In this document: positions 1-64,000 of the stretch, piece by piece
Numbering within the stretch: position 1 is the stretch's first letter
Layout of the letters: every line of letters begins with the position of its first letter
NCBI GenBank assembly: GCA_002841335.1
Contig: PHEY01000007.1
Span: 1 to 64,000 of the forward strand
Direction: 5' to 3'
DNA length: 64,000 bases
Source: Actinobacteria bacterium HGW-Actinobacteria-2
GTDB lineage: Bacteria > Actinomycetota > Actinomycetes > Propionibacteriales > Propionibacteriaceae
The notes under the pieces: model-generated
Databases searched by the model: none
What the model saw: only the letters and a program-made list of their open reading frames with translations
What the model was told of the DNA's origin: nothing
Made by a program: the position numbers and the translations under genes

Positions 1-108
1 CGGAGACCCAAGCGTCGCCGGAGACCCGAGCGTCGCCGGAGACCCGAGCGGCGCCGGAGACCCGAGCGGCGCCGTAGACCCGAGCGTCGCCGGAGACCCA
101 AGCGTCGC
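1..108. repeat. 18-bp tandem repeat, six units
   Basis: Six contiguous 18-bp units (consensus CGGAGACCCGAGCGTCGC) begin at 1, 19, 37, 55, 73 and 91 and may continue left of the window. Read on the minus strand in the frame of the gene at 1-265, each unit encodes the hexapeptide G-D/A-A-R/W-V-S/Y. The array is therefore a coding repeat, not a satellite or CRISPR array. Confidence 0.9.
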
Positions 109-265
109 CGGAGTGCGCCAAGCACGCCTCCGACTCAACCCACCCACCCAGATCACCCGCACGAACGCCAGCAGCCGGAATGTCGACCAGCGCCCGGATA
201 CGGCGCAGCCACGGCGCGGACGGGTGAGTCTCCTCGGTCAGCTCGAACTTCTGAACCTCACTCAT
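1..265 (-). CDS. Phage-type hexapeptide-repeat protein, 3'-truncated by the window edge
   Basis: An open frame starts at ATG 265 and is still open at base 1 (88 codons seen). The N-terminal part (residues 1-50) resembles a small domain of many phage and prophage proteins, including the segment RAGDLGGWVESEACL. It runs into the repeat GDAWVS-GDARVY-GAARVS, a pattern expected to fold as a left-handed beta-helix. The start overlaps the stop of the upstream gene by 8 nt, so it is the ninth gene of the leftward phage operon. Function is unknown; such proteins lie in early or accessory phage regions. The family call rests on recalled pattern similarity. Confidence 0.72.
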   Translation of the reverse strand, partial: MSEVQKFELTEETHPSAPWLRRIRALVDIPAAGVRAGDLGGWVESEACLAHSGDAWVSGDARVYGAARVSGAARVSGDARVSGDAWVS

Positions 266-578
266 CGAGGCCACCACCCTCGACCTGCCCGAACGGCAAC
301 GGCGCCCGATTCAACCGCTCCTCACCCCGAGCCACCATCGCGTCCCGCACCGCCTGAGGCGTCTTCTCCGTCAACCACGCCTCAGCCCGACGCACCTGCA
401 CAGTCGGCACCTCAGTGCCCTTCGCCACCGAGTACCGCACCTCCCGCACATCGAAGGTGACGATCGCGGTGATCGTCGTCCCGTCCGGGTTCTTCGCCAA
501 CTCCGCGGCGAACACATCGAGACCATTCACGGTGTCATCGCCCGGGAGAGCGGAGGCCAACTTCAACGATTCGGACAT
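258..578 (-). CDS. Conserved phage protein of unknown function
   Basis: This is a 106-residue soluble protein. I chose ATG 578 because it is preceded by an AAGGAC-like element, while the in-frame ATG six codons upstream has no better site. A central beta-rich segment (around TAIVTFDVREVRYSV) is followed by a helical, charged C-terminus. I see no catalytic motif. It sits in the leftward early operon with the RecT and exonuclease genes and overlaps the next gene by 8 nt (ATGAGTGA). A role in phage replication or recombination is inferred from position only. Confidence 0.65.
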   Translation of the reverse strand: MSESLKLASALPGDDTVNGLDVFAAELAKNPDGTTITAIVTFDVREVRYSVAKGTEVPTVQVRRAEAWLTEKTPQAVRDAMVARGEERLNRAPLPFGQVEGGGLDE

Positions 579-617
579 AGGAGTCCGTCCTTTCACTAGT
601 GGGAGTACTTGCGTTGT

Positions 618-908
618 TCAGAACAGAGCGGCCGCGGCCGACTCCGAACGGGTCTTCTTGGGGGCCTCCGGCTTGCAGTCGGCGGCGTGGGGCCGGAACA
701 CCTTGAACCCCGGCTTGGGCAGTTCGCCGCGCCGCAGCACGTAGCCGGCGGCCCAGCGTTCGCCGGTCCATCGGGCCGCGACGTTGCCGTGCTCGGGGTC
801 GGGGATCGGGTTGACCGGGAGCGACTTCCCGCTCTCGACCATGCGGACCCATTTGAGGGTGGCGCCGCAGGTGCGGCAGCTGCCGGGGGCGGGCTGGTGG
901 TTAGCCAT
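618..908 (-). CDS. Small phage protein with zinc-ribbon-like cysteines
   Basis: A 96-residue protein starting at ATG 908, which overlaps the upstream stop by 8 nt (ATGGCTAA). Near the N-terminus it has a CRTC pair followed by a Gly-Lys-x-Leu-Pro-Val-Asn-Pro stretch; near the C-terminus it has a His-Ala-Ala-Asp-Cys element. Together these could form a C2HC zinc site. Proteins with this layout (CxxC, then K-x-x-P-x-x-P, then HxxxC) are common in actinophage early regions, where they are annotated as hypothetical. No enzymatic role can be assigned. Confidence 0.65.
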   Translation of the reverse strand: MANHQPAPGSCRTCGATLKWVRMVESGKSLPVNPIPDPEHGNVAARWTGERWAAGYVLRRGELPKPGFKVFRPHAADCKPEAPKKTRSESAAAALF

Positions 909-1200
909 GTCCGCCTCCGAGCACCTCCAGCACATCGCCGAGCGAAGTCACACAGCAGCCGCTCCGGCCAGCAATGGCCCAGTGCAAGGCGGTGTGGCAC
1001 GCCTCGGCGTAGTCAGCTACCGGGCAACCCTCGGTGCTGATCGCGGCGATCGCCTGAACGTAGTGCTCACGCGCACACACCAACGCCTCATGCATCGGCC
1101 CCTCCGGCAGCTGCTCAACCGCACCAGCAACCACCACCAACCGATCCCGCAACACCCGCACAGCAACATCCGACGACGGACGCGTAACAACCTCAGCCAC
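901..1200 (-). CDS. Hypothetical phage protein
   Basis: A 99-residue helical protein. I chose GTG 1200 because it forms an 8-nt overlap (GTGGCTGA) with the preceding stop, the same junction seen elsewhere in this operon. A longer in-frame extension to 1305 would be Arg-rich and overlap the upstream gene by more than 100 nt, so it was rejected. The C-terminal half has three cysteines spread over 30 residues. No family recognised; gene status rests on operon continuity. Confidence 0.5.
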   Translation of the reverse strand: MAEVVTRPSSDVAVRVLRDRLVVVAGAVEQLPEGPMHEALVCAREHYVQAIAAISTEGCPVADYAEACHTALHWAIAGRSGCCVTSLGDVLEVLGGGHG

Positions 1201-1432
1201 GAGACTCACCACCCGCCGGAACCGAAGCCATCTGAGCCGCCTCCAACGCGATCCAGCAGCACTCCGTGCACCGCTCAACCGCCGGATCCGGAGACTGCGA
1301 CGCATTCGCCACCGAGTACTCCAACGACATCACCCCGCACAGGGCGAGGAGATCGCCACCGACGACCAGGTGCTGAACCACCGCACCACCCCGGCTCACC
1401 TTGGCCTTCTGCCACGCCACCGAGTTAGGCAT
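1193..1432 (-). CDS. Small hypothetical phage protein
   Basis: A 79-residue protein whose ATG at 1432 overlaps the stop of the RecT-like gene by 8 nt. It contains a short Cys-rich segment (CTECCWIALEAA), possibly a metal or structural site. It lies within a tightly coupled operon, which supports it being translated. I do not recognise a family, and the small size leaves some doubt. Confidence 0.5.
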   Translation of the reverse strand: MPNSVAWQKAKVSRGGAVVQHLVVGGDLLALCGVMSLEYSVANASQSPDPAVERCTECCWIALEAAQMASVPAGGESRG

Positions 1433-2585
1433 CCTGATCGGCCCCCTTGTTGAGCGCCTCCAGCGCGGCGAGGTTCCGCAGCGCGCCGAGCCGGTTCAGC
1501 AGGTTCGCCAGCTCCTCGTCGGTCAGCTCGTTGGTCGACTCGACCGGACGGCCAACCAGCACCCCGGTCCAGAACAGGCGTTCGTCACGCTGTACCGGCT
1601 TGCCCAGCAGGCGTTCCCACTGCATCTGCACCTGGGTCGTGGTGCGCCGGCGCCAGTCGTCAGCGGGCAGGGTCGGTTCGGTGGTCTCGGTGGCCAGCTC
1701 GGCGCCGACCGCTTCCACGACCTCGGCGACGACAACCTCAGCTGCGACGGTCTCGGGCTCCTCCTCGGCCGCGGCCGGGGGAGCAGCCTTCGCGCCACGC
1801 GGAGTCAACCCAGCCCGCCGCCGTCCCCTCGCAGGGGCGGGCACGACCGGCTGTTGCTCCGACGTTGCCGCGCCCACCCCCTCCGAGGCAGCCGCGCCCC
1901 CCTGTTGCGGGGCCTCGGCCTCGACCGCCGGCGAGCTACCCAAACTCGACTGGCGGGAGACTGTGGTGGTGTTCGGCTGGTCCGGCACGTAGCCGGCGGC
2001 ATCGGCGCCGTCCATGTCCTGGAGCTCCTCGACCGATCGCATGCCGTGGATCACGTCCGCGAAGATCATCCGGGCGAGAATCGTGCTCGCGCGGGCCAGG
2101 AGGAGCGCCTGTGGCCATTTCTTGTACATCGACGGAGTGACTCGACCGTCTTTGGACCGCTTGTCCTCTAGGAGTCCGGCGCGGGCCGCGTCCTGCATCG
2201 TGAAGGTGACCGTGGTCCAGCGGTCCTCGGCCCACCCGGAGCGACGGCCCTTGATCGTGCAGCGCTCAGCGGTGGACACCTCAATATGCAGGTCGTGGCC
2301 AGCCTGCAGGATCAGCGCCCGCATCACCTCGGCAGAGGTACCGGGGCGCCCATTGATGACCTGGGTGTGTGCGAGTGATGTCATGGGCGGTAGACCGAGC
2401 TCTCGTCCGTGGAGGATCGCGGCGACGGTCTTCGGGACGCTGCCACGAAGACCACCGGGGACGAACTCGGTGTTTGCGATGTTCTCCGCCAGCGTCACGA
2501 CGTCGAGGAGCACAGCTGTCCAGCTGTCGGTGGTGCGGTCGAGGAGAGCCGGATTTGTCGGCGGGTCGTAAGGCTGCAAAGTCAT
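1425..2585 (-). CDS. RecT-like phage single-strand annealing protein
   Basis: This is a 386-residue protein. Residues about 25-215 match the actinophage RecT-type recombinase pattern: helical N-terminus, the block LHGRELGLPPMTSL, the motif INGRPGTSAEVMRALI, and the Trp/Arg-rich element before DVIHGM. The C-terminal third is a Pro/Ala/Glu-rich low-complexity linker, then a short conserved tail (from about residue 330) that may contact a partner. RecT-family proteins anneal complementary single strands after an exonuclease resects double-stranded DNA. The gene directly upstream encodes such an exonuclease, 29 bp away, so a two-component recombination system is likely. Confidence 0.8.
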   Translation of the reverse strand: MTLQPYDPPTNPALLDRTTDSWTAVLLDVVTLAENIANTEFVPGGLRGSVPKTVAAILHGRELGLPPMTSLAHTQVINGRPGTSAEVMRALILQAGHDLHIEVSTAERCTIKGRRSGWAEDRWTTVTFTMQDAARAGLLEDKRSKDGRVTPSMYKKWPQALLLARASTILARMIFADVIHGMRSVEELQDMDGADAAGYVPDQPNTTTVSRQSSLGSSPAVEAEAPQQGGAAASEGVGAATSEQQPVVPAPARGRRRAGLTPRGAKAAPPAAAEEEPETVAAEVVVAEVVEAVGAELATETTEPTLPADDWRRRTTTQVQMQWERLLGKPVQRDERLFWTGVLVGRPVESTNELTDEELANLLNRLGALRNLAALEALNKGADQDA

Positions 2586-2614
2586 GGGAGTGCCTCTCGT
2601 TCAGGGGTGATAGT

Positions 2615-3442
2615 TCAGGGACGCGCCGCGGGCACGTCTTCGGGATAGACCGGCTTACCCACGGGCGGGTCGAAAGACTCCTCATCACGGAAGTCCCACC
2701 CGGTCCGCTTCACCCAGGTCTCGTAGATCTCCAACATGTGCAGGAAGCTCTCGAAGATCGCCGGATCCAGCTTCACCGGCACCATTTCCACGGTGTCATC
2801 GAGGACGTGCGCGACCAGCAGCGAGTCGATCGCCGGCATCGGCGCCTCATGCCAAACCGTCTTCCGGCCACCGCGCGGCCCGATCTCCTCCGACGACACC
2901 AACCGCAGATCGCAGCCGGCGTACGCGTTCAACTGCAGCGCCACCTCGGAATAGACACCCTTGCCGGTCTTGATATCCATCAACGCCCGACCGAACCGGG
3001 GAGTCTCGGCGATCAGGTCGAAGGTGCCTCCGAAGCACCATTCGGTGTGAGCGACCGGCGTCTCCGTGGCGAACACCTCCAGCCCCCAGGTGTCGAGGAA
3101 ACGGGCGTAGGCGCTGACCTGGCTCTGAATCTCCAGCGGCACCTCGACGGTCTCGCCGTGGGCGAGCTTCTCGCCGAGCGCGTGGATTCGGTTGCCCTTG
3201 ACGACGGCTTTGCGGTTGGTGTTGTACCGGGCCTTCTCGATCTGCGCGGCGCGCTCCAGGAGCGGCAGGGCGGTGAGTCGTTCCCAGTTCTCGATCGCGA
3301 AGGATGCGGACTCTTTGGCGGCCCAGTTGACCAGGGCGGGTTTGTCGAGGATGCCGATCACGGTGGTGACGCCGGGGATGCGGTTGCCGTCGAGGAGGTA
3401 GCTGTGGCTGGTGCCGACGTTCTTGCGTACGAAGCGGGCCAT
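2615..3442 (-). CDS. PD-(D/E)XK phage exonuclease (RecB/Cas4-like fold)
   Basis: A 275-residue protein starting at ATG 3442, sharing one base with the preceding stop. The C-terminal half has the nuclease signature: HTEW, then FGGTFDLIAE, then LMDIKTGKGVY, then LQLNAY, supplying the acidic residues, the D-x-K lysine and the motif-IV glutamine. The N-terminal part (ILDKPALVNWAAKES) resembles the substrate-binding cap of phage RecB-like exonucleases. It is paired with the RecT-like gene immediately downstream, which points to double-strand end resection for phage recombination. Longer upstream extensions lack a ribosome site. Confidence 0.8.
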   Translation of the reverse strand: MARFVRKNVGTSHSYLLDGNRIPGVTTVIGILDKPALVNWAAKESASFAIENWERLTALPLLERAAQIEKARYNTNRKAVVKGNRIHALGEKLAHGETVEVPLEIQSQVSAYARFLDTWGLEVFATETPVAHTEWCFGGTFDLIAETPRFGRALMDIKTGKGVYSEVALQLNAYAGCDLRLVSSEEIGPRGGRKTVWHEAPMPAIDSLLVAHVLDDTVEMVPVKLDPAIFESFLHMLEIYETWVKRTGWDFRDEESFDPPVGKPVYPEDVPAARP

Positions 3443-3858
3443 CAGAACGCCACCGCCTTCGCGCACGGCATCATCCGGCCGACGATCTCCCTCAGCCGGG
3501 GATCGGGAAGAGTGAGGTCCGGATCGAGTTCCTCCGGCCAAGGCCAGCACGCGTAAAGCCCATCGAGCGTGCGGCCCAACAGGAAGGGATCGCGGCAATC
3601 GGAGCACCCCTCCGCGTGGATCTTCCCGTAGTTCTGGGAATCGCCGTCCATCTCAACCACCAGGGCCTGGCTCCACACCCACTTGACCACCGGTACGGCG
3701 GTGTCGTGCTCCTGCGCCTTCTGCACCACGGCGACGGCGGCCGCGTTCCTGATCTCCACCGCCAACAACGCCGCATCAGCCCGACCCAACCCGTCGAGCC
3801 CGGCCGCCACCAGGGACAGCTCCTCAGTCGTCAACCCGCGAGTAACCGGCTCAGCCAT
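3442..3858 (-). CDS. Hypothetical phage protein
   Basis: A 138-residue protein. ATG 3858 was chosen because it overlaps the upstream stop by 8 nt (ATGGCTGA). The first 55 residues are helical with no clear motif. A central GCSDC pair and the segment DPFLLGRTLDGLYACWPWP suggest a small metal-binding or structural region. It lies between a DNA-binding protein and the exonuclease. No family recognised. Confidence 0.6.
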   Translation of the reverse strand: MAEPVTRGLTTEELSLVAAGLDGLGRADAALLAVEIRNAAAVAVVQKAQEHDTAVPVVKWVWSQALVVEMDGDSQNYGKIHAEGCSDCRDPFLLGRTLDGLYACWPWPEELDPDLTLPDPRLREIVGRMMPCAKAVAF

Positions 3859-4051
3859 CGACCTCGACCCCCAAGAGTCGATCGATCTCCGACTGAGGGA
3901 ATCGACGCTGGCCTCCAGCCGTCCGCCGACCCGTGATCTTGCCTTCGCTCTCCCATCGCCGCAGCGTGTCAATCGAGACACCCAGCAACCGTGCCGCCGT
4001 CCCGATTGGGAGAGAATCCCCATCTACCGAGGTATACCTAGGTTCTGCCAT
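3851..4051 (-). CDS. MerR/excisionase-type DNA-binding protein (Cro or Xis candidate)
   Basis: A 66-residue protein that is almost entirely one winged-helix/HTH unit: IGTAARLLGVSIDTLRRWES, then GKITGRRTAGGQRRF, then a Glu-Ile-Asp-Arg-Leu-Leu tail. This is the MerR N-terminal pattern seen in phage excisionases and BldC-like proteins. It is the first gene of the leftward operon, divergent from the repressor, so a Cro-like or Xis role is plausible. ATG 4051 was preferred over 4069, which lies inside operator repeats. There is no effector domain. Confidence 0.75.
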   Translation of the reverse strand: MAEPRYTSVDGDSLPIGTAARLLGVSIDTLRRWESEGKITGRRTAGGQRRFPQSEIDRLLGVEVDG

Positions 4052-4117
4052 GCGGGTAAACCTAGGCATACCTCGGCACCTGGGGCAAGCAACACGCCGA
4101 AATGCCTAGGTTTACCC
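4029..4117. promoter_or_regulatory. Phage immunity-type operator array between divergent genes
   Basis: The divergent region contains a perfect 16-bp inverted repeat, GGGTAAACCTAGGCAT at 4054-4069 and its complement at 4102-4117. Related sites are AGGTATACCT at 4030-4039 (itself a palindrome) and AGGCATACCT at 4064-4073. The shared half-site is close to AGGTTTACC. The spacing and symmetry suit cooperative binding by a small XRE repressor that controls both the leftward operon and its own gene. Confidence 0.7.
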
Positions 4118-4138
4118 AGGTTTTGCTACCATTCGGGC

Positions 4139-4453
4139 ATGAGCACACAGCAGGCCCCAGGTTTCGGGGCATACACCTGGACTTTCGGAGACCGCCTCCG
4201 CAAGATCCGCAGAGTCAACGGGCTCAGTCAGAAGGAGTTCGCCGCCGAGATCGGCGCCGACCCGAAGTCGCTCAGTGCATGGGAGAGCGACGCATGGCTA
4301 CCCCGCGGGATCATGGCGATCGCGAGACGAATCGCAATCAGGTACAGAGTGCCGATCGCGTGGGTGCTCGGTGTTGACGATGGCGGCCCAACAGGCGGCC
4401 CCGGATATGAAGAGCTCCCCCACCTGGACTCGAACCAGGAACCTGCGGATTAA
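4139..4453 (+). CDS. XRE-family phage repressor running into tRNA-Asn
   Basis: A 104-residue protein from ATG 4139. Residues about 15-80 form an XRE HTH: FGDRLRKIRRVNGLSQKEF, AAEIGADPKSLSAWES, then a helical pack ending in VPIAWVLG. It diverges from the leftward early operon across an operator array. From residue 93 the coding sequence lies inside the 3' half of the opposite-strand tRNA-Asn gene (LPHLDSNQEPAD), and the TAA stop is in the anticodon-loop region. So the present C-terminus is encoded by the attachment site. In some mycobacteriophages (BPs type) integration truncates the repressor in the same way and produces the active form; that parallel is inference. Confidence 0.75.
   Translation: MSTQQAPGFGAYTWTFGDRLRKIRRVNGLSQKEFAAEIGADPKSLSAWESDAWLPRGIMAIARRIAIRYRVPIAWVLGVDDGGPTGGPGYEELPHLDSNQEPAD
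4415..4453. other. Probable attachment site (att) in the tRNA-Asn 3' half
   Basis: The tRNA-Asn 3' end abuts phage-type genes on its left and chromosomal genes lie on its right, the usual outcome of tyrosine-recombinase integration into a tRNA gene. Core boundaries cannot be set because the other junction and the integrase are outside the window. The interval given is where the repressor frame overlaps the tRNA. Confidence 0.55.
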
Positions 4454-4487
4454 CAGTCCGACGCTCTGCCAATTGAGCTATGGGGGA
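4415..4487 (-). tRNA. tRNA-Asn (GTT)
   Basis: On the minus strand the sequence folds as a full tRNA of 73 nt. The acceptor stem is TCCCCCA with TGGGGGA and a G discriminator, the D-arm is GCTCAATTGGCAGAGC, the anticodon loop reads CTGTTAA (anticodon GTT), and the T-loop is GTTCGAGTC. CCA is not encoded. It is the apparent integration target of the element to its left. Confidence 0.95.
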
Positions 4488-4554
4488 TCGCGCGGTGGCG
4501 CGGGGCGATACGTTACCAGAACTTGCGGGCAAGTTCGTACTTGGCGAGCAGGGC

Positions 4555-5049
4555 TCAGCCGAGGTCGAAATCGCGCCGCAGGCGGCGCAGTTCCAGTTCC
4601 ACTTCGGTGCTGGCTGCAGCCTGCTCGGCGGTGGTCCGCTTTCCCGGGGTGAGGTGCCAGATCAACGGTGCAGCGACGTCGACCAGCGATCGTCGGGCAC
4701 TGATCACGACACTGTGGTGGCCGTCGAACTCCAGATGCCGGGAGTAGGCCACCGTGGCGTTGACCCGCTCCTGGAAGAGCTGCGGGATTCGTCCGGGATC
4801 GTCCAACTCGACGGCGACCCAGGTGCCGTCCACAGTGCTCCAGTTGAGTTGCCGGGTGGCGTTGTCCCAGCCCCCGCGCTCGATCTCGTGCCAGGCAATC
4901 TCGCTCCAGCCGCCGTCGGTGGGATAGATCAGGCGATCGGTGAGGCCCAACACCGGACGGCCCGCGCTGGCCGAGCGCGCGAGCACCCGGGCCTTGCCCA
5001 CCAGTTCGGCGAGTTCCGGTGGGAGGGAACGACGAGAGAACAGCGACAT
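4555..5049 (-). CDS. Conserved actinobacterial hypothetical protein
   Basis: A 164-residue soluble protein from ATG 5049. It has a Trp-rich central region (GGWSEIAWHEIERGGWDN, then LNWSTVDGTWVAVEL) and ends in a charged helix (ELELRRLRRDFDLG). I recognise no catalytic motif or known family. It lies 68 bp from tRNA-Asn and 35 bp upstream of the end of the ligD frame, in its own orientation, and is the first chromosomal gene outside the integrated element. Base composition matches the chromosome. Confidence 0.7.
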   Translation of the reverse strand: MSLFSRRSLPPELAELVGKARVLARSASAGRPVLGLTDRLIYPTDGGWSEIAWHEIERGGWDNATRQLNWSTVDGTWVAVELDDPGRIPQLFQERVNATVAYSRHLEFDGHHSVVISARRSLVDVAAPLIWHLTPGKRTTAEQAAASTEVELELRRLRRDFDLG

Positions 5050-5083
5050 AGATCAATCATGCCCTGCCCGGCCACCAGCGGCT

Positions 5084-7441
5084 CTAGCGCTCGGCGTGGA
5101 CGTCAGCGGGGTTGAGATCCGGACGCCATCCCAGCCAGACCGGATGCCGCAGGCGTCCACTGGCGCTCAGCGCGCTGAAGGCCACCTCGGCAACCAGCTC
5201 CGGGCGCACCCACGTCGCTCCGCGGGCGTCCTCGGCCGGCACCTCGATGAACGGGGATGTGTCGGCCGTCAGCGGGTCCAGCAGTGCCGTGGCCCGGTCG
5301 AGTCCAGCGTCGTCGAAGCCTGACCCGACTCGTCCCAGGTAGCGCAGCCGGTCGCCGTCGGGGAGGCCCACCAGCACCGAGCCGATGCTGCCGCCGCGCC
5401 GGCCCAGGCCCGGACGCCAGCCACCCACGACCACTGACTGGGTACGGCGATGTTTGATCTTCAGCCAGGTATCGGACCGCCGTCCTGGCAGGTAGGTCGA
5501 GCCCAGCCGCTTGGCCACCACCCCCTCCAACCGGAAGGTCAGGCTGGCGTCCAGGGCAGCCTCCAAGTCGCCGGGGAACGCCGGCGGCACCTGGACGTGG
5601 CCGAGCCCGTCAGGCACCAGGTGCTCCAGCAGTTCGCGGCGCTGCTGGTAGGGAACGTCCAACACCGAGGTCGCGTCGAGTTCGAGCACGTCGAAGAGCA
5701 TCAGCTGCACCGGAGTCGCGGTCACCGCCGCGGCGATGTCGGCGGGCTTGGTGAGGTTGATCCGGGGCTGCAACCGACCGAAGTCAGGTGCGCCGCCGGC
5801 GTCCAGAGCCACGATCTCGCCGTCGAGGGTGGCGCTGCCGCAGCCGATGGCCCGCAGATCGTCGGTGAGCTCGGGGTAGCGGGCCGTCTCGTCGCGCCCG
5901 TTGCGACTGGTCAGGGACACCTGGTCGCCGACGATGGTGACCACCGCGCGCACGCCGTCCCACTTCATCTCGTAGGCCCAGTCCTCGCCGGTGCCCAGCG
6001 CGTCCGGCTCGGCGGGGGAGGCCAACATCGGTTCCAGGCGGCCCGGTGGCAGCCCCCGAACCCGACGGACGGGCACCGGTTCCTTCGCCGCGACCATCTT
6101 GTGCATCAGCCAGTTGTCGGCATCGGTGTGGATGAGTGCGAACGTGACCGGCTCGCCGCCCAGGCCGCCGTCGCGACGGCCGTGAAGGGTCACGATCACC
6201 TCCGCGCCCTCGCGCCACTTGGACAGTTCGTAGCTGCCGGCGTCCCAGATGCTCACCGTGCCGGCGCCGTACTGCCCGGCGGGGATCGTGCCCTCGAATC
6301 CGCCGTAGGCCAAGGGGTGATCCTCCACGTGCACCGCCAAGTGGTTGGTGCCCGGGTCGGTGGGTGGGCCCTTCGGCACCGCCCAGCTGACCAGGACGCC
6401 GTCGCGTTCGAGCCGGAAGTCGTAGTGCAACCGTCGGGCGTGATGCTCCTGGATCACGAAACTGGTGCCCGCACCCGCGGCGGGCGCTGTCGGCGGCACC
6501 GGCTCGGGGGTCTTGGTCGCGTCCCGCATGCTGCGGTAGGTCGACAGCTTGTCGGTGCCCGAGCCGGTGAGGCCGGCCAGCGGGTCGCCGTCGACGGCGA
6601 CCCGGGCCAGCACCTCAGCGAAGTCGAGGTGTCCCAGCTCGGGGTCGGTCAGCTCGTCCCAGGTGCGCGGCGCGGCCACCCACGGCTGCTGCCGTCCGCG
6701 CAACGAATAGGGCGACACCGTGGTCTTCGACCCGTTGTTCTGGCTCCAGTCCAGGAACACTCGTCCGGTCCGATCGGCTTTGCGCATCACCGCGGTGACC
6801 TGGTCGGGGTGATGGCGTTGCAGGGTCTGGGCCACCTGCTTGGCCACCTCGGAGGCGCCTTCGCTGTCGAGTTGGCCGTCGAGGGCGGCATAGAGGTGGA
6901 TGCCCTTGCTGCCACTGGTAACCGGGTAGGACGCCATCCCCAACTCGTCCAGCAGTTCGCGCACCCAGCCGGCCACCCGGGCACAGTCGGCCAGGCTGAC
7001 GCCCTCACCCGGGTCGAGGTCGAAGACCAGTCGGTCGGGTGGCAGCCGGTTCTGGTCGTCGTCGAACCGCCACTGTGGGACGTGCAGCTCGAGGGCGGCC
7101 AGTTGAGCCAGCCACACCACGGTGGCGGTGTCGTCGGCCAGTGGATAGTCGTTGGTACCGCTGGTGTGCGCGATGCGTGCCCGGCGCACCCAATCCGGGG
7201 TGCCGGCGGGCAGGTTCTTGGCGAAGAACACGTTCGGTGGCTCGGCACCGTCGCCCACCCCGTCAGGGAAACGCTTGCGAGTGATCGGACGCTGGCGCAG
7301 GTGCGGCAGCAGCACGGGGGCGATCTGGGTGTAGTAGTCGATCACCTCGCCCTTGGTGGTGCCGGTGGCGGGATAAAGCACCTTGTCGAGGTTGGTCAGG
7401 GCGAGCTGATGCCCGTCCACGGTGACCCTCTGGGTGCTCAT
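5084..7441 (-). CDS. ligD: Multidomain ATP-dependent DNA ligase LigD (polymerase-phosphoesterase-ligase)
   Basis: A 785-residue NHEJ ligase with the mycobacterial domain order. Residues 1-290 are the primase-polymerase domain (LTNLDKVLYPATGTTKGEV, then VFDLDPGEGV with the catalytic Asp pair). Residues about 325-450 are the 3'-phosphoesterase (FVIQEHHARRLHYDFRLERDG, HVEDHPLAYGGFEG). Residues about 470-785 are the ligase, with nucleotidyl-lysine motif EMKWDGVRAV and C-terminal OB-fold. LigD works with Ku to fill, trim and seal double-strand breaks. No Ku gene is in the window. The start ATG 7441 lies 42 bp from the sirtuin gene, so the two may be cotranscribed. Confidence 0.96.
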   Translation of the reverse strand: MSTQRVTVDGHQLALTNLDKVLYPATGTTKGEVIDYYTQIAPVLLPHLRQRPITRKRFPDGVGDGAEPPNVFFAKNLPAGTPDWVRRARIAHTSGTNDYPLADDTATVVWLAQLAALELHVPQWRFDDDQNRLPPDRLVFDLDPGEGVSLADCARVAGWVRELLDELGMASYPVTSGSKGIHLYAALDGQLDSEGASEVAKQVAQTLQRHHPDQVTAVMRKADRTGRVFLDWSQNNGSKTTVSPYSLRGRQQPWVAAPRTWDELTDPELGHLDFAEVLARVAVDGDPLAGLTGSGTDKLSTYRSMRDATKTPEPVPPTAPAAGAGTSFVIQEHHARRLHYDFRLERDGVLVSWAVPKGPPTDPGTNHLAVHVEDHPLAYGGFEGTIPAGQYGAGTVSIWDAGSYELSKWREGAEVIVTLHGRRDGGLGGEPVTFALIHTDADNWLMHKMVAAKEPVPVRRVRGLPPGRLEPMLASPAEPDALGTGEDWAYEMKWDGVRAVVTIVGDQVSLTSRNGRDETARYPELTDDLRAIGCGSATLDGEIVALDAGGAPDFGRLQPRINLTKPADIAAAVTATPVQLMLFDVLELDATSVLDVPYQQRRELLEHLVPDGLGHVQVPPAFPGDLEAALDASLTFRLEGVVAKRLGSTYLPGRRSDTWLKIKHRRTQSVVVGGWRPGLGRRGGSIGSVLVGLPDGDRLRYLGRVGSGFDDAGLDRATALLDPLTADTSPFIEVPAEDARGATWVRPELVAEVAFSALSASGRLRHPVWLGWRPDLNPADVHAER

Positions 7442-7482
7442 CGCACCATCCTGCCCCGAATCGACACCGGCAGGTAGGTGCC

Positions 7483-8199
7483 TCAGGGAACGGCAGCGCC
7501 GAGGGCTTGACCGATCGGTTCACGGACGACCAGGGTGGCCGCGGAGTCCATCGCGGTGGCCTGGGTGTTGATCAGGATCAACGTGTGCCCGCCGAAGGCC
7601 TGCACCAGCCCGGCCGCGGGGTACACCACCAAGGAGGTGCCGCCGACGATCAGGGTGTCGGCGGCCTCGAGCGCGGAGATCGAAGCCTCGATCACCGCCG
7701 AGTCCAGGGCCTCCTCGTACAGCACCACGTCGGGTTTGATCATCCCGCCGCAGTCGCAGCGGGGGATCCCGTCAGCGGTCAGCACCGTCTGCATCGGATA
7801 GGTGCGCCCACAGCTCAGGCAGGTGTTGCGATGGACGCTGCCGTGCAGTTCCCAGACGTTGGTCGAACCGGCGGCCTGATGCAGTCCGTCGATGTTCTGA
7901 GTGATCACCGCGGTCAGCTTTCCGGCCGCCTCCAGCCGGGCCAGCGCGGTATGGGCGGGGTTGGGCTGAGCGTCGGGGTGCAGCAGGTAGCGGCGGTAGA
8001 AATCGAAGAAGTCTGCCGGGTAGCGGTCGAAGAAGCTGCGACTCAGCACGGCTTCCGGCGGATAGGACGTCCCAGTCTGTTGGTGGTACAGCCCGCCGCT
8101 GGAGCGGAAGTCGGGAATGCCGCTTTCGGTGGAGACGCCGGCACCGCCGAAGAAGACGATGCGGTGGGCGTCCTGGATGGCTCGGGCAAGCTCGTTCAC
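7483..8199 (-). CDS. cobB: NAD-dependent protein deacylase, sirtuin (SIR2/CobB family)
   Basis: A sirtuin of about 238 residues. The NAD-binding Rossmann motif FFGGAGVSTESGIPDFRS lies near the N-terminus, followed by TQNIDGLHQAAGS and the catalytic HGSVHR. A zinc ribbon of CLSC and CDC contributes four cysteines, and VGGTSLVVYPAAG closes the fold. It removes acyl groups from lysines using NAD, commonly acting on acetyl-CoA synthetase in bacteria. GTG 8199 is preferred because it places the motif as in other sirtuins; GTG 8226 is the alternative. Its start faces the M20 peptidase gene across about 75 bp. Confidence 0.93.
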   Translation of the reverse strand: MNELARAIQDAHRIVFFGGAGVSTESGIPDFRSSGGLYHQQTGTSYPPEAVLSRSFFDRYPADFFDFYRRYLLHPDAQPNPAHTALARLEAAGKLTAVITQNIDGLHQAAGSTNVWELHGSVHRNTCLSCGRTYPMQTVLTADGIPRCDCGGMIKPDVVLYEEALDSAVIEASISALEAADTLIVGGTSLVVYPAAGLVQAFGGHTLILINTQATAMDSAATLVVREPIGQALGAAVP

Positions 8200-8275
8200 G
8201 ACTCGACCATAGCCCGCATAGCTCACGCGGTGATTGCTGATCCCGCCGGGGCGTCGGTGGCCCTAGGCTGCGCGC

Positions 8276-9640
8276 ATGCAGTCGCTTTGGTCGCCGTCGG
8301 CCGACATCACGCCCGCCCGCTCGGGTATCGAGGATCGGCTGGCGGAGATGATCACCATTCCGACCATCTCGGCCCACCGCGCCGAGCTGGGTGTGGGCCC
8401 CTTCGAGCAGTTCCTCGACCTACTCGCCCAGCAGTACCCATTGATCCACCAGCACCTCGAACGCGAGCGGATCGGCGAGCTGGGCATGGTGTTCACCTGG
8501 AGCCCGGCCGGGCCGAGCGCGGCCGCCCCGGTGGTGCTGATGGCGCACTTCGATGTGGTGCCGGTCGCCGGCCAGGAGGACGAATGGACGGTGCCGCCGT
8601 TCGAAGGGCGGATCGCCGACGGAGTGGTCTGGGGCCGTGGCGCGCTGGACGACAAGGGTTCGCTGGTGACGCTGCTGGACGCGGTGGAGAACCTGCTCAC
8701 TGACGGCTGGGCGCCGCCGCGGGAAGTGCTGTTGTGCTTGGGCGGCGACGAGGAGACCCACGGACGGGCGGCCCGGCTGATCGCCGACACCCTCAAGGAT
8801 CGCGGCGTGCGGCCCAGCTTCGTTTTGGATGAGGGTGGCGCGGTGACAACCTTGCCGTTCCCGGGGCTGTCGGGTTGGTTCGCCATGATCGGCCTGGCCG
8901 AGAAGGGCGTGATGGCGGTTCGGCTGTCGACCACCGGTGCCGGTGGGCACGCGTCCGCGCCGTCTGGGCTGACCGCGGTCGGACGGATCGCCCGCGCGGT
9001 CGCCCGACTGAACCACAATCCCTTCCGGCTGCGGATGCCGCGCACCGTGCGGCAGCTGTTCTCCCGGCTCGCTGACTACGCCGACCAGCCCTATGCGGGC
9101 ATCTACCGGGCTGCGGCGTCCGCGCCGGCGGTGACCTCTCGGTTGCTGCCGTTGCTGGGCGCCGAGGGCGAGGTCATGGTTCGCACCAGCCTGGCCGCCA
9201 CCATGATCTCGGGCGGCAGTGCTGCCAATGTGCTGCCTTCGGAGGCGTCGGCGGTGCTGAACCTGCGGGTGAACGTGGGGGAGTCCTGTGACCAGGTGAT
9301 CACCCGGCTGCGGACCGTGATCGATGACCCCGAAGTGACCATCGACATCATCGAGGCCGACGAACCCACCCCCGAATCCGCCGTCGACAACGCCGCCTGG
9401 CGCCAGCTCGCCGCTGCGGTCGCCGCCGCCTACCCTGGTGTGGAGGCCGTGCCCTACCTGACCACCGCTGCCACCGACGGGCGTCATTGGCATCGGTTCA
9501 CCCCCAACGTCTATCGCTTCAGCCCGCTGGCGATGGATGCCGAACAGCGGGCGTCGATTCACGCCGCCGACGAACGAGTCAGTGTTGACGCGCTCGTTCG
9601 CGGTGAACGGTTCTACCGGGCGCTTCTGCTCGGACTGTGA
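8276..9640 (+). CDS. M20 family metallopeptidase (ArgE/DapE/PM20D1-like)
   Basis: A 454-residue zinc hydrolase. Metal and catalytic elements appear in the expected order: LMAHFDVVPV, GRGALDDKGS, the catalytic CLGGDEETHG, FVLDEGGAV and a C-terminal GRHWHRF histidine. A dimerisation or lid domain is inserted between about residues 215 and 340 (GAGGHASAP onward). The length and the lid with LNHNPF resemble the PM20D1 and Gly-Xaa carboxypeptidase branch. The substrate is unknown; a dipeptide or N-acyl amino acid is likely. It diverges from cobB, and the next gene, an MFS transporter, follows 14 bp later, so they probably form an operon. Confidence 0.88.
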   Translation: MQSLWSPSADITPARSGIEDRLAEMITIPTISAHRAELGVGPFEQFLDLLAQQYPLIHQHLERERIGELGMVFTWSPAGPSAAAPVVLMAHFDVVPVAGQEDEWTVPPFEGRIADGVVWGRGALDDKGSLVTLLDAVENLLTDGWAPPREVLLCLGGDEETHGRAARLIADTLKDRGVRPSFVLDEGGAVTTLPFPGLSGWFAMIGLAEKGVMAVRLSTTGAGGHASAPSGLTAVGRIARAVARLNHNPFRLRMPRTVRQLFSRLADYADQPYAGIYRAAASAPAVTSRLLPLLGAEGEVMVRTSLAATMISGGSAANVLPSEASAVLNLRVNVGESCDQVITRLRTVIDDPEVTIDIIEADEPTPESAVDNAAWRQLAAAVAAAYPGVEAVPYLTTAATDGRHWHRFTPNVYRFSPLAMDAEQRASIHAADERVSVDALVRGERFYRALLLGL

Positions 9641-9654
9641 GGTGGGGGTTTCCA

Positions 9655-11103
9655 ATGGCTGAAGGTGTTACCGACGCGTCCAGGATCAAGTTCGGCAACC
9701 TGGGCATGGTGGTCGGCTTCCTGGTGTTCGTGGAGTTGACCAGCGGGGTCATCCAAGGCTTCTACGTCCCGCTGCTCACCGACATCGCGCGCTACTTCGG
9801 CGTGCCTGATGCGGACGTGAACTGGCTGGAGGGCGCCCAGGCGATGGTGGCCGCCATCGTCATTCCGGCGTTCGCCAAGCTCGGTGACATGATCGGGCAC
9901 CGCAAGATGCTGCTGATCACCACCGCGGTGACCGCGCTGGCCAGCGTGCTGATGCCACTGTCGGGCAACTTCTGGCTCTTCCTGGCCGCCTGGGCGCTGC
10001 AGGGCTTCTACGTCGTGTGGCTGCCGCTGGAGACCGCGCTGATCTACTCCCGCGCCCGGTCCACCGGACATCCGGCGGTGCTGACCCGCCGCGCTGCAGG
10101 CGCTCTGGTGGGCGCGCTGGAGATCGGGGTGATCGTGGCGGCGCTGTCGGCCGGTCAGTTGGTCGACGTGGTCGGCCTGCCGGGCCTGCTGTGGATTCCG
10201 GCGATCGCCGTGGTCGCCTGCTTCTTCGTGATCCTGTTCGGGGTGAAGGAGTCGCCCGAGCTGCACGGTGGACGTTTCGACACCATCGGTCTGGTGCTGG
10301 TGGCGATCGCCTTGCTGGGCCTGACCGGTGGGCTGTTCCTGCTTCGGGTGTACGGCCCGGCCTCGCCGGCCGCCTGGGCCGTGCTGGTGCTGGGGGTGGT
10401 GTTGTTCGTGCCGTTCGTGCTCTGGGAGCGCCGGACGGCCGATCCGGTGATCGAGGTGCGGATGTTCGCCGATCCCACGCTGTGGCCGGTGTTCCTCACC
10501 GCCGGCCTGTTCGGCGTGAGCGTGCTCGGCGCCCAGGCGCCGCTGTCGACCTTCGCCCGGACCGACCCGGCCGTCGGCTACGGACTGGGGGCGACCTCGG
10601 GCCAGACCTCGATCCTGATCGGCGCCTACGTGCTCACCTTGGCCATCGGGGCGCTGATGCTGCCGGTGGTGACCAAGTTCATCACCCCGCGGTGGGCGCT
10701 GGTCGGGGCCAGCGCGCTGGTCGGCGTCGGCTATCTGCTGTTCCTGCCGCTGCATGCCACCTACGTCCAGACCTTGACCAACATGATCATCGCCGGCCTG
10801 GGCTCGGGAGCTCTGGTCGCCGCCCTGCCGGCGGCTGCTGCCACTGCGGCACCGCATGGTCAGACCGGGGTGGCTACCGGACTGACCAACTCGGTCAAGA
10901 CTGTGGGCGGTGCGATCGCCTCAGCGGTGTTCGGGATCGCCCTGGCCACCCATGCCCCGGGCAGTGACGTGGGAACCGCCGGATCCTTCACCGGGTACCT
11001 CACGGTGTGGATCGTGTGTGGCACCACCGCGCTGGTGGCCGCGGTGGCCCTGTTGTTCGTGCCGAAGACGGCCTTCAGCGACGCAGCACCGTCAGCTGAG
11101 TAG
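9655..11103 (+). CDS. MFS transporter, 14-TM drug-exporter type
   Basis: A 482-residue membrane protein with about 13-14 hydrophobic segments across its length. Early features of the DHA2-like major facilitator group include the motif-A region FAKLGDMIGHRKMLLI after the second helix and a late ATGLTNSVKTVGGAIASAV helix. ATG 9655 was chosen because GAGGTGGGGG precedes it; GTG 9637 overlaps the peptidase stop and has no ribosome site. It likely exports a small amphiphile or drug by proton antiport. Its 3' end overlaps the convergent HAD gene by 12 bp. Confidence 0.85.
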   Translation: MAEGVTDASRIKFGNLGMVVGFLVFVELTSGVIQGFYVPLLTDIARYFGVPDADVNWLEGAQAMVAAIVIPAFAKLGDMIGHRKMLLITTAVTALASVLMPLSGNFWLFLAAWALQGFYVVWLPLETALIYSRARSTGHPAVLTRRAAGALVGALEIGVIVAALSAGQLVDVVGLPGLLWIPAIAVVACFFVILFGVKESPELHGGRFDTIGLVLVAIALLGLTGGLFLLRVYGPASPAAWAVLVLGVVLFVPFVLWERRTADPVIEVRMFADPTLWPVFLTAGLFGVSVLGAQAPLSTFARTDPAVGYGLGATSGQTSILIGAYVLTLAIGALMLPVVTKFITPRWALVGASALVGVGYLLFLPLHATYVQTLTNMIIAGLGSGALVAALPAAAATAAPHGQTGVATGLTNSVKTVGGAIASAVFGIALATHAPGSDVGTAGSFTGYLTVWIVCGTTALVAAVALLFVPKTAFSDAAPSAE

Positions 11104-11898
11104 GTCGAGGATCGTGCGACCCACGCCGTCCTCGGCGTTGCTGGCCACCTCGGTGTACCCGCGGGTCTTCATCGTGTGGTGGCCGTTGGCGACCACGAAT
11201 CCCTGTCCGACCCAGTCGAGCATGTCGGCATCGTTGGGCATGTCCCCGAAGGCGATCACGTCGGCGGCGTCGACGTGCAGGTCGGCGCACACCTTCGCCA
11301 AGGTGGACGCCTTCGAGATGCCCGGCGCGGTCAGCTCGATCATTCCGTAAGGCTGGCTGACCGAGGCGTGAGTGAGGGTGAGTCGCTCGCCGATGATCGG
11401 GGCGGCCTGCGCGGTGAGGTGTTCGGAATCGATGCCCGGGTGAAAGCCGAGCACCTTGATGATCGGGCCGAGTGCGGCGATCAACTCGTCGACCGAGCCG
11501 ACGAAGTGGCCGGGTTCCTGGCGCTGCCGCGACGGGGAATCGGGTTCGCAACCGAACCCGACACCGGTCTCGAAGCCATAAGTCATTCCCGGGATCTGTT
11601 GACGAAGTTCGTCCAGCACGCCGATGGTCAGCGCGGTCACCAGGGGGAACTCCAGAATCGGCGTCCGAGTGGCCAGGTCGACGACCGCGCCGCCGTTGCT
11701 GACGATCACTTGCGGATGAGCGCGGGCCACTGCGTCCAGCACGCCCAGCCAGCGACTCGGACGTCCGGTGGCCACCACGAACGGAATGCCGTACTCAGCT
11801 GCCTTCTCCACGGCGCGAGCGTTGAGCGCCGAGACGTTGCCGTCCGGACGCAAGAACGTGCCGTCCAGGTCGGTGGCGATCAGCCGGGGCCTGGTCAC
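11092..11898 (-). CDS. Cof-type HAD-superfamily sugar-phosphatase-like hydrolase
   Basis: A 268-residue HAD hydrolase. It has motif I IATDLDGTFLRPD (nucleophile and acid Asp), motif II VVATGRPS, a C2B-type cap between them and motif III/IV, and the C-terminal FGDMPNDADML that binds Mg2+. Cof-type members dephosphorylate sugar phosphates, FMN or pyridoxal phosphate; the substrate here is unknown. GTG 11898 overlaps the upstream membrane-protein stop by 4 nt (GTGA), so the two are translationally coupled. A longer upstream reading is the antisense of that neighbour's repeat tail and was not used. Confidence 0.9.
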   Translation of the reverse strand: MTRPRLIATDLDGTFLRPDGNVSALNARAVEKAAEYGIPFVVATGRPSRWLGVLDAVARAHPQVIVSNGGAVVDLATRTPILEFPLVTALTIGVLDELRQQIPGMTYGFETGVGFGCEPDSPSRQRQEPGHFVGSVDELIAALGPIIKVLGFHPGIDSEHLTAQAAPIIGERLTLTHASVSQPYGMIELTAPGISKASTLAKVCADLHVDAADVIAFGDMPNDADMLDWVGQGFVVANGHHTMKTRGYTEVASNAEDGVGRTILDLLS

Positions 11899-12776
11899 AG
11901 CTTCGAGTTCGGGGTGGGCGATCCGCGTCCGGACGGGGAGGCGGTCTGCGGCGAGGGGGTTACCGACTGGCGCGACGCCGACGGCGAGCCCGATCCAGAC
12001 GGTGATGGCGATCCCGATTGCGGCGAGGGCGATCCCGATTGCGGCGAGGGTGATCCCGATTGCGGCGACGGCGATCCCGACTGCGGTGGGGGAGAGCCGG
12101 TGGCGCTGGTCGGCACCGGAGGCGGGGGCTGCTGAGTCGAGGACTCGTGGAAGATCAAGATCGCGATCAGCACGGCCAACGCGCACAGCAGCAGCATCAG
12201 CAGCCACGAGGCCAGAATGCTCAGCCAGCCGGTGCGGTCGTGGCGCCCCGGCCACGGCAGCGGCCACACCTTGGCAATCCCTGGACGGCTCCAGTCGATC
12301 CAGTGCAAGCGGTAGTCCGGGCCGGCGACCTGGCCTTGAGATCCGAGCAGCGACATGTCGATCTCGGACAGAATCCGCTCAGCCTCGGCCACTGCGGCCC
12401 CGGAAGCGTCATAGGCCAGCGCCACCCACGGGGTCGCCGGCGTCTGGTCGCCGAGTTGGGGATCGTCCGGCTCGTCGCGGAAATGGTGTCCCAGGCGCCC
12501 CTCGTCCTGTCCGTGACCGCCGCGAGCCAGCACGGTGTCGATGTGCAGCTGGTTGACCGTTCCGGCCAACCGATCACGCGCACCGGCGTCACCGGCGGCG
12601 CCCTCGGACAACAGGATCACCATCGCGGAGGTGTTGGCCTCGTCATGGGCGATGTAGGCCACTCCCGACGGGGCCGCGCTCAACCGTGCGTCCAGCCAGA
12701 AGTCTCCGACCTTCGGCGGGTCGGACGGCAGCAGCGGCGACAGGCGCGGCGGCTGGCCGGGCGTCGGTTCGCTCAT
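11895..12776 (-). CDS. Hypothetical membrane protein with Pro/Ser repeat tail
   Basis: A 293-residue protein with a soluble N-terminal domain of about 185 residues (including SAMVILLSEGAAGDAGARD), one strong transmembrane helix (ASWLLMLLLCALAVLIAILI, around residues 190-210) and a C-terminal tail rich in Pro, Ser and Gly. The tail includes four PQSGSPS units encoded by a 21-bp tandem repeat. No signal peptide is evident, so the tail probably lies outside and the N-domain in the cytoplasm. It is coupled to the HAD gene and divergent from moxR. The function is unknown; a membrane-anchored sensor or scaffold is a guess. Confidence 0.72.
   Translation of the reverse strand: MSEPTPGQPPRLSPLLPSDPPKVGDFWLDARLSAAPSGVAYIAHDEANTSAMVILLSEGAAGDAGARDRLAGTVNQLHIDTVLARGGHGQDEGRLGHHFRDEPDDPQLGDQTPATPWVALAYDASGAAVAEAERILSEIDMSLLGSQGQVAGPDYRLHWIDWSRPGIAKVWPLPWPGRHDRTGWLSILASWLLMLLLCALAVLIAILIFHESSTQQPPPPVPTSATGSPPPQSGSPSPQSGSPSPQSGSPSPQSGSPSPSGSGSPSASRQSVTPSPQTASPSGRGSPTPNSKL
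12007..12090. repeat. 21-bp coding tandem repeat, four units
   Basis: Four 21-bp units begin at 12007, 12028, 12049 and 12070; the first two are identical and the later two diverge. On the minus strand each encodes PQSGSPS in the tail of the membrane protein. The unit length is a multiple of three, so copy-number change would keep the frame. Confidence 0.9.
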
Positions 12777-12949
12777 CTGGTCCCATCGTCAGTGCCGGAA
12801 GGCTGCGATGCCCCATTCTGCCGTACTGGCCAAGCTGTGGGGGTGGTGAAACATGCCCGGTGTCCAACCCGGACGAGGATTCGCCCCACCCGGTATCGTG
12901 GGCGGCGCCTGTCGATGTTGTTTTCGCCTGCTTACTACCGGGAGCCCAC

Positions 12950-14038
12950 GTGACTAATTCGAGCCATGAAGCCTCGACCCCGTCGTCGCATCACGCCAAG
13001 CCCGTCACTCAAGCCGACACCGCTGCGGCCGCGAAGCTGCTGGGTCAGGCCATCGAGCAGGTGCAGCGGGTCATCGTCGGCCAGGAGCACATGGTCGAGC
13101 AGCTGATGGTGTCGCTGCTGGCCAAGGGTCACTGTCTGCTCGAAGGCGTGCCCGGTGTGGCCAAGACGCTGGCCGTGCGCAGCTTCGCCACCGTGGTCGG
13201 CGGCAAGTTCGCCCGGATCCAGTTCACCCCCGACCTGGTGCCCTCCGACATCGTCGGTACCCGGATCTACTCGGCCCAGCAGGAGAAGTTCGACATCGCG
13301 CTCGGCCCGGTGTTCGTGAACTTCGTGCTGGCCGATGAGATCAACCGTGCGCCGGCCAAGGTGCAGTCGGCGATGCTGGAGTTGATGGCTGAGCAGCAGG
13401 TGTCCATCGGCGGTGAGACCTACCCGGTGCCGCAGCCGTTCATCGTGATCGCCACCCAGAACCCGATCGAGTCCGAGGGTGTCTACCCGCTGCCCGAGGC
13501 TCAGCGCGACCGCTTCCTGCTGAAGGTGGACGTCTCCTATCCCCGTGGCAACGAGGAGTTCGAGATCCTGCGCCGGATGAGTGTGAAGCCGCCGACGGCC
13601 GATCCGGTGCTGAACCCTGAGCTGGTCCGTGAGCTGCAGGACCTGGCCAGCAATGTGTTCGTGCACAACCTGGTGGCCGAGTACATCGTCCGGCTGGTGT
13701 TGGCGAGCCGTACCCCGGAGGAGTTCGGGATGCCCGATCTGACCTCGGTGATCCAGATCGGCTGCAGCCCGCGCGCCACGCTGGGCCTGGTGGCCGCCTC
13801 GCGCGCGCTGGCTCTGATCCACGGACGCGACTACGTGCTGCCGACCGACGTCCAGGCCGTCGCCAAGGACGTGATGGCCCACCGCATCGTGCTGGGCTTC
13901 GACGCGGTCGCCGACAACATCACTCCCGCCCAAGTCGTGGAGCGGATCGTCGCCATGGTCCCGCCGCCCACGCCGGTGTGGAACAACCAGCAACGCCAGG
14001 CAGCCCAGACCCAGCATCGCTACCAGCCGCAGGGCTGA
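12950..14038 (+). CDS. moxR: MoxR-family AAA+ ATPase
   Basis: A 362-residue AAA+ protein. Walker A is LEGVPGVAKTLAV, Walker B is VLADEINRAP, sensor 1 is IVIATQNPIESEG, and an arginine finger follows (LPEAQRDRFLLKV). GTG 12950 is preceded by GGGAG. MoxR ATPases act as chaperones that help metal insertion or assembly of VWA proteins. This one heads an operon with DUF58 and two VWA genes, the same architecture as mycobacterial moxR1-Rv1480-Rv1481. The residues upstream of GTG 12950 in the same frame are Arg-rich and overlap the divergent gene, so they were rejected. Confidence 0.92.
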   Translation: MTNSSHEASTPSSHHAKPVTQADTAAAAKLLGQAIEQVQRVIVGQEHMVEQLMVSLLAKGHCLLEGVPGVAKTLAVRSFATVVGGKFARIQFTPDLVPSDIVGTRIYSAQQEKFDIALGPVFVNFVLADEINRAPAKVQSAMLELMAEQQVSIGGETYPVPQPFIVIATQNPIESEGVYPLPEAQRDRFLLKVDVSYPRGNEEFEILRRMSVKPPTADPVLNPELVRELQDLASNVFVHNLVAEYIVRLVLASRTPEEFGMPDLTSVIQIGCSPRATLGLVAASRALALIHGRDYVLPTDVQAVAKDVMAHRIVLGFDAVADNITPAQVVERIVAMVPPPTPVWNNQQRQAAQTQHRYQPQG

Positions 14039-14043
14039 TCGGC

Positions 14044-15093
14044 GTGACGCAGGCGCCGAACTTCGCGCCACCGCCTGACAATGTCAGTGCGGTGTCGTCG
14101 GTCGTCGCTGCCCCCACCCAGGCGACTCTGCCGCTGAGCCAACTCGCCCCGGAGGCGGCGCTGCGTCGGCTGGAGCTGACCATCGTCCGGCGCCTGGAAG
14201 GGTTCCTGCACGGTGACCATCAGGGTCTGCTGCCCGGTCCTGGCTCGGAGTCCAACGATGCTCGCGAGTACGTGCCCGGCCAGGACGACGTCCGCAAGAT
14301 CGACTGGGCGGTGACCGCCCGGACGATGACTCCGCACGTGCGAGACACCATCGCCGACCGCGAGTTGGAGATCTGGGCTCTGCTGGATGTCACCCCGAGC
14401 ATGAACTGGGGCACCGAAGGGGTCACCAAGCGCGACCTGGGGATCGCGGCGGTGGCCACCATCGGTTTCCTCTCCCAGAAGATGGGCGATCGCTTCGGCG
14501 GCCTGATCATGCGACCCGAGCAGCTCAAGCGGCTGCCGGCGCGCTCCGGACGTACCGCCCTGTACGGGCTGCTGCGGCGGATGCTGACCGAGCCGATGGT
14601 GCCCGACCACGCCACCGGACCGTTCTCGCTGGCCGCGGGCATTCAACGTCTGGCGCGCAGTGAGCCGCGTCGAGGGATGCGGCTGATCGTCTCGGACTTC
14701 CTCACCCCCGGTGATTTCGAGCTCGACCCGAACGTGGCACCGGAGTGGGAACGCGAGATCGCCCAGTTGTCGATCCGCAACCAGGTGTTGGCCGTGGAGG
14801 TCATCGACAGCCACGAGATCGAGTTCCCCGACCTGGGCGACATCTTGATCCGCGACCCCGAAACCGACTTCGCCCGCTATGTGAACACCAGCGACAGCAA
14901 CGCCCGGGAGCGAATGAACGCGGCCACCGCGGCCCAGCGTGAGCGGATCCGGGTTGCGCTGCGGCGGGCCGGCGCGGCGCACATCCAGTTGCGTACCGAC
15001 TCAGACTGGGTGCATGACATCGCCCGCTTCGTGCTCGCCTACCGCCGAACGGCCTCAGCGCTGCACCAACCTCCGTCGGGGGTGACGCGCTGA
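14044..15093 (+). CDS. DUF58 domain protein of the MoxR operon
   Basis: A 349-residue soluble protein starting at GTG 14044, six bases after moxR. The DUF58 signature REYVPGQDDVRKIDWAVTAR is near residue 75, followed by a VWA-like core (EIWALLDVTPSMNWG) with a partial metal-site motif and LIVSDFLTPGDF. DUF58 proteins are constant partners of MoxR ATPases and are presumed substrates or scaffolds for the VWA proteins. It shares one base with the next gene (TGATG), which indicates translational coupling. Confidence 0.9.
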   Translation: MTQAPNFAPPPDNVSAVSSVVAAPTQATLPLSQLAPEAALRRLELTIVRRLEGFLHGDHQGLLPGPGSESNDAREYVPGQDDVRKIDWAVTARTMTPHVRDTIADRELEIWALLDVTPSMNWGTEGVTKRDLGIAAVATIGFLSQKMGDRFGGLIMRPEQLKRLPARSGRTALYGLLRRMLTEPMVPDHATGPFSLAAGIQRLARSEPRRGMRLIVSDFLTPGDFELDPNVAPEWEREIAQLSIRNQVLAVEVIDSHEIEFPDLGDILIRDPETDFARYVNTSDSNARERMNAATAAQRERIRVALRRAGAAHIQLRTDSDWVHDIARFVLAYRRTASALHQPPSGVTR

Positions 15094-16055
15094 TGTGGGA
15101 CTGGTTCTCCTTCGCGAACCCTGAGCGGCTCTGGGTGCTGTTGCTGGTGCCGCTGGTGATCGCCGGGTACGTGTTCGCGCTGCGCCAGCGCAACAAGATC
15201 GGCATCCGGTTCACCAACACCACCATCCTGGGACGGGTGGTGCCCAAGCAGTCGCAGTGGCGCCGGCACCTGGCGGTGGCGTTGTCGCTGTTGAGCCTGG
15301 TGGCGCTGAGTATCGCCTGGGCGCGTCCGCAAGGCATCGAGATGGCTCCCCGCGAGCGGGCGACCGTGGTGCTGGTGTTGGATGTCTCGCAGTCGATGCA
15401 GGCCACCGACGTCAAACCCAACCGGTTGGATGCGGCCAAGGTCGCTGCGGTGAAGTTCGTCGACGCTCTACCGTCGCAGTACAACCTGGCGATCGTCAGT
15501 CTGTCGGGCAACCCGGCGGTGCGAATGCCACCCTCCACTGACCGGACGGCGGCCAAGCAGGCGATCAACAGCCTGAAACTGGCCAACTCCACCGCGGTGG
15601 GGGAGTCGATCTACTCCGCCCTGGAAGCCCTGCAGATGGCTCCGAAGGACGACAACGGCAACGACCCGGCACCCGGGGCGATCGTGTTGTTGTCCGACGG
15701 CCAGAACACTGCCGGCCGTGCTCCGATCCAGGCTGCGGCCGAGGCCAAGGCGGCCAAGGTGCCGATCTACACGATCGCCTATGGCACCGACAACGGCTAT
15801 GTCGACCTCGACGGCAAACGCGAGTCCGTCCCACCGGACCGTGACCTGCTCAAGCAGATCGCCATCGCCACCGGTGGCCAGACGTTCACTGCCGAGGACC
15901 TGTCGCAGCTGGACCGGGTCTACGCCAACATCCGCAGTGAGGTCGGCCAGGTGCCGACCAAGAAGGAGACCACCGCGACCTGGGCCGGCTACGGGCTGGC
16001 GTTCGCGGTGATCGCCGCCCTCGCAGCGGTCTCGTTGGGGGCGCGCTGGCCATGA
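15093..16055 (+). CDS. VWA-domain membrane protein, BatA-like (copy 1)
   Basis: A 320-residue protein with an N-terminal TM pair (around residues 10-30 and 60-80), a VWA domain and a C-terminal TM helix (YGLAFAVIAALAAVSLGARW). The MIDAS metal site is visible as LVLDVSQSM with a downstream IVLLSDGQNT. The VWA domain should face outward or periplasm-side between the helices. The gene overlaps the next by ATGA and has nearly the same plan and length, so the pair arose by tandem duplication. It is related to mycobacterial Rv1481 and Bacteroides BatA/BatB. Confidence 0.9.
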   Translation: MWDWFSFANPERLWVLLLVPLVIAGYVFALRQRNKIGIRFTNTTILGRVVPKQSQWRRHLAVALSLLSLVALSIAWARPQGIEMAPRERATVVLVLDVSQSMQATDVKPNRLDAAKVAAVKFVDALPSQYNLAIVSLSGNPAVRMPPSTDRTAAKQAINSLKLANSTAVGESIYSALEALQMAPKDDNGNDPAPGAIVLLSDGQNTAGRAPIQAAAEAKAAKVPIYTIAYGTDNGYVDLDGKRESVPPDRDLLKQIAIATGGQTFTAEDLSQLDRVYANIRSEVGQVPTKKETTATWAGYGLAFAVIAALAAVSLGARWP

Positions 16056-17014
16056 TCCCTGAACTGTTCATGCGGCCCGAGCGGCTGTGGTGGTTGGTCT
16101 TGATCCCGATCCTGATCGGGCTGTACGTGGTGCTCATCCAGCGGCGTCGCAACCGCGCCCGCAGCGGCGTCGGGATCCGCGGCCTGGAGAAGGTCCTGCC
16201 CAAGCAGCAAGCGTGGAAGCGGCACATTGCAGTGAGTGCCGCGATCCTGGCGTTGGCGGCGCTGAACGTGGCCTTCGCCCAGCCCAAGGGTGAAGTCATG
16301 GTGCCGCGGGACCGGGCGACGGTGGTGCTCGCTCTGGACGTGTCCCGGTCGATGACGGCCACCGACGTCCAACCCAACCGATTGGATGCCGCCAAGGCTG
16401 CCGCGGTCGAGTTCGTGAACCTGATGCCACCTGGCTTCAACGTGGCCTTGGTGCGTTTCGCCGGGTCAGCGGCGGTGGTCGTCCCGCCCACCACCGACCA
16501 CGCCTCGGTGACGGCGGCGATCGAGAACCTCGAGGTGGCCCCCTCGACCGCGATCGGCGACGGCATCCTCGCCGCGCTGGACGCGATGGCCCAGGCTCCG
16601 CCGGATCCCAACCGTCCCGACGACGTTGCCCCGGGTGCGATCGTGCTGCTCAGTGACGGCTCGACCAACTCCGGCAATCCGTCGGCGGCCGCGGCCCAAC
16701 AGGCCAAGGATCAAAAGATCCCCATCTACACGATCGCCTACGGCACCGACTGGGGCTACGTGGAGAGCAACGGCCAGCGCCAGCGAGTACCGGTGGACCA
16801 CTACGAGTTGCAGCAGATCGCCAACATCTCTGGTGGCAAGAAGTTCGCGGCCGGGTCCTCGGCGCAGTTGAAGGAGGTCTACTCCTCGATCGCGCACGAA
16901 GTCGGCATGGTGAAGCAGTCGCAGGAAGTCACCGAGATGTTCGCCGGGATCGCCCTGCTGTTCGCGGTGGTCGCGGCGTTGTCGTTGGCATCGTTGGCGG
17001 CACGCTGGCCGTAA
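16052..17014 (+). CDS. VWA-domain membrane protein, BatA-like (copy 2)
   Basis: A 320-residue paralog of the preceding gene with the same layout: TM helices near residues 10-25 and 55-75, MIDAS motif LALDVSRSM, IVLLSDGSTNSG, the conserved IPIYTIAYGTD, and a C-terminal TM helix. Its start overlaps the upstream stop by ATGA. The two copies share blocks such as ATDVxPNRLDAAK, but their loops between residues 120 and 150 differ, so they may bind different partners. It ends the MoxR operon. Confidence 0.9.
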   Translation: MIPELFMRPERLWWLVLIPILIGLYVVLIQRRRNRARSGVGIRGLEKVLPKQQAWKRHIAVSAAILALAALNVAFAQPKGEVMVPRDRATVVLALDVSRSMTATDVQPNRLDAAKAAAVEFVNLMPPGFNVALVRFAGSAAVVVPPTTDHASVTAAIENLEVAPSTAIGDGILAALDAMAQAPPDPNRPDDVAPGAIVLLSDGSTNSGNPSAAAAQQAKDQKIPIYTIAYGTDWGYVESNGQRQRVPVDHYELQQIANISGGKKFAAGSSAQLKEVYSSIAHEVGMVKQSQEVTEMFAGIALLFAVVAALSLASLAARWP

Positions 17015-17121
17015 CCGCGGGTCGTAGTAGCCGTTCGCGGCTCGCTGGGGCACAATGGCCACAGACCCTGATCGAACGAGGTTGCTGGGGAAGGCAAATC
17101 TCGACATAGATCGGGGGTCAC

Positions 17122-17616
17122 ATGACCAGTACGCGTGGGGTCGTTCAGATCCATTCCGCGAACGTTGCGCTGCGCCCACACCTCGAGTGGGCAGTCGGCG
17201 CCGTCTTGGGCTACCCGGTGGAGTTCGATTGGACCTGGCAGCCCGCCGAACATCGCACCATGCGCGCCGAGTTCTCCTGGCAGGCCCCGGTTGGTACCGG
17301 TGCGCAGTTGGCCAGCGCCCTGCGCGGGTGTGAGCGGGTCCGCTTCGAAGTCACCGAAGAAGCTGTCGGCGGTGGGGACGGTCTGCGATGGGCCTTCACG
17401 CCCCGGCTGGGCGTCTTCTCCGCCTCGGTGGGCGAACACGGCGACATCATGGTTCACGAGAATCGGCTGCGCGAAGCGGTGGTCGCCGACGCCCTGGGCC
17501 GCAAGCCTTTGGCCGATGCCATCTCCGACCTGCTGGGCACTGCCTGGGATCTGGAGCTGGAACCATTCCGCCTCGCCGCCGAAGGCGCGCCCGTCCGCTG
17601 GCTTCACGTCGGCTGA
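17122..17616 (+). CDS. DUF3145 family protein
   Basis: A 164-residue soluble protein matching the actinobacterial DUF3145 pattern, including GVVQIHSANVALRPHLEWAV near the N-terminus, VEFDWTWQPAEHR, and the C-terminal WDLELEPFRLAAEG. The function is unknown. It has its own leader of 107 bp after the VWA operon and converges on fabF across a strong hairpin. Start ATG 17122 follows a GGGGGTC stretch that is a weak ribosome site. Confidence 0.88.
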   Translation: MTSTRGVVQIHSANVALRPHLEWAVGAVLGYPVEFDWTWQPAEHRTMRAEFSWQAPVGTGAQLASALRGCERVRFEVTEEAVGGGDGLRWAFTPRLGVFSASVGEHGDIMVHENRLREAVVADALGRKPLADAISDLLGTAWDLELEPFRLAAEGAPVRWLHVG

Positions 17617-17934
17617 GGCACAACGCTTGCCGTCCCCAGTGCGCCAACTGACTGGCCTCTAGCGGCGCACTGGGGACGGTTCCTCTGGGACGCTGGAACG
17701 GTTCCTGGTGTCCCACCGCTGCAGCTTGATCGAGACCGTAGGAACCGCGCCCGGTGCCCCAGTTGGCGGGCGGAAATGCCGAAGCCCTGGGGCGCGGCCG
17801 GTGACCGGACGTCCGCCGTCAGGCAACCCAGCCGACGACTGCTGGACGTCGATCCCGCCGCCCTCCCCAGGGCCCGGGCTCAGGGGCTCTGCGAGGGTCA
17901 GAGCGTTCGTGAAGCAGTGGTGCTCATCGCATCC
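17617..17934. other. Intergenic region between convergent DUF3145 and fabF genes
   Basis: This 318-bp stretch contains no credible gene. Its only clear structure is the long inverted repeat at 17630-17679. The remainder (17680-17934) is GC-rich and without recognisable motif. Confidence 0.6.
17630..17679. terminator. 16-bp perfect stem between convergent genes
   Basis: The arm CCGTCCCCAGTGCGCC at 17630-17645 is perfectly complementary to 17664-17679, with an 18-nt loop. There is no T-tract on either strand. Its position 13 bp after the DUF3145 stop and before the fabF 3' end suits a bidirectional terminator or RNA-stabilising hairpin. Confidence 0.6.
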
Positions 17935-19197
17935 TCAGCGGGTCTGGTTCGCGTTGGTGACGACGACGGCCACGTTGGCCCCGCCGAACCCGAAGGAGTT
18001 GTTCAGCGCAGCCAGATCGCCGTCCGGGAGCGGACGGGCCACATTGGCTGCGATGTCGATACCCAGGTCGGGCTCGGGGTCTTCGAGGTTGATCGTCGGC
18101 GGCACCATCCGGTCGTGGAGGGCCATCACCGTGGCGACGGTCTCCAATGCTCCGGCACCGCCGAGCAGATGGCCGGTCATCGACTTGGTCGAGGTGACCA
18201 CCGCATGGTCGGCATCGGCACCCAGAGCGGCGCGAATCGAGCCGGCTTCGGTGACGTCGCCCTGCGGCGTCGAGGTGCCATGGGCGTTGACGTGGTTGAT
18301 GTCGGCCGGGGTGAGGCCGGCGTTCTTCAGCGCCTTGCGCATCGCGCTGGACTGGCCACCACCCGACGGATCGGGCTGGACGATGTCGTGGCTGTCGGCG
18401 CTGATGCCGGACCCGGCCAGGGTGCCGTAGATCTTGGCGCCGCGAGCCAAGGCGTGTTCGAGGGTCTCGATCACCATCACTGCGGAGCCCTCGCCCATCA
18501 CGAAGCCGTCGCGGCCACGGTCCCAGGGACGGGACGCGCGCTCGGGCTCGTCGTTGCGTCGGCTCAAAGCCTGCATCTGACCGAAGGCGGCCAGCGGGAG
18601 CGGGTGGATGGTGGCTTCAGTGCCGCCGACCACCGCAACCTCGGCGCGGCCGAGCCGCAGCTGGTCGATCGCCAGGGAGATCGCCTCATTGGAGGAGGCG
18701 CAAGCCGAGACCGGGGTGTGGATGCCGGCCTTGGCGTGAATCTGGATGCCCACATTGGAGGCCGGGGCGTTGGCCATCAACATCGGAATGGTGAACGGGC
18801 TGACCCGGCGGTAGCCCTTGTCGCGCTGCGCGTCCCAGTTGTTCAGCAGGGAGTGCAGGCCGCCGATGCCGCTGGCGAGCGACACCAGCAGGGTCTCGGG
18901 ATCGACCTGAGAGTCGGCACCGGTTTCCCAGTCGAAGCCGGCGTCGGTCCAGGCCTCCTCAGCCGCGACCAGCGCCAACTGGGTGGAGCGGTCCAGGCGA
19001 CGTGCCTTGACCCGGTCGATGCGCTCGCTTGGATCGACCGCGGCGACCGCTGCGATCTGGACGGGCAGTTCGGCGAACCATTCGTCGGTGAGTCGAACGA
19101 CGCCGGACTTCCCGGCGAGCAGGTTCGCCCACGTGGAGGACAGGTCGCCGCCGAGCGGGGTGGTGGCACCGATGCCGGTGATCACGATCTCAGTCAT
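17935..19197 (-). CDS. fabF: 3-oxoacyl-ACP synthase II
   Basis: A 420-residue condensing enzyme of FAS-II elongation. The catalytic Cys lies in PVSACASSNEAIS (around residue 165); the His residues are in VNAHGTSTPQGD and KSMTGHLLGGAGALE. It extends acyl-ACP with malonyl-ACP. It is the last gene of the leftward cluster fabD-fabH-acp-fabF. ATG 19197 was chosen because it begins the conserved MTEIVITGIGATTPLGG; the upstream 16 codons are not conserved. The 128-bp gap to the ACP gene has no separate terminator that I can see. Confidence 0.95.
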   Translation of the reverse strand: MTEIVITGIGATTPLGGDLSSTWANLLAGKSGVVRLTDEWFAELPVQIAAVAAVDPSERIDRVKARRLDRSTQLALVAAEEAWTDAGFDWETGADSQVDPETLLVSLASGIGGLHSLLNNWDAQRDKGYRRVSPFTIPMLMANAPASNVGIQIHAKAGIHTPVSACASSNEAISLAIDQLRLGRAEVAVVGGTEATIHPLPLAAFGQMQALSRRNDEPERASRPWDRGRDGFVMGEGSAVMVIETLEHALARGAKIYGTLAGSGISADSHDIVQPDPSGGGQSSAMRKALKNAGLTPADINHVNAHGTSTPQGDVTEAGSIRAALGADADHAVVTSTKSMTGHLLGGAGALETVATVMALHDRMVPPTINLEDPEPDLGIDIAANVARPLPDGDLAALNNSFGFGGANVAVVVTNANQTR

Positions 19198-19325
19198 GGT
19201 TGCTTCCGTTGGTCGATCAAAGTGGTGAGGCTGGGATGGGCACACCGGGACCAGGTGTGGCGGTCCCGGCGCGCCCGATCAGGTGGTGCGAGAGCCGCGG
19301 GTGGCGGCACGTCTCACCGATCAGT

Positions 19326-19568
19326 TCAGCTGTGCGCCTCGACATAGGCGACAGCGTCACCGACGGTCTTGAGGTTCTTGGACTCCTCGTCGGGGATGGT
19401 GACGCCGAACTTCTCCTCGCAGCCGACGAGGATCTCGACCATGGCGAGGCTGTCGACGTCGAGGTCATCGACGAAGGACTTGTCCAGCTGGACGTCCTCG
19501 ACCGGCACCCCGGCGACCTCGTTGACGAGTTCGGCGAGCTGAGCGCGGATCTCTTCGGTGGTGGCCAT
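19326..19568 (-). CDS. acpP: Acyl carrier protein
   Basis: An 80-residue acidic four-helix carrier protein. The phosphopantetheine site is the serine of DLDVDSLAMVEIL, slightly unlike the usual DSL(D/E) but with all helix II features. ATG 19568 is preferred over an upstream ATG four codons away. It carries intermediates for FabD, FabH and FabF, all encoded in the same cluster. The predicted partner docking residues (Asp/Glu on helix II) are intact. Confidence 0.95.
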   Translation of the reverse strand: MATTEEIRAQLAELVNEVAGVPVEDVQLDKSFVDDLDVDSLAMVEILVGCEEKFGVTIPDEESKNLKTVGDAVAYVEAHS

Positions 19569-19620
19569 CTGTTTCTCCATTCTTTGTTGGGTTGCTTTCG
19601 CTCCGGCCGTAGCCGGTGGT

Positions 19621-20610
19621 TCAAGGGAGGGTGATCACTTGCCCGGAGTACACCAGGCCGGCGCCGAAGCCGATGATCAGTGCGGTCTGGCCACTCTTGG
19701 CCTCGCCGCTGGTGAGCAGCGCGTCCATCGCCATCGGAATGGTGGCGGCGGAGTTGTTGCCCAGGCTCTTGATGGTGCGGGCCACCACGACATGCTCCGG
19801 CAGCTTCAGGTAGCGCAGCATGGTGTCGGTGATCCGGTTGTTGGCCTGGTGCGGGATGAACACGTCCAGGTCCTCGGGGGTGAGTCCGGCCTCGTCCAGG
19901 CAGCGCCGGGTGGCTTGGGCGATGTAGCCGGTCGCCCACTTGAACACGGCCTGGCCGTCCATGCGAATGGTGGGGAACTTGCCCGACTCCACCGCGCCGG
20001 CGATGCCGTTGTCCATCCAGATGGCGTCGAACTGGCCACCATCGGAACCCCACACGACCGGGCCGAGACCGTTCACTTCGCTGGGGCCGACCACGACCGC
20101 GCCGGCACCGTCACCGAACAGGAACGCGGTGCCGCGATCGGTGAGGTCGGTGATGTCGGAGATGGTCTCTCCGGCCACGACCAGGACGTAGTGGGCCTGA
20201 CCGCCGCGGACCAGAGCCTCAGCCTGAGCGACCGCGTAGCTGAAACCGGCGCAGGCGGCGGAGATGTCGTAGGCGGCCACGTCGCCCAGGCCCAGCAGGT
20301 GCGCCAGCTTCGGCGCCAGCGCCGGGGTCTGGTAGTAGTGCGAGATGGTGGCCACGATCACCGCGTCGATCTGATCGCGGGGGATGCCGGAGCGATCCAG
20401 CGCGCTGGTGGCCGCAGTCACCGACAAGGTCTCGATGTTCTCGCCCTCGCCGACCCAGCGACGTTGCTTGATCCCGGTGCGCTGAGTGATCCACTCGTCG
20501 GAGGAGTCGATGAACTGGCACAGATAGTCGTTGTCGATCACTCGCGACGGAGTGGCCGAACCCACCGAGTAGATCCGGGCGAACTGGGCGCCGTGGCTGG
20601 CTTTGATCAT
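19621..20610 (-). CDS. fabH: 3-oxoacyl-ACP synthase III
   Basis: A 329-residue initiating condensing enzyme. The catalytic triad is visible: Cys in DISAACAGFSYAV (around residue 119), His in FIPHQANNRI and Asn in GNNSAATIPMAM. It condenses an acyl-CoA primer with malonyl-ACP, and in actinobacteria usually accepts branched primers. The start overlaps fabD by ATGA, so synthesis is coupled. The RTGIKQRRW segment forms the CoA-binding edge. Confidence 0.95.
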   Translation of the reverse strand: MIKASHGAQFARIYSVGSATPSRVIDNDYLCQFIDSSDEWITQRTGIKQRRWVGEGENIETLSVTAATSALDRSGIPRDQIDAVIVATISHYYQTPALAPKLAHLLGLGDVAAYDISAACAGFSYAVAQAEALVRGGQAHYVLVVAGETISDITDLTDRGTAFLFGDGAGAVVVGPSEVNGLGPVVWGSDGGQFDAIWMDNGIAGAVESGKFPTIRMDGQAVFKWATGYIAQATRRCLDEAGLTPEDLDVFIPHQANNRITDTMLRYLKLPEHVVVARTIKSLGNNSAATIPMAMDALLTSGEAKSGQTALIIGFGAGLVYSGQVITLP

Positions 20611-21812
20611 GAAGTAGCTCCTGCGGAGTCGTGGGTCGGGTACAGGCGGATCAGCGGCTGGCCAGGGGCGACGTGATCGCCGTCGTCCACCAGCCATTCG
20701 GTGATCGTGCCCGGGTGGGACGTGTTGACCGTCATCTGGTCGCTCGGGTTCGAGACCACGCCGACGGGCTGATCGGCCCCCAGGTGGGTGCCCACGTCGA
20801 TGCCTTCGGCCGCGTGGAACTCACCCTTGCCGGGGGAGACCAGCAGCATCGAGGACGGAGTGGAGGCCAATGCGTCGACCGAGTCGGCACCGTGCTTGGC
20901 AACGAACTCCTGCGCGGCGGACAGCTGATCGGGGGTGTTCAGGCTGAACAGCTCGATGCCCTTCAGGTTCCGCTTCGCGATCCCGGTGAGGGTGCCGGCC
21001 GGCGGCAACTCAAGCAGGCCGGTGACCCCGAGGTCGGACATGGTCTGCAGGCACAGATCCCAACGCACCGGGTTTGCGACCTGGTTGACCAGCCGCTTGA
21101 GGTAGGTCTGACCGGACTGGACGACCTGGCCGTCGGCATTGGACAGCAGGCGGGTGTACGGATCGTTGGTGGTGATCGCTCGGGAGAGTCGGTCCAGGTG
21201 GGCCACTGCGGGCTCCATGTGGACGGTGTGGAAGGCGCCGGCCACCGACAGCTGGATCAGCCGGGCCTTGGCCGGCGGGTTGGCCTGGAGGGCGGCAAGC
21301 TGTTCGACGGTGCCGGCGGCCACGATTTGCCCCGAGCCGTTGTTGTTGGCCGCGGTGAGGCCCTGTGCTGCGATCGCGGCCAGCACCTCTTCGGGGTCGC
21401 CACCGATCACCGCCATCATCGAGGTGGGGCGAGCCGCGCTGGCGGCAGCCATCTGGCGACCGCGCTCGCGGACGAAGACCATGGCCTGCTCGGCCGACAA
21501 CACCCCGACGGCTGCAGCTGCGGTGATCTCGCCGACGCTGTGCCCGGCGACCACGCCGGTGCGTTGAAAGCCATCGACGGGTTGGGGGAACAACTCCCAC
21601 GCGGCGAGCAGACCGGCAGCGACCAGCAGAGGCTGCGCGATGGCGGTGTCCCTGATGGTCTCGGCGTCGGCTTCGGTGCCGTAGTGCGCCAGATCGATAC
21701 CGGAGACGGTGGACAGCCAGTTCAGGCGATCAGCGAATCGGGGTTCGGCCAGCCACGGGCTGAGGAAGCCAGGAGTTTGGGCGCCCTGTCCGGGCGCGAC
21801 GATAGCGAGCAC
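20607..21812 (-). CDS. fabD: Malonyl-CoA:ACP transacylase with biotinyl-like C-terminal extension
   Basis: A protein of about 401 residues, some 100 longer than typical FabD. Residues 1-310 are the transacylase: VAPGQGAQTPGFL, nucleophile serine in AGHSVGEITAA (around residue 92) and active-site AFHTVHMEP. The last 75 residues look like a biotinyl/lipoyl fold, with SPGKGEF followed by HPGTITEWLVDDGDHVAPGQ. The carrier lysine position reads SDQMTV, so it cannot be biotinylated at the usual site. GTG 21812 gives the conserved start (VLAIVAPGQG) and is preceded by GAAAGAG. It is the first gene of the FAS-II operon. Confidence 0.92.
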   Translation of the reverse strand: MLAIVAPGQGAQTPGFLSPWLAEPRFADRLNWLSTVSGIDLAHYGTEADAETIRDTAIAQPLLVAAGLLAAWELFPQPVDGFQRTGVVAGHSVGEITAAAAVGVLSAEQAMVFVRERGRQMAAASAARPTSMMAVIGGDPEEVLAAIAAQGLTAANNNGSGQIVAAGTVEQLAALQANPPAKARLIQLSVAGAFHTVHMEPAVAHLDRLSRAITTNDPYTRLLSNADGQVVQSGQTYLKRLVNQVANPVRWDLCLQTMSDLGVTGLLELPPAGTLTGIAKRNLKGIELFSLNTPDQLSAAQEFVAKHGADSVDALASTPSSMLLVSPGKGEFHAAEGIDVGTHLGADQPVGVVSNPSDQMTVNTSHPGTITEWLVDDGDHVAPGQPLIRLYPTHDSAGATS

Positions 21813-21879
21813 AGGACAACTCTTTCGGACTTCGCTGGTGACCTTGGCGTCGGACGCCACGAAATAGACCGGGGCGACT

Positions 21880-21896
21880 TTGTGGGAATCCTACAA
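21880..21896. promoter_or_regulatory. Imperfect dyad upstream of fabD, candidate FasR site
   Basis: The 17-bp sequence TTGTGGGAATCCTACAA has TTGT/ACAA outer arms and an internal GGA/TCC dyad, with mismatches between them. It lies 68 bp upstream of the fabD start, between fabD and fasR, where a fatty-acid regulator would act. The assignment to FasR is inference from position. Confidence 0.4.
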
Positions 21897-21946
21897 CGCC
21901 AGCGCCAGATCAACCCTTTGTCCTGCCGCTGGGTTGGTGGCTTTGA

Positions 21947-23131
21947 TCAGTCGTGCAGGCGTCCGAGCGTCAACGCCAGGTGCAATGCATAGACATCACG
22001 GGCGTCGGTGGGGGAGTAGCCGGTCACTTCTTGAACCCGGCGCAAGCGATAGCGCACGGTGTTGGCGTGAACGAACAACTCCCGCGCGGTGGCTTCGATC
22101 GAGCCGGCATTGGTGACGTAGGCCGTCAGCGTTTCGACCAGGTCGCCACCGGCGGCCGCCAGGGGTTGGTACAGCTCCACCGCCAGTGCCCGGCGCGCAT
22201 GACCATCGCCGGCCAACGCCCGTTCCGGCAGCAGACGGTCGGCCGACACCGGACGAGGTGCTCCCGGCCAACCGCGAACCGCGCGCAACCCGGACAGGGC
22301 GCTGCGCGCACTGCGTCCGGCCTCGACCAGGCTGGTCACGATCGGCCCGACCACCACCGGACCCGACCCGAAGTTGTCCACGAAGCCGGCCACCAGTCGC
22401 ACCAGCTCGTCCGCGTCGTCGGCGCCGGTGCCCAGGACGAGCACGAGTCGGTCGCCCTGCTGGGCGGCGAGCAGTTCCAGCGAGCTGTGTGCGGCCGCGG
22501 TGCGGATGGCGTCCACGGCCGCCCCGGGATCGTCCGGTGCCGGCCCGATCACTACGGCGACGCCGGGGGAGGGGGTGACCCAGCCCAGTGCGGACGCGCG
22601 GGAGATCACCGAGTCGTCGGCGTCGCCACGAATGATCGCGTCGACCACCATGGCTTCCATCCGGGCGTCCCAGGCGCCGCGGATCTCCGCGGCCCGGGCG
22701 TACACCCGGGCGGCGGCGAAGGCGACCTCGCGGGAGTAGCGCAGGATGCCGATGCGTACCGGAAGCTGCTCGTCCTCGGGCAGGCCGCCGATCGCCTCCT
22801 CGACGGTTTCGATCGTGGTCAACACCAGATCGACGGTCTGGTCCAAGCTGATCCGGCGGGTGAGTGCGCGCGGAGCGGCATCGAACACCGTCCCCGGAGT
22901 GCCCTGCTCCCCGGCGGCGAACCAGGACACGAACCCGTCGATACCGGCGCGGGCGACCACGGTGATCCAGGAGCGATGCTCAGCGTTGAGATCGGCGAAC
23001 CAGGGGTGTGCGCCGGCGATGCGGGCCATCGCCTCGGTGGTCAGACCCGAGGCCTGACCGGCGAGCCGCTGGGCGATCGCGGCGCGCTGTGATGCGGCCG
23101 GCCACCCGACGCGGTCCTGGGTCTGTTTCAT
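21947..23131 (-). CDS. fasR: FasR, PucR-family regulator of fatty-acid synthesis
   Basis: A 394-residue regulator. The N-terminal two thirds (to about 290) is an alpha-helical ligand-binding region with EEAIGGLPEDEQ near residue 115 and a GGDEF-like CdaR middle part. The C-terminal HTH_30 is typical of PucR/CdaR proteins: SIEATARELFVHANTVRYRLRRV. In Streptomyces and mycobacteria the gene next to fabD is FasR, which senses acyl-CoA and activates the fab operon. Here it lies 134 bp upstream of fabD in the same orientation and near aceE, the same neighbourhood as M. tuberculosis Rv2241-Rv2243. Confidence 0.9.
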   Translation of the reverse strand: MKQTQDRVGWPAASQRAAIAQRLAGQASGLTTEAMARIAGAHPWFADLNAEHRSWITVVARAGIDGFVSWFAAGEQGTPGTVFDAAPRALTRRISLDQTVDLVLTTIETVEEAIGGLPEDEQLPVRIGILRYSREVAFAAARVYARAAEIRGAWDARMEAMVVDAIIRGDADDSVISRASALGWVTPSPGVAVVIGPAPDDPGAAVDAIRTAAAHSSLELLAAQQGDRLVLVLGTGADDADELVRLVAGFVDNFGSGPVVVGPIVTSLVEAGRSARSALSGLRAVRGWPGAPRPVSADRLLPERALAGDGHARRALAVELYQPLAAAGGDLVETLTAYVTNAGSIEATARELFVHANTVRYRLRRVQEVTGYSPTDARDVYALHLALTLGRLHD

Positions 23132-23212
23132 GCAGTGAGTCCTCGCGGTAGGAATCAGCGTCGGCCGATGCCGCGGCCCGACGTTGAGCGCATCGTAGCC
23201 CGGCCGATCGGC

Positions 23213-23560
23213 TCAGTGGGCGGCTTCGATCTCAGCCCGTCGCAAGCCCACGATCTGATCGACCACCTGGACGGGGATCTGCTGAGCGGCGGTGAAGCCG
23301 ATGGCGCCCTTACTCAACCGATAGCCGGGCAGCTGATCGGCCACGGCGGCGACGATCGAACCGCTGAAGGGGAACAGCGTGTAGCCCTTCGCATGGGGGC
23401 CGATTCCGATCAACCCACGGCCCTGGTACATCAGGGCCGCGACGCCATAGCTGACGCCCTCGGTGAGGTCGGGCACCTGCGCCCGGGCATGGTCCAAAAC
23501 CGCGGTGATCGCTGCGGCCGCGGGAGCGTCCGCCTCGGCGATGAGGTCGGCAAAGGTCAT
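23213..23560 (-). CDS. DUF1801 / YdhG-type small protein
   Basis: A 115-residue protein with the DUF1801 fold pattern: an early helix, VSYGVAALMYQGRGLIGIG, then KGYTLFPFSGSIV and a final GAIGFTAAQQIP. Members are annotated as iron-chaperone-like or of unknown function; I make no functional claim. It stands alone between fasR and aceE, with 81 bp after it and 176 bp before aceE. Start ATG 23560 lacks a strong ribosome site. Confidence 0.8.
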   Translation of the reverse strand: MTFADLIAEADAPAAAAITAVLDHARAQVPDLTEGVSYGVAALMYQGRGLIGIGPHAKGYTLFPFSGSIVAAVADQLPGYRLSKGAIGFTAAQQIPVQVVDQIVGLRRAEIEAAH

Positions 23561-23736
23561 GCCAGGAGCCTAGAACGCCGGCTCGGCGTAGGCGCCCCCG
23601 GAGGGGGAGGAAATGCTGATTTCGGCTCGGTTGAAGGGAATGTGGAGGTGATCACCACGGTTGGGGGAAGTGCGGGCCGATATGGTCTGACATTGCACGA
23701 CGACCTCGTGCGCCCCCTGTGAAAGGCGACAACGAC

Positions 23737-26499
23737 GTGGCAACAGCCGACTCCGCTGACGCGATCCTGAACGGATTGCCGACGAACCTGCCCGACATTG
23801 ACTCGGAAGAGACTGCCGAGTGGTTGGACTCACTCGACCTGATGATCGATACCGACGGACGCAACCGCGCGCGGTACATCATGCTCAAGCTGCTCGAGCG
23901 TGCTCGCAGCCGTGCGGTCGGACTGCCCGCATTGACCGCCACCGACTACGTCAACACCATTCCGGCCGATCGTGAGCCGGTCTACCCCGGCGATGTCGAG
24001 CTGGAGCGACAGTTCCGCCGGTTGGTGCGCTGGAATGCCGCGATCATGGTCCATCGCGCCCAGCGTCCCGGCGTCGGAGTGGGCGGCCACATCTCCACCT
24101 ATGCCTCGGCTTCGACCCTGTACGAGGTCGGCTTCAACCATTTCTTCCGTGGCAAGGACCACCCCGGTGGTGGTGACCAGGTGTTCTTCCAGGGCCACGC
24201 CAGCCCCGGCATGTACGCCCGCGCCTTCCTCGAAGGCCGCCTGGGTGAGGCCGATCTGGACGGCTTCCGGCAGGAGAAGAGCCACCTGGTCGACGGCCAG
24301 GTGCGCGCGCTGCCGTCCTACCCGCACCCGCGCCAGATGCCTGACTTCTGGGAGTTCCCGACCGTGTCGATGGGGCTGGGCCCGATCAACGCCATTCACC
24401 AGGCGCAGTTCAACAAGTACCTGACCAACCGCGGCATCAAGGACACCTCCGAGCAGCACGTGTGGGCCTTCCTCGGTGACGGCGAGATGGACGAGGTCGA
24501 AAGCCGCGGTGCCCTGCAACTGGCCGCCTACGAGGGGCTGGACAACCTGACCTTCGTGGTCAACTGCAACCTGCAGCGTCTGGACGGTCCGGTGCGCGGC
24601 AACTCCAAGATCATGCAGGAGCTTGAGTCCTTCTTCCGTGGCGCCGGCTGGAACGTGATCAAGGTGGTCTGGGGCCGCGGCTGGGATCCGCTGCTGGCTG
24701 CCGACAACGAAGGCGCGCTGGTGAGCCTGATGAACACCACCACCGACGGCGACTACCAGACCTACAAGGCCAATGACGGCGCCTACGTCCGGGCGAACTT
24801 CTTCGATCGCGACCCGCGCACCCAGGCCATGGTGGCCGACTGGTCGGACGATCGCATCTGGAAGCTGACCCGCGGCGGCCACGACTTCAACAAGGTGTAC
24901 GCGGCCTACAAGGCGGCCACCGAGTTCAAGGGCGCGCCCACGGTGATCCTCGCCCACACCATCAAGGGATACTTCCTGGGCAGCCACTTCGCCGGACGCA
25001 ACGCCACCCACCAGATGAAGAAGCTGGCGCTGGACGATCTCAAGCAGTTCCGTGATCGCCTCGACATCCCGATCACCGACGCGGTGTTGGAGGAGAACCC
25101 CTACCAGCCGCCGTACATGAACCCCGGTGCCGGCGACGAGCGGATCGACTACGCGCTGGAGCGTCGCCGTACCCTCGGCGGTTGGGTACCCGAGCGCCGC
25201 ACCGCTGCGCCGGCGCTGAAGCTGCCCGACCAGTCGGCGTATGACGCGGTGAAGAAGGGCTCCGGTTCGCAGGCGGTGGCCACGACCATGGCGTGGGTGC
25301 GCCTGCTCAAAGACCTCATGCGCGACAAGGAGTTCGGTTCCCACGTCGTGCCGATCATCCCGGACGAGGCCCGCACCTTCGGCATGGACTCGTTCTTCCC
25401 GAGCATCAAGATCTACAACCCGCACGGTCAGAACTACACCCCGGTCGACAACGAGCTGATGCTGGCCTACCGGGAGAGCCCGCAGGGCCAGATCCTGCAC
25501 ATGGGCATCAACGAGGCCGGCTCGCTGGCTGCGTTCACCGCCGTGGGCAGTTCGTATGCCACCCACGGGGTGCATATGGTGCCGATCTACGTCTTCTACT
25601 CGATGTTCGGCTTCCAGCGCACCGGTGATGCCATCTGGGCCGCTGCCGACCAGCTCACTCGTGGCTTCATGATCGGCGCCACCGCCGGACGCACCACGCT
25701 GACCGGTGAAGGCACCCAGCACATGGACGGGCATTCGCACCTGCTGGCGGCGACCAACCCGGCCGTGGTGGCCTACGACCCGGCCTATGGCTACGAGATC
25801 GCGCACATCATGGCCGACGGTCTGCGCCGCATGTACGGCGAGAACCCGGAGGACGTCATCTACTACCTGACGGTCTACAACGAGCCGGCCGTCCAGCCGG
25901 CCGAGCCGGAGAACGTCGATGTCGATGGCATCGTCCGCGGCATGCACCTGCTGGCTGAAGGCAGCACCGACGGGGTGGCCGGTGACGCACCGCGCGCCCA
26001 GCTGCTGGCCTCGGGTGTGGGCGTGCCGTGGGCCCTGGAGGCTCAGGAGCTGCTCAAACGTGACTTCGGTGTGGCCGCCGACGTGTGGAGCGTCACCAGC
26101 TGGAACGAGCTGCGTCGCGACGGTCTGCGCTACGACGACCAGCGCTTCCGTCATCCTGATCAGGATGCCGAGCTGCCGTGGGTGACTCAGAAGCTGCAGG
26201 GACGTCCCGGCCCGGTGATCGCAGTGTCGGACTACATGCGCGGGGTTCAGGATCAGATCCAGAACTGGGTGCCGCAGCCTTTCGCCTCCCTGGGCGCGGA
26301 CGGCTTCGGTTTCTCCGACACTCGTGCGGCGGCTCGGCGCTTCTTCGGGATCGACGGCCCGTCCATCGTGGTTCGGACGCTGCAGCAACTGGCCACCACC
26401 GGTGAGGTGGATGCCGGTGCGGCTGCTCACGCAGCCCAGCTGTATCGCCTCGACGATGTCACTGCGGGTCGCAGCGGAGCCGTCGGCGGTGACGCCTAG
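23737..26499 (+). CDS. aceE: Pyruvate dehydrogenase E1 component, homodimeric
   Basis: A 920-residue single-chain E1. The thiamine diphosphate site is visible as [14 protein letters not shown] (around residue 247) with the Asn of [17 protein letters not shown]. It has the active-site region [20 protein letters not shown] near the N-terminus and the pyrimidine-binding middle domain ([12 protein letters not shown]). It decarboxylates pyruvate and transfers acetyl to E2, feeding acetyl-CoA to the adjacent fatty-acid cluster. GTG 23737 is preceded by GAAAGGCG; GTG 23719 is the alternative. Its 3' end forms one arm of a terminator. Confidence 0.96.
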
Positions 26500-26514
26500 G
26501 CGCCGACGGCTTTC
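26478..26514 (+). terminator. aceE: aceE terminator overlapping its stop codon
   Basis: AGCCGTCGGCG (26478-26488) pairs perfectly with CGCCGACGGCT (26501-26511), with a 12-nt loop holding the aceE TAG stop, and TTT/TTC follows. The left arm is the last coding sequence of aceE. A translating ribosome would occupy the left arm, so termination may depend on it clearing the stop. Confidence 0.7.
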
Positions 26515-26580
26515 CTCACGGGTGCGAATCTGGCAGGCTGAAGCCAACCAAAATCATCTGTGGGGAAGTGAGAAAGCAGC

Positions 26581-27003
26581 GTGACTACCGCGCCCGGACC
26601 GGCGTCGTCGTCGGCTGCGGCCGTACTGGGATTCAGCCCAGGCTCGGCGGTGCAAGAACTTGGCTGGGATTCCGACGTCGATGACGCGTTGCGGACCGCC
26701 TTGTTGGACGTCCTCGGTGAGGACTTCGTCTATGAGGCCGTGGAAGCGGTCGACGTCGTCCTGCTGTGGTGGCGTGAGGAGGACGGTGACCTGGGCGACG
26801 GATTGGTCGACGCCCTCACCGATCTGAGTTCCACCGGCCATATCTGGTTGCTGACCCCCAGGGTCGGTCGCCCCGGCTACGTTGAGCCCTCTGATCTGGC
26901 CGACGCCGCGTTGACTGCCGGCCTCGCCCTGGCCAACTCGGCCAATGTGTCCAAGGACTGGCAGGCGCAGAAGTTGGTACGCCCCAAGGGAGTGCGCCGC
27001 TAG
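26581..27003 (+). CDS. DUF3052 family protein
   Basis: A 140-residue protein matching DUF3052: GSAVQELGWDSDVDDALR near the N-terminus, WWREEDGDLGDGLVDAL in the middle, and a conserved lysine-rich end (KDWQAQKLVRPKG). It is restricted to Actinobacteria, and the gene commonly neighbours aceE. GTG 26581 follows a GGGGAAGTGAGA stretch that supplies a ribosome site. No catalytic motif is visible. It is followed by tRNA-Val on the other strand. Confidence 0.9.
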   Translation: MTTAPGPASSSAAAVLGFSPGSAVQELGWDSDVDDALRTALLDVLGEDFVYEAVEAVDVVLLWWREEDGDLGDGLVDALTDLSSTGHIWLLTPRVGRPGYVEPSDLADAALTAGLALANSANVSKDWQAQKLVRPKGVRR

Positions 27004-27125
27004 CTTCGGCGGATTGGCTCGGCGGCGGCCACCTCAGGGGGAGTGTCGACTGTTGTCGCGCTGAGCGCAGCCGCGCGATCCCGGGCTTCCCGCGTCCGAT
27101 CGCATTGCGTCGAACGCCGGGTGGG

Positions 27126-27199
27126 TGGGCGCAAAGGGACTCGAACCCCTGACCCCCTCCTTGTAAGGGAGGTGCTCTAACCAACTGAGCTATGCGCCC
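27126..27199 (-). tRNA. tRNA-Val (TAC)
   Basis: On the minus strand a 74-nt tRNA folds with acceptor GGGCGCA/TGCGCCC, D-arm GCTCAGTTGGTTAGAGC, anticodon loop CTTACAA (anticodon TAC) and T-loop GTTCGAGTC. CCA is not encoded. No phage-like gene adjoins it. Confidence 0.95.
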
Positions 27200-27862
27200 C
27201 GGCCAGACATCTTAGAGGTCTGGAGGGGGTACCGGTGACCGGTCGGATACCACCGGGGGCATAGCGGTGCGATCCGCACCCGTCGGCGACAGTGCGGCGA
27301 GGCGGAAAAGGCACCGGAGTTGCCACGTTTCAAAGCCGCGCGTGAGGGTTCGTGAGGCACCAAGAAAGCCAGTGGGACTGAAGTTTGAAGGCTCGCGAGA
27401 GCGCTACGGGCTGGTGGGACTGGATGGATACCCGGCCGGGTAATGCTCGGCATATCTCCTAGTCAGAGGCATGTCGGCCGCGCCTTCGGGGTGTCGAGCG
27501 GGCGCGACAGGGTAGTGGCGGGGTGGGAGTGTCGGCCAATCGCCCCGAGTAATGGAATGCGGAATACAATGCCTTCGATAGGGAATAGCGAATAGGCAAT
27601 AGTGGCGCCACCTGGCCATCGTTCGGAGTTCACGATGGTGAAGCTGGATCAGGTTCTTCAGGGCTATTCATCGTTGTGAGAATCTTGCGATTGCTGCCCC
27701 AGTCGACGGGTGGCCGCGCCCCATGTGCGCCGATGCCGCTCGCGAGTCGGTGGTGAGGGGCGTGGGTGTCGGCGGAAGAAAACTCGCCGCGTGCTGCAAA
27801 TCCGCTTGTCAGACCCCAGACAGGGAAGGAGCCCGCCACGAACCGGGAGCGTTCTGCGGGCA

Positions 27863-27942
27863 CTGCCGGGGGGCAGCTAATCCGGCTCGGGGGGAACCGG
27901 AGTTCTTATGAGGCGGGGGCTCGGGGGGAACCTCTTGCCTCG
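27863..27942 (-). ncRNA. Probable 6C RNA (two hairpins with C6 loops)
   Basis: On the minus strand two consecutive stem-loops (27910-27941 and 27881-27901) carry the identical 11-nt loop TTCCCCCCGAG. Two hairpins with six-C loops define the actinobacterial 6C RNA family, known in M. tuberculosis as B11. A third hairpin, CTGCC-CCCC-GGCAG (27863-27876), follows. Upstream on the same strand are TTGCGC (27974-27979) and TAAAGT (27949-27954), 19 bp apart, a possible promoter that would start transcription near 27942. The exact ends and terminator are uncertain. Confidence 0.72.
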
Positions 27943-28037
27943 ATGAGTACTTTAGTCCAGTTGGTCAGGCGCTGCGCAAGCCCTTTTCTGAAACTTCTTC
28001 AGCTTTTCTGGGGGCTATTCATCTACGTACTTCAGTT

Positions 28038-28122
28038 GTCCCCCACTGGGGGGACTCCCGTGTCACCCGCAGGGGGACATAAACGCCTGAATTGTGGGTT
28101 TCTGCATTCGAAAATGTCCCCC
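28038..28122. promoter_or_regulatory. Three TGTCCCCC-type dyads upstream of prfB
   Basis: GTCCCCC/GGGGGAC forms a perfect 7-bp dyad at 28038-28055. TGTCACCC/GGGGGACA at 28061-28079 is a near-perfect second copy, and TGTCCCCC at 28115-28122 is a third half-site. The arrangement resembles repeated binding sites for a dimeric regulator. The regulator is unknown, and the target could be prfB or the divergent 6C RNA. Confidence 0.45.
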
Positions 28123-28181
28123 GCGTAGGTGACGGGGCGGCTGGCGGCACTGAGTCTCAATCACCGGTAGAGTTGTGCGCT

Positions 28182-29291
28182 GTGACTGTGGCTGACCTAC
28201 AGGCCGCTCTGGCCGACCTCGATCGAACGCTGACTTCGATCGAGACTGTGCTCGACCCTGCTTCGAAACAGGCCGAGATCGCCGACTTGGCTGAGCAGGC
28301 CGGTGCCCCCGATCTGTGGGACGACCAGGAGCATGCCCAGCAGGTGACCTCCCGACTGTCGCGTCTGCAGTCCGAGGTGGACCGGTTGACCGGGCTGCGG
28401 GGTCGGGTCGACGACCTCGCCGTGCTGATCGAGTTGGCCGAGGAGGAGTCCGATGCCTCCGCCATGGATGAGGCCCAACGTGAGCTCAAGTCCTTGGGCA
28501 GCGAGATCGAGGCGCTGGAGATTCGCACGCTGCTGTCGGGTGAGTACGACCAACGCGACGCCTTGGTGACCATTCGTTCCGAGGCCGGCGGGGTGGACGC
28601 GGCCGACTTCGCCGCCATGCTGTTGCGGATGTACCTGCGCTGGGCCGAACGTCACGGCTACTCCACCGAGGTCTACGACACCTCCTACGCCGAGGAGGCC
28701 GGGATCAAGTCGGCCACCTTCACGGTGAAGGAGCCCTTCGCTTACGGACTGTTGTCGGTCGAGCAGGGCACCCACCGACTGGTGCGGATCAGTCCCTTCG
28801 ACAACCAGGGCCGACGCCAGACCTCCTTCGCCGGGGTGGACGTGCTGCCGGTGACCGAGGAGACCGACCACATCGACATTCCCGAAGGCGATATTCGCGT
28901 CGACGTCTTTCGCTCGTCCGGCCCCGGTGGGCAGAGCGTCAACACCACCGACTCCGCCGTCCGGATCACCCACCTGCCGACAGGGCTGGTCGTCTCCTGT
29001 CAGAACGAGAAGTCCCAGCTGCAGAACAAGGCGGCCGCCATGCGCGTGCTGCAGTCGCGGCTGTTGGAGCGCACCCGGGCGGAGAAGGAAGCCGAGATGC
29101 GCGAACTGAAGGGCGATGGCGGCAACTCGTGGGGTTCGCAGATGCGTTCCTACGTCCTGCACCCCTATCAGATGGTCAAAGATCTGCGTACGAATCATGA
29201 AGTCGGCAACCCTGACGCGGTCTTCGACGGCGATCTGGACGGCTTCATCGACGCCGGAGTGCGCTGGCGCCGCCAGCAAGGTGAGCGCTGA
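28182..29291 (+). CDS. prfB: Peptide chain release factor 2
   Basis: A 369-residue class I release factor. The anticodon-like tripeptide is SPF in [13 protein letters not shown], and the catalytic GGQ is in [14 protein letters not shown] (around residue 250). It recognises UAA/UGA and triggers hydrolysis on the ribosome. GTG 28182 is chosen to match the usual N-terminus. The gene is one uninterrupted frame, with no in-frame UGA at the position where many bacteria use programmed +1 frameshifting. It is followed by ftsE, a common actinobacterial order (prfB-ftsE-ftsX-smpB). Confidence 0.95.
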
Positions 29292-29310
29292 ACACGCCGA
29301 GGCACTTGGG

Positions 29311-29338
29311 TTGCACCTCGGTTGATCACACCTAGACT
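29311..29338 (+). promoter_or_regulatory. Candidate promoter for ftsE
   Basis: TTGCAC (29311-29316) and TAGACT (29333-29338) are separated by 16 bp, a plausible sigma-70-type -35/-10 pair. Downstream, TCCTTAG (29351-29357) and CTAAGGA (29364-29370) can form a 7-bp hairpin in the leader before the GTG start. Confidence 0.4.
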
Positions 29339-29405
29339 GCAAGCAGGCCGTCCTTAGGTTGCTCTAAGGAAACTTCCCCATCGCCTACCCGGCCTGCCAC
29401 GCATC

Positions 29406-30092
<687 letters not shown>

Positions 30093-30113
30093 TCGATACC
30101 TGGGGGTGGGCCG

Positions 30114-31016
30114 ATGAGACACACCCTGACAGAGGCGTTGTCGGGACTTCGGCGCAACGCCTCGATGACTTTCGCCGTGGTGGTCACCATGTGGGTGTCG
30201 TTGTCGCTGTTCGGCGTCGGGCTGCTGGCTGCCGAGCAGGTCGAGCTGTTCAAGGGCCGCTGGTACGACAAGATCGAGATCAGCGTGTTCATGTGCACGC
30301 CCAAGTCCAACGCGGTCACCTGCGAGCCGGGAGTGGTCACCACGGACGCTCAGCGCCAGGCCATCGAGGCCACGTTGCGATCCAATCCGGAAGTCGCCGA
30401 CGTGTTCTACGAGAGCAAAGAGGAAGCCTTCGCCGAGTTCAAAGAGGTCTACGCCGATTCGCCGGTGCTGGGCACGATGACCGTGGACATGATGTCGGAC
30501 TCGTTCCGGGTGAAACTGAAAGACCCCACCAAGTACGCCGGTGTGGTGTCCGCGGTTGCGGGCATGTCGGGCGTCGAGTCGGTCAACGACCTGCGCAAAC
30601 TCCTCGACCCGCTGTTCGCCTGGTTGAACCTGGCCCGGTGGGCCACCATCGGGGCCAGCGCTCTGTTGTTGCTGGCCGCCGCCTTGCAGATCGGTAACAC
30701 GATCCGGATGGCCGCCCACGCCCGCCGCCGCGAGATCGGCATCATGCGGCTGGTCGGTGCCTCGAACTGGTACATCATGCTGCCGTTCCTGTTGGAGTCA
30801 CTGGTGGCCGGCCTGGCCGGTGCCGTGCTCGCTTCGGGGACGTTGGCGGCCATCGAACAGTTTGTGATCAAGGACGGGGCCAAGGCCCAGTTCCCCCAAC
30901 AGCACTGGGTCGACTGGAGTCATGTCGGCCTGGCTGTCGCCAGCATCGCCGGAGTGGCGATCATCTTGTCGATCATCCCCACTCTGGTTTCCACTCGGAG
31001 GTTCCTCCGGGTCTAG
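30114..31016 (+). CDS. ftsX: Cell-division protein FtsX
   Basis: A 300-residue membrane protein with the FtsX plan: one N-terminal TM (around 20-42), a periplasm-side domain to about residue 170, then three C-terminal TMs near 180-200, 220-245 and 275-295. The outer domain has two cysteines (VFMCTPKSNAVTCEPG) that could form a disulfide. In other bacteria this domain binds the partner hydrolase, and here an M23 hydrolase gene follows after only 21 bp. The ATG follows GTGGGCCG. Confidence 0.95.
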   Translation: MRHTLTEALSGLRRNASMTFAVVVTMWVSLSLFGVGLLAAEQVELFKGRWYDKIEISVFMCTPKSNAVTCEPGVVTTDAQRQAIEATLRSNPEVADVFYESKEEAFAEFKEVYADSPVLGTMTVDMMSDSFRVKLKDPTKYAGVVSAVAGMSGVESVNDLRKLLDPLFAWLNLARWATIGASALLLLAAALQIGNTIRMAAHARRREIGIMRLVGASNWYIMLPFLLESLVAGLAGAVLASGTLAAIEQFVIKDGAKAQFPQQHWVDWSHVGLAVASIAGVAIILSIIPTLVSTRRFLRV

Positions 31017-31037
31017 TCAACTGATTGGACAATCATC

Positions 31038-32303
31038 GTGAAGGTGTCTTCCCCCACCTCGAGCGACGTCCGACTGCGACGCCGGCGTCGCTGGCCTGCG
31101 TCCGTGGCTGCGGTGGCGTTGGCCGTGTCGGTCAGCTTGGTACTGGGCGGTGTCACCCCGGCCGCCGCCGACGATCTCAAAGACGCCCGCGACAAGGTTC
31201 GCAAGCAGATGGTGCAGGCCAAGAAGCAGGTGTCCGCCGACAAGTCCGCACTGGCCAAGGCCGAGGACAGGCTGCGCGCATCCCAAGCCGCCCTGGCGGC
31301 GGCCAAGGCCGACCTGGCTGACGCGGAGAGCAAGCTCAGTGCGGCCCAAGGCATCGATGCGACGCTGGCGGCGCACTTGCAGGTGGCCGAAGCGGAGTTG
31401 GCCATCGCCACCCAGGCGGAGCAAGCCGCTCTACAAAACGTGAACAGCCAACGCGATCTGATCGGTGAGGTGGCGCGCGAGGCGTACCAGGCGCACACCG
31501 GGCTCGCCTCGGTGTCGATCCTGTTGGGTTCGGAGACCCCGCGGGATCTGGCCTCCCGAATGCACTGGAACGATACGGTCTTCGACACCACCGCCGCGGA
31601 GTTCCGGCGGCTCACCGATCTGGAGACGCAGGCCCAGGCAGCACGTGCGGCGCGCCTGGCTACCGAGCAGGCCGTCGCGGCCAAGCGCGCCGAGAGTGCG
31701 GCCAACGTGGCCACGACCAAGAGCCTGGCCGACCAAGCGGCGGCGAGTCGGAACAAGGTCGCCAACCTGGTCGAAGAGAACGCCAAGCTGCGCAAGGCCG
31801 CCCAGGACGAGTTGGAGGCCAGCAAGGCGCAGTACGACAAGCTGCAACGCGAGGAAGCCAAGATCTCGGCCAAGATTCGTGGCGAGGACGGTAACTACTC
31901 CAACCCCAACGGGTTCATCAAGCCGGTGGATGCACCGGCTGGCTCCCCGTTCGGTATGCGCTACCACCCGATCCTGCACTACTGGCGGATGCACTGGGGC
32001 ACCGACTTCGGTGCGGGCTGTGGCACGCCGATTCGGGCCATGGCCAACGGCAAAGTGATCTCTGCCGGTTGGACGACCTATGGCTTCGGGAACTACACGA
32101 TCATCAGCTACGGCCGGATGTTCGGCGCGAACCTGTCCAGCGGCTACGCCCACCAGTCGAAGGTGATCGTCCATGCCGGGCAGAAGGTCAAGCAGGGCCA
32201 GATCGTCGGCTATGTGGGGAGCACCGGCCTGAGCACGGGGTGTCACCTGCACCTGCAGGTCTACCGCAACGGTGTGCGGGTCAACCCCATGCGCTACCTG
32301 TGA
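31038..32303 (+). CDS. Coiled-coil M23 peptidase, putative FtsEX-controlled hydrolase
   Basis: A 421-residue exported protein. A signal peptide (RRRRRWPASVAAVALAVS region, cleavage near AAA-DD) is followed by a long coiled coil of Ala/Lys/Glu repeats (about 50-280) and a C-terminal LytM/M23 domain. The zinc site is intact: HWGTDFG (around residue 319) and CHLHLQVY (around 403). In E. coli FtsEX acts on EnvC and in mycobacteria on RipC. This protein has EnvC's coiled coil but looks catalytically competent. Its position after ftsX makes it the likely partner. Confidence 0.88.
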   Translation: MKVSSPTSSDVRLRRRRRWPASVAAVALAVSVSLVLGGVTPAAADDLKDARDKVRKQMVQAKKQVSADKSALAKAEDRLRASQAALAAAKADLADAESKLSAAQGIDATLAAHLQVAEAELAIATQAEQAALQNVNSQRDLIGEVAREAYQAHTGLASVSILLGSETPRDLASRMHWNDTVFDTTAAEFRRLTDLETQAQAARAARLATEQAVAAKRAESAANVATTKSLADQAAASRNKVANLVEENAKLRKAAQDELEASKAQYDKLQREEAKISAKIRGEDGNYSNPNGFIKPVDAPAGSPFGMRYHPILHYWRMHWGTDFGAGCGTPIRAMANGKVISAGWTTYGFGNYTIISYGRMFGANLSSGYAHQSKVIVHAGQKVKQGQIVGYVGSTGLSTGCHLHLQVYRNGVRVNPMRYL

Positions 32304-32354
32304 GGCGTGCTTGCTAGGCTGGCCTCGATCCAGCCGCACGAAGGAGACACGGGC

Positions 32355-32831
32355 ATGCCCAGACCAAAAGGCCGGGTGATGGTTGCCCAGAACCGCAAGG
32401 CGCATCACGACTATCACATCCACGACCGGTTCGAAGCCGGCCTGGTGCTCACCGGCACCGAGGTGAAGTCACTGCGCGCCGGACGGGCCTCGCTCGCCGA
32501 CGCGTTCGCCACCGTCGATGATGGTGAGGTGTGGCTGCGGAATGCGCACATCCCCGAGTACGCCTTCGGGACCTGGACCAACCACGCCACCCGGCGCACC
32601 CGCAAACTGCTGCTGCATCGCAACGAGATCGCGAAGCTGGAGCGGGAGACGTCCGCCTCTGGGCGCACCATCGTGCCGCTGGCGATCTACTTCTCCGACG
32701 GCTACGCCAAGGTTGAGATCGCCGTGGCGACCGGCAAGCGTGAATGGGACAAGCGCCAGACCATCGCCGCTCGCGACGCCGATCGTGACGCGCGCCGCGA
32801 ACTGGCCGAGCGTAACCGCGGTCAGCGGTAG
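32355..32831 (+). CDS. smpB: SsrA-binding protein SmpB
   Basis: A 158-residue RNA-binding protein starting at ATG 32355, with AAGGAG at 32341-32346. Family motifs are [25 protein letters not shown] and the C-terminal tail ([11 protein letters not shown]...) that enters the decoding centre. It delivers tmRNA to stalled ribosomes; the tmRNA gene lies 2.6 kb downstream. An upstream start at 32307 would lack a ribosome site. Confidence 0.96.
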
Positions 32832-32836
32832 CCCCG

Positions 32837-34759
32837 ATGCGTGCGCTGCGTTGGCTGATCGCCCTGTTCGCCGCGGGCGCGTGGGCGCTGACCGCCACCC
32901 CTGCCTACGCCGCCGGTGAGGACACCGTCGATCAGTTCGACGTGAGCGCTCGGCTGGACACCGAGGGGTACCTGCACGTCACGGAGACCGTCGTGTTGCG
33001 CTTCGGCGCTGATTCGGGCCGACACGGGCTCCAACGCACCCTGACCGTGCGGGAACCCGACCGTGATGTGAACGGAAACGACACCGGCCAGGACATGCTG
33101 CTCAAGGTGGACGAGGTCTCGGTAACCAGCCCATCGGGGGCGCCGGATCAGGTGGAGCTGACCTATCAGGGCCAAGGAACCCGTACCGAAGGTCTGCGGA
33201 TCAGGGTCGGTGACCCCAACAAGACGGTGAGCACGCCCACGGCCACCTATGTGATCTCCTACCGCGTGCTCGGCCTGGTGCGAAGCCCCGGAGGGGTCGA
33301 TCAGCTCTACTGGGACCTGACCGGTGCCGGCATGCCGCAGATCCTGGCGGCATCGGCCCACGTCGTTGTTCCGGGAGGTGCGCAGGCGGTGTTCTGCTCG
33401 GCCGCACGGCCGGGGGCCAACAGGGACTGTGCGACCTCGACCCGCAGTGCGGACGGCACCGCGCAGTTCGCCGCGTCCAATCTCGTCCCCGGTGAGGTGA
33501 TGACCGTGGGGGTGGGGATCAAACCCGGGATGGTCACCAACAACACCCCGATCCTCGAACCGGACGCCACCAAGACCAGCTCCGAGCAACTCGCGATCGC
33601 CGGCGCCTTCGGGTTCTGGTCACTGGTGGTATCCACGGTGGCCGCGCTGATCGTGCCGTTCGTCGGCTGGCGGCGGATCCGTCGCGACACGACCGATCTG
33701 CGCTTCAACGACCTGCCGCCGGGAGTGCTTCCGGCCGAAGGACAATCCGGTGCCGAGGGCCGCGGCGACCCGAAGCTGGAGATACCCGTGGCTTTTGGCC
33801 CGCCGGCACTGTCAGTGGCCGAAGCCGGTTACCTGATCGACGGCAAGAGCGACGTCAAGGACACCGCCGCGACCTTGATGAACCTGGCGGTTCAGGGTGC
33901 AGTGCGGTTGGACCTCGGCGCCCATCAAACCGTGGAACTCGTCGACCGCACGCGAGCGTCCGGACGGATCGAGCAGTCCGTGCTGCGCACCCTCTTCCCG
34001 AAGAAGTCGAAAGGGGGCAACAGCCTCGAGATCAGCCAATCGTGGCGGCTGAGCAACGCGCACTCAGCGGTGACCGACGGCGTCGAGCTGTCGGCCAAGC
34101 GGGGGAGTTGGTGGGCCCGCGAGCCCGTCCCTGATGCGGGCGGATTCGATCCCGACATGATCATCAAAGCCGTCGTCGCGGTGGCGATGATGGTGGCCGG
34201 AGGGGCGATCGCCGTCGTCTTCTTCGGCACTTTCGGGGTGGGGTTGGTGTTGGTTGCCTTGGGCGCGCTCCCGCTGCTGGTGGTCGGCTACATCACCTGG
34301 TGGGTGGTGCGCGTCAAGAGCGCCAAGGGCCAGCGCAGCGGCGTGGGACGAGCGCTGACCGATCAGGTCGTGGGCTTCCGCACCTACTTGAACACTGCCG
34401 AAGCAGAGCAACTGCAGTTCGAGGAGGGCGAGGACATCTTCAGCAAGTACCTGCCCTGGGCGATCGCCTTCGGCATCACCGAGCGCTGGACGCAGGTGTG
34501 CCAACGCCTGATCGAACTAGGTCGCCTCTCCGCGCAGGCACCGACGTGGTACGCCGGGTCTGTCTGGGACCTGAACAGCTTGTCGCTGCAACTCAACGAC
34601 TTCGGGTCGTCGGTGGACGCCGCCAGCACCCCGGTCAGCTCGGGGTCGAGTTCGAGCTACTCGGCCTCCGACTCCGGATTCGGCAGCAGTGGCTCCGCCT
34701 TCGACGGCGGTGGCTTCTCCGGTGGTGGCGGGGGCGGCGGCGACCTCGGGAGCTGGTAG
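32837..34759 (+). CDS. DUF2207-domain membrane protein
   Basis: A 640-residue protein with a signal peptide (WLIALFAAGAWALTATPAYA), a DUF2207 extracytoplasmic domain to about residue 250 (LHVTETVVLRFG, VISYRVLG), a TM helix near 255-275, a cytoplasmic stretch, and two TM helices around 435-485. It ends in a Ser/Gly-rich tail finishing GGGGGGGDLGSW, a hallmark of this family. It starts 5 bp after smpB, so it is probably cotranscribed. The function is unknown. Confidence 0.88.
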   Translation: MRALRWLIALFAAGAWALTATPAYAAGEDTVDQFDVSARLDTEGYLHVTETVVLRFGADSGRHGLQRTLTVREPDRDVNGNDTGQDMLLKVDEVSVTSPSGAPDQVELTYQGQGTRTEGLRIRVGDPNKTVSTPTATYVISYRVLGLVRSPGGVDQLYWDLTGAGMPQILAASAHVVVPGGAQAVFCSAARPGANRDCATSTRSADGTAQFAASNLVPGEVMTVGVGIKPGMVTNNTPILEPDATKTSSEQLAIAGAFGFWSLVVSTVAALIVPFVGWRRIRRDTTDLRFNDLPPGVLPAEGQSGAEGRGDPKLEIPVAFGPPALSVAEAGYLIDGKSDVKDTAATLMNLAVQGAVRLDLGAHQTVELVDRTRASGRIEQSVLRTLFPKKSKGGNSLEISQSWRLSNAHSAVTDGVELSAKRGSWWAREPVPDAGGFDPDMIIKAVVAVAMMVAGGAIAVVFFGTFGVGLVLVALGALPLLVVGYITWWVVRVKSAKGQRSGVGRALTDQVVGFRTYLNTAEAEQLQFEEGEDIFSKYLPWAIAFGITERWTQVCQRLIELGRLSAQAPTWYAGSVWDLNSLSLQLNDFGSSVDAASTPVSSGSSSSYSASDSGFGSSGSAFDGGGFSGGGGGGGDLGSW

Positions 34760-34761
34760 GG

Positions 34762-35130
34762 CTACTTCACGCCCACCAGGTCACACACGAAGATCAGGGT
34801 CTCACCCGGCGCGATCACGCCGCCCGCACCGCGGTCGCCGTAGGCCAGGTGTGCCGGGATGACCAGGCGGCGACGTCCGCCCACCTTCATGCCGACCAGG
34901 CCGTTGTCCCAGCCGGTGATCACGCGACGAGCACCCAGCGGAAAGACCAGGGGCTGGCCGCGGTCGTAGCTGGAGTCGAACTCTTCGCCGGTGGAGTACG
35001 CGACCCCGACGTAGTGGACGGCCACCTGCTTGCCGGGGACGGCCTCGGGGCCGGTGCCGACCTCCAGATCGATGATTTCCAGGTCTGCAGGGGCGGGACC
35101 CTCGGGCGGGTCGACGAACGGCTTTTCCAT
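34762..35130 (-). CDS. FKBP-type peptidyl-prolyl isomerase
   Basis: A 122-residue single-domain FKBP without a signal peptide. Family elements: VAVHYVGVAYSTGEEFDSSY, FPLGARRVITGWDNGLVGM, AYGDRGAGGVIAPGETLIF. The active-site aromatics (Tyr, Phe, Trp) are present. It accelerates prolyl isomerisation in cytosolic folding. The stop lies 2 bp from the convergent DUF2207 gene. ATG 35130 is chosen; the frame extending upstream to 35562 is Arg/Ser-rich and reaches into the tmRNA. Confidence 0.94.
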   Translation of the reverse strand: MEKPFVDPPEGPAPADLEIIDLEVGTGPEAVPGKQVAVHYVGVAYSTGEEFDSSYDRGQPLVFPLGARRVITGWDNGLVGMKVGGRRRLVIPAHLAYGDRGAGGVIAPGETLIFVCDLVGVK

Positions 35131-35332
35131 GGCGGGAAGCCTACCCAATCCCACCGCTGACGCCGGCAACACCGTCGCGACCCGCGTCCATCGCCGAGGG
35201 CTCGCCTTCGTCGTCGAGAGCCGCTCTTGAAGGCGAGATTCGGCGTCAACGCGAGCTCTCGACGCTGCGGAGGTGGGGGAGAGGGGTGGGGCGGCTGTTG
35301 AGTGGCCGCAGGCGTGCCGAGCGGTCCGGGGT

Positions 35333-35361
35333 TTGCCTGAGCGGTGGTGGGGGACTAGATT
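35333..35361 (+). promoter_or_regulatory. Promoter for tmRNA
   Basis: TTGCCT (35333-35338) and TAGATT (35356-35361) are spaced by 17 bp. The start point would be near 35368, giving a leader of about 34 nt that 5' processing must remove before the mature tmRNA end. Confidence 0.6.
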
Positions 35362-35401
35362 CGGTGGGCTGGACGTTGAGGCGTGCAGTGACAACTCAAC
35401 A

Positions 35402-35765
35402 GGGGGTGACTGGTTTCGACTCGGGACGATAGTCCCAGGAGAAGCGGGCCGAGGATCGGGGACATCTCGTAAACGATTCCCGAAAACCAATAAGTGCCGA
35501 TTCCAATCGCACTGACTTCGCTCTCGCTGCCTGAGCAGTGACCGAAGGGTCAGCCCGGACATGCCTTCGGTCCGGATCCTGGCCTCATTTAGAGGGCTTG
35601 CTGTGCTGACCTCGTTCTAGGGTCGGCGCGGGACTTTCATAGAACTGGGCTGGTTCACCACGTGCCGGTGAGAGGGTGACAGCCAAGCAGAACGCCTAAC
35701 CGGCTGCGCCCGGAGAAGACCTGGGTCACCGCTTGAGGACGCGGGTTCAATTCCCGCCACCTCCA
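35402..35765 (+). ncRNA. ssrA: Transfer-messenger RNA
   Basis: A 364-nt tmRNA. The 5' end GGGGGTGACTGGTTTCGAC pairs with the 3' end CACCTCC followed by an A discriminator, and the T-arm is GCGGGTTCAATTCCCGC; CCA is not encoded. The tag reading frame starts at GCC 35496 and encodes ADSNRTDFALAA followed by TGA at 35532-35534. The tag ends in the usual ALAA degron. The mRNA-like part is followed by pseudoknot-forming segments. With SmpB it rescues stalled ribosomes. Confidence 0.95.
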
Positions 35766-35834
35766 CGACGAGCGAGCGGAGTGGTGTTTCCCGTGAGGGA
35801 AGACCCGAACCTCGCTGGCTCTGCCCCTGTTGTG

Positions 35835-35871
35835 AGAAATGCCCGATCGGCTTCGCCGGTCGGGCATTTCT
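35835..35871 (+). terminator. Strong hairpin after tmRNA
   Basis: AGAAATGCCCGATCGG (35835-35850) pairs with CCGGTCGGGCATTTCT (35856-35871) through one G-U, with loop CTTCG. It sits 70 bp after the tmRNA 3' end and 12 bp from the convergent acyltransferase stop, so it can act for both strands. Confidence 0.75.
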
Positions 35872-35882
35872 GCGTTGTGGGC

Positions 35883-37223
35883 TCAGGCCGACAACGAACG
35901 CTCCAGCAGGGCGATCGGATGGTGGTCCATCAACGCGATCGCGGCGTGCACGGCGGTGTCGGCAATCACGTCCGGGTGGTAGCAGATCGAGGTCGACAAC
36001 CGCCCGCCGAGCAGGAACATGGTGGCGGTCACCGCATTGGCCCGTGGCGGACCGCTCGAGACCGCCATGCACCGGGGGCCCCCGGGCTGCCACGGCATTG
36101 CCTCCAACTCGGCGCTGCGGGGCGGGAAGACGAAGGCCGGCAGGCACTCGGCATCCACATGTTGCGGCTGCTCGTGGTGCGTGCGCGGACGCCGCAGCGC
36201 GTTCTTCGCCGTGGCTGCGATCAGCCCGGCGAGCGGCTGCGCGCTGTCGAGACTGTGGGCGAGGGTGCTGCTCACGCTCTCGGGATCCTCGCCGAGCCGC
36301 TGGCTACGGGCGATCACGAAGTTGCCCCGAACCTGCTCGCGTCCGGGCAGGTAGCGGCGGCAGTCGTACAGGACGATGGTCTCCGGCGTGATCGCGATAC
36401 CCGCCGCCGACAAGGCCTGACGCAGGATCACCAGATGCAGGCTCGCCAGCGACGCCTGGGGCGCGTACTGCGTGCGCCACGCCTTGACCTCTTGCCAGGA
36501 CTCGCGTGACAGGCTCCGGAAGGCCGTGCGCGGCGTGGGCGTCCAATCCGCGCTCAGCGTGCGGCCGGTTACCCGCTCGCCCCTGGGTGCCGAGGCGCGA
36601 TCGCGCCACAGACCCGCGAGCGGATTACGTCCCGGACGGACAGAGTGAGTGACCGCCCGCCACAACGGGTGCGCGATCAGGGGCGCACCGGTCCAGGCCG
36701 GCGGCTGCTGACCGCGGGCGATCGCCACCAGTGCTGACGGCAGCTGGAACGCCAACTGGGCATCACCCAGGCCGTGATTCTGGACGAACACGAGCGTGTC
36801 GCCGGCGCGAGTGAAGTGCGCGGCGGTGGTGTTGTCGACCTCGATGGACTCCAGCAGTTCCGAGAGTCCGCCGAAAAGCACCTCGTCCTGCCCGGCGACC
36901 GGGCCGGGGTCCCGCTCGACGACGACCTGCTCGGCCAACTCCCCCAGGCGATGGGGGTCGAAGAGCCAGTGGCGTGCCGACGGGCCGAGCGTGAAGCCGG
37001 CCCGAGTGCGTTCCCCGAGGGCAGCCAGTTCGACGAAAGCGGCGCGCAGGTCACTCAGCGACGGCAGGTCGAGGCGGCCGAGAGCGATTCGGGACTGTGC
37101 GCGCAGCCACGGCGAGTCCAGGGCCCCGATCGGCACCGCGCGGACCGAGGAAGCCGATGGGTGCGCGGCAGCGCTCGGCGAGCCGGTTCGCGACAGCCGG
37201 TCGGGTGTTTCCGAGACTCCCAC
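35883..37223 (-). CDS. CoA-dependent acyltransferase-like protein (WS/DGAT or condensation fold)
   Basis: A 446-residue protein whose layout resembles wax-ester synthase/DGAT and condensation-domain enzymes. A catalytic-like motif NHGLGDAQLAF appears near residue 145, where HHxxxD is usual, so the first His is Asn. A late segment NAVTATMFLLGGRLSTSICYH resembles the second half of the fold. The C-terminal region mentions no membrane helix. The acyl acceptor is unknown, and an inactive or diverged member is possible. It is monocistronic, ending at the tmRNA terminator. Confidence 0.6.
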   Translation of the reverse strand: MGVSETPDRLSRTGSPSAAAHPSASSVRAVPIGALDSPWLRAQSRIALGRLDLPSLSDLRAAFVELAALGERTRAGFTLGPSARHWLFDPHRLGELAEQVVVERDPGPVAGQDEVLFGGLSELLESIEVDNTTAAHFTRAGDTLVFVQNHGLGDAQLAFQLPSALVAIARGQQPPAWTGAPLIAHPLWRAVTHSVRPGRNPLAGLWRDRASAPRGERVTGRTLSADWTPTPRTAFRSLSRESWQEVKAWRTQYAPQASLASLHLVILRQALSAAGIAITPETIVLYDCRRYLPGREQVRGNFVIARSQRLGEDPESVSSTLAHSLDSAQPLAGLIAATAKNALRRPRTHHEQPQHVDAECLPAFVFPPRSAELEAMPWQPGGPRCMAVSSGPPRANAVTATMFLLGGRLSTSICYHPDVIADTAVHAAIALMDHHPIALLERSLSA

Positions 37224-37412
37224 GGGTCCTCGTTCTCACACAGCGCTGATAGTGCAGTCGCGGGGATGGATTGGGTGATCCGGGGGCGGTGGGCCACGCG
37301 ACCGGGCCAACCCTAGCGGTAGCGTGCGACCCGGACCATTGCTCAGATTGCTGAGGCGGATGGTGCGCGCTCGGGGGTGGTTTCACCTGCCAGACTGGTA
37401 TTAGGAGGTGCG

Positions 37413-37973
37413 ATGAGCGGATACCGGGCCGGTGACCTGTTGGTCGCCAGCGTCACGGTCAGCGACGGCGTCTTCGACGGCACGGTCGTGTTGGTGCTCG
37501 ACGCCGACGAGTCCGGCACCGTCGGGGTGGTGCTCAATCGGCTCAGCCCGATTGACTTGCCTGGCGCGCTTCCGGCATGGGCGGACTTGGTTTGTCCGCC
37601 GCAGGTGCTGTTCGACGGTGGCCCGGTCTCGCAGCAGGGTGCGGTGTGTCTGGGGGAACTCGGCGATCCGGACGCCGTGCCGCTGGGCTGGCGGGCGGTG
37701 ACCGGACGGTTGGGTCTGCTCAACCTGGAGATACCGCCGCAGGAGAGCTCGTGGGCCTTCACCAGGCTGCGGGTCTTCGCCGGTTACGCCGGCTGGGATC
37801 CGGGTCAGCTGGAAGAGGAACTCGAGTTCGGCATGTGGCACGTGGTCCCGGCCCTGCCGGATGATCCCTTCGATCCGGTCCCGGAGACCTTGTGGCGCCG
37901 AGTGTTACGCCGCCAGGGCGGCGATCTGGCGTTGTTCTCGACCTGGCCAGAGGACTCTGTCGAGTTGAACTGA
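37413..37973 (+). CDS. YqgE/AlgH family protein (DUF179)
   Basis: A 186-residue protein from ATG 37413, with the ribosome site AGGAGGTG just upstream. DUF179 features: AGDLLVASVTVSDGVFDGTVV, GVVLNRLSP, FDGGPVSQQGAVCL and VFAGYAGWDPGQLEEEL. The family is widespread and of unknown biochemical role; AlgH affects alginate regulation in Pseudomonas. It is 60 bp upstream of mtrA in the same orientation. Confidence 0.92.
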   Translation: MSGYRAGDLLVASVTVSDGVFDGTVVLVLDADESGTVGVVLNRLSPIDLPGALPAWADLVCPPQVLFDGGPVSQQGAVCLGELGDPDAVPLGWRAVTGRLGLLNLEIPPQESSWAFTRLRVFAGYAGWDPGQLEEELEFGMWHVVPALPDDPFDPVPETLWRRVLRRQGGDLALFSTWPEDSVELN

Positions 37974-38033
37974 GCGCGGCCGGGGCGTGGCAGCATAGGA
38001 TTTCGTCACTACGGTCTCTAAGGAGGGGTGGAA

Positions 38034-38750
38034 GTGTCCGAGGCAGCCCGCGGCGCGCCTTCGAGGATCTTGGTCGTCGACGACGATGAGGCGCTCGCCG
38101 AGATGCTGCAGATCGTGCTGCGGCAGGAGGGGTTCGATCCGGTGCTCTGTCACACCGGTCAGCACGCGCTGAAGGCCTTCCGCGACTACAAGCCGGATCT
38201 GGTCTTGTTGGACCTGATGCTGCCCGGGCGGGACGGGGTGGACGTCTGCCGCGACATCCGCGCCGAGTCCGGGTTGCCGATCATCATGCTGACCGCCAAG
38301 AGCGATACCAACGACGTGGTCGACGGGTTGGAGGCCGGCGCCGATGACTACGTCGCCAAACCGTTCAAGACCCAGGAGTTGGTTGCCCGGATCAAAACCC
38401 GCCTGCGCCGCCGTCCGGTGGCCGAGGCCGGTGCCGAGACGATCGGTATCGGCGACCTGACGATCAGCGTCACCGAGCACACGGTGCGGCGCGGTGATGA
38501 CGAGATCACTCTCACTCCGCTGGAGTTCGATCTGCTGTTGGCCCTGGCTCGGCGTCCGAAGCAGGCATTCACTCGTGAAGTGCTGCTGGAAGAGGTGTGG
38601 GGATACCGTCACGCCAGTGACACTCGGCTGGTCAACGTGCATGTTCAGCGACTGCGCTCGAAGGTGGAGAAGGATCCTGAACGGCCCGAGATCGTGGTGA
38701 CGGTGCGCGGGATCGGGTACCGAGCCGGAGAGCCGAAGACCGGCGAATGA
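38034..38750 (+). CDS. mtrA: Response regulator MtrA
   Basis: A 238-residue OmpR-family regulator. The receiver has DDDEALAEM, phosphoacceptor Asp in LVLLDLMLPGRDG (around residue 56), and the Lys of YVAKPFKTQE. The winged helix follows (LTPLEFDLLLALARRP, SDTRLVNVHVQRLRSKVE). MtrA controls cell-division and cell-wall genes in actinobacteria. GTG 38034 has AGGAGG seven bases upstream; GTG 38028 is too close to it. It forms an operon with mtrB (ATGA overlap). Confidence 0.95.
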   Translation: MSEAARGAPSRILVVDDDEALAEMLQIVLRQEGFDPVLCHTGQHALKAFRDYKPDLVLLDLMLPGRDGVDVCRDIRAESGLPIIMLTAKSDTNDVVDGLEAGADDYVAKPFKTQELVARIKTRLRRRPVAEAGAETIGIGDLTISVTEHTVRRGDDEITLTPLEFDLLLALARRPKQAFTREVLLEEVWGYRHASDTRLVNVHVQRLRSKVEKDPERPEIVVTVRGIGYRAGEPKTGE

Positions 38751-40312
38751 AGCAATGGGCGGCTCGGCTGAACCCCTGGACACTGTGGGCGCGGTCGCTG
38801 CCATTCCGGGTGGTACTGACCACCATGAGCGCCTCGGTGGTGATTCTGGTGGCGACCGGCTGGTTCCTGATCGACCAGTCCAGCCGCGGGATCATCGCCG
38901 GTAAGACCCAGGCCAGCATCGCCGAGGCCGCCGCAGTTGTGGACGTGATGCAACGCGACCTGTCCACGACCGACCTGCGCACGACCACGCTGGGGGAGCG
39001 GATCACGCGTCTGGGACGTGATGCGACCAACCGTGGCCAAGCGGGCAACCAGTATCTGGTGGTCATCGAGACTCCGATCACGCAGATCGGCAGCGCCGGA
39101 CTCGCCGCCTCCAGCATTCCAGCCTCCATTCGTGACTCGGTGGCCGGCGGCGGGGGACTGTGGAGCACCCCGACGCTGATCCAGTACAACGACACCCGCG
39201 CGTCCGAGCCTGGCCTGGTGGTGGCCTCCAAGCTGTTCGCTCCCGGCGGAGCGACCTATCCGATCTACTTCATCTTCCCGACCAGCCAGGAGCAGCGCAC
39301 CCTGGAAGTCGTGCAACAAGCCACGTTGGCCACCGGCGTGTTCCTGCTTGCCGGGTTGGGGGTCGTGGTCTACCTGATGACGCTGCAAGTGCTGCGTCCG
39401 GTTCGAGCAGCGCGCCTCGCCGCTGAGCGGCTGGCCGCCGGTCACCTGGACGACCGGATGGCGGTCACCGGTGCAGAGGACCTGGCCGGGCTGGCGCGTT
39501 CGATGAACCACATGGCCACCGAGTTGGAGCACAAGGTGAGCGAGTTGGAAGACCTGTCGACGGTCCAACAGCGGTTCGTCTCCGACGTGTCCCACGAACT
39601 GCGCACACCGCTGACCACGATCCGGATGGCCGGAGAGGTCCTGTACGCCCACCGTGACCAGTTCGACACCACCTCGGCCCGCTCGGCGGAGCTGCTGTCG
39701 GCCGAACTGGACCGCTTCGAGGCGTTGCTGGCCGACCTGTTGGAGATCTCCCGTTTCGATGCCGGCGCTGCGAAGCTCTCCCTCGAAGTGGTCAATCTGG
39801 AGACCCTCGTGGTCGACGAGATGGCCGCCCACGAGCCGCTGGCCGCGCGCGCCGGCAGTGTGGTGACGTTGGAGAGCGACGGCAACTGTATGGCCGAGGT
39901 CGACCGGCGTCGCATCCAACGGATCGTGCGGAACCTGATCACCAATGCGATCGAGCACGGCGAGGGCAAGCCGATCACCGTGTACGTCCGCGGCGACGTC
40001 GATGCCGTGGCGATCGCCGTCCGTGACCGCGGGGTGGGTTTCACCGCGTTGCAGGGCAACCAGTTGTTCAACCGGTTCTGGCGGGCCGACCCGTCGCGTG
40101 GACGTCGAGTCGGCGGCACCGGCCTGGGGCTGTCGATCTCCCTGGAGGACGCACGCCTGCATGGTGGCTGGCTGACCGCCTGGGGGCGACCGGGGGAGGG
40201 TGCCCAGTTCCGGCTGACCTTGCCGCGGGCCGCTGGCGGCACCTTGCGGTCGTCGCCGCTGCCCACGATGCCGGCCGAGACGAAGGGAGGCGGACGTGCG
40301 AAGAAGAGCTGA
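38747..40312 (+). CDS. mtrB: Sensor histidine kinase MtrB
   Basis: A 521-residue membrane kinase. TM1 (LTTMSASVVILVATGWFLI) and TM2 (around 185-210) flank an extracytoplasmic domain, followed by HAMP, HisKA with the phospho-His in SDVSHELRTPLTTI (around 283), and HATPase (NLITNAIEHGEGKP, GVGFTA, GGTGLGLSIS). It phosphorylates MtrA. Its 3' end overlaps lpqB by 17 nt, so MtrA, MtrB and the lipoprotein LpqB are produced together. Confidence 0.95.
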   Translation: MKQWAARLNPWTLWARSLPFRVVLTTMSASVVILVATGWFLIDQSSRGIIAGKTQASIAEAAAVVDVMQRDLSTTDLRTTTLGERITRLGRDATNRGQAGNQYLVVIETPITQIGSAGLAASSIPASIRDSVAGGGGLWSTPTLIQYNDTRASEPGLVVASKLFAPGGATYPIYFIFPTSQEQRTLEVVQQATLATGVFLLAGLGVVVYLMTLQVLRPVRAARLAAERLAAGHLDDRMAVTGAEDLAGLARSMNHMATELEHKVSELEDLSTVQQRFVSDVSHELRTPLTTIRMAGEVLYAHRDQFDTTSARSAELLSAELDRFEALLADLLEISRFDAGAAKLSLEVVNLETLVVDEMAAHEPLAARAGSVVTLESDGNCMAEVDRRRIQRIVRNLITNAIEHGEGKPITVYVRGDVDAVAIAVRDRGVGFTALQGNQLFNRFWRADPSRGRRVGGTGLGLSISLEDARLHGGWLTAWGRPGEGAQFRLTLPRAAGGTLRSSPLPTMPAETKGGGRAKKS

Positions 40313-41993
40313 ACTGATCGCGATCCTCGTGCTGGCTCTGACCGGGTGTGCGTCGGTGCCCACGTCCGGCCCGGTGCAGCACTACCAACCCTCACAGGGG
40401 GGTGCCACCAGTGGCGTGCAGGTCGCGCCGCTGCCACCGGTCGACGGGGCCACCCAGCTGCTCATCGTCGAGGGCTTCTTGCACGCCATGGGCACCTATC
40501 AGAGCAACTACGCCATCGCCCGGCAGTATCTGACCACGCAGGCGGCGACCAACTGGCGCCCCGAGTCGGGAATCCAGGTTTACGCCGATGGGTATCCGCC
40601 CGCCGAGACCGACCAGAGCGTGGTGTTGATCGCCCCGCTGGCCGGGACGGTGGACGCCAGCGGCGCCTATTCCTCGGCCGGGGGCCAGGTACGTCTGGAT
40701 TTCGGGTTGGTCAAGAACGATGCCGGTCAATGGCGCATCTCCAACCCACCACCGGGGTTGCTGGTGTCCAAGTACCTGTTCACGACGGGTTTCGTGGCGG
40801 TGGACGCCTATTTCGCCAGTGCGTCCGGGGCAGTGCTCCTGCCAGAGTCACGGTTCGTGCCGGTGGCTGATGACGGCATCACCATGGCCGTCAACGACGT
40901 GCTGGCCGGACCGACCAGTTGGCTGGCCCCGCTGGTGGTGGCTCGGCCGCTGCCTGACTTGCGGGCGACGGCGGTGACGCTGGACTCCTCCGGAGTGGTC
41001 GACGTCAACCTGCCCGGTGAGGCCACCGCGATCGACGGCGACCAGCGAGAACGACTCCTGGCCGAACTCACTTTGACGCTGTGCGGTTTCGACCAGGTGC
41101 GCGCCATCCAAGTGCGAGCCGGTGGTTCGACCTGGTTCACCGCCGACGGTCGCACTGAACTGACGCCGAAGATTTTCGCTTCGATGGATCCGGCCGCGGG
41201 CACCTCGATGCGCAGCGCCTACGTGATCGCCGATGATCACCTGCGGCGCCAGGCGAGCGAGGGTAACTGGATCGACTTGACCGACGTTCAGGTCGGTGTG
41301 CCGAAGGTGGCGTCGTTCGCGATTTCGGGCAGCACCCAGGTGTGGGCGGGTGTGAGCCAGGACCGCACCAAGCTGATCAGCGGTCCGGTCGACGGGAAGG
41401 CCAACCGCACGCTCCGAACCGGCGGTGTGCTGTTGCGGCCGGCGTTCGCCCGCAACGGTGAGCTGTGGTCGCCGACCACGAAGCTGACCGGGCTGAAGGT
41501 CTACCGAGAAGGTGCGGCGGTACCGGTGTCGGTGAGCGGGGTTCCACACGGCAACGTGGCTGCCATGGCATTGGCGCCGGACGGCGATCGGCTGGCGTTG
41601 GTGCTGACCCAAGCTGGGGTCAGTTCGGTCGGCCTGCTGCGGATCCGCCGCAGTGACGCGGGGGTCATGCTGGACGGTTGGCGGCCGGTCGCTGTGGACA
41701 CCGGCGTGACGGGCACGTCGCAGATCCTGGACCTGAGCTGGACGTCGGCCACCGACCTCGTGCTGCTGCGGCTGGGCGCCGACTCGCAAACCAGTGTCGG
41801 GGTGGCCAGCCAGGATGGTGCCATCTTCACCGAGATCGGTCCGGGCGACGCTGTGGGGTTGCAGGCCATCGCCGCCGTTCCGGGTCGTCCCACGCTGGTC
41901 TTGACCGGTATGGGGGTGCTGTATCGCTATGACGGCGAGTTCAACTGGGCCGTTGCCTCCACCGGTGTGGACGCCGTCGCTTACCCCGGTTAG
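40296..41993 (+). CDS. lpqB: Lipoprotein LpqB, MtrB partner
   Basis: A 565-residue lipoprotein. The lipobox LTGC places the lipidated Cys near residue 18, after a short Arg-rich n-region. A GerMN-like domain follows (to about 250), with VNDVLAGPTSWLAP and VDVNLPG, then a C-terminal beta-propeller-like part with SFAISGSTQVWAGV and VAAMALAPDGDRLALV. In mycobacteria LpqB influences MtrB signalling. The GTG start lies inside mtrB. Confidence 0.94.
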   Translation: MRRRAELIAILVLALTGCASVPTSGPVQHYQPSQGGATSGVQVAPLPPVDGATQLLIVEGFLHAMGTYQSNYAIARQYLTTQAATNWRPESGIQVYADGYPPAETDQSVVLIAPLAGTVDASGAYSSAGGQVRLDFGLVKNDAGQWRISNPPPGLLVSKYLFTTGFVAVDAYFASASGAVLLPESRFVPVADDGITMAVNDVLAGPTSWLAPLVVARPLPDLRATAVTLDSSGVVDVNLPGEATAIDGDQRERLLAELTLTLCGFDQVRAIQVRAGGSTWFTADGRTELTPKIFASMDPAAGTSMRSAYVIADDHLRRQASEGNWIDLTDVQVGVPKVASFAISGSTQVWAGVSQDRTKLISGPVDGKANRTLRTGGVLLRPAFARNGELWSPTTKLTGLKVYREGAAVPVSVSGVPHGNVAAMALAPDGDRLALVLTQAGVSSVGLLRIRRSDAGVMLDGWRPVAVDTGVTGTSQILDLSWTSATDLVLLRLGADSQTSVGVASQDGAIFTEIGPGDAVGLQAIAAVPGRPTLVLTGMGVLYRYDGEFNWAVASTGVDAVAYPG

Positions 41994-42041
41994 TCCTGTG
42001 GACGGCGACCGGTCGGGGTCGCAGCTGCCCAAGATCGGGAC

Positions 42042-42719
42042 GTGAATCTGTCCACTGCGATCGCGGCCGCCGCCGATCTGCTGCTCGGGGCCCGCTGCCC
42101 GGGCTGCGGAGTCGCCGAGTTCGGCGCGTGTGCCCACTGTCGGACTCAGCTGAGCGCGGCCCGTCCGCAGGTGATGGGGTTGGGCCAGTGTCGGTTGACC
42201 GTGGTGGCTGCCGGAAGCTACTCCGGGGTGATGAAGACCCTGCTGATCGCGCTCAAGGAGCGTCAGAGCATGGGGCTGGTGGGGGTGTTGGGTCGCCGGC
42301 TCGCGATCTCGATCGCGGTGCTCGCCTCGGTGCGCCCGAGTGAGCGGATCGTGCTCGTGCCAGTGCCGTCCGCGCGTGCTCAGGTGGCCCGGCGCGGGCA
42401 GGACGTCACGGTTGCGCTGGCACGCGCGGCGGCCGTCCGGCTGCGGCGGGCGGGGGTGTCGGTCACGGTGGTTGCCTGCCTGCGGCACCGCCGTCGGGTC
42501 GCCGATCAGGCCGGACTCGGGGTCACGGCCCGCAACCGGAATCTGGCCGGTGCGTTCGCCCTGCGCCGCGGAGTGCCTCGCGGCGAGGTGATCGTGGTTG
42601 ACGACATCGTGACCACCGGTGCCAGCTTGGCCGAGGCCGCCCGGGTGCTCACAGCTGCCGGACGTCCGCCAGTGGGGGCGGCGACGGTGGCAGCGACACC
42701 GCTGCGTCGCCGAGCCTGA
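42042..42719 (+). CDS. comF: ComF-family phosphoribosyltransferase-like protein
   Basis: A 225-residue protein with an N-terminal zinc-type site (LLGARCPGCG ... ACAHCR) and a C-terminal phosphoribosyltransferase motif VIVVDDIVTTGASLAEA. ComF proteins aid DNA uptake in naturally competent bacteria and are widespread in actinobacteria in the mtr-lpqB neighbourhood, where their role is unknown. GTG 42042 was chosen as the start. It converges on glnK with a 6-bp gap. Confidence 0.88.
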   Translation: MNLSTAIAAAADLLLGARCPGCGVAEFGACAHCRTQLSAARPQVMGLGQCRLTVVAAGSYSGVMKTLLIALKERQSMGLVGVLGRRLAISIAVLASVRPSERIVLVPVPSARAQVARRGQDVTVALARAAAVRLRRAGVSVTVVACLRHRRRVADQAGLGVTARNRNLAGAFALRRGVPRGEVIVVDDIVTTGASLAEAARVLTAAGRPPVGAATVAATPLRRRA

Positions 42720-42725
42720 CGGTAC

Positions 42726-43064
42726 TCAGATGGCGGCCGGGCCGCTTTCGCCCGTGCGGATCCGGATGATGTTGTCGACCGGGATGATCCACACCTTGCC
42801 GTCGCCCACCTGGCCGGTCTGGGCAGCCTGGACGATGACACCGGCCAACGCCTCGGCGTCCTCGGCCGGAACCAGGACCTCCAAGCGGACCTTGGTGATG
42901 AAGTCGATGGTGTACTCCTCGCCGCGGTAGACCTCGATGTGTCCGCGTTGGCTGCCGTACCCCGACACTTCACTGATCGTCATGCCGCCGATCCCGTGCC
43001 GGATGAGGGCCTTCTGCACGGTCTCCAGCATTTCGGGCTGGATGATGGCCGTCACCAGTCTCAT
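42726..43064 (-). CDS. glnK: PII signal protein GlnK (copy 1)
   Basis: A 112-residue PII protein. It has the T-loop GSQRGHIEVYRGEEYTIDF with the modification Tyr51 intact, the B-loop TGQVGDGKVW and the C-terminal VDNIIRIRTGESG. It binds 2-oxoglutarate and ATP/ADP and blocks ammonium channels under nitrogen excess. It follows amt copy 1 with ATGA overlap. No glnD is adjacent, although many actinobacteria have amtB-glnK-glnD. Confidence 0.95.
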   Translation of the reverse strand: MRLVTAIIQPEMLETVQKALIRHGIGGMTISEVSGYGSQRGHIEVYRGEEYTIDFITKVRLEVLVPAEDAEALAGVIVQAAQTGQVGDGKVWIIPVDNIIRIRTGESGPAAI

Positions 43065-44455
43065 TTTTCGGCTCCCGTCGTCTGCGGTTCAGCGAAGTCG
43101 TCCTTGGTGAGCACCAAGGTGCGCTGAATCTTGTTGGTGTAGTACACCGGGCTGAGATCGTAGCCGACCTCGGAGTGCTCGGCGAGATCGATGCCGGACA
43201 GCTCGTCGGCGGCGCTGACCCGCCAGCCGATCAACTTCTTGATCCCCGTTGCGATGAGATAGCTGACCACGAAGGCGTAGACCCCCACGACCGCCGATGC
43301 GATCACCTGCCGGGAGAGCTGATCCACTCCGCCGCCGTAGAACAGCCCGGCGTGGCCGAAGGAGCCCGGCGTCGCCGGATCGGCCAGCAGGCCGATCATC
43401 ACCATGCCGATGACACCGCCGACGAAGTGGACGCCGACCACGTCGAGGGAGTCGTCGTAGCCCCATTTGTACTTCAGGCCGACCGCGTAGGCGCTGGCGA
43501 TACCGGCAACCGCGCCGATCAGCAGCGCTCCCATCGGACTGACCGATGCGGCCGAGGGGGTCGCGGCGACCAGGCCGGCCACGATCCCCGACGCGGCGCC
43601 CAGGGATGTGGGATGCCCGTCGCGGACCTTCTCCACGATCAGCCAGCTGACCATTGCGGCTGCGGCCGCAGCCATCGTGTTGAGCCAGGCCAGCGAGGCC
43701 ATGCCGTTGGCGGCCACTGCCGAGCCGGAGTTGAAGCCCATCCAGCCGAACCACAGCAGACCGGCGCCGAGCATCACCAGGGTCATGTTGTGAGGCCGCA
43801 TCGGCTTGGTACCGAAGCCGATGCGTGGTCCGAGCACCAGCGCCAGGGCCAGTGCCGACATGCCTGCGTTGATCTCGATGGCCGAGCCCCCGGCCAGGTC
43901 GATCGCGCCCAGCCAGTTGGCGATCCATCCGCCGTGGAAGCCGACGCCGGTGAAGTTGTCGAAGGAGAAGACCCAGCCGGCGACCGGAAAGTAGACCAAG
44001 ATGCCCCAGGCGATGGTGAAGGCCGTCCAGCCGCCGAAGGAGGCGCGGTCGGCGATGGCCCCGGACACCACAGCGGTGGTGATGATCGCGAAGCAGGCTT
44101 GGAAGGCGACGAACGCCAAGGCCGGCACGGTGCCGGCAACCGCGTCGGGGGCGACGAGCTGGCCGAGTCCGGCAAAGGACAGCGGATTGCCGAGCAAGCC
44201 CACGAAGGTGGTGCGTCCGAAGCCACCGTCGGGGACCCAGAACCCGATCGCATCACCGAAGGACATGCTGTAGCCGAACAGCACCCAGAGCACTCCGATG
44301 GTGCCCATCGAGATGAAGCTCATCATGATCATGTTGAGCGCGCCCTTGGCGCGAACCATCCCGCCGTAGAAGAGAGCAAGGCCGGGAGTCATGAGCAGCA
44401 CCAGTGCTGCACTGGTCAAAATCCAGGCGGTGTCACCGCTATTGATCTCCAACAC
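43061..44455 (-). CDS. amt: Ammonium transporter Amt (copy 1, Glu at first twin-His site)
   Basis: A 464-residue channel with eleven TM helices. The second twin His is kept in VGVHFVGGVIG. The first, normally His in a V-H-I-N-A-G motif, is Glu here (GSAIEINAG). The pore Asp (IDLAGG) and Phe gates (FQACFAIIT, GWMGFNSGSA) are kept, but the HWVW segment reads GWVFS. A first-site Glu is also known in fungal Mep1/Mep3, where it alters transport. The C-terminal tail (ELSGIDLAEHSE) is the usual GlnK contact. It lies behind its own GlnR-type array. Confidence 0.94.
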   Translation of the reverse strand: MLEINSGDTAWILTSAALVLLMTPGLALFYGGMVRAKGALNMIMMSFISMGTIGVLWVLFGYSMSFGDAIGFWVPDGGFGRTTFVGLLGNPLSFAGLGQLVAPDAVAGTVPALAFVAFQACFAIITTAVVSGAIADRASFGGWTAFTIAWGILVYFPVAGWVFSFDNFTGVGFHGGWIANWLGAIDLAGGSAIEINAGMSALALALVLGPRIGFGTKPMRPHNMTLVMLGAGLLWFGWMGFNSGSAVAANGMASLAWLNTMAAAAAAMVSWLIVEKVRDGHPTSLGAASGIVAGLVAATPSAASVSPMGALLIGAVAGIASAYAVGLKYKWGYDDSLDVVGVHFVGGVIGMVMIGLLADPATPGSFGHAGLFYGGGVDQLSRQVIASAVVGVYAFVVSYLIATGIKKLIGWRVSAADELSGIDLAEHSEVGYDLSPVYYTNKIQRTLVLTKDDFAEPQTTGAEK

Positions 44456-44479
44456 GACTGCGAGCGTGACTGAGCGGTG

Positions 44480-44528
44480 TTACGTGGGAGTTCTGAAGGC
44501 GCTACGAAGCTGTTACGTGCGTGTTACA
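44480..44528 (-). promoter_or_regulatory. GlnR-type half-site array for amt-glnK copy 1
   Basis: On the minus strand five half-sites GTAAC, GTAAC, GTAGC, AGAAC, GTAAC are spaced at exactly 11 bp (plus-strand starts 44524, 44513, 44502, 44491, 44480). This matches the GlnR consensus of GTNAC/GAAAC-type boxes with n6 spacers. The array begins 25 bp upstream of the amt start. Binding by GlnR is inference. Confidence 0.78.
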
Positions 44529-44615
44529 GCAAGATTGCGATCAGGGGAAACGCCTTCCGTCCCTAATCGCTGTGCCGAGGATCCCGCCGGATCGGCGGTG
44601 ATGTCGGTGGTTGTG

Positions 44616-44650
44616 GGTTGGGGGCGTTCGCGGCGCGAACGCCCCCAACC
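44616..44650 (-). terminator. 15-bp hairpin after glnK copy 2
   Basis: GGTTGGGGGCGTTCG (44616-44630) pairs perfectly with 44636-44650, loop CGGCG. It lies 10 bp after the glnK copy 2 stop and upstream of the GlnR array for the next unit, so it separates the two amt-glnK units. No T-tract follows. Confidence 0.65.
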
Positions 44651-44659
44651 GTTTGTGGT

Positions 44660-44998
44660 TCAGATAGCCCCGGGGCCACTCTCTCCGGTGCGAACCCGGA
44701 CGATGTTGTCGACCGGAACGATCCACACCTTGCCGTCACCGACCTGGCCGGTCTGAGCGGCCTGGACGATCACGCCAGTGAGGGCTTCGGCATCGTCATC
44801 GTCAACCAGGACCTCAAGGCGAACCTTGGTGATGAAGTCGATGGTGTATTCCTCACCGCGGTAGACCTCGACGTGACCACGCTGGCTGCCGTATCCCGAC
44901 ACCTCGCTGATGGTCATGCCGCCCACACCGTGACGAACGAGTGCCTTCTGGACAGTCTCCAGCATTTCGGGCTGGATGATGGCGGTTACGAGTTTCAC
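44660..44998 (-). CDS. glnK: PII signal protein GlnK (copy 2)
   Basis: A 112-residue PII protein almost identical to copy 1: T-loop GSQRGHVEVYRGEEYTIDF with Tyr51, same B-loop and C-terminus (differences include VLVDDDDAEALTG). It overlaps amt copy 2 by 4 nt. It should pair with amt copy 2, but cross-talk with copy 1 is likely. Confidence 0.95.
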   Translation of the reverse strand: MKLVTAIIQPEMLETVQKALVRHGVGGMTISEVSGYGSQRGHVEVYRGEEYTIDFITKVRLEVLVDDDDAEALTGVIVQAAQTGQVGDGKVWIVPVDNIVRVRTGESGPGAI

Positions 44999-46335
44999 TT
45001 CGAAGCTCCCGTCTCGGCCAGGTCGTCCTTGGTGAGAACCAGGGTGCGCTGGACCTTGTTGGTGTAGTAGACCGGGCTGAGGTCGTAGCCGCCCTCGGAG
45101 TGCTCGGCCAGATCGATGCCCGACAGCTCTTCAGCAGCGCTGACTCGCCAGCCGAGGGTGTACTTGATGGCCAGAGCGATCAGCAGGGTGACCACGAAGG
45201 AGTAGGCCATCGAGCTGAAGGCGCCGATCGCCTGGATGCCCAGCTGATCGAAGCTGCCACCGTAGAACACGCCGGCGACCGACGGGCTCTCCGGATCGCC
45301 GGAAGCGGCCGGGGTGGCCAGGAAGCCGATCAGCAAGGTGCCGATGACGCCACCGACCATGTGCACGCCGACCACGTCGAGCGAGTCGTCGTAGCCCCAC
45401 TTGTACTTCAGTCCCACGGCGAAGGCGCAGCCCACACCAGCGACAGCACCGATAGCGATGGCGCCCATCGGATCAACCGCACCGGCGGCCGGAGTGATGG
45501 CGACAAGACCCGCGACGACACCGGAGGCGGCGCCCAGGGAGGTGGCGTGACCGTCGCGGAGCTTCTCCACGATCAACCAGGCCAGCATGGCAGCGCTGGT
45601 AGCCACCAGGGTGTTGACCCAGGCGAGGCTGGCGCGGCCGTCAGCAGCCACCGCGGAGCCCGCGTTGAAGCCGAACCAGCCGAACCACAGCAGGGCGGCA
45701 CCCAGCATGACCAGGGTCATGTTGTGCGGACGCATCGGCTTGGTGCCGAACCCGATCCGCGGACCGATGACCAGCGCGAGCGCGAGCGCTGCGGCACCAG
45801 CGTTGATGTGGATCGCGGTGCCACCGGCGAAGTCGATGACGCCGAGCTTGAAGGCCCAGCCGTCAGCAGCCCACACCCAGTGAGCGATCGGGAAGTAGAC
45901 CAGGGTCGCCCAGATCACGGTGAAGACCGTCCATGCGCCGAACTTCACGCGATCAGCGATGGCGCCGGAGATCAGCGCGACGGTGATGATCGCGAAGCCT
46001 GCCTGGAAGCCAACGAAGGCGAGCGCGGGGTAGGCCGAGCCGTCCTCACCGGCAGTGCCATCGTTGAGAAGCAGGTCGTAGAGGCCGGCATGTTCGAGGG
46101 GATTTCCGAGGAGTCCACCGAAGAGATCGGTACCGAAGGCCATGCTGTAGCCGTAGAAGACCCACAACACACCGACGGTACCCATCGCGATGAAGCTCAT
46201 CATCATCATGTTGAGCACGCCCTTGGCGCGCACCATTCCGCCATAGAAGAACGCGACGCCTGGAGTCATCACCAGTACCAACGCGGCACTGGTGAGGAGC
46301 CAGGCAGTGGCGCCTTGGTCAAGTTCGAGAATCAT
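44995..46335 (-). CDS. amt: Ammonium transporter Amt (copy 2, canonical twin His)
   Basis: A 446-residue Amt with both twin His: GTAIHINAG and VGVHMVGG. It also keeps HWVW (IAHWVWAADG), the pore Asp (IDFAGG), Phe gates and the same GlnK-binding tail as copy 1. It is therefore the standard ammonium channel of the pair. The unit lies behind a half-site array like that of copy 1 and diverges from hpf. Sequence similarity and order show tandem duplication of the amt-glnK unit followed by divergence. Confidence 0.95.
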   Translation of the reverse strand: MILELDQGATAWLLTSAALVLVMTPGVAFFYGGMVRAKGVLNMMMMSFIAMGTVGVLWVFYGYSMAFGTDLFGGLLGNPLEHAGLYDLLLNDGTAGEDGSAYPALAFVGFQAGFAIITVALISGAIADRVKFGAWTVFTVIWATLVYFPIAHWVWAADGWAFKLGVIDFAGGTAIHINAGAAALALALVIGPRIGFGTKPMRPHNMTLVMLGAALLWFGWFGFNAGSAVAADGRASLAWVNTLVATSAAMLAWLIVEKLRDGHATSLGAASGVVAGLVAITPAAGAVDPMGAIAIGAVAGVGCAFAVGLKYKWGYDDSLDVVGVHMVGGVIGTLLIGFLATPAASGDPESPSVAGVFYGGSFDQLGIQAIGAFSSMAYSFVVTLLIALAIKYTLGWRVSAAEELSGIDLAEHSEGGYDLSPVYYTNKVQRTLVLTKDDLAETGASK

Positions 46336-46358
46336 GACAAGAAGGCTGACCTACCCCT

Positions 46359-46417
46359 GTTACGTCGGGGTTCTGTCCATGTTACGAAGCGGTTAGCCGG
46401 TGTTACAGCTCGGTTTC
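46359..46417 (-). promoter_or_regulatory. GlnR-type half-site array for amt-glnK copy 2
   Basis: On the minus strand six half-sites (GAAAC, GTAAC, CTAAC, GTAAC, AGAAC, GTAAC) start at plus-strand positions 46413, 46402, 46392, 46381, 46370 and 46359. Spacing is 11 bp except for one 10-bp step. The proximal three sites match copy 1 in order and distance (24 bp from the start). GlnR is the expected activator. Confidence 0.75.
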
Positions 46418-46567
46418 CGACATGGCGAACTGATGGCGAACTCATAGGTAGTTACCCGCTTGTTGGCTGGTGCCGGTTGGGTCGGGGGACTAGGTTGGAT
46501 GTATGGCACCGATGGCCTCAACCCCGGTCTTCTAGGACGGGTGCGGGCCGCGGTGCCTTTGCTATCC

Positions 46568-46591
46568 GCGCTTGTCAGCATCGACAAGCGC
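46568..46591 (+). promoter_or_regulatory. Leader hairpin of hpf
   Basis: GCGCTTGTC (46568-46576) pairs perfectly with GACAAGCGC (46583-46591), loop AGCATC. It ends 9 bases before the ribosome site GGAGG. It may regulate access to the start or protect the transcript; it is not followed by a T-tract. Confidence 0.45.
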
Positions 46592-46611
46592 CTGAGCCCT
46601 TGGAGGTAGCC

Positions 46612-47229
46612 ATGGACGTCCTGATCACCGGTCGTCACTGCCAGATCCCCGACGAGTTTCGTACCCGGGTGACCGAGAAGATTGCTGCTGTCGAGAAGCT
46701 CAAAGATCGCATCATCAGGGCTGAGGTGCAGGTGTCGGCCCACGGGGCGCGACGCCAGCCGGGGGAGTCGACTCAGGTCGAGATCACCCTGCGCGGGCGA
46801 GGTCCGGTGATTCGCGCTGAGGCATCTGCCGAAGACAAGACGGTCGCTTTCGACCACGCGATGGAGCGCCTGATGTCGCAACTGCGCAGGGCCTCGGATC
46901 GCCGCAAGGCCCACCGAGGACTGCGTGGCCAACTGTCGGCCGCCGATGTCGCCCCCGTGGTCGAGGAAGCGCCCGAGGTCGAGGCGCCGGCGGTGCACAA
47001 CATCGCCGGCTTGGAAGTCACCGGCGATGGTCCACTGGTGGTGCGCGAGAAGCACTTCGAGGCCACCCCGTTGACCCTGGCCCAGGCGTTGGACGAGATG
47101 GAACTGGTCGGTCACGACTTCTTCATCTACGTCGATGCCACCTCCGGAGCACCGAGCGCGGTCTACCGCCGTAAGGCCTATGACTATGGCGTGATTCACC
47201 TCAACCTGACCCAGGAGGCCACGGCCTGA
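46612..47229 (+). CDS. hpf: Ribosome hibernation-promoting factor, long form
   Basis: A 205-residue protein with an N-terminal HPF/YfiA domain (DVLITGRHCQIPDEFRTRV to about 100), a linker (AADVAPVVEEAPEVEAPA), and the C-terminal dimerisation domain (REKHFEATPLTLAQALDEM...). Long HPF dimerises to form inactive 100S ribosomes in starvation. ATG 46612 has GGAGG six bases upstream. The open frame extending far upstream is antisense to amt and is not coding. Confidence 0.95.
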   Translation: MDVLITGRHCQIPDEFRTRVTEKIAAVEKLKDRIIRAEVQVSAHGARRQPGESTQVEITLRGRGPVIRAEASAEDKTVAFDHAMERLMSQLRRASDRRKAHRGLRGQLSAADVAPVVEEAPEVEAPAVHNIAGLEVTGDGPLVVREKHFEATPLTLAQALDEMELVGHDFFIYVDATSGAPSAVYRRKAYDYGVIHLNLTQEATA

Positions 47230-47319
47230 CCTGCGCGACGACGTCCGTCCGTTCGGGATGCTGAGCTTCTCGGCACCCGGACGGACGGAGTTGTCTGCCA
47301 CGGCGATTAGGCTCACCGC

Positions 47320-48516
47320 GTGAGCAGAGTGTTGACCGCCGCACAGGCGCGACGGATCGCCTTGGCCGCCCAGGGTTTCGGGCGCGACCGCGACCGGATC
47401 GTCGGCAAGGCGGCATTGCAGCGTGAGCTGCGCCGGCTGGGGCAGTTTCAGATCGACTCGGTCAACGTGTGCGTGCGAGCGCACTACATGCCGGCGTTCG
47501 CCCGCCTGGGCGACTACGACCGCTCCCTGTTGGACGCGCTGAGCAACACCGCACCGCGACGCGGCTACGAGTATTGGGGCCACGCGGCCTGCATCCTCGA
47601 CGTCGAGCTGGAGCCGGCGCTGCGCTGGCGCACCGAGGCGAGCCGGGCCAAGCCGTGGAAGGATGCGTCGGCACTGCTGGCCACCAAGCCGGAACTGATG
47701 GACAAGGTGCGCGACCAGCTCACCGCTCGCGGTCCGTTGACCGCACGGCAGGTTGAGCACGATCAGCTCCGTGAGCCGGGCAGCTGGTGGAACTGGTCGG
47801 AGGTCAAGACGGTTCTGGAGTGGCTGTTCGTGATCGGCGAGGTGTCCAGTGCCGGACGCAACACCGCCTTCGAGCGTCGTTACGACCTGACCGAGCGGGT
47901 ACTGCCGAAACAGGTGCTGGCGGTGCCGACCCCTGTCGAGGAGGAAGCGCGGGTGATCCTGGCGCGCCGGGCGGCCGCAGCGTTGGGAGTGTTCACCGAG
48001 AAGTGGCTGGCCGAGTACTTCTATACCGCGCGTGAGCAGACTGCGGCGGCGCTGGCCGCGTTGGTGAGCGCGGGCGAGGTCGAACCGGTGAGCGTCCGCG
48101 GCTGGTCCCAGCCGGCCTATCTGTGGACGGCGGCGGCTCGTCCGCGCAAGATCGTCGGCGAAGCCCTGGTGGCGCCCTTCGATTCCTTGGTTTTCGATCG
48201 GGACCGGTTGGCCGACACCTTCGGCGTCCACTACCGAATCGGGCTGTACACACCGAAGGCCGAGCGGGTGCACGGCTACTACGTCTACCTGTTCGTGATG
48301 GACGACCGGATTGCGGCTCGGGTCGATCTGAAGGCCGACCGGAAGGCCGGGCAACTCCTGGTGCAATCGTCCTGGCTGGAGGCGGATGCGCCGCAGGCGG
48401 AGACGGCGGCACGGCTTGCCGGCGAGCTGCGGCGGATGGCTGGTTGGCTGGGCCTGAGCACGGTGAGAGTTGAACCCCGCGGCGATCTTGCCGAGAGCCT
48501 GGCTGCGGTCAGCTGA
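47320..48516 (+). CDS. ycaQ: YcaQ/AlkX-family DNA glycosylase (HTH_42)
   Basis: A 398-residue winged-helix protein. The family's catalytic QxQ motif appears as GQFQIDSVNV (around residue 43), and RAHYMPAFARLGDY follows. The tandem winged helices and EVEPVSVRGWSQPAYL fit the YcaQ/AlkZ group, which unhooks DNA interstrand cross-links or removes alkylated bases. It also has the C-terminal LVAPFDSLVFDRDR. It is 90 bp after hpf, with a GTG start and no clear operon link. Confidence 0.88.
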   Translation: MSRVLTAAQARRIALAAQGFGRDRDRIVGKAALQRELRRLGQFQIDSVNVCVRAHYMPAFARLGDYDRSLLDALSNTAPRRGYEYWGHAACILDVELEPALRWRTEASRAKPWKDASALLATKPELMDKVRDQLTARGPLTARQVEHDQLREPGSWWNWSEVKTVLEWLFVIGEVSSAGRNTAFERRYDLTERVLPKQVLAVPTPVEEEARVILARRAAAALGVFTEKWLAEYFYTAREQTAAALAALVSAGEVEPVSVRGWSQPAYLWTAAARPRKIVGEALVAPFDSLVFDRDRLADTFGVHYRIGLYTPKAERVHGYYVYLFVMDDRIAARVDLKADRKAGQLLVQSSWLEADAPQAETAARLAGELRRMAGWLGLSTVRVEPRGDLAESLAAVS

Positions 48517-49036
48517 CCGGCGTCACGATCACCAGTACAGCGGCGAAGGGTGCCTCTACGACCTGGTAGAAGTGCTCTCGGTCGCTCACCCAGGTGAGGG
48601 TTTGTCCCGGTCCAGCTTGAGCCTCGGCGCCGACGGTCCCGGCGCGGATGCTGCCCTCGGTGACCAGGAGATGTTCGGTGACGCCGGGTCCGTGAGCAGG
48701 GGAGTGGCGTTCGGCGTCGGCCTCGCCTTCGACTCGGTAGGTCTCGCGAGTGGCGGTCTCGGTGCGCCGGACATCGATCAGATGGTGGGTCAGTCCGCCG
48801 GCGACCAGGCTGGTGCCGATCTCGTCACCGAGCAGGCTGGCCAACGGGACTTCCAGCTGGCCGGCCAGGGCATAGAGCGTGGCCAAGGTGGGATTGCGGT
48901 CGCCGGCCTCCAGCTCGGAGAGCGATCCTTTGCCGATGCCCGCAGCGGCGGCCAGCGCAGAGAGGCTGAGGCCGCGGTCCTTGCGCAACTCGGCCACACG
49001 GTGTCCCACGGCTGAGCTGAGGTCGCCGGTCTTCAT
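48509..49036 (-). CDS. XRE-cupin transcriptional regulator
   Basis: A 175-residue regulator. The N-terminal HTH (VAELRKDRGLSLSALAAAAG, KGSLSELEAGDRNPT) is followed by a C-terminal cupin (HSPAHGPGVTEHLLV, LTWVSDREHFYQV), which likely binds a small ligand. It diverges from benE across a perfect palindrome, so it probably regulates benE and itself. The stop overlaps the ycaQ 3' end by 8 bp. Confidence 0.92.
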   Translation of the reverse strand: MKTGDLSSAVGHRVAELRKDRGLSLSALAAAAGIGKGSLSELEAGDRNPTLATLYALAGQLEVPLASLLGDEIGTSLVAGGLTHHLIDVRRTETATRETYRVEGEADAERHSPAHGPGVTEHLLVTEGSIRAGTVGAEAQAGPGQTLTWVSDREHFYQVVEAPFAAVLVIVTPVS

Positions 49037-49051
49037 GTGCCCAGGCTACTA

Positions 49052-49089
49052 TCCGTTCCACAAACAGAACGTTCTGTTTGTGGAACGGA
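49052..49089. promoter_or_regulatory. 38-bp perfect palindromic operator between XRE-cupin and benE
   Basis: Positions 49052-49070 are exactly complementary to 49071-49089, with core AACAGAACGTTCTGTT. It begins 16 bp upstream of the regulator start and overlaps the benE translation start region. A 38-bp gapless palindrome is long enough for two dimers and is the only site in the intergenic region. Confidence 0.85.
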
Positions 49090-49095
49090 GTGGGA

Positions 49096-50262
49096 GTGCG
49101 GCGGGCAGTTGTGGCGGGGGCGGTGACGGCGGTGGTCGGTTATACCGGTGCCTTTGCCGTGGTGCTCACCGGTCTGCAGGGAGTCGGCGCGAGTCCGACC
49201 CAGGCGGCGTCGGGTTTGGCGGTGCTGTGCCTGACCATGGGCCTGGCCACGATCTTCCTGGCCGTGCGGCACCGGATGCCGATCACGATCGCCTGGTCCA
49301 CTCCGGGCGCTGCGCTGCTGGCCTCGACCGGGGTGCCCGCCGGCGGGTGGCCGGCGGCAGTCTTCGCGTTCATCGTGGTGGGGGTGTTGCTCCTGATCAC
49401 CGGGTTGGTGCCCTGGTTGGGGCGGGTGGTGTCCTCGATTCCGACCGCACTGGCCCAGGCGATGCTGGCCGGGGTGTTGGTGCCGATCTGTCTGGCACCG
49501 GTCAAAGCGGTGATCATCAGCCCGTGGGTGGTCGCCCCGGTGCTGGTCGCCTGGCTGGCGATGCTGGCCTGGAAGCCGAAGTGGGCCGCAGCGGTCAGCG
49601 TGGGGCTGGCTTTGGTGATCGCGGTGTTTGCGGTCGCGGCTGGTCCGGGCTTGGCGTCCTTGCCGGCGCCGGGGACCCCGCTGGAGTTCGTCATGCCGCA
49701 GCCGTCCCTGCCGGCGGTGATCGGGGTGGCCTTGCCGCTGTGGCTGGTCACGATGGCCTCGCAGAACATCCCCGGCATCGCCGTGCTGGGCACCTACGGC
49801 TTCCGTGCCCCGTGGCGCTCCGCGCTGGTCACCACCGGCATCGGGACGGTCGTGGGCGCTCCCTTCGGTGGGCATGCGATCAACTTCGCCGCGATCAGCG
49901 CGGCCTTGGCAGCCTCACCGGACGCCGGCGAAAAGGCGTCCGGACGCTGGCGTGCCGCCGTGGTCGCCGGACTGGGCTACCTCGTCTTCGGGGGAATCAC
50001 CGCCACCGTCACCGCCCTGGTCTTCACCGGGCCGCCAGGATTGCTGCAAGCCGCAGCCGGGGTGGCCCTGCTCGGCACGCTCGGCTCGTCCCTGCTGGGA
50101 GCGATCAGTGAGGCCGAGGGCCGCGAGGCTGCCGTGGTGACGTTCCTGGTGGCCGCTTCGGGCATCAGTGTGTTCGGTATTGGTGCGGCCTTCTGGGCGC
50201 TCGCCGCCGGGTTGATCGTCCGCTGGGTCGTGGTGGAGTTGCGGGCGCGACTAGCGCGTTAG
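49096..50262 (+). CDS. benE: BenE-family benzoate/H+ symporter-like transporter
   Basis: A 388-residue membrane protein with 11-12 TM segments. BenE features include WSTPGAALLAS near residue 70, the SSIPTALAQAMLAGVLVP helix and MASQNIPGIAVLGTYGF. GTG 49096 follows GGAG at 49087-49090 and avoids starting inside the operator. No benzoate catabolic genes are nearby, so the substrate is uncertain. The divergent XRE-cupin gene is its likely regulator. Confidence 0.88.
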   Translation: MRRAVVAGAVTAVVGYTGAFAVVLTGLQGVGASPTQAASGLAVLCLTMGLATIFLAVRHRMPITIAWSTPGAALLASTGVPAGGWPAAVFAFIVVGVLLLITGLVPWLGRVVSSIPTALAQAMLAGVLVPICLAPVKAVIISPWVVAPVLVAWLAMLAWKPKWAAAVSVGLALVIAVFAVAAGPGLASLPAPGTPLEFVMPQPSLPAVIGVALPLWLVTMASQNIPGIAVLGTYGFRAPWRSALVTTGIGTVVGAPFGGHAINFAAISAALAASPDAGEKASGRWRAAVVAGLGYLVFGGITATVTALVFTGPPGLLQAAAGVALLGTLGSSLLGAISEAEGREAAVVTFLVAASGISVFGIGAAFWALAAGLIVRWVVVELRARLAR

Positions 50263-50315
50263 GCGAGCGCGTCGGCGCCCCCATCGGACCTTCGCTCGAT
50301 GGGGGACGGATCGGC

Positions 50316-51101
50316 TCAGGGCTTCAAGACCCGGCGGAGGAAGGTGCGAGTGCGCTCCTCCTTCGGGTTGTCGATCACCTCTGCTGGGGGACCCTCTTCG
50401 ACAATCACGCCGCCGTCCATGAAGACGACCCAATCGGCGACCTCGCGGGCGAAGGACATCTCGTGGGTGACCACGATCATCGTGACGCCCTCGGAAGCCA
50501 AGGTCTTCATGACGGTGAGCACTTCGCCGACCAGTTCGGGGTCCAACGCTGAGGTGGGCTCGTCGAAGAGCATCAGGTCAGGGTCCATGGCCAGTGCCCG
50601 GGCGATAGCCACCCGTTGCTGTTGTCCGCCGGAGAGTTGCGCAGGGTAGGCGCTCTCCTTCTCCGACAAGCCGACCTGCTGCAGCAGGTCACGGGCGCGG
50701 AAGATCGCGTCAGCCTTGGACTTCTTGGTGACGACCAGTTGTCCCTCGGTGATGTTCTCCAGCGCGGTCTTGTGCGGGAAGAGGTTGAACCGCTGGAACA
50801 CCATTCCGACATAGGAGCGCTGCCTGGCGATGTCCTTGTCGGTGCGGACGTACAGCCGACCGCCACGTTCCTCGTAGCCGATCAGTTCGTCGTCCACCCA
50901 GATTCGACCACCGGTCAGGGTCTCCATCTGGTTGATGAGACGCAGGAGAGTGGTCTTTCCGGAGCCGGACGGACCGAGCAGCACGACGACCTCTCCGTGG
51001 TGAACGGTGAGGTCCACGCCCTTGAGCACCTCAAGGTCCCCGAAGGACTTATGGACATTTCGCGCCTTGACGATGACTTCGGACTCGGAGCGTTCGGCCA
51101 T
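50316..51101 (-). CDS. Polar amino-acid ABC transporter ATP-binding protein
   Basis: A 261-residue ABC ATPase of the GlnQ/HisP type: Walker [17 protein letters not shown], signature [14 protein letters not shown], Walker [14 protein letters not shown], switch VVTHEMSFA. An inserted segment ([21 protein letters not shown]) before the Q-loop is found in some members. It shares one base with the permease gene stop, in the order binding protein-permease-ATPase. Confidence 0.93.
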
Positions 51102-52084
51102 CAGTGATCACTCCCTGGGAACATCAATGGGGTTTCGCCGGAGGTCGCAGAAGCCGCCTTGGCCTGCCCACGGGTAGGCGTGGTGCCGTTGGCATACCCT
51201 CGCCCGAAATGCCGCTCAAGCCACGACTGGCCGATGCCCATCACCGTGGCGGTGGCCAGGTAATAGATGGTGGCCGCGATCAGCACGGGGACCAACTTGT
51301 AGTAGGCGGTGCCGATGCTGTGCAACTGGAAGTACATTTCGCCAGCGAGGGGAAGGGCGCTCAGTAGTGAGGTGTCCTTGAACATGGCGATGGTCTCGTT
51401 GCCTGTGGGCGGCACAATCACCCGCATTGCCTGCGGCAAGACAATGCGACGCATCGTCTGGCTGCGGCTCATGCCCAGGGCTAGCGCGGCCTCGGTCTGT
51501 CCCTTGTCGACACTGAGAATGCCGGAGCGAGCGATCTCGGCCATGTAGGCCGCCTCGGACAAGCCGAGGCCGAGCACCGCGCCAGCATAGGAACTGAACA
51601 GCACATTGGCGTCGATGGTGCCGATTCGCAGGGTGCCGTGGATCCCGAGCAGCGACAGGATCTGCTCGTCGTAGGGCACCCCGATAACGATAAGGCCGCC
51701 AGCGAAGAACGCACCTGCGCCGCCGAGAATCGCCAGCAGCACATAGCGGGGCATGCCCCGGAAGAACCAGATATAGACGCCGGCAATCCAGCGCAGCACG
51801 AAGTTGGGTGACATCCGCATCACGGCGAGCAGGATGCCCAACAAGACGCCGAACACCATTGCGGCGACGGTGACCAGCAAGGTCCCCTTGATGTAGCCGT
51901 CAATCACCGGCTGCTGAGTCATCGCCTCGAAGGTGAACGGCCAGTCGAACGCCGGGTTCACGAACAGCTGATGGACCAGCATGGCGGTGACCACCAAGGT
52001 GATGATCACCGCCACCACACGACCGGGATGGCGCACCGGGACCGCATCAATGGTCCCGGGCACCTCCGGCTCGGTCAGGCTCAT
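51101..52084 (-). CDS. Polar amino-acid ABC transporter permease
   Basis: A 327-residue permease of the HisMQ type. An N-terminal TM and a loop are followed by the core with [20 protein letters not shown], and the EAA loop is [22 protein letters not shown]. The fusion of an extra N-terminal helix is common in GlnP/HisM permeases of actinobacteria. The gene is coupled to both neighbours by short overlaps. Substrate specificity cannot be read from the permease. Confidence 0.92.
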
Positions 52085-52992
52085 ACCTTCGGGTTGACTT
52101 CGAAGGTAGAGATGCTTGCGGCTTCGATCCCGTACTTCTTCAGGATGGCGTCGTAGGTGCCGTCCTTCTTGAGTTCGGTCAGGGCGCCTGCGATCGCGTC
52201 GGCAAAGGACTGGTTCTCCTTGGTCACGGCGTACCCGTAGGGGGCGGCGCCGTACTGATCGCCGAGGGCCACGAGCTTGCCGCCCGAGGTCTGGATGGCG
52301 CTCTGGGTGACCGGGTAGTCGGCCAGCATCGCGTCAGCCTTGCCGATTGCCACAGCGTTGTTGACCTCGTCCTGGCCAGCGTAGGAGAGCACGTTGATCG
52401 GATCGGAGGCGCACTTGTCCTTGTTGGTCGCGGCGATTTCGTCATCCTGCACAGTGCCGGTCTGGATCGCGATGGTCTTGCCGCAGGGGTTGTCCTTATC
52501 GACGCCCTTGGGGTTTCCAGCCGGGGAGGCCCACTGGGTCCCGACATTGGCGTAGGAAATCATGGTGACGGCTTGGAGGCGCTTGGAGTTGATCGTGAAC
52601 GACGACACACCGATGTCGTACTTGGCGGCGGTAATGCCGATCAGGATCGAGTCGAACTTCGCCGGGTTCCAGTTGGTCTTTACTCCGAGCTTGGCGGCCA
52701 CCGCATCGAAGAGGTCCACATCCATACCCACGACGGTGGTGCCGTTCATGTACTCGTTCGGCTTGTAGGTTGCGTCGGTACCGATCTGGATCACGCCAGC
52801 CTGCTTGATCTTGTCAGGCAGCTTCGCGTTGAGAGCCGGGTCGGCCTGGACAACAGCGGGAGTCGAGCTTCCGCCCGCGGGGGCCGACGGGGAAAGGGAG
52901 CTAGAACCGCATGCACTGAGCATGAGGACGAGCGAGGGAATGGCGGCCGCGACCAAGAACTTACTGCTTCGGCCTGTGAGAGCGATGGACAC
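52081..52992 (-). CDS. Polar amino-acid ABC transporter substrate-binding lipoprotein
   Basis: A 303-residue lipoprotein. The lipobox MLSAC places the lipid Cys near residue 26, followed by a Ser/Pro linker and a family-3 binding domain (VIQIGTDATYKPNEYM, VGMDVDLFDAVAAKLG, SSFTINSKRL). GTG 52992 is preceded by AAGGAG. The gene starts the operon, overlapping the permease by ATGA. The ligand is unknown; a glutamine/glutamate-type amino acid is likely. Confidence 0.93.
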   Translation of the reverse strand: MSIALTGRSSKFLVAAAIPSLVLMLSACGSSSLSPSAPAGGSSTPAVVQADPALNAKLPDKIKQAGVIQIGTDATYKPNEYMNGTTVVGMDVDLFDAVAAKLGVKTNWNPAKFDSILIGITAAKYDIGVSSFTINSKRLQAVTMISYANVGTQWASPAGNPKGVDKDNPCGKTIAIQTGTVQDDEIAATNKDKCASDPINVLSYAGQDEVNNAVAIGKADAMLADYPVTQSAIQTSGGKLVALGDQYGAAPYGYAVTKENQSFADAIAGALTELKKDGTYDAILKKYGIEAASISTFEVNPKV

Positions 52993-53127
52993 CGCGGGAC
53001 TCCTTAGATCTGAATGGTCCGGTGACGAGAAGTATGGTCGCACCGACGATGAGTATCCATCCCGAGCGTCCCAATAATGGGCGCGAAGATGAAGCCGTAA
53101 CACGATCGTGAAACGGCCGCTGTCTCG

Positions 53128-53610
53128 TCAGACCGCAGCGACCTCGGCCACCGGGGCGCCGGTCAGCTCGACCAGCTCCTGCGGGCTGAGCGGGAAGACC
53201 GCGTACGGATGCCCGGCTGCGGCCCAGATCTCGGCGTAGCGGAACAGCTCCCGGTCGATCAGGATCACCGGCGGCGTGGTGTGCGCGACGGGGGAGACCC
53301 CGCCGATCGAAAAGCCCGTGGCCGCTTTGACGAAGTCGGCGTCGGCACGTCCGAGCTTTCCGACCAACGCGGCGACCTTCTTCTCGTCCACCCGCAGGTC
53401 GCCGGAAGTCACCACCAAGACCGCGGCGTCGTCGTCCTTGCGGCGAAAGACGATGCTCTTGGCGATCTGTCCCAACTCCACCCCGAGTGCAGTGGCAGCG
53501 TCGGCAGCGGTGCGGCCGGTGACCGGCAGCATCACCACCTCGTGCGGGTGCCCGGCCTCGGCCAGGAAGGTGGCTACTTTCACGGCGCTGGGATGGATCT
53601 CTTGGCTCAC
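53128..53610 (-). CDS. YbaK/EbsC-type aminoacyl-tRNA deacylase
   Basis: A 160-residue protein with YbaK features: GQIAKSIVFRRKDDDAAVLV with the conserved Lys, DFVKAATGFSIGGVSPVAH (the GxxxGxxxPxG-like substrate loop), and a C-terminal PVILIDRELFRYAEIW. YbaK hydrolyses Cys-tRNA(Pro) made by ProS errors. It is divergent from proS across 112 bp, a functionally sensible pairing. GTG 53610 gives the conserved start MSQEIHPSAVKV. Confidence 0.9.
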   Translation of the reverse strand: MSQEIHPSAVKVATFLAEAGHPHEVVMLPVTGRTAADAATALGVELGQIAKSIVFRRKDDDAAVLVVTSGDLRVDEKKVAALVGKLGRADADFVKAATGFSIGGVSPVAHTTPPVILIDRELFRYAEIWAAAGHPYAVFPLSPQELVELTGAPVAEVAAV

Positions 53611-53722
53611 CCGGCCATTGTGCCGCGTGCGGCAGGGGGTTTCGACATGCTCGCCTCGCTCGCCGCTCAACCAGCCGGGGGCGGGGTCGGTGGCAACCTC
53701 GGGCGGCAGATAAGATTCAGCG

Positions 53723-55507
53723 GTGATCACCCGTCTTTCGCAGCTCTTCTTCCGCACGCTTCGTGAGGATCCCGCCGACGCCGAGGTGCCCAGCCACCGC
53801 TGGCTGGTGCGCGCCGGCTACATCCGCCGCGTCGCCCCGGGCATCTACACCTGGCTGCCGCTGGGGTTGCGGGTGCTGGGCAACGTCGAGCAGGTCGTCC
53901 GCGAGGAAATGGACGCCATCGGCGCCCAAGAGGTGCGCTTCCCCGCGCTGTTGCCGCGCGAACCCTACGAGGCCACCAACCGCTGGACCGAGTACGGCGC
54001 GAACCTGTTCCGCTTGAAGGACCGCAAGGACGCCGACTACCTGCTCGGGCCGACCCACGAGGAGATGTTCACCCTGGTGGTGAAGGATCTCTACTCCTCG
54101 TACAAAGACCTGCCGCTGGCGCTGTACCAGATTCAGACCAAGTACCGCGACGAGGCTCGTCCGCGTGCCGGTCTGCTGCGTGGGCGTGAGTTCGTGATGA
54201 AGGACTCCTACTCCTTCGACGTCGACGACGCAGGCCTGGCCGCCTCCTATGAGAAGCACCGTCAGGCCTACATCCGCATCTTCGACCGCCTCGGTTTCGA
54301 GTACGTGATCGTCAAGGCCACCTCCGGCGCCATGGGTGGTTCGGCGTCGGAAGAGTTCCTGGCGGTCTCGCCCACCGGCGAAGACACCTTCGTGCGTTCG
54401 CCGGGCGGCTATGCGGCCAATGTCGAGGCCGTCACCGTGCCGGCCCCCGCCGAGCAGGACGCGTCCGGGATCGGCGCTGCGCACACGGTCGATACGCCCA
54501 ACACCGGCACCATCGTCGAGCTGGTCGATGTGGCCAACGCCCAGTTCCCCCGCGCAGACCGGGCCTGGACGGCCGCCGACACCTTGAAGAACGTGGTCTT
54601 CAAGCTGGCCTTCCCCGATGGTCGCAGCGAACTTCTGGTGGTCGGCCTGCCGGGCGACCGTGATGTCGACCTCAAGCGGCTGGAAGCTGCGGTGGCGCCG
54701 GCCGAAGCCACTCCGGTGAACGACGAGGACTTCGTGGCCAACCCCGGCCTGGTCAAGGGCTACATCGGGCCGATCAAGATCGTCGACGGTGCGGTTGTGC
54801 CGCACCTGGGTAGCGAGGGTCCGCTCAAGCTGCGCTACCTCACCGACCCCCGCGTGGTGGCCGGCACGGCGTGGATCACCGGGTCCAACATCGTCGACAC
54901 CCACATGACCGATGTGGTCGCCGGGCGTGACTTCACCTCAGACGGCGTGATCGACGTCGCCGAGGTGCGTGAAGGTGACCCGGCACCGGACGGCTCCGGT
55001 CCGCTGAGCCTGGCCCGCGGCATCGAGATGGGCCACATCTTCCAGTTGGGCCGCAAGTACGCCGATGCGCTCGGTCTGAAGGTGCTCGACGAGAACGGCA
55101 AGCTGGTCACCGTCACCATGGGCTCCTACGGGGTGGGCATTTCGCGCGCCGTGGCTGCCGTGGCCGAAGCGACCTGCGACGAGCGGGGCCTGAACTGGCC
55201 GCGCGAGCTGGCTCCCTACGACATCCAGATCCTGGCTGCCGGCAAGGGCGATGAGATCGCCGCTGCGGCAGAGCAGTTGGCCGCCGACCTCGACGCTGCC
55301 GGTATCCGCGTGCTGCTGGACGACCGCAAGGCCAGTCCGGGGGTGAAGTTCACCGACGCCGAGGTGATGGGCATGCCCACCTCGGTGGTGGTCGGGCGCA
55401 GTTTTGCCGACGGCCTGGTGGAGGTGCGCGATCGTGCCTCCGGGCAGCGTTCGGAGGTGGCCTACGCCGAGGCGGTGCCGCAGCTGATCGCGCTGATCAA
55501 GGGGTGA
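53723..55507 (+). CDS. proS: Prolyl-tRNA synthetase (bacterial type, with editing insert)
   Basis: A 594-residue class II synthetase. Motif 1 is near the N-terminus ([20 protein letters not shown]), motif 2 is [27 protein letters not shown], and motif 3 is [17 protein letters not shown]. The INS editing domain (about 220-390, with [19 protein letters not shown]) lies between motifs 2 and 3 and clears Ala-tRNA(Pro). GTG start at 53723. YbaK, divergent, would clear Cys-tRNA(Pro). It leads into rimP after 83 bp. Confidence 0.97.
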
Positions 55508-55590
55508 AACCGCTCGGTTCCACCTAGGATGGTACGAAGCCGCGACCGCGGCACTGACAATCGCTTTGCACAATCGGATCGAGGCAGGCC

Positions 55591-56085
55591 ATGAATTCGG
55601 CAGATATCAGCGCACTCCTGACCCCTGTGGTTACGGCGCACGACCTCGAAATCGATCGTGTCGAAGTGACTGCGGCCGGCAAGCGGTCGGTGGTGCGGGT
55701 CTTCCTCGACGGGGATGGCCCGGCAGGCAAGGGCCCGTCCTTGGACCAGATCGCCGCGGCCACCCGCAGCATCTCCGCCGCCCTCGATGACGATGACCCC
55801 ACCGGCGGGCGTCCCTACACCCTGGAAGTGTCTTCCCGTGGTGTGGGTCGACCGCTGACCGATGGCAAGCACTTCCGTCGCAACAGCGGACGCCTGGTGG
55901 TCGTGAGCACCGCGGACGGCGAGGTCACCGGTCGGATCGTCGAGGCCGACGACGCCCAGGTCACCATCGATGTCGATGGGCAGCCCCAAACGATCGCGCT
56001 GGCGGCGATCGACAAAGCCCTGGTGAAGGTGGAGCTGAATCGCCCCCTCACCGATGCAAGTGATGACGAGGACGAGGAGTTGTGA
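55591..56085 (+). CDS. rimP: Ribosome maturation factor RimP
   Basis: A 164-residue 30S assembly factor with the two-domain RimP pattern: [55 protein letters not shown], and a C-terminal SH3-like part. It is directly followed by nusA (1 bp gap), the standard rimP-nusA-ylxR-infB order. The stop TGA at 56083-56085 is followed by the nusA start at 56087. Confidence 0.95.
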
Positions 56086-56086
56086 C

Positions 56087-57055
56087 ATGGACGTTGATCT
56101 GAGCGCATTGAAGGCGTTGGAGCGCGACAAGGAAATCTCCATGGAGGTGCTGCTGAGCGCCCTCACCGAAGCCCTGCTCAACGCCTACGAGAAGACCCCG
56201 GGCGCGATCGAAGGCGCGCGGGTCGAGATCGACCGGCGCAGCGGCAAGGTGAGCGTGCTGGCCCCCGAACTGGACGAGGACGGCGAGGCTGTCGGTGAGT
56301 TCGATCACACCCCCGAGGGCTTCGGGCGAGTGGCTGCGGCCACCGCTCGCCAGGTGATCACCCAGCGGCTGCGCGAGGCTGAGGACGAGCAGAAGTTCGG
56401 CCACTTCGCCGGCTCGGAGGGCGACATCTTGATGGGTGTCGTCCAGCAGGATCGCGATCCGCGGGTCGTGCGGGTCGACCTGGGCACGATCGAGGCGATC
56501 ATGCCGGCAGCCGAGCAGGTACCCGGCGAGGACTACTCCCACGGTAAGCGGCTGCGGGTGTTCGTGGTGAGCGTGCGGCGTGAGCTGCGGGGGCCACAGG
56601 TGGTGGTCTCCCGCACGCACCCCAGCCTGGTGGCCAAGCTGTTCGCCCTGGAAGTCCCCGAGATCGAGAACGGCACCGTGGAGATCAAGGCGATCGCCCG
56701 CGAAGCCGGGCATCGCACCAAGATCGCGGTGGTCAGCCACAACGCCGACGTGTCGGCCAAGGGCGCCTGCATCGGTCCGATGGGCCAGCGCGTCCGGGCG
56801 ATCATGCACGAGTTGAACGAGGAGAAGATCGACATCATCGACTACTCCGACGACCCGGAGGTCTTCGTCGCGCAGGCGCTGAGCCCGGCCAAGGTGTCCT
56901 CGGTGACCGTAGTCGACCCGGCCGCGCGGGCAGCGCGAGTGATCGTCCCGGACTACCAGTTGAGCCTGGCGATCGGTCGGGAGGGGCAGAACGCCCGACT
57001 CGCGGCCCGACTCACCGGGTGGCGGATCGACATCCGTCCCGACACCGCCAGCTGA
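56087..57055 (+). CDS. nusA: Transcription termination/antitermination factor NusA
   Basis: A 322-residue NusA of the short actinobacterial type: an N-terminal RNA-polymerase-binding domain ([19 protein letters not shown]), S1 domain ([20 protein letters not shown]), and two KH domains ([33 protein letters not shown]). The C-terminal acidic AR repeats of E. coli are absent, as expected. It normally precedes ylxR and infB, but here an opposite-strand gene is inserted between them. Confidence 0.96.
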
Positions 57056-57056
57056 C

Positions 57057-57590
57057 CTACTTCGTCGGTGCGGCGGTCGGTTGCCCGCCTGGGCCGCCGA
57101 ACCCGCCGCCGGTGGTGGGCCACACCTCTTGCAGGGCGGCCAGCACCTTCGCCTGATCGAGGTTGAGCTCGGTGGCGATCGAGGTCGCCATCGCGGTCAT
57201 CATCTCCGTGCGGCGGTTCTCGCGCTGTCCGTCGGCGGACGGCATGCCGCTGGGCGCACCACTGGGCATGCCGCTGGGCGCGCCGCCGGACGGTGCGCCG
57301 CCAGACCCACCGTCCGGACGGGCTGCGGCGAGGGCGTGGTCCAGTGCGGTCTTCATTTTCGCCTCGTCGACGCCGAGCTTGGCGGCGAGTTGGGTGGCCA
57401 TCGAGGTAGTGTCAAAGCCCCCCGGACCTCGGTTGCCATCCTGATTCTGATCGACCGGACCCTGCCCGTAGCCGCCGGGCGTCCCCTGGCCATTGGCCAG
57501 GTTCGCAGCCATCGCCCCCACGCCGACCGCTGCACCGATGGCGATCACGCCACCACCAATGGCCAGCCCGATGCGCTGCGTCCTGTTCAT
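57057..57590 (-). CDS. Exported Gly/Pro-rich hypothetical protein with a duplicated helical motif
   Basis: A 177-residue protein with a hydrophobic N-terminal segment ([20 protein letters not shown]) serving as signal or anchor. Two similar helical motifs follow, [20 protein letters not shown] and [20 protein letters not shown], separated by a PSG-rich repeat ([16 protein letters not shown]). It ends in Gly/Pro-rich sequence. No family recognised; the helices may bind a partner or metal. It lies antisense between nusA and ylxR, sharing a 1-bp gap with nusA. Confidence 0.75.
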
Positions 57591-57703
57591 GCCAACTCCT
57601 CTGTGCCAGGTTGTTGGGCTTCAGCCAAACAGCTGTGGCTGTGGCGATACCTGGGCCAACCTAGGAGTCGGCTGTGGATCGGCGCCGACTAGACTGCTGC
57701 CCT

Positions 57704-57952
57704 GTGAAGCCCCAGCGGATGTGCCTGGCCTGCCGTGGTCGTGATGATCAGGTGGCGTTGTGGCGGCTGGTGGTGGCCGACGGCGTCCTCGTTACTGATC
57801 CCGCCTACCGGCTCCCCGGACGCGGCGCGTACGTCCACCCGGAGTGCGCACAGACCCTGGCGTCGCGCCGTGGGGTGGTCGGACGGGCCCTACGGGCCAG
57901 CGTCGATCCCGCGCAGGTCGCTGCGGCGCTGGCCGCCGCGCGCCGCGATTGA
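57704..57952 (+). CDS. ylxR: YlxR family RNA-binding protein (DUF448)
   Basis: An 82-residue protein with the YlxR signature MCLACRGRDDQVALWRLV and PGRGAYVHPECAQTL. In several bacteria it binds the RNase P RNA (RnpM) or acts as a nucleoid protein. The GTG start gives the conserved N-terminus. Its leader carries a TAGACT -10-like element at 57689-57694. It sits upstream of infB with a leader holding three mini-ORFs. Confidence 0.9.
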   Translation: MKPQRMCLACRGRDDQVALWRLVVADGVLVTDPAYRLPGRGAYVHPECAQTLASRRGVVGRALRASVDPAQVAAALAAARRD

Positions 57953-58036
57953 GTCATTGGGCGGCAAGCGCGTTATGATAATCGCCGCGCGTTCGTCGAG
58001 AAGCGACGGACACAACCAGAAGGTGGGCTAACGCTC

Positions 58037-58079
58037 ATGACCACTCGATGAGTACCTCGAAATGAGCAAGCAAAACTAG
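58037..58079 (+). other. Three coupled mini-ORFs in the infB leader
   Basis: ATG 58037 (MTTR), ATG 58048 (MSTSK) and ATG 58062 (MSKQN) are three short frames of 4-5 codons. Each overlaps the next by four bases (ATGA), and the last ends at TAG 58077-58079, before the infB ribosome site. A ribosome-coupled chain could tune infB translation; chance remains possible. Confidence 0.35.
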
Positions 58080-58116
58080 TTGGTCCGGCGCGCCCGCGCG
58101 GACCTGAAGGAGAGTA

Positions 58117-60933
58117 GTGGCCAAGGTCCGCGTCTACGAGCTCGCGAAAGAGCTCGGACTCGAAAGCAAGGAACTCTTGCAGACCCTCAACGACATGGGG
58201 GAGTTCGTACGGTCTGCATCATCAACGATCGAAGCACCAGTGGTGCGCAAGCTGCGTGAGAAGTCGGCTGCGACGACACCGGCCAAGCCCGCAGCCCCGG
58301 CGCCCAAGCCCGCCCCGGCCAAGCCGATGGCAGCTGCGTCGGCGCCCGCGCCCGCTGCCGCCCCGGTGGAGAAGGCCGCTGAGCCGGCCCCGGTGAAGGT
58401 CGAGAAATCAACTCCGGCACCGCGTCCTCGTACGCCCGAGCCCAGCGCTCCGGCGACGAGTGCCCCGGCGCCCAGCGCTCCGGCACCCAGCGCCCCGGCG
58501 CCCAGCGCTCCGGCACCGAGTGCCCCGAGCGCGCCGACCGGCGATGCCATTCCACGTCCGCGGCCGATGCCGCGTCCGGGTGGTACCGGTGGTCTGCCGG
58601 GAGCCGGTGCGCGTCGTCCTGGCGCCCCGCGCCCGGGCAACAACCCGTTCGCCTCCCGTCAGGGCATGGGTGTGCAGCGCCCGCGTCCCGAGGGTGCGGC
58701 TCCGCGTGGAGATCGCCCCTTCGGTGATCGTCCGGCTGGTGCGCGCGGTGATCGTCCGCCGCGTCCTGGTGGTGGCGTGGCCGGAATGCCGCGTCCGAAC
58801 CCGGGAATGATGCCCAAGTCGCCCAGCCCGGGCCTGGGCGGCCCGGCGCGCTCCGGTGCGCCCGGACGTCCCGGTGGTGGCGCCGGCGGCCCCGGTCGGG
58901 GACGTCCTGGTGGCGCTCCTGGTCGTGGTGGCATTGGTGGACCGCCTGGTGCCGGTGGCCCTCCCGGTGGCGGCGGTGGCCGCGGCCGTGGTGGTCGTGG
59001 CGGCTCGGGTACCCAAGGTGCGTTCGGTCGTCCCGGTGGGCCGGCCAAGCGTGGTCGCAAGTCGAAGAAGCAGCGTCGTCAAGAGTTCGACCAGATGGAA
59101 GCGCCGAGCATTGGTGGCGTGCGCGTCCGTCAGGGCGACGGCCAGATCGTCCGGCTGCGTCGCGGCTCTTCGCTGACCGACCTGGCCGAGAAGATCGGTG
59201 TCGACGCGGCGTCGCTGGTGCAGGTGCTGTTCCACCTGGGTGAGATGGTCAACGCCACTCAGTCGGTGGCCGACGACACCTTGGAGGTGCTGGGCTCCGA
59301 GCTCAACTACAAGATCGAGGTCGTTTCGCCCGAGGACGAGGACCGCGAACTGCTGGAGAGCTTCGACATCGAGTTCGGTGAAGACCTCGGCGACGAGGAC
59401 GATCTGGAGGCCCGTCCGCCGGTCGTCACCGTCATGGGTCACGTCGATCACGGTAAGACCAAGCTGCTCGACGCCCTGCGGCACACCGACGTGGTGGCCG
59501 GCGAGGCCGGTGGCATCACCCAGGCCATCGGTGCCTACCAGGTGCACACCGAGGTCGACGGCACTCCGCGCAAGATCACGTTCATCGACACCCCGGGTCA
59601 CGAGGCGTTCACCGCTATGCGTGCCCGTGGTGCGAAGTCCACCGACATCGCCGTGCTGGTGGTGGCGGCCGATGACGGCGTGATGCCGCAGACCATCGAG
59701 GCGTTGAACCACGCCAAGGCGGCCGATGTGCCGGTCGTGGTCGCGGTGAACAAGATCGACAAGGAAGGCGCCGATCCGGTCAAGGTGCGCGGTCAGCTCA
59801 CCGAGTACGGCCTGGTGCCCGAGGAGTACGGCGGCGACACGATGTTCGTCGACGTCTCCGCCAAGGCCCAGCTGGGTCTGGACGCACTGCTGGAGGCTAT
59901 CGTGCTCACCGCCGATGCGTCGCTGGATCTGCGCGCCAACCCGGACATGCCCGCTCAGGGTGTCGCGATCGAGGCGCACCTCGACAAGGGTCGTGGCCCG
60001 GTGGCCACCGTCCTGGTGCACCGCGGCACGCTGCGCACGGGCGATTCGATCGTTGCCGGTTCGGCCTATGGCCGAGTCCGGGCGCTGGTCAACGACCAGG
60101 GCGACACGGTCGACTTCGCACCGCCGTCCATGCCGGTTCAGGTGTTGGGTCTGACCTCGGTTCCCGGAGCTGGTGACAACTTCCTGGTCGTCGAGGACGA
60201 CCGGATGGCGCGCCAGATCGCCGAGAAGCGGGAAGCCCGGCAGCGGGCGGCCATGCTGGCCAAGACCACCCGTCGCAAGACGCTGGATCAGCTGTTCGAG
60301 CAGTTGGCCAAGGGCGAGACCCAGGAACTGCGACTCATCCTCAAGGGCGACTCGGCCGGTGCCGTGGAAGCTCTGGAGGACGCGCTGCTGCAGATCGATG
60401 TCGGCGAAGAGGTTTCGCTGCGGGTCATCGACCGCGGTGTCGGTGCCATCACCGAGACCAACGTGTCGCTGGCTGCGGCCTCCGATGCCGTCATCATCGG
60501 CTTCAACGTCCGAGCTCAGGGCAAGGCCACTCAGCTGGCCGACGCCGAGGGCGTGGACGTGCGCTACTACTCGGTGATCTACGCCGCGATCGACGAGGTC
60601 GAGGCCGCGTTGAAGGGTCTGCTCAAGCCGATCTTCGAAGAGAAGGTCATCGGTCAGGCCGAGATTCGCGAGATCTTCAAGTCGTCGAAGTTCGGCACGA
60701 TCGCCGGCTGCATGGTGCTCAGTGGAATCCTGCGGCGTAACGCCAAGGCTCGTCTGCTGCGCGACGGTGCCGTGGTGGCCGAAACCTCCATCGCGTCGCT
60801 TCGTCGCGAGAAGGACGACGCCACTGAGGTGCGCGAGGGCTACGAGTGTGGCACCACGCTGTCTCACTACTCCGACATCAAGATCGGCGACATCATCGAG
60901 ATCTTCGAAATGGTGGAGAAGCCGCGCGACTGA
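58117..60933 (+). CDS. infB: Translation initiation factor IF-2
   Basis: A 938-residue IF-2. The N-terminal IF2N ([20 protein letters not shown]) is followed by a very long Pro/Ala/Gly/Arg-rich linker to about residue 310 and a second IF2N-like region ([20 protein letters not shown]). The GTPase domain carries [12 protein letters not shown] (around 440), DTPGHEAF and NKID. Beta-barrel and C-domains complete the factor that recruits fMet-tRNA. GTG start with AAGGAGA upstream. A strong terminator follows before rbfA. Confidence 0.97.
58462..58521. repeat. 15-bp tandem repeat coding APAPS, in infB
   Basis: Four 15-bp units (GCCCCGGCGCCCAGC and variants) at 58462, 58477, 58492 and 58507 encode APAPS in the infB linker. 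They are a recent-looking expansion within the low-complexity segment, and a Gly/Arg-rich stretch follows at 58830-59040. Confidence 0.8.
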
Positions 60934-60943
60934 TTGCGTGATT

Positions 60944-60983
60944 GTCCGCCCGGTCCTTCATTCAAGGGCCGGGCGGACGTTTT
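60944..60983 (+). terminator. Rho-independent terminator after infB
   Basis: GTCCGCCCGGTCC (60944-60956) pairs with GGGCCGGGCGGAC (60966-60978; one U-G), loop TTCATTCAA, followed by GTTTT. It lies 11 bp after the infB stop and 15 bp before rbfA, so rbfA-truB-ribF may depend on read-through or a separate promoter. Confidence 0.8.
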
Positions 60984-60997
60984 AGGAAGGAAGGGCC

Positions 60998-61435
60998 ATG
61001 TCGAACCCACGATTCGCCAAGACCGCTGAGCAGATCAAGTTCATCGTCGCGGAGATGTTGCAGCGACGGATCAAGGATCCCCGATTGGGTTTTGTCACTG
61101 TCACCGACGTGCGGATCAGCGGTGACGGGCACGAAGCCACGGTCTTCTACACCGTGCTCGGTGATGCCGAGGCACGGGCGGAGTCGGCGGTGGCTCTGGC
61201 CTCGGCGACCGGCTTGCTGCGCTCCACGGTCGGCAAGCGTCTCGGGCTGAAGTTCACCCCCACTCTGGCCTTCGTCCTCGACGGTGTCGAAGAGGAAGCC
61301 GCCCGGATCGAGGATGCGCTGGCCCGGGCCAAGGCCTCGGACGAGGCGGTCGCGGCGCAGGCGGCGAGCGCGAGCTATGCCGGCGACGAAGACCCGTACC
61401 GCAAGCCCGCCGAGGCCGAGGACGACCTTGCCTGA
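60998..61435 (+). CDS. rbfA: Ribosome-binding factor A
   Basis: A 145-residue 30S maturation factor with the KH-like RbfA core ([12 protein letters not shown]-like start, [38 protein letters not shown]). It has an Ala/Glu-rich C-terminal tail. The ribosome site GGAAGGAAGG precedes ATG 60998. The 3' end overlaps truB by 8 nt, so they are coupled. Confidence 0.94.
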
Positions 61436-62324
61436 CCCCGGGGCGTCCGGGTTGGTGGTGGTCGACAAGCCGCAGGGCTGGACCTCCCACCAGGTGGTGG
61501 GCCGCTGCCGGCGGCTGTACGGTACCCGCAAGGTCGGACACGGCGGCACGCTCGATCCGATGGCCACCGGTGTGCTGCTGGTGGGGGTGAACCGGGCCAC
61601 CCGTTTGCTCGGCTACCTGGCTGGCCACGACAAGTCCTACCTGGCCACCATTCGGCTGGGCATCGACACCAATACCGACGATGCGGACGGCGAGGCGACG
61701 TCCACCCGTGGTGCGCTCGGCGTCGGCGAGGCTGACGTGCGCGCTGCCGTCGCCGGTTTCGTTGGTCCGATCAGCCAGGTGCCGTCGTCGGTATCGGCGA
61801 TCAAGGTGGACGGCAAGCGCGCCTACGCCCGCGTGCGGGCCGGTGAACAAGTGGAACTCGCCGCGCGCCAGGTGACGGTCTCTCGCTTCGAGGTGCTCGA
61901 CGTCCGGCCCGCTGAGGCGTCCGTAGCGGTGTTGGACGTGGACGTGGTGGTCGACTGCAGTTCGGGTACCTACATTCGCGCCCTGGCCCGCGACATCGGG
62001 GCACAGCTGGGCACTGGTGGGCATCTGACGGCCCTGCGGCGGACCCGGGTAGGTGGCTTCGATCTCGACCTGGTGGCCCTCGACGCCGACGGTTTGGCCG
62101 GTGAGTCCGCGCCAGAACTGTTGAGCATGGCCGAGGTGGCACGCCGCGCCTTCGACGTGGTCGACGTGGACGCCGACGCGGCGCGGGAAGTGAGTTTTGG
62201 GCGCGCCTTGGACATCAGCGTGCCCACCGACCCGACCGCGCTGCTGCGCGACCATCAACTGCTCGCCTTGTACCGGCCGGACGGTCCTGCGCATGCGGTT
62301 CCGGTGGCGGTGCTGGCCGGGTGA
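61428..62324 (+). CDS. truB: tRNA pseudouridine-55 synthase TruB
   Basis: A 298-residue enzyme. The catalytic Asp is in [18 protein letters not shown], the KSY region in [10 protein letters not shown], and a PUA-type C-terminus follows. It makes psi-55 in tRNAs. The start is TTG 61428 ([17 protein letters not shown]), overlapping the rbfA stop by 8 nt; a longer Arg-rich N-terminus would be antisense-like and is rejected. Confidence 0.95.
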
Positions 62325-62387
62325 GCCGCGAACCGGCGCGGCATTGATAATGTTGGCAGCCGGACAAACCGGATCGGAAAGGCGTTC

Positions 62388-63314
62388 ATGGGTTCGTCAG
62401 TAGTCGTCATCGGCAACTTCGACGGCGTCCATCCGGGGCATCGAGGAGTGCTGGCCGAAGCCAAGCGACGCCATCCGGAGCTTCCGTTGGTGGTGGTCAC
62501 CTTCTGGCCGCACCCGGTCTCGGTGCTTCGCCCGCAGACCGCGCCGTTGTTGCTGACCAGCCTGGAAGCCCGCATCGAACACCTCAGCGAGGCCGGGGCC
62601 GACCGTGTTCGCGTCATTGACTTCACTCCCGAGTTCGCCGCGCTGTCGCCGGCTGAGTTCGTCGAGGAGGTCCTGCTGCCGCTGGACCCGGAACTGGTCG
62701 TGGTGGGGGAGAACTTCCGCTTCGGGCACCTGGCCGCCGGCTCGGTGCGCACCCTGGCCGAACTGGCCGGCGGCCGCTTCGAGGTCGAGGGACTGCCGCT
62801 AGTGCGCTTCGGCGACGAGGACACCTGTTCGACCCGTATCCGCGAGGCCCTGGCCGTCGGCGACGTGGTGCATGCCGCCGAGCACCTGGGACGTCCGTTC
62901 TGCTTCCGGGGGGTGGTGGCCCACGGCGACCAGCGGGGACGCCTGCTGGGCTTCCCGACGGCGAACCTGCCGGTCCCGGTCGAGTTGGCCTTCCCCGATG
63001 ACGGCGTCTACGCCGGCTGGGTGACCCGCCGTGACGGCCTGGACGGCCACGGCGAGGCGTTGCCGCCGGGCGCTGCTGCCGAACGCTGGCCGGCCGCGAT
63101 CTCGGTGGGCACCAACCCGACCTTCGATGGCCTGTCCCGCCGGGTGGAGTCCTATGTGTTGGACCGCGATGACCTGGAGCTGTACGGCGCGCCGATCTCG
63201 GTCGAGTTCGCCGCTCGGATCCGCGGGCAGATCAAGTTCACCGACATCGACGCCCTGATCGCTCAAATGCACGACGACGTCCGGCAATGCCGGACGTTGC
63301 TCGGTCTGAGCTGA
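62388..63314 (+). CDS. ribF: Bifunctional riboflavin kinase/FAD synthetase
   Basis: A 308-residue enzyme. The N-terminal FMN adenylyltransferase has IGNFDGVHPGHRGVL and SSTRIR-like CSTRIREALA; the C-terminal flavokinase has GVVAHGDQRGRLLGFPTANL and AISVGTNPTFDG. It makes FMN and FAD from riboflavin. A TTGATAAT -10-like element at 62345-62352 precedes it. It ends before a repeat-built terminator. Confidence 0.95.
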   Translation: MGSSVVVIGNFDGVHPGHRGVLAEAKRRHPELPLVVVTFWPHPVSVLRPQTAPLLLTSLEARIEHLSEAGADRVRVIDFTPEFAALSPAEFVEEVLLPLDPELVVVGENFRFGHLAAGSVRTLAELAGGRFEVEGLPLVRFGDEDTCSTRIREALAVGDVVHAAEHLGRPFCFRGVVAHGDQRGRLLGFPTANLPVPVELAFPDDGVYAGWVTRRDGLDGHGEALPPGAAAERWPAAISVGTNPTFDGLSRRVESYVLDRDDLELYGAPISVEFAARIRGQIKFTDIDALIAQMHDDVRQCRTLLGLS

Positions 63315-63357
63315 TTCGCTGGGCCGGCTTCGGCTCTCTCCCCCCTCACCGAGGTGT

Positions 63358-63421
63358 GAACAGCACAGTGTTTGAACAGCGCAGTGTTTGAACAGCACAG
63401 TGTTTGAACAGCACAGTGCCC
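63358..63421. repeat. 16-bp tandem repeat, four units
   Basis: Units of GAACAGCACAGTGTTT begin at 63358, 63374, 63390 and 63406; the second differs by one base and the last ends in CCC. The fourth unit doubles as the left arm of the terminator hairpin. The array has no coding role that I can see. Confidence 0.85.
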
Positions 63422-63464
63422 CCGGGAGGCCGCGCGAGGCGGCCCGCCGAGGGCACTGTGCTGT
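63408..63464. terminator. Bidirectional hairpin between ribF and pntB
   Basis: ACAGCACAGTGCCC (63408-63421) pairs perfectly with GGGCACTGTGCTGT (63451-63464) around a GC-rich 29-nt loop containing a smaller CCGCGCGAGGCGG hairpin. It separates the convergent ribF and pntB genes and can act in both directions. Confidence 0.7.
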
Positions 63465-63468
63465 GTGA

Positions 63469-64000
63469 CTAGCTGTCCAGGGATCGAAGGATGTCCTCCA
63501 CTCGCTGCTTGGCGTCGCCGAACAGCATCTGGGTGTTCTCCTTGAAGAACAGCGGGTTCTGGACACCGGCGTAGCCGGTGGCCATGGACCGCTTGAAGAC
63601 GATCACGTTCTCGGCCTTCCAGACCTCCAGCACCGGCATGCCGGCGATGGGGGAGCCCGGGTCGTCCAAGGCGGCCGGGTTCACGGTGTCGTTGGCACCG
63701 ATAACCAGGACCACATCGGTCTCGGCGAAGTCCTCGTTGATCTCGTCCATCTCCAGAACGATGTCGTAGGGGACGTTCGCCTCGGCCAGCAGCACGTTCA
63801 TGTGGCCCGGCAGACGCCCGGCAACCGGGTGCACACCGAAACGGACGTTGACACCCTGGGCGCGCAGCTTGCTGGTGATCTCGGCCACCGGGTACTGGGC
63901 CTTGGCCACCGCCATGCCGTAGCCGGGGGTGATGATCACGCTGCGAGCGTTGCGAAGCATCTCGGCTGCGCCAGCAGCGTCGATCTCGCGGTGCTCGCCG
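63469..64000 (-). CDS. pntB: NAD(P) transhydrogenase subunit beta, 5'-truncated by the window edge
   Basis: The last 176 residues of PntB on the minus strand, open at base 64000. NADP-binding domain III motifs: [46 protein letters not shown] and [17 protein letters not shown]. PntB with PntA couples proton entry to NADPH formation; the upstream TM part is outside the window. It ends at the repeat-built terminator. Confidence 0.95.

Follow-up and report, generated by a model that had tools for sequence, protein, structure and literature searches.

Integration-dependent immunity in actinobacteriophages and a probable case at tRNA-Asn

The repressor gp33 of mycobacteriophage BPs occurs in forms of 136 and 103 residues, the longer of which is inactive through degradation directed by an ssrA-like tag whereas the shorter one is stable and active (PMC4557955, partial text). 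Integration-dependent immunity is predicted at many tRNA genes for Gordonia phages (PMC5559632, partial text); the cluster CW phages GRU3 and McGonagall use tRNA-Lys (PMC5559632, partial text), and Obliviate, a Gordonia phage that uses tRNA-Thr, is predicted to have the system as well (PMC4929511). In the prophages MabC, MabK, MabN and MabO of M. abscessus, 20-35 residues of the repressor are removed (PMC8092301, partial text). The term 'Asn' is absent from the main texts of PMC8092301, PMC9934374 and PMC5559632, and a search of main texts found no paper combining integration-dependent immunity with tRNA-Asn (one tRNAAsn paper concerned Sinorhizobium). We judge that the mechanism itself is already well described and that a tRNA-Asn site and a Propionibacteriales host, neither of which was encountered in the literature passages covered, are the likely additions made by the case reported here. 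This case is very probably a prophage with integration-dependent immunity of the BPs type, seen from its attR end.

A repressor gene that ends inside tRNA-Asn

The stretch of DNA analyzed here (hereinafter the window; 64,000 nucleotides) corresponds to C6, one of the 14 contigs of a 2.92-Mb assembly (G000), and its left start is already inside the prophage (Table 1). The host is assigned to Propionibacteriales through its relatives: G145, a genome of the same family, coincides with CP059261.1 of Micropruina sp., a genus that NCBI classes in Nocardioidaceae, and G165 shares its site with a 'Propionibacteriaceae bacterium' MAG (L075 and L127). The repressor adjoining the right boundary of the prophage scores 31.6 bits with Pfam HTH_19 (cut-off 30.2) and matches phrog_2328, 'transcriptional repressor', over residues 11-104, that is, most of the protein (E 1.7e-20). 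Upstream of the tRNA, GC at the three codon positions of the gene is 0.60, 0.56 and 0.74, the pattern that genuine genes are expected to show where DNA is GC-rich. The tRNA-Asn gene contains the stop TAA together with the 12 codons before it (LPHLDSNQEPAD), and the coordinates, overlap and stop reported in the first-pass annotation for a 104-residue XRE/HTH repressor are all correct. The tRNA is identical over its 74 nt to the tRNA-Asn of a congener (G021) and thus intact after integration. The integrase described as absent near this junction is indeed not there: both PF00589 matches of the whole assembly are on contig C2. Three GGTAWRCCTAGG/CCTAGGYWTACC-type sites, candidate operators judging by their pattern, are grouped about the MerR-type gene start (4031-4116), 5' of the repressor gene; no further sites of this type were detected elsewhere in the provirus pieces scanned.

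Table 1. Features at the prophage end of the window (feature; positions; strand; basis or remark)
End of 18-bp tandem repeat array	1-113		contig breaks here, position 1 inside repeat
RecT-like annealing protein (phrog_4171)	1425-2585	-	PHROG match
Phage exonuclease (phrog_298)	2615-3451	-	PHROG match
MerR-type HTH protein, probable excisionase/regulator	3851-4069	-	profile matches; divergent from repressor
Operator-like site GGTATACCTAGG	4031-4042		pattern only
Operator-like near-palindrome GGTAAACCTAGGCATACC	4055-4072		pattern only
Operator-like site CCTAGGTTTACC	4105-4116		pattern only
HTH repressor, prophage form, 104 aa	4139-4453	+	ORF, Pfam and PHROG; attP form predicted to have 112 aa
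attR common core, 39 bp	4413-4451		no mismatch against attL in L126
tRNA-Asn(gtt)	4414-4487	-	tRNA call; right boundary of prophage
Host-supplied stop TAA	4451-4453	+	base 4452 is A in host, C in phage attL (TCA)

The repressor had been described as reading from phage DNA into the tRNA gene. The overlap stands, but the assignment of the last codons to the tRNA side does not: positions 4413-4451 are a common core that is equally phage DNA, and the DNA is demonstrably of host origin only from 4452 onward. Moreover, at the apparently empty tRNA-Asn gene of G021 a 148-aa open frame enters the tRNA in the same phase, and the overlap on its own is therefore weak evidence. The case is carried by the HTH match, the recurrence of the layout in relatives and the recovery of the second junction. 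A chance overlap as the whole story is rejected.

Recovery of the second junction

The break of the contig in the 18-bp repeat is probably the reason why the integrase end is missing from the window contig. In the source assembly (G000), searches for a second junction, the prophage integrase, the left flank and the flank gene found none of these. A tRNA-like piece at G000:C2:673877 (L002), where no tRNA is called, was considered as the second att site and ruled out, as it is only 88% identical; this tRNA-Asn-like segment (L002 1500-1560, G000:C2:673877-673936; 88% over 60 bp) may have been left behind by an earlier integration.

The IMG/VR provirus IMGVR_UViG_3300029821_000146 (G001; 27,434 bp) is 100% identical to positions 1-4453 of the window. 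It opens with a 273-aa tyrosine integrase, at its ATG, and hence lacks attL; as it closes at the repressor stop, it has probably been trimmed to gene ends. The tandem repeat comprises about 23 copies in this provirus (L009 556-975) and lies in an open frame. A scan of public genomes with an integrase alignment yielded 52 loci, among them L126, on contig PHEU01000015.1 of the MAG HGW-Actinobacteria-6 (G202), which encodes an integrase identical to that of G001. This integrase, which matches phrog_1, has its ATG 115 bp past the core start, and the tRNA-Asn 3' end recurs upstream of it. The other tRNA-like junction, which the first-pass annotation proposed to seek by extending the assembly to the left, has thus been recovered outside the source assembly, and the integrase is located, as anticipated, at the opposite prophage end, in G001 and, beside this second copy of the tRNA end, in L126.

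Compared piecewise with G001, the phage part of PHEU01000015.1 is 100% identical throughout (G202:C53:686-19100 corresponds to G001 3786-22200, and L126 to G001 1-3819), and G001 is covered at 100% by the window or the PHEU contig apart from about 96 bp within the repeat. Given that PHEU01000015.1 and C6 each break off in this tandem repeat, separated by about 96 bp of provirus, they look like the two halves of one insertion that were placed in different bins. Both public half-prophages break at the 18-bp repeat. In the host flank of attL, a gene about 3.2 kb off is 81% identical over 400 residues to a G021 gene, and this counterpart directly adjoins the G021 tRNA-Asn, where no prophage is seen. 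The source bin of attL is HGW-Actinobacteria-6, not G000, and the connection is made via G001 and synteny, not by one read. If the L126 attL came from another prophage copy or another host, the rebuilt attP would not be that of the window prophage, and the status of G202 as a separate bin and the lack of the left flank in G000 would fit such an origin; nevertheless, all the compared phage sequence is 100% identical and bridged by G001, and the 39-bp core is free of mismatches, so that we give a separate copy hardly any weight.

The attP core and the switch of the stop codon

When attP is joined in silico, the core lies within the repressor frame and the reading runs GAT TCA CTG TTA CGC CTA GTC GCG GCC TAA, giving a repressor of 112 aa that ends EPADSLLRLVAA (ELPHLDSNQEPADSLLRLVAA), i.e., ...SLLRLVAA. 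The prophage form ends ELPHLDSNQEPAD (...EPAD), and in silico integration thus takes the repressor from 112 to 104 aa, with the loss of the 8-residue tail SLLRLVAA. Both junctions, the core, the two reading frames and the gene order can be read directly from the DNA. Reconstruction of attP and comparison of the C-terminus before and after integration had been suggested at the outset, with the caveat that a core covering all of 4415-4453 would leave the protein unaltered; the core stops at 4451, one base before the difference, and an unchanged C-terminus is ruled out, as the stop differs at 4452, outside the core. An unintegrated relative with the same 104-residue protein, the other observation that was to count against the idea, was not encountered in what was searched. 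The C-terminus of the attP form (LVAA) resembles that of the host tmRNA tag (ALAA) and that of the integrase (VNAAA), and the tail is likely to be an ssrA-like degradation tag. An integrase C-terminus of the AA type, common in BPs-type systems, is accordingly present here.

These findings support the BPs-type geometry proposed in the first-pass annotation, with attP in the repressor gene and truncation upon integration: the core is in frame, the stop is supplied by the host and the integrase is distal. The free phage would have its 39-bp attP core within the repressor gene, immediately ahead of the tyrosine integrase, and the repressor would be translated through the core into the tail SLLRLVAA that resembles the ssrA tag; this long form would be degraded and inactive. 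Upon integration at tRNA-Asn, the DNA past the core would be replaced by host DNA, the next base of which makes TAA, so that the prophage repressor would end at residue 104 without the tail and hence would be stable and able to repress, while the tRNA-Asn 3' end would be rebuilt from the phage copy. By analogy with BPs, the predicted degradation of the long form and the stability and activity of the short form would confer immunity.

As in BPs, attP lies in the repressor gene and integration leaves a shorter repressor without the ssrA-like C-terminus; the size of this shorter form is, as had been noted, close to that of the BPs prophage form (104 versus 103 residues). Unlike in BPs, the site is tRNA-Asn and the tail comprises 8 rather than 33 residues; the two systems are likened here by published description, not by sequence. 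The M. abscessus prophages MabC, MabK, MabN and MabO share with this locus the completion of the stop codon by the first bacterial base past the core, but have other attB sites and lose 20-35 residues against 8 here (PMC8092301, partial text). The repressors of Obliviate, GRU3 and McGonagall also belong to phrog_2328, and in these phages too the repressor is upstream of the integrase on the same strand, has an AA tail and crosses the tRNA in the codon phase seen here. McGonagall's repressor, with the end ADRLLSLVAA, resembles the attP form of this prophage, and the tail of GRU3 is similarly short by sequence. These Gordonia phages differ from the present case in their tRNA genes and host, and Obliviate differs further in the repressor (47% over 90 positions), in the integrase (32% over 262 positions) and in the presence of a small ORF between the two. 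Given that Obliviate, with its related repressor, has already been predicted to have the system, the prophage described here appears to be a further member.

It is conceivable that the system once worked in this manner but that the prophage has since decayed or become unable to leave, the truncated repressor being a relic; this is compatible with the main reading. The division of the prophage between two assemblies would fit this, but each of the genes for the integrase, the repressor, the MerR-type protein and recombination is an open frame, and the 27,434-bp provirus is matched at 100% save for about 96 bp in the repeat, so that we regard decay as unlikely.

Relatives at tRNA-Asn genes

The closest full-length relative, in a genome of the same family (L100), encodes a repressor 53% identical over 94 residues that is uncut and ends PFGYRLRLLRAA (RLRLLRAA), with an integrase match about 360 bp downstream. 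Tails of the AA type, comparable to the ssrA-like ends that the first-pass annotation had proposed to look for, are found among relatives, namely LLRAA in L100 and ADRLLSLVAA in McGonagall. Other full-length relatives end GERVA (L106), AKAA (L108) and LSAA (L152); the L106 integrase was matched only over residues 83-273 and may be broken. In a single-contig genome (G005), both ends of a relative are found in the same tRNA, which is read in another frame; the long repressor form ends RRLHLVPPIGQTPAA (TPAA) and the integrated form RRSAN.

Among the 8 relatives scanned for domains, a Pfam HTH scored above the cut-off in L100, L106, L152, L111, L069 and L110, and below it in L108 (E 0.015) and G005 (E 0.019), although for L108 the repressor family phrog_4583 was matched with E 1.4e-11. 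The IMG/VR proviruses L069, L070, L110 and L120, of which the scan covered L069 and L110, end exactly at the stop of a frame with the last residues LPHLDSNQEPFD, and a metagenomic virus record (L111 8916-9206) encodes a different HTH repressor that enters a whole identical tRNA-Asn; these five look like integrated forms. Other elements in the genus (L058 6801, L059 5809, L060 6894, L061 73) have a 25-bp core at the same tRNA-Asn, and their tails show no AA or VA end in any of the three frames. The tRNA-Asn site of this genus looks like an integration hot spot.

For named phages, no tRNA-Asn attP was found among the matches listed, the best 40 of 535 records all being on tRNA-Asn genes. In a further search (15 records at E 10), three records lay under a repressor gene, two of them from McGonagall and one from Jeanie. 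No named phage with the L069 repressor was detected (3 records, covering 4-5% of the query).

Frequency of AA-ending frames

Among 84 integrase loci examined, some of which are duplicates, 8 rows, 7 of them distinct, have a core that resembles tRNA-Asn at an E of no more than 2e-4, although for three of these 7 the core is at 90% identity, so that the tRNA may be another one; two more rows, with 14-nt matches at E about 0.04, were left out of the count. At 6 of the 7 distinct loci, a frame that crosses the core ends AA, a fraction to be read with three frames tried per site, which raises the chance rate, and with the repressor not visible at attL-only sites; the exception is L103, with no AA or VA in any frame. 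In the control, AA ends were found in one of 51 window ORFs and in none of 42 ORFs of five other loci.

Of the 23 IMG/VR records, 11 continue from the core into a complete tRNA, 5 end at the stop of the repressor, and in the other 7 the tRNA is broken off by other DNA. From the last group L117 was dropped, as it represents the same site as L106; in the remaining six, the frame in the Ser-Asn (SN) phase ends AA or VA in L106, L108, L116 and L125, but not in L113 and L114. The position of the host stop is a sense codon in 11 of 13 attP or attL sites (L126, L103, L100, L152, L129, L127, L106, L108, L125, L116 and L114), and TAA is kept at the other two, L074 (in another frame) and L113. The SN-phase frame of L127 terminates before that position, and it is a different frame that has the AA end. 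On the minus strand of L113, with the core at 305 when the locus is reversed, a broken-off tRNA-Asn keeps TAA and frame 0 ends LAVA; no integrase match was found at this locus.

These counts bear on the view that the repressor frame reads into the tRNA by chance and that the tail has no role in degradation. GC-rich DNA easily yields open frames into a tRNA, as exemplified by the 148-aa frame of G021, the tail is short, and AA or VA ends are absent at some related sites (L103, L114). Yet the excess of AA ends at tRNA-Asn-core integrase loci over the control argues against chance, as do like tails in otherwise different phages, namely GERVA in L106 and L125 and ADxLLxLVAA in the attP form here and in McGonagall. 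A chance reading is, in our assessment, very unlikely.

The stop codon and the anticodon

Anticodon letters 2-3 and A37 give, in antisense, the TAA at 4451-4453; two tRNA-Lys genes of the same genome have TAA at the same T-loop offset. The motif TCGAAYC is read in the same phase by 13 of the 14 repressors compared, which are partly related and not a random sample; the exception is G005. It is possible, although we advance this only tentatively, that the immunity switch takes its stop from the host anticodon, read in antisense: tRNAs with NUU anticodons (Asn, Lys), A37 and the same variable-loop length would, in the Ser-Asn T-loop phase, put TAA 21 nt on, so that the host would either keep the stop or lose the tRNA, whereas the phages could swap tRNA targets and keep the repressor frame. 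With the stop drawn from the anticodon, the host could not drop it without dropping the tRNA; and the phase shared by 13 of the 14 repressors, which use several different tRNA genes, would point to tRNA targets being swapped with the frame kept. If true, this relationship would help to explain the choice of certain tRNA genes and predict which tRNAs are usable.

Implications

Integration-dependent immunity, on the reading preferred here, would be extended to a Propionibacteriales host and to a tRNA-Asn site, and the change involved would be very small, with the frame diverging at a single base beside the core and eight residues lost. The same layout recurs at several loci related to this one in other actinobacteria, the temperate phages of which may thus commonly use the switch.
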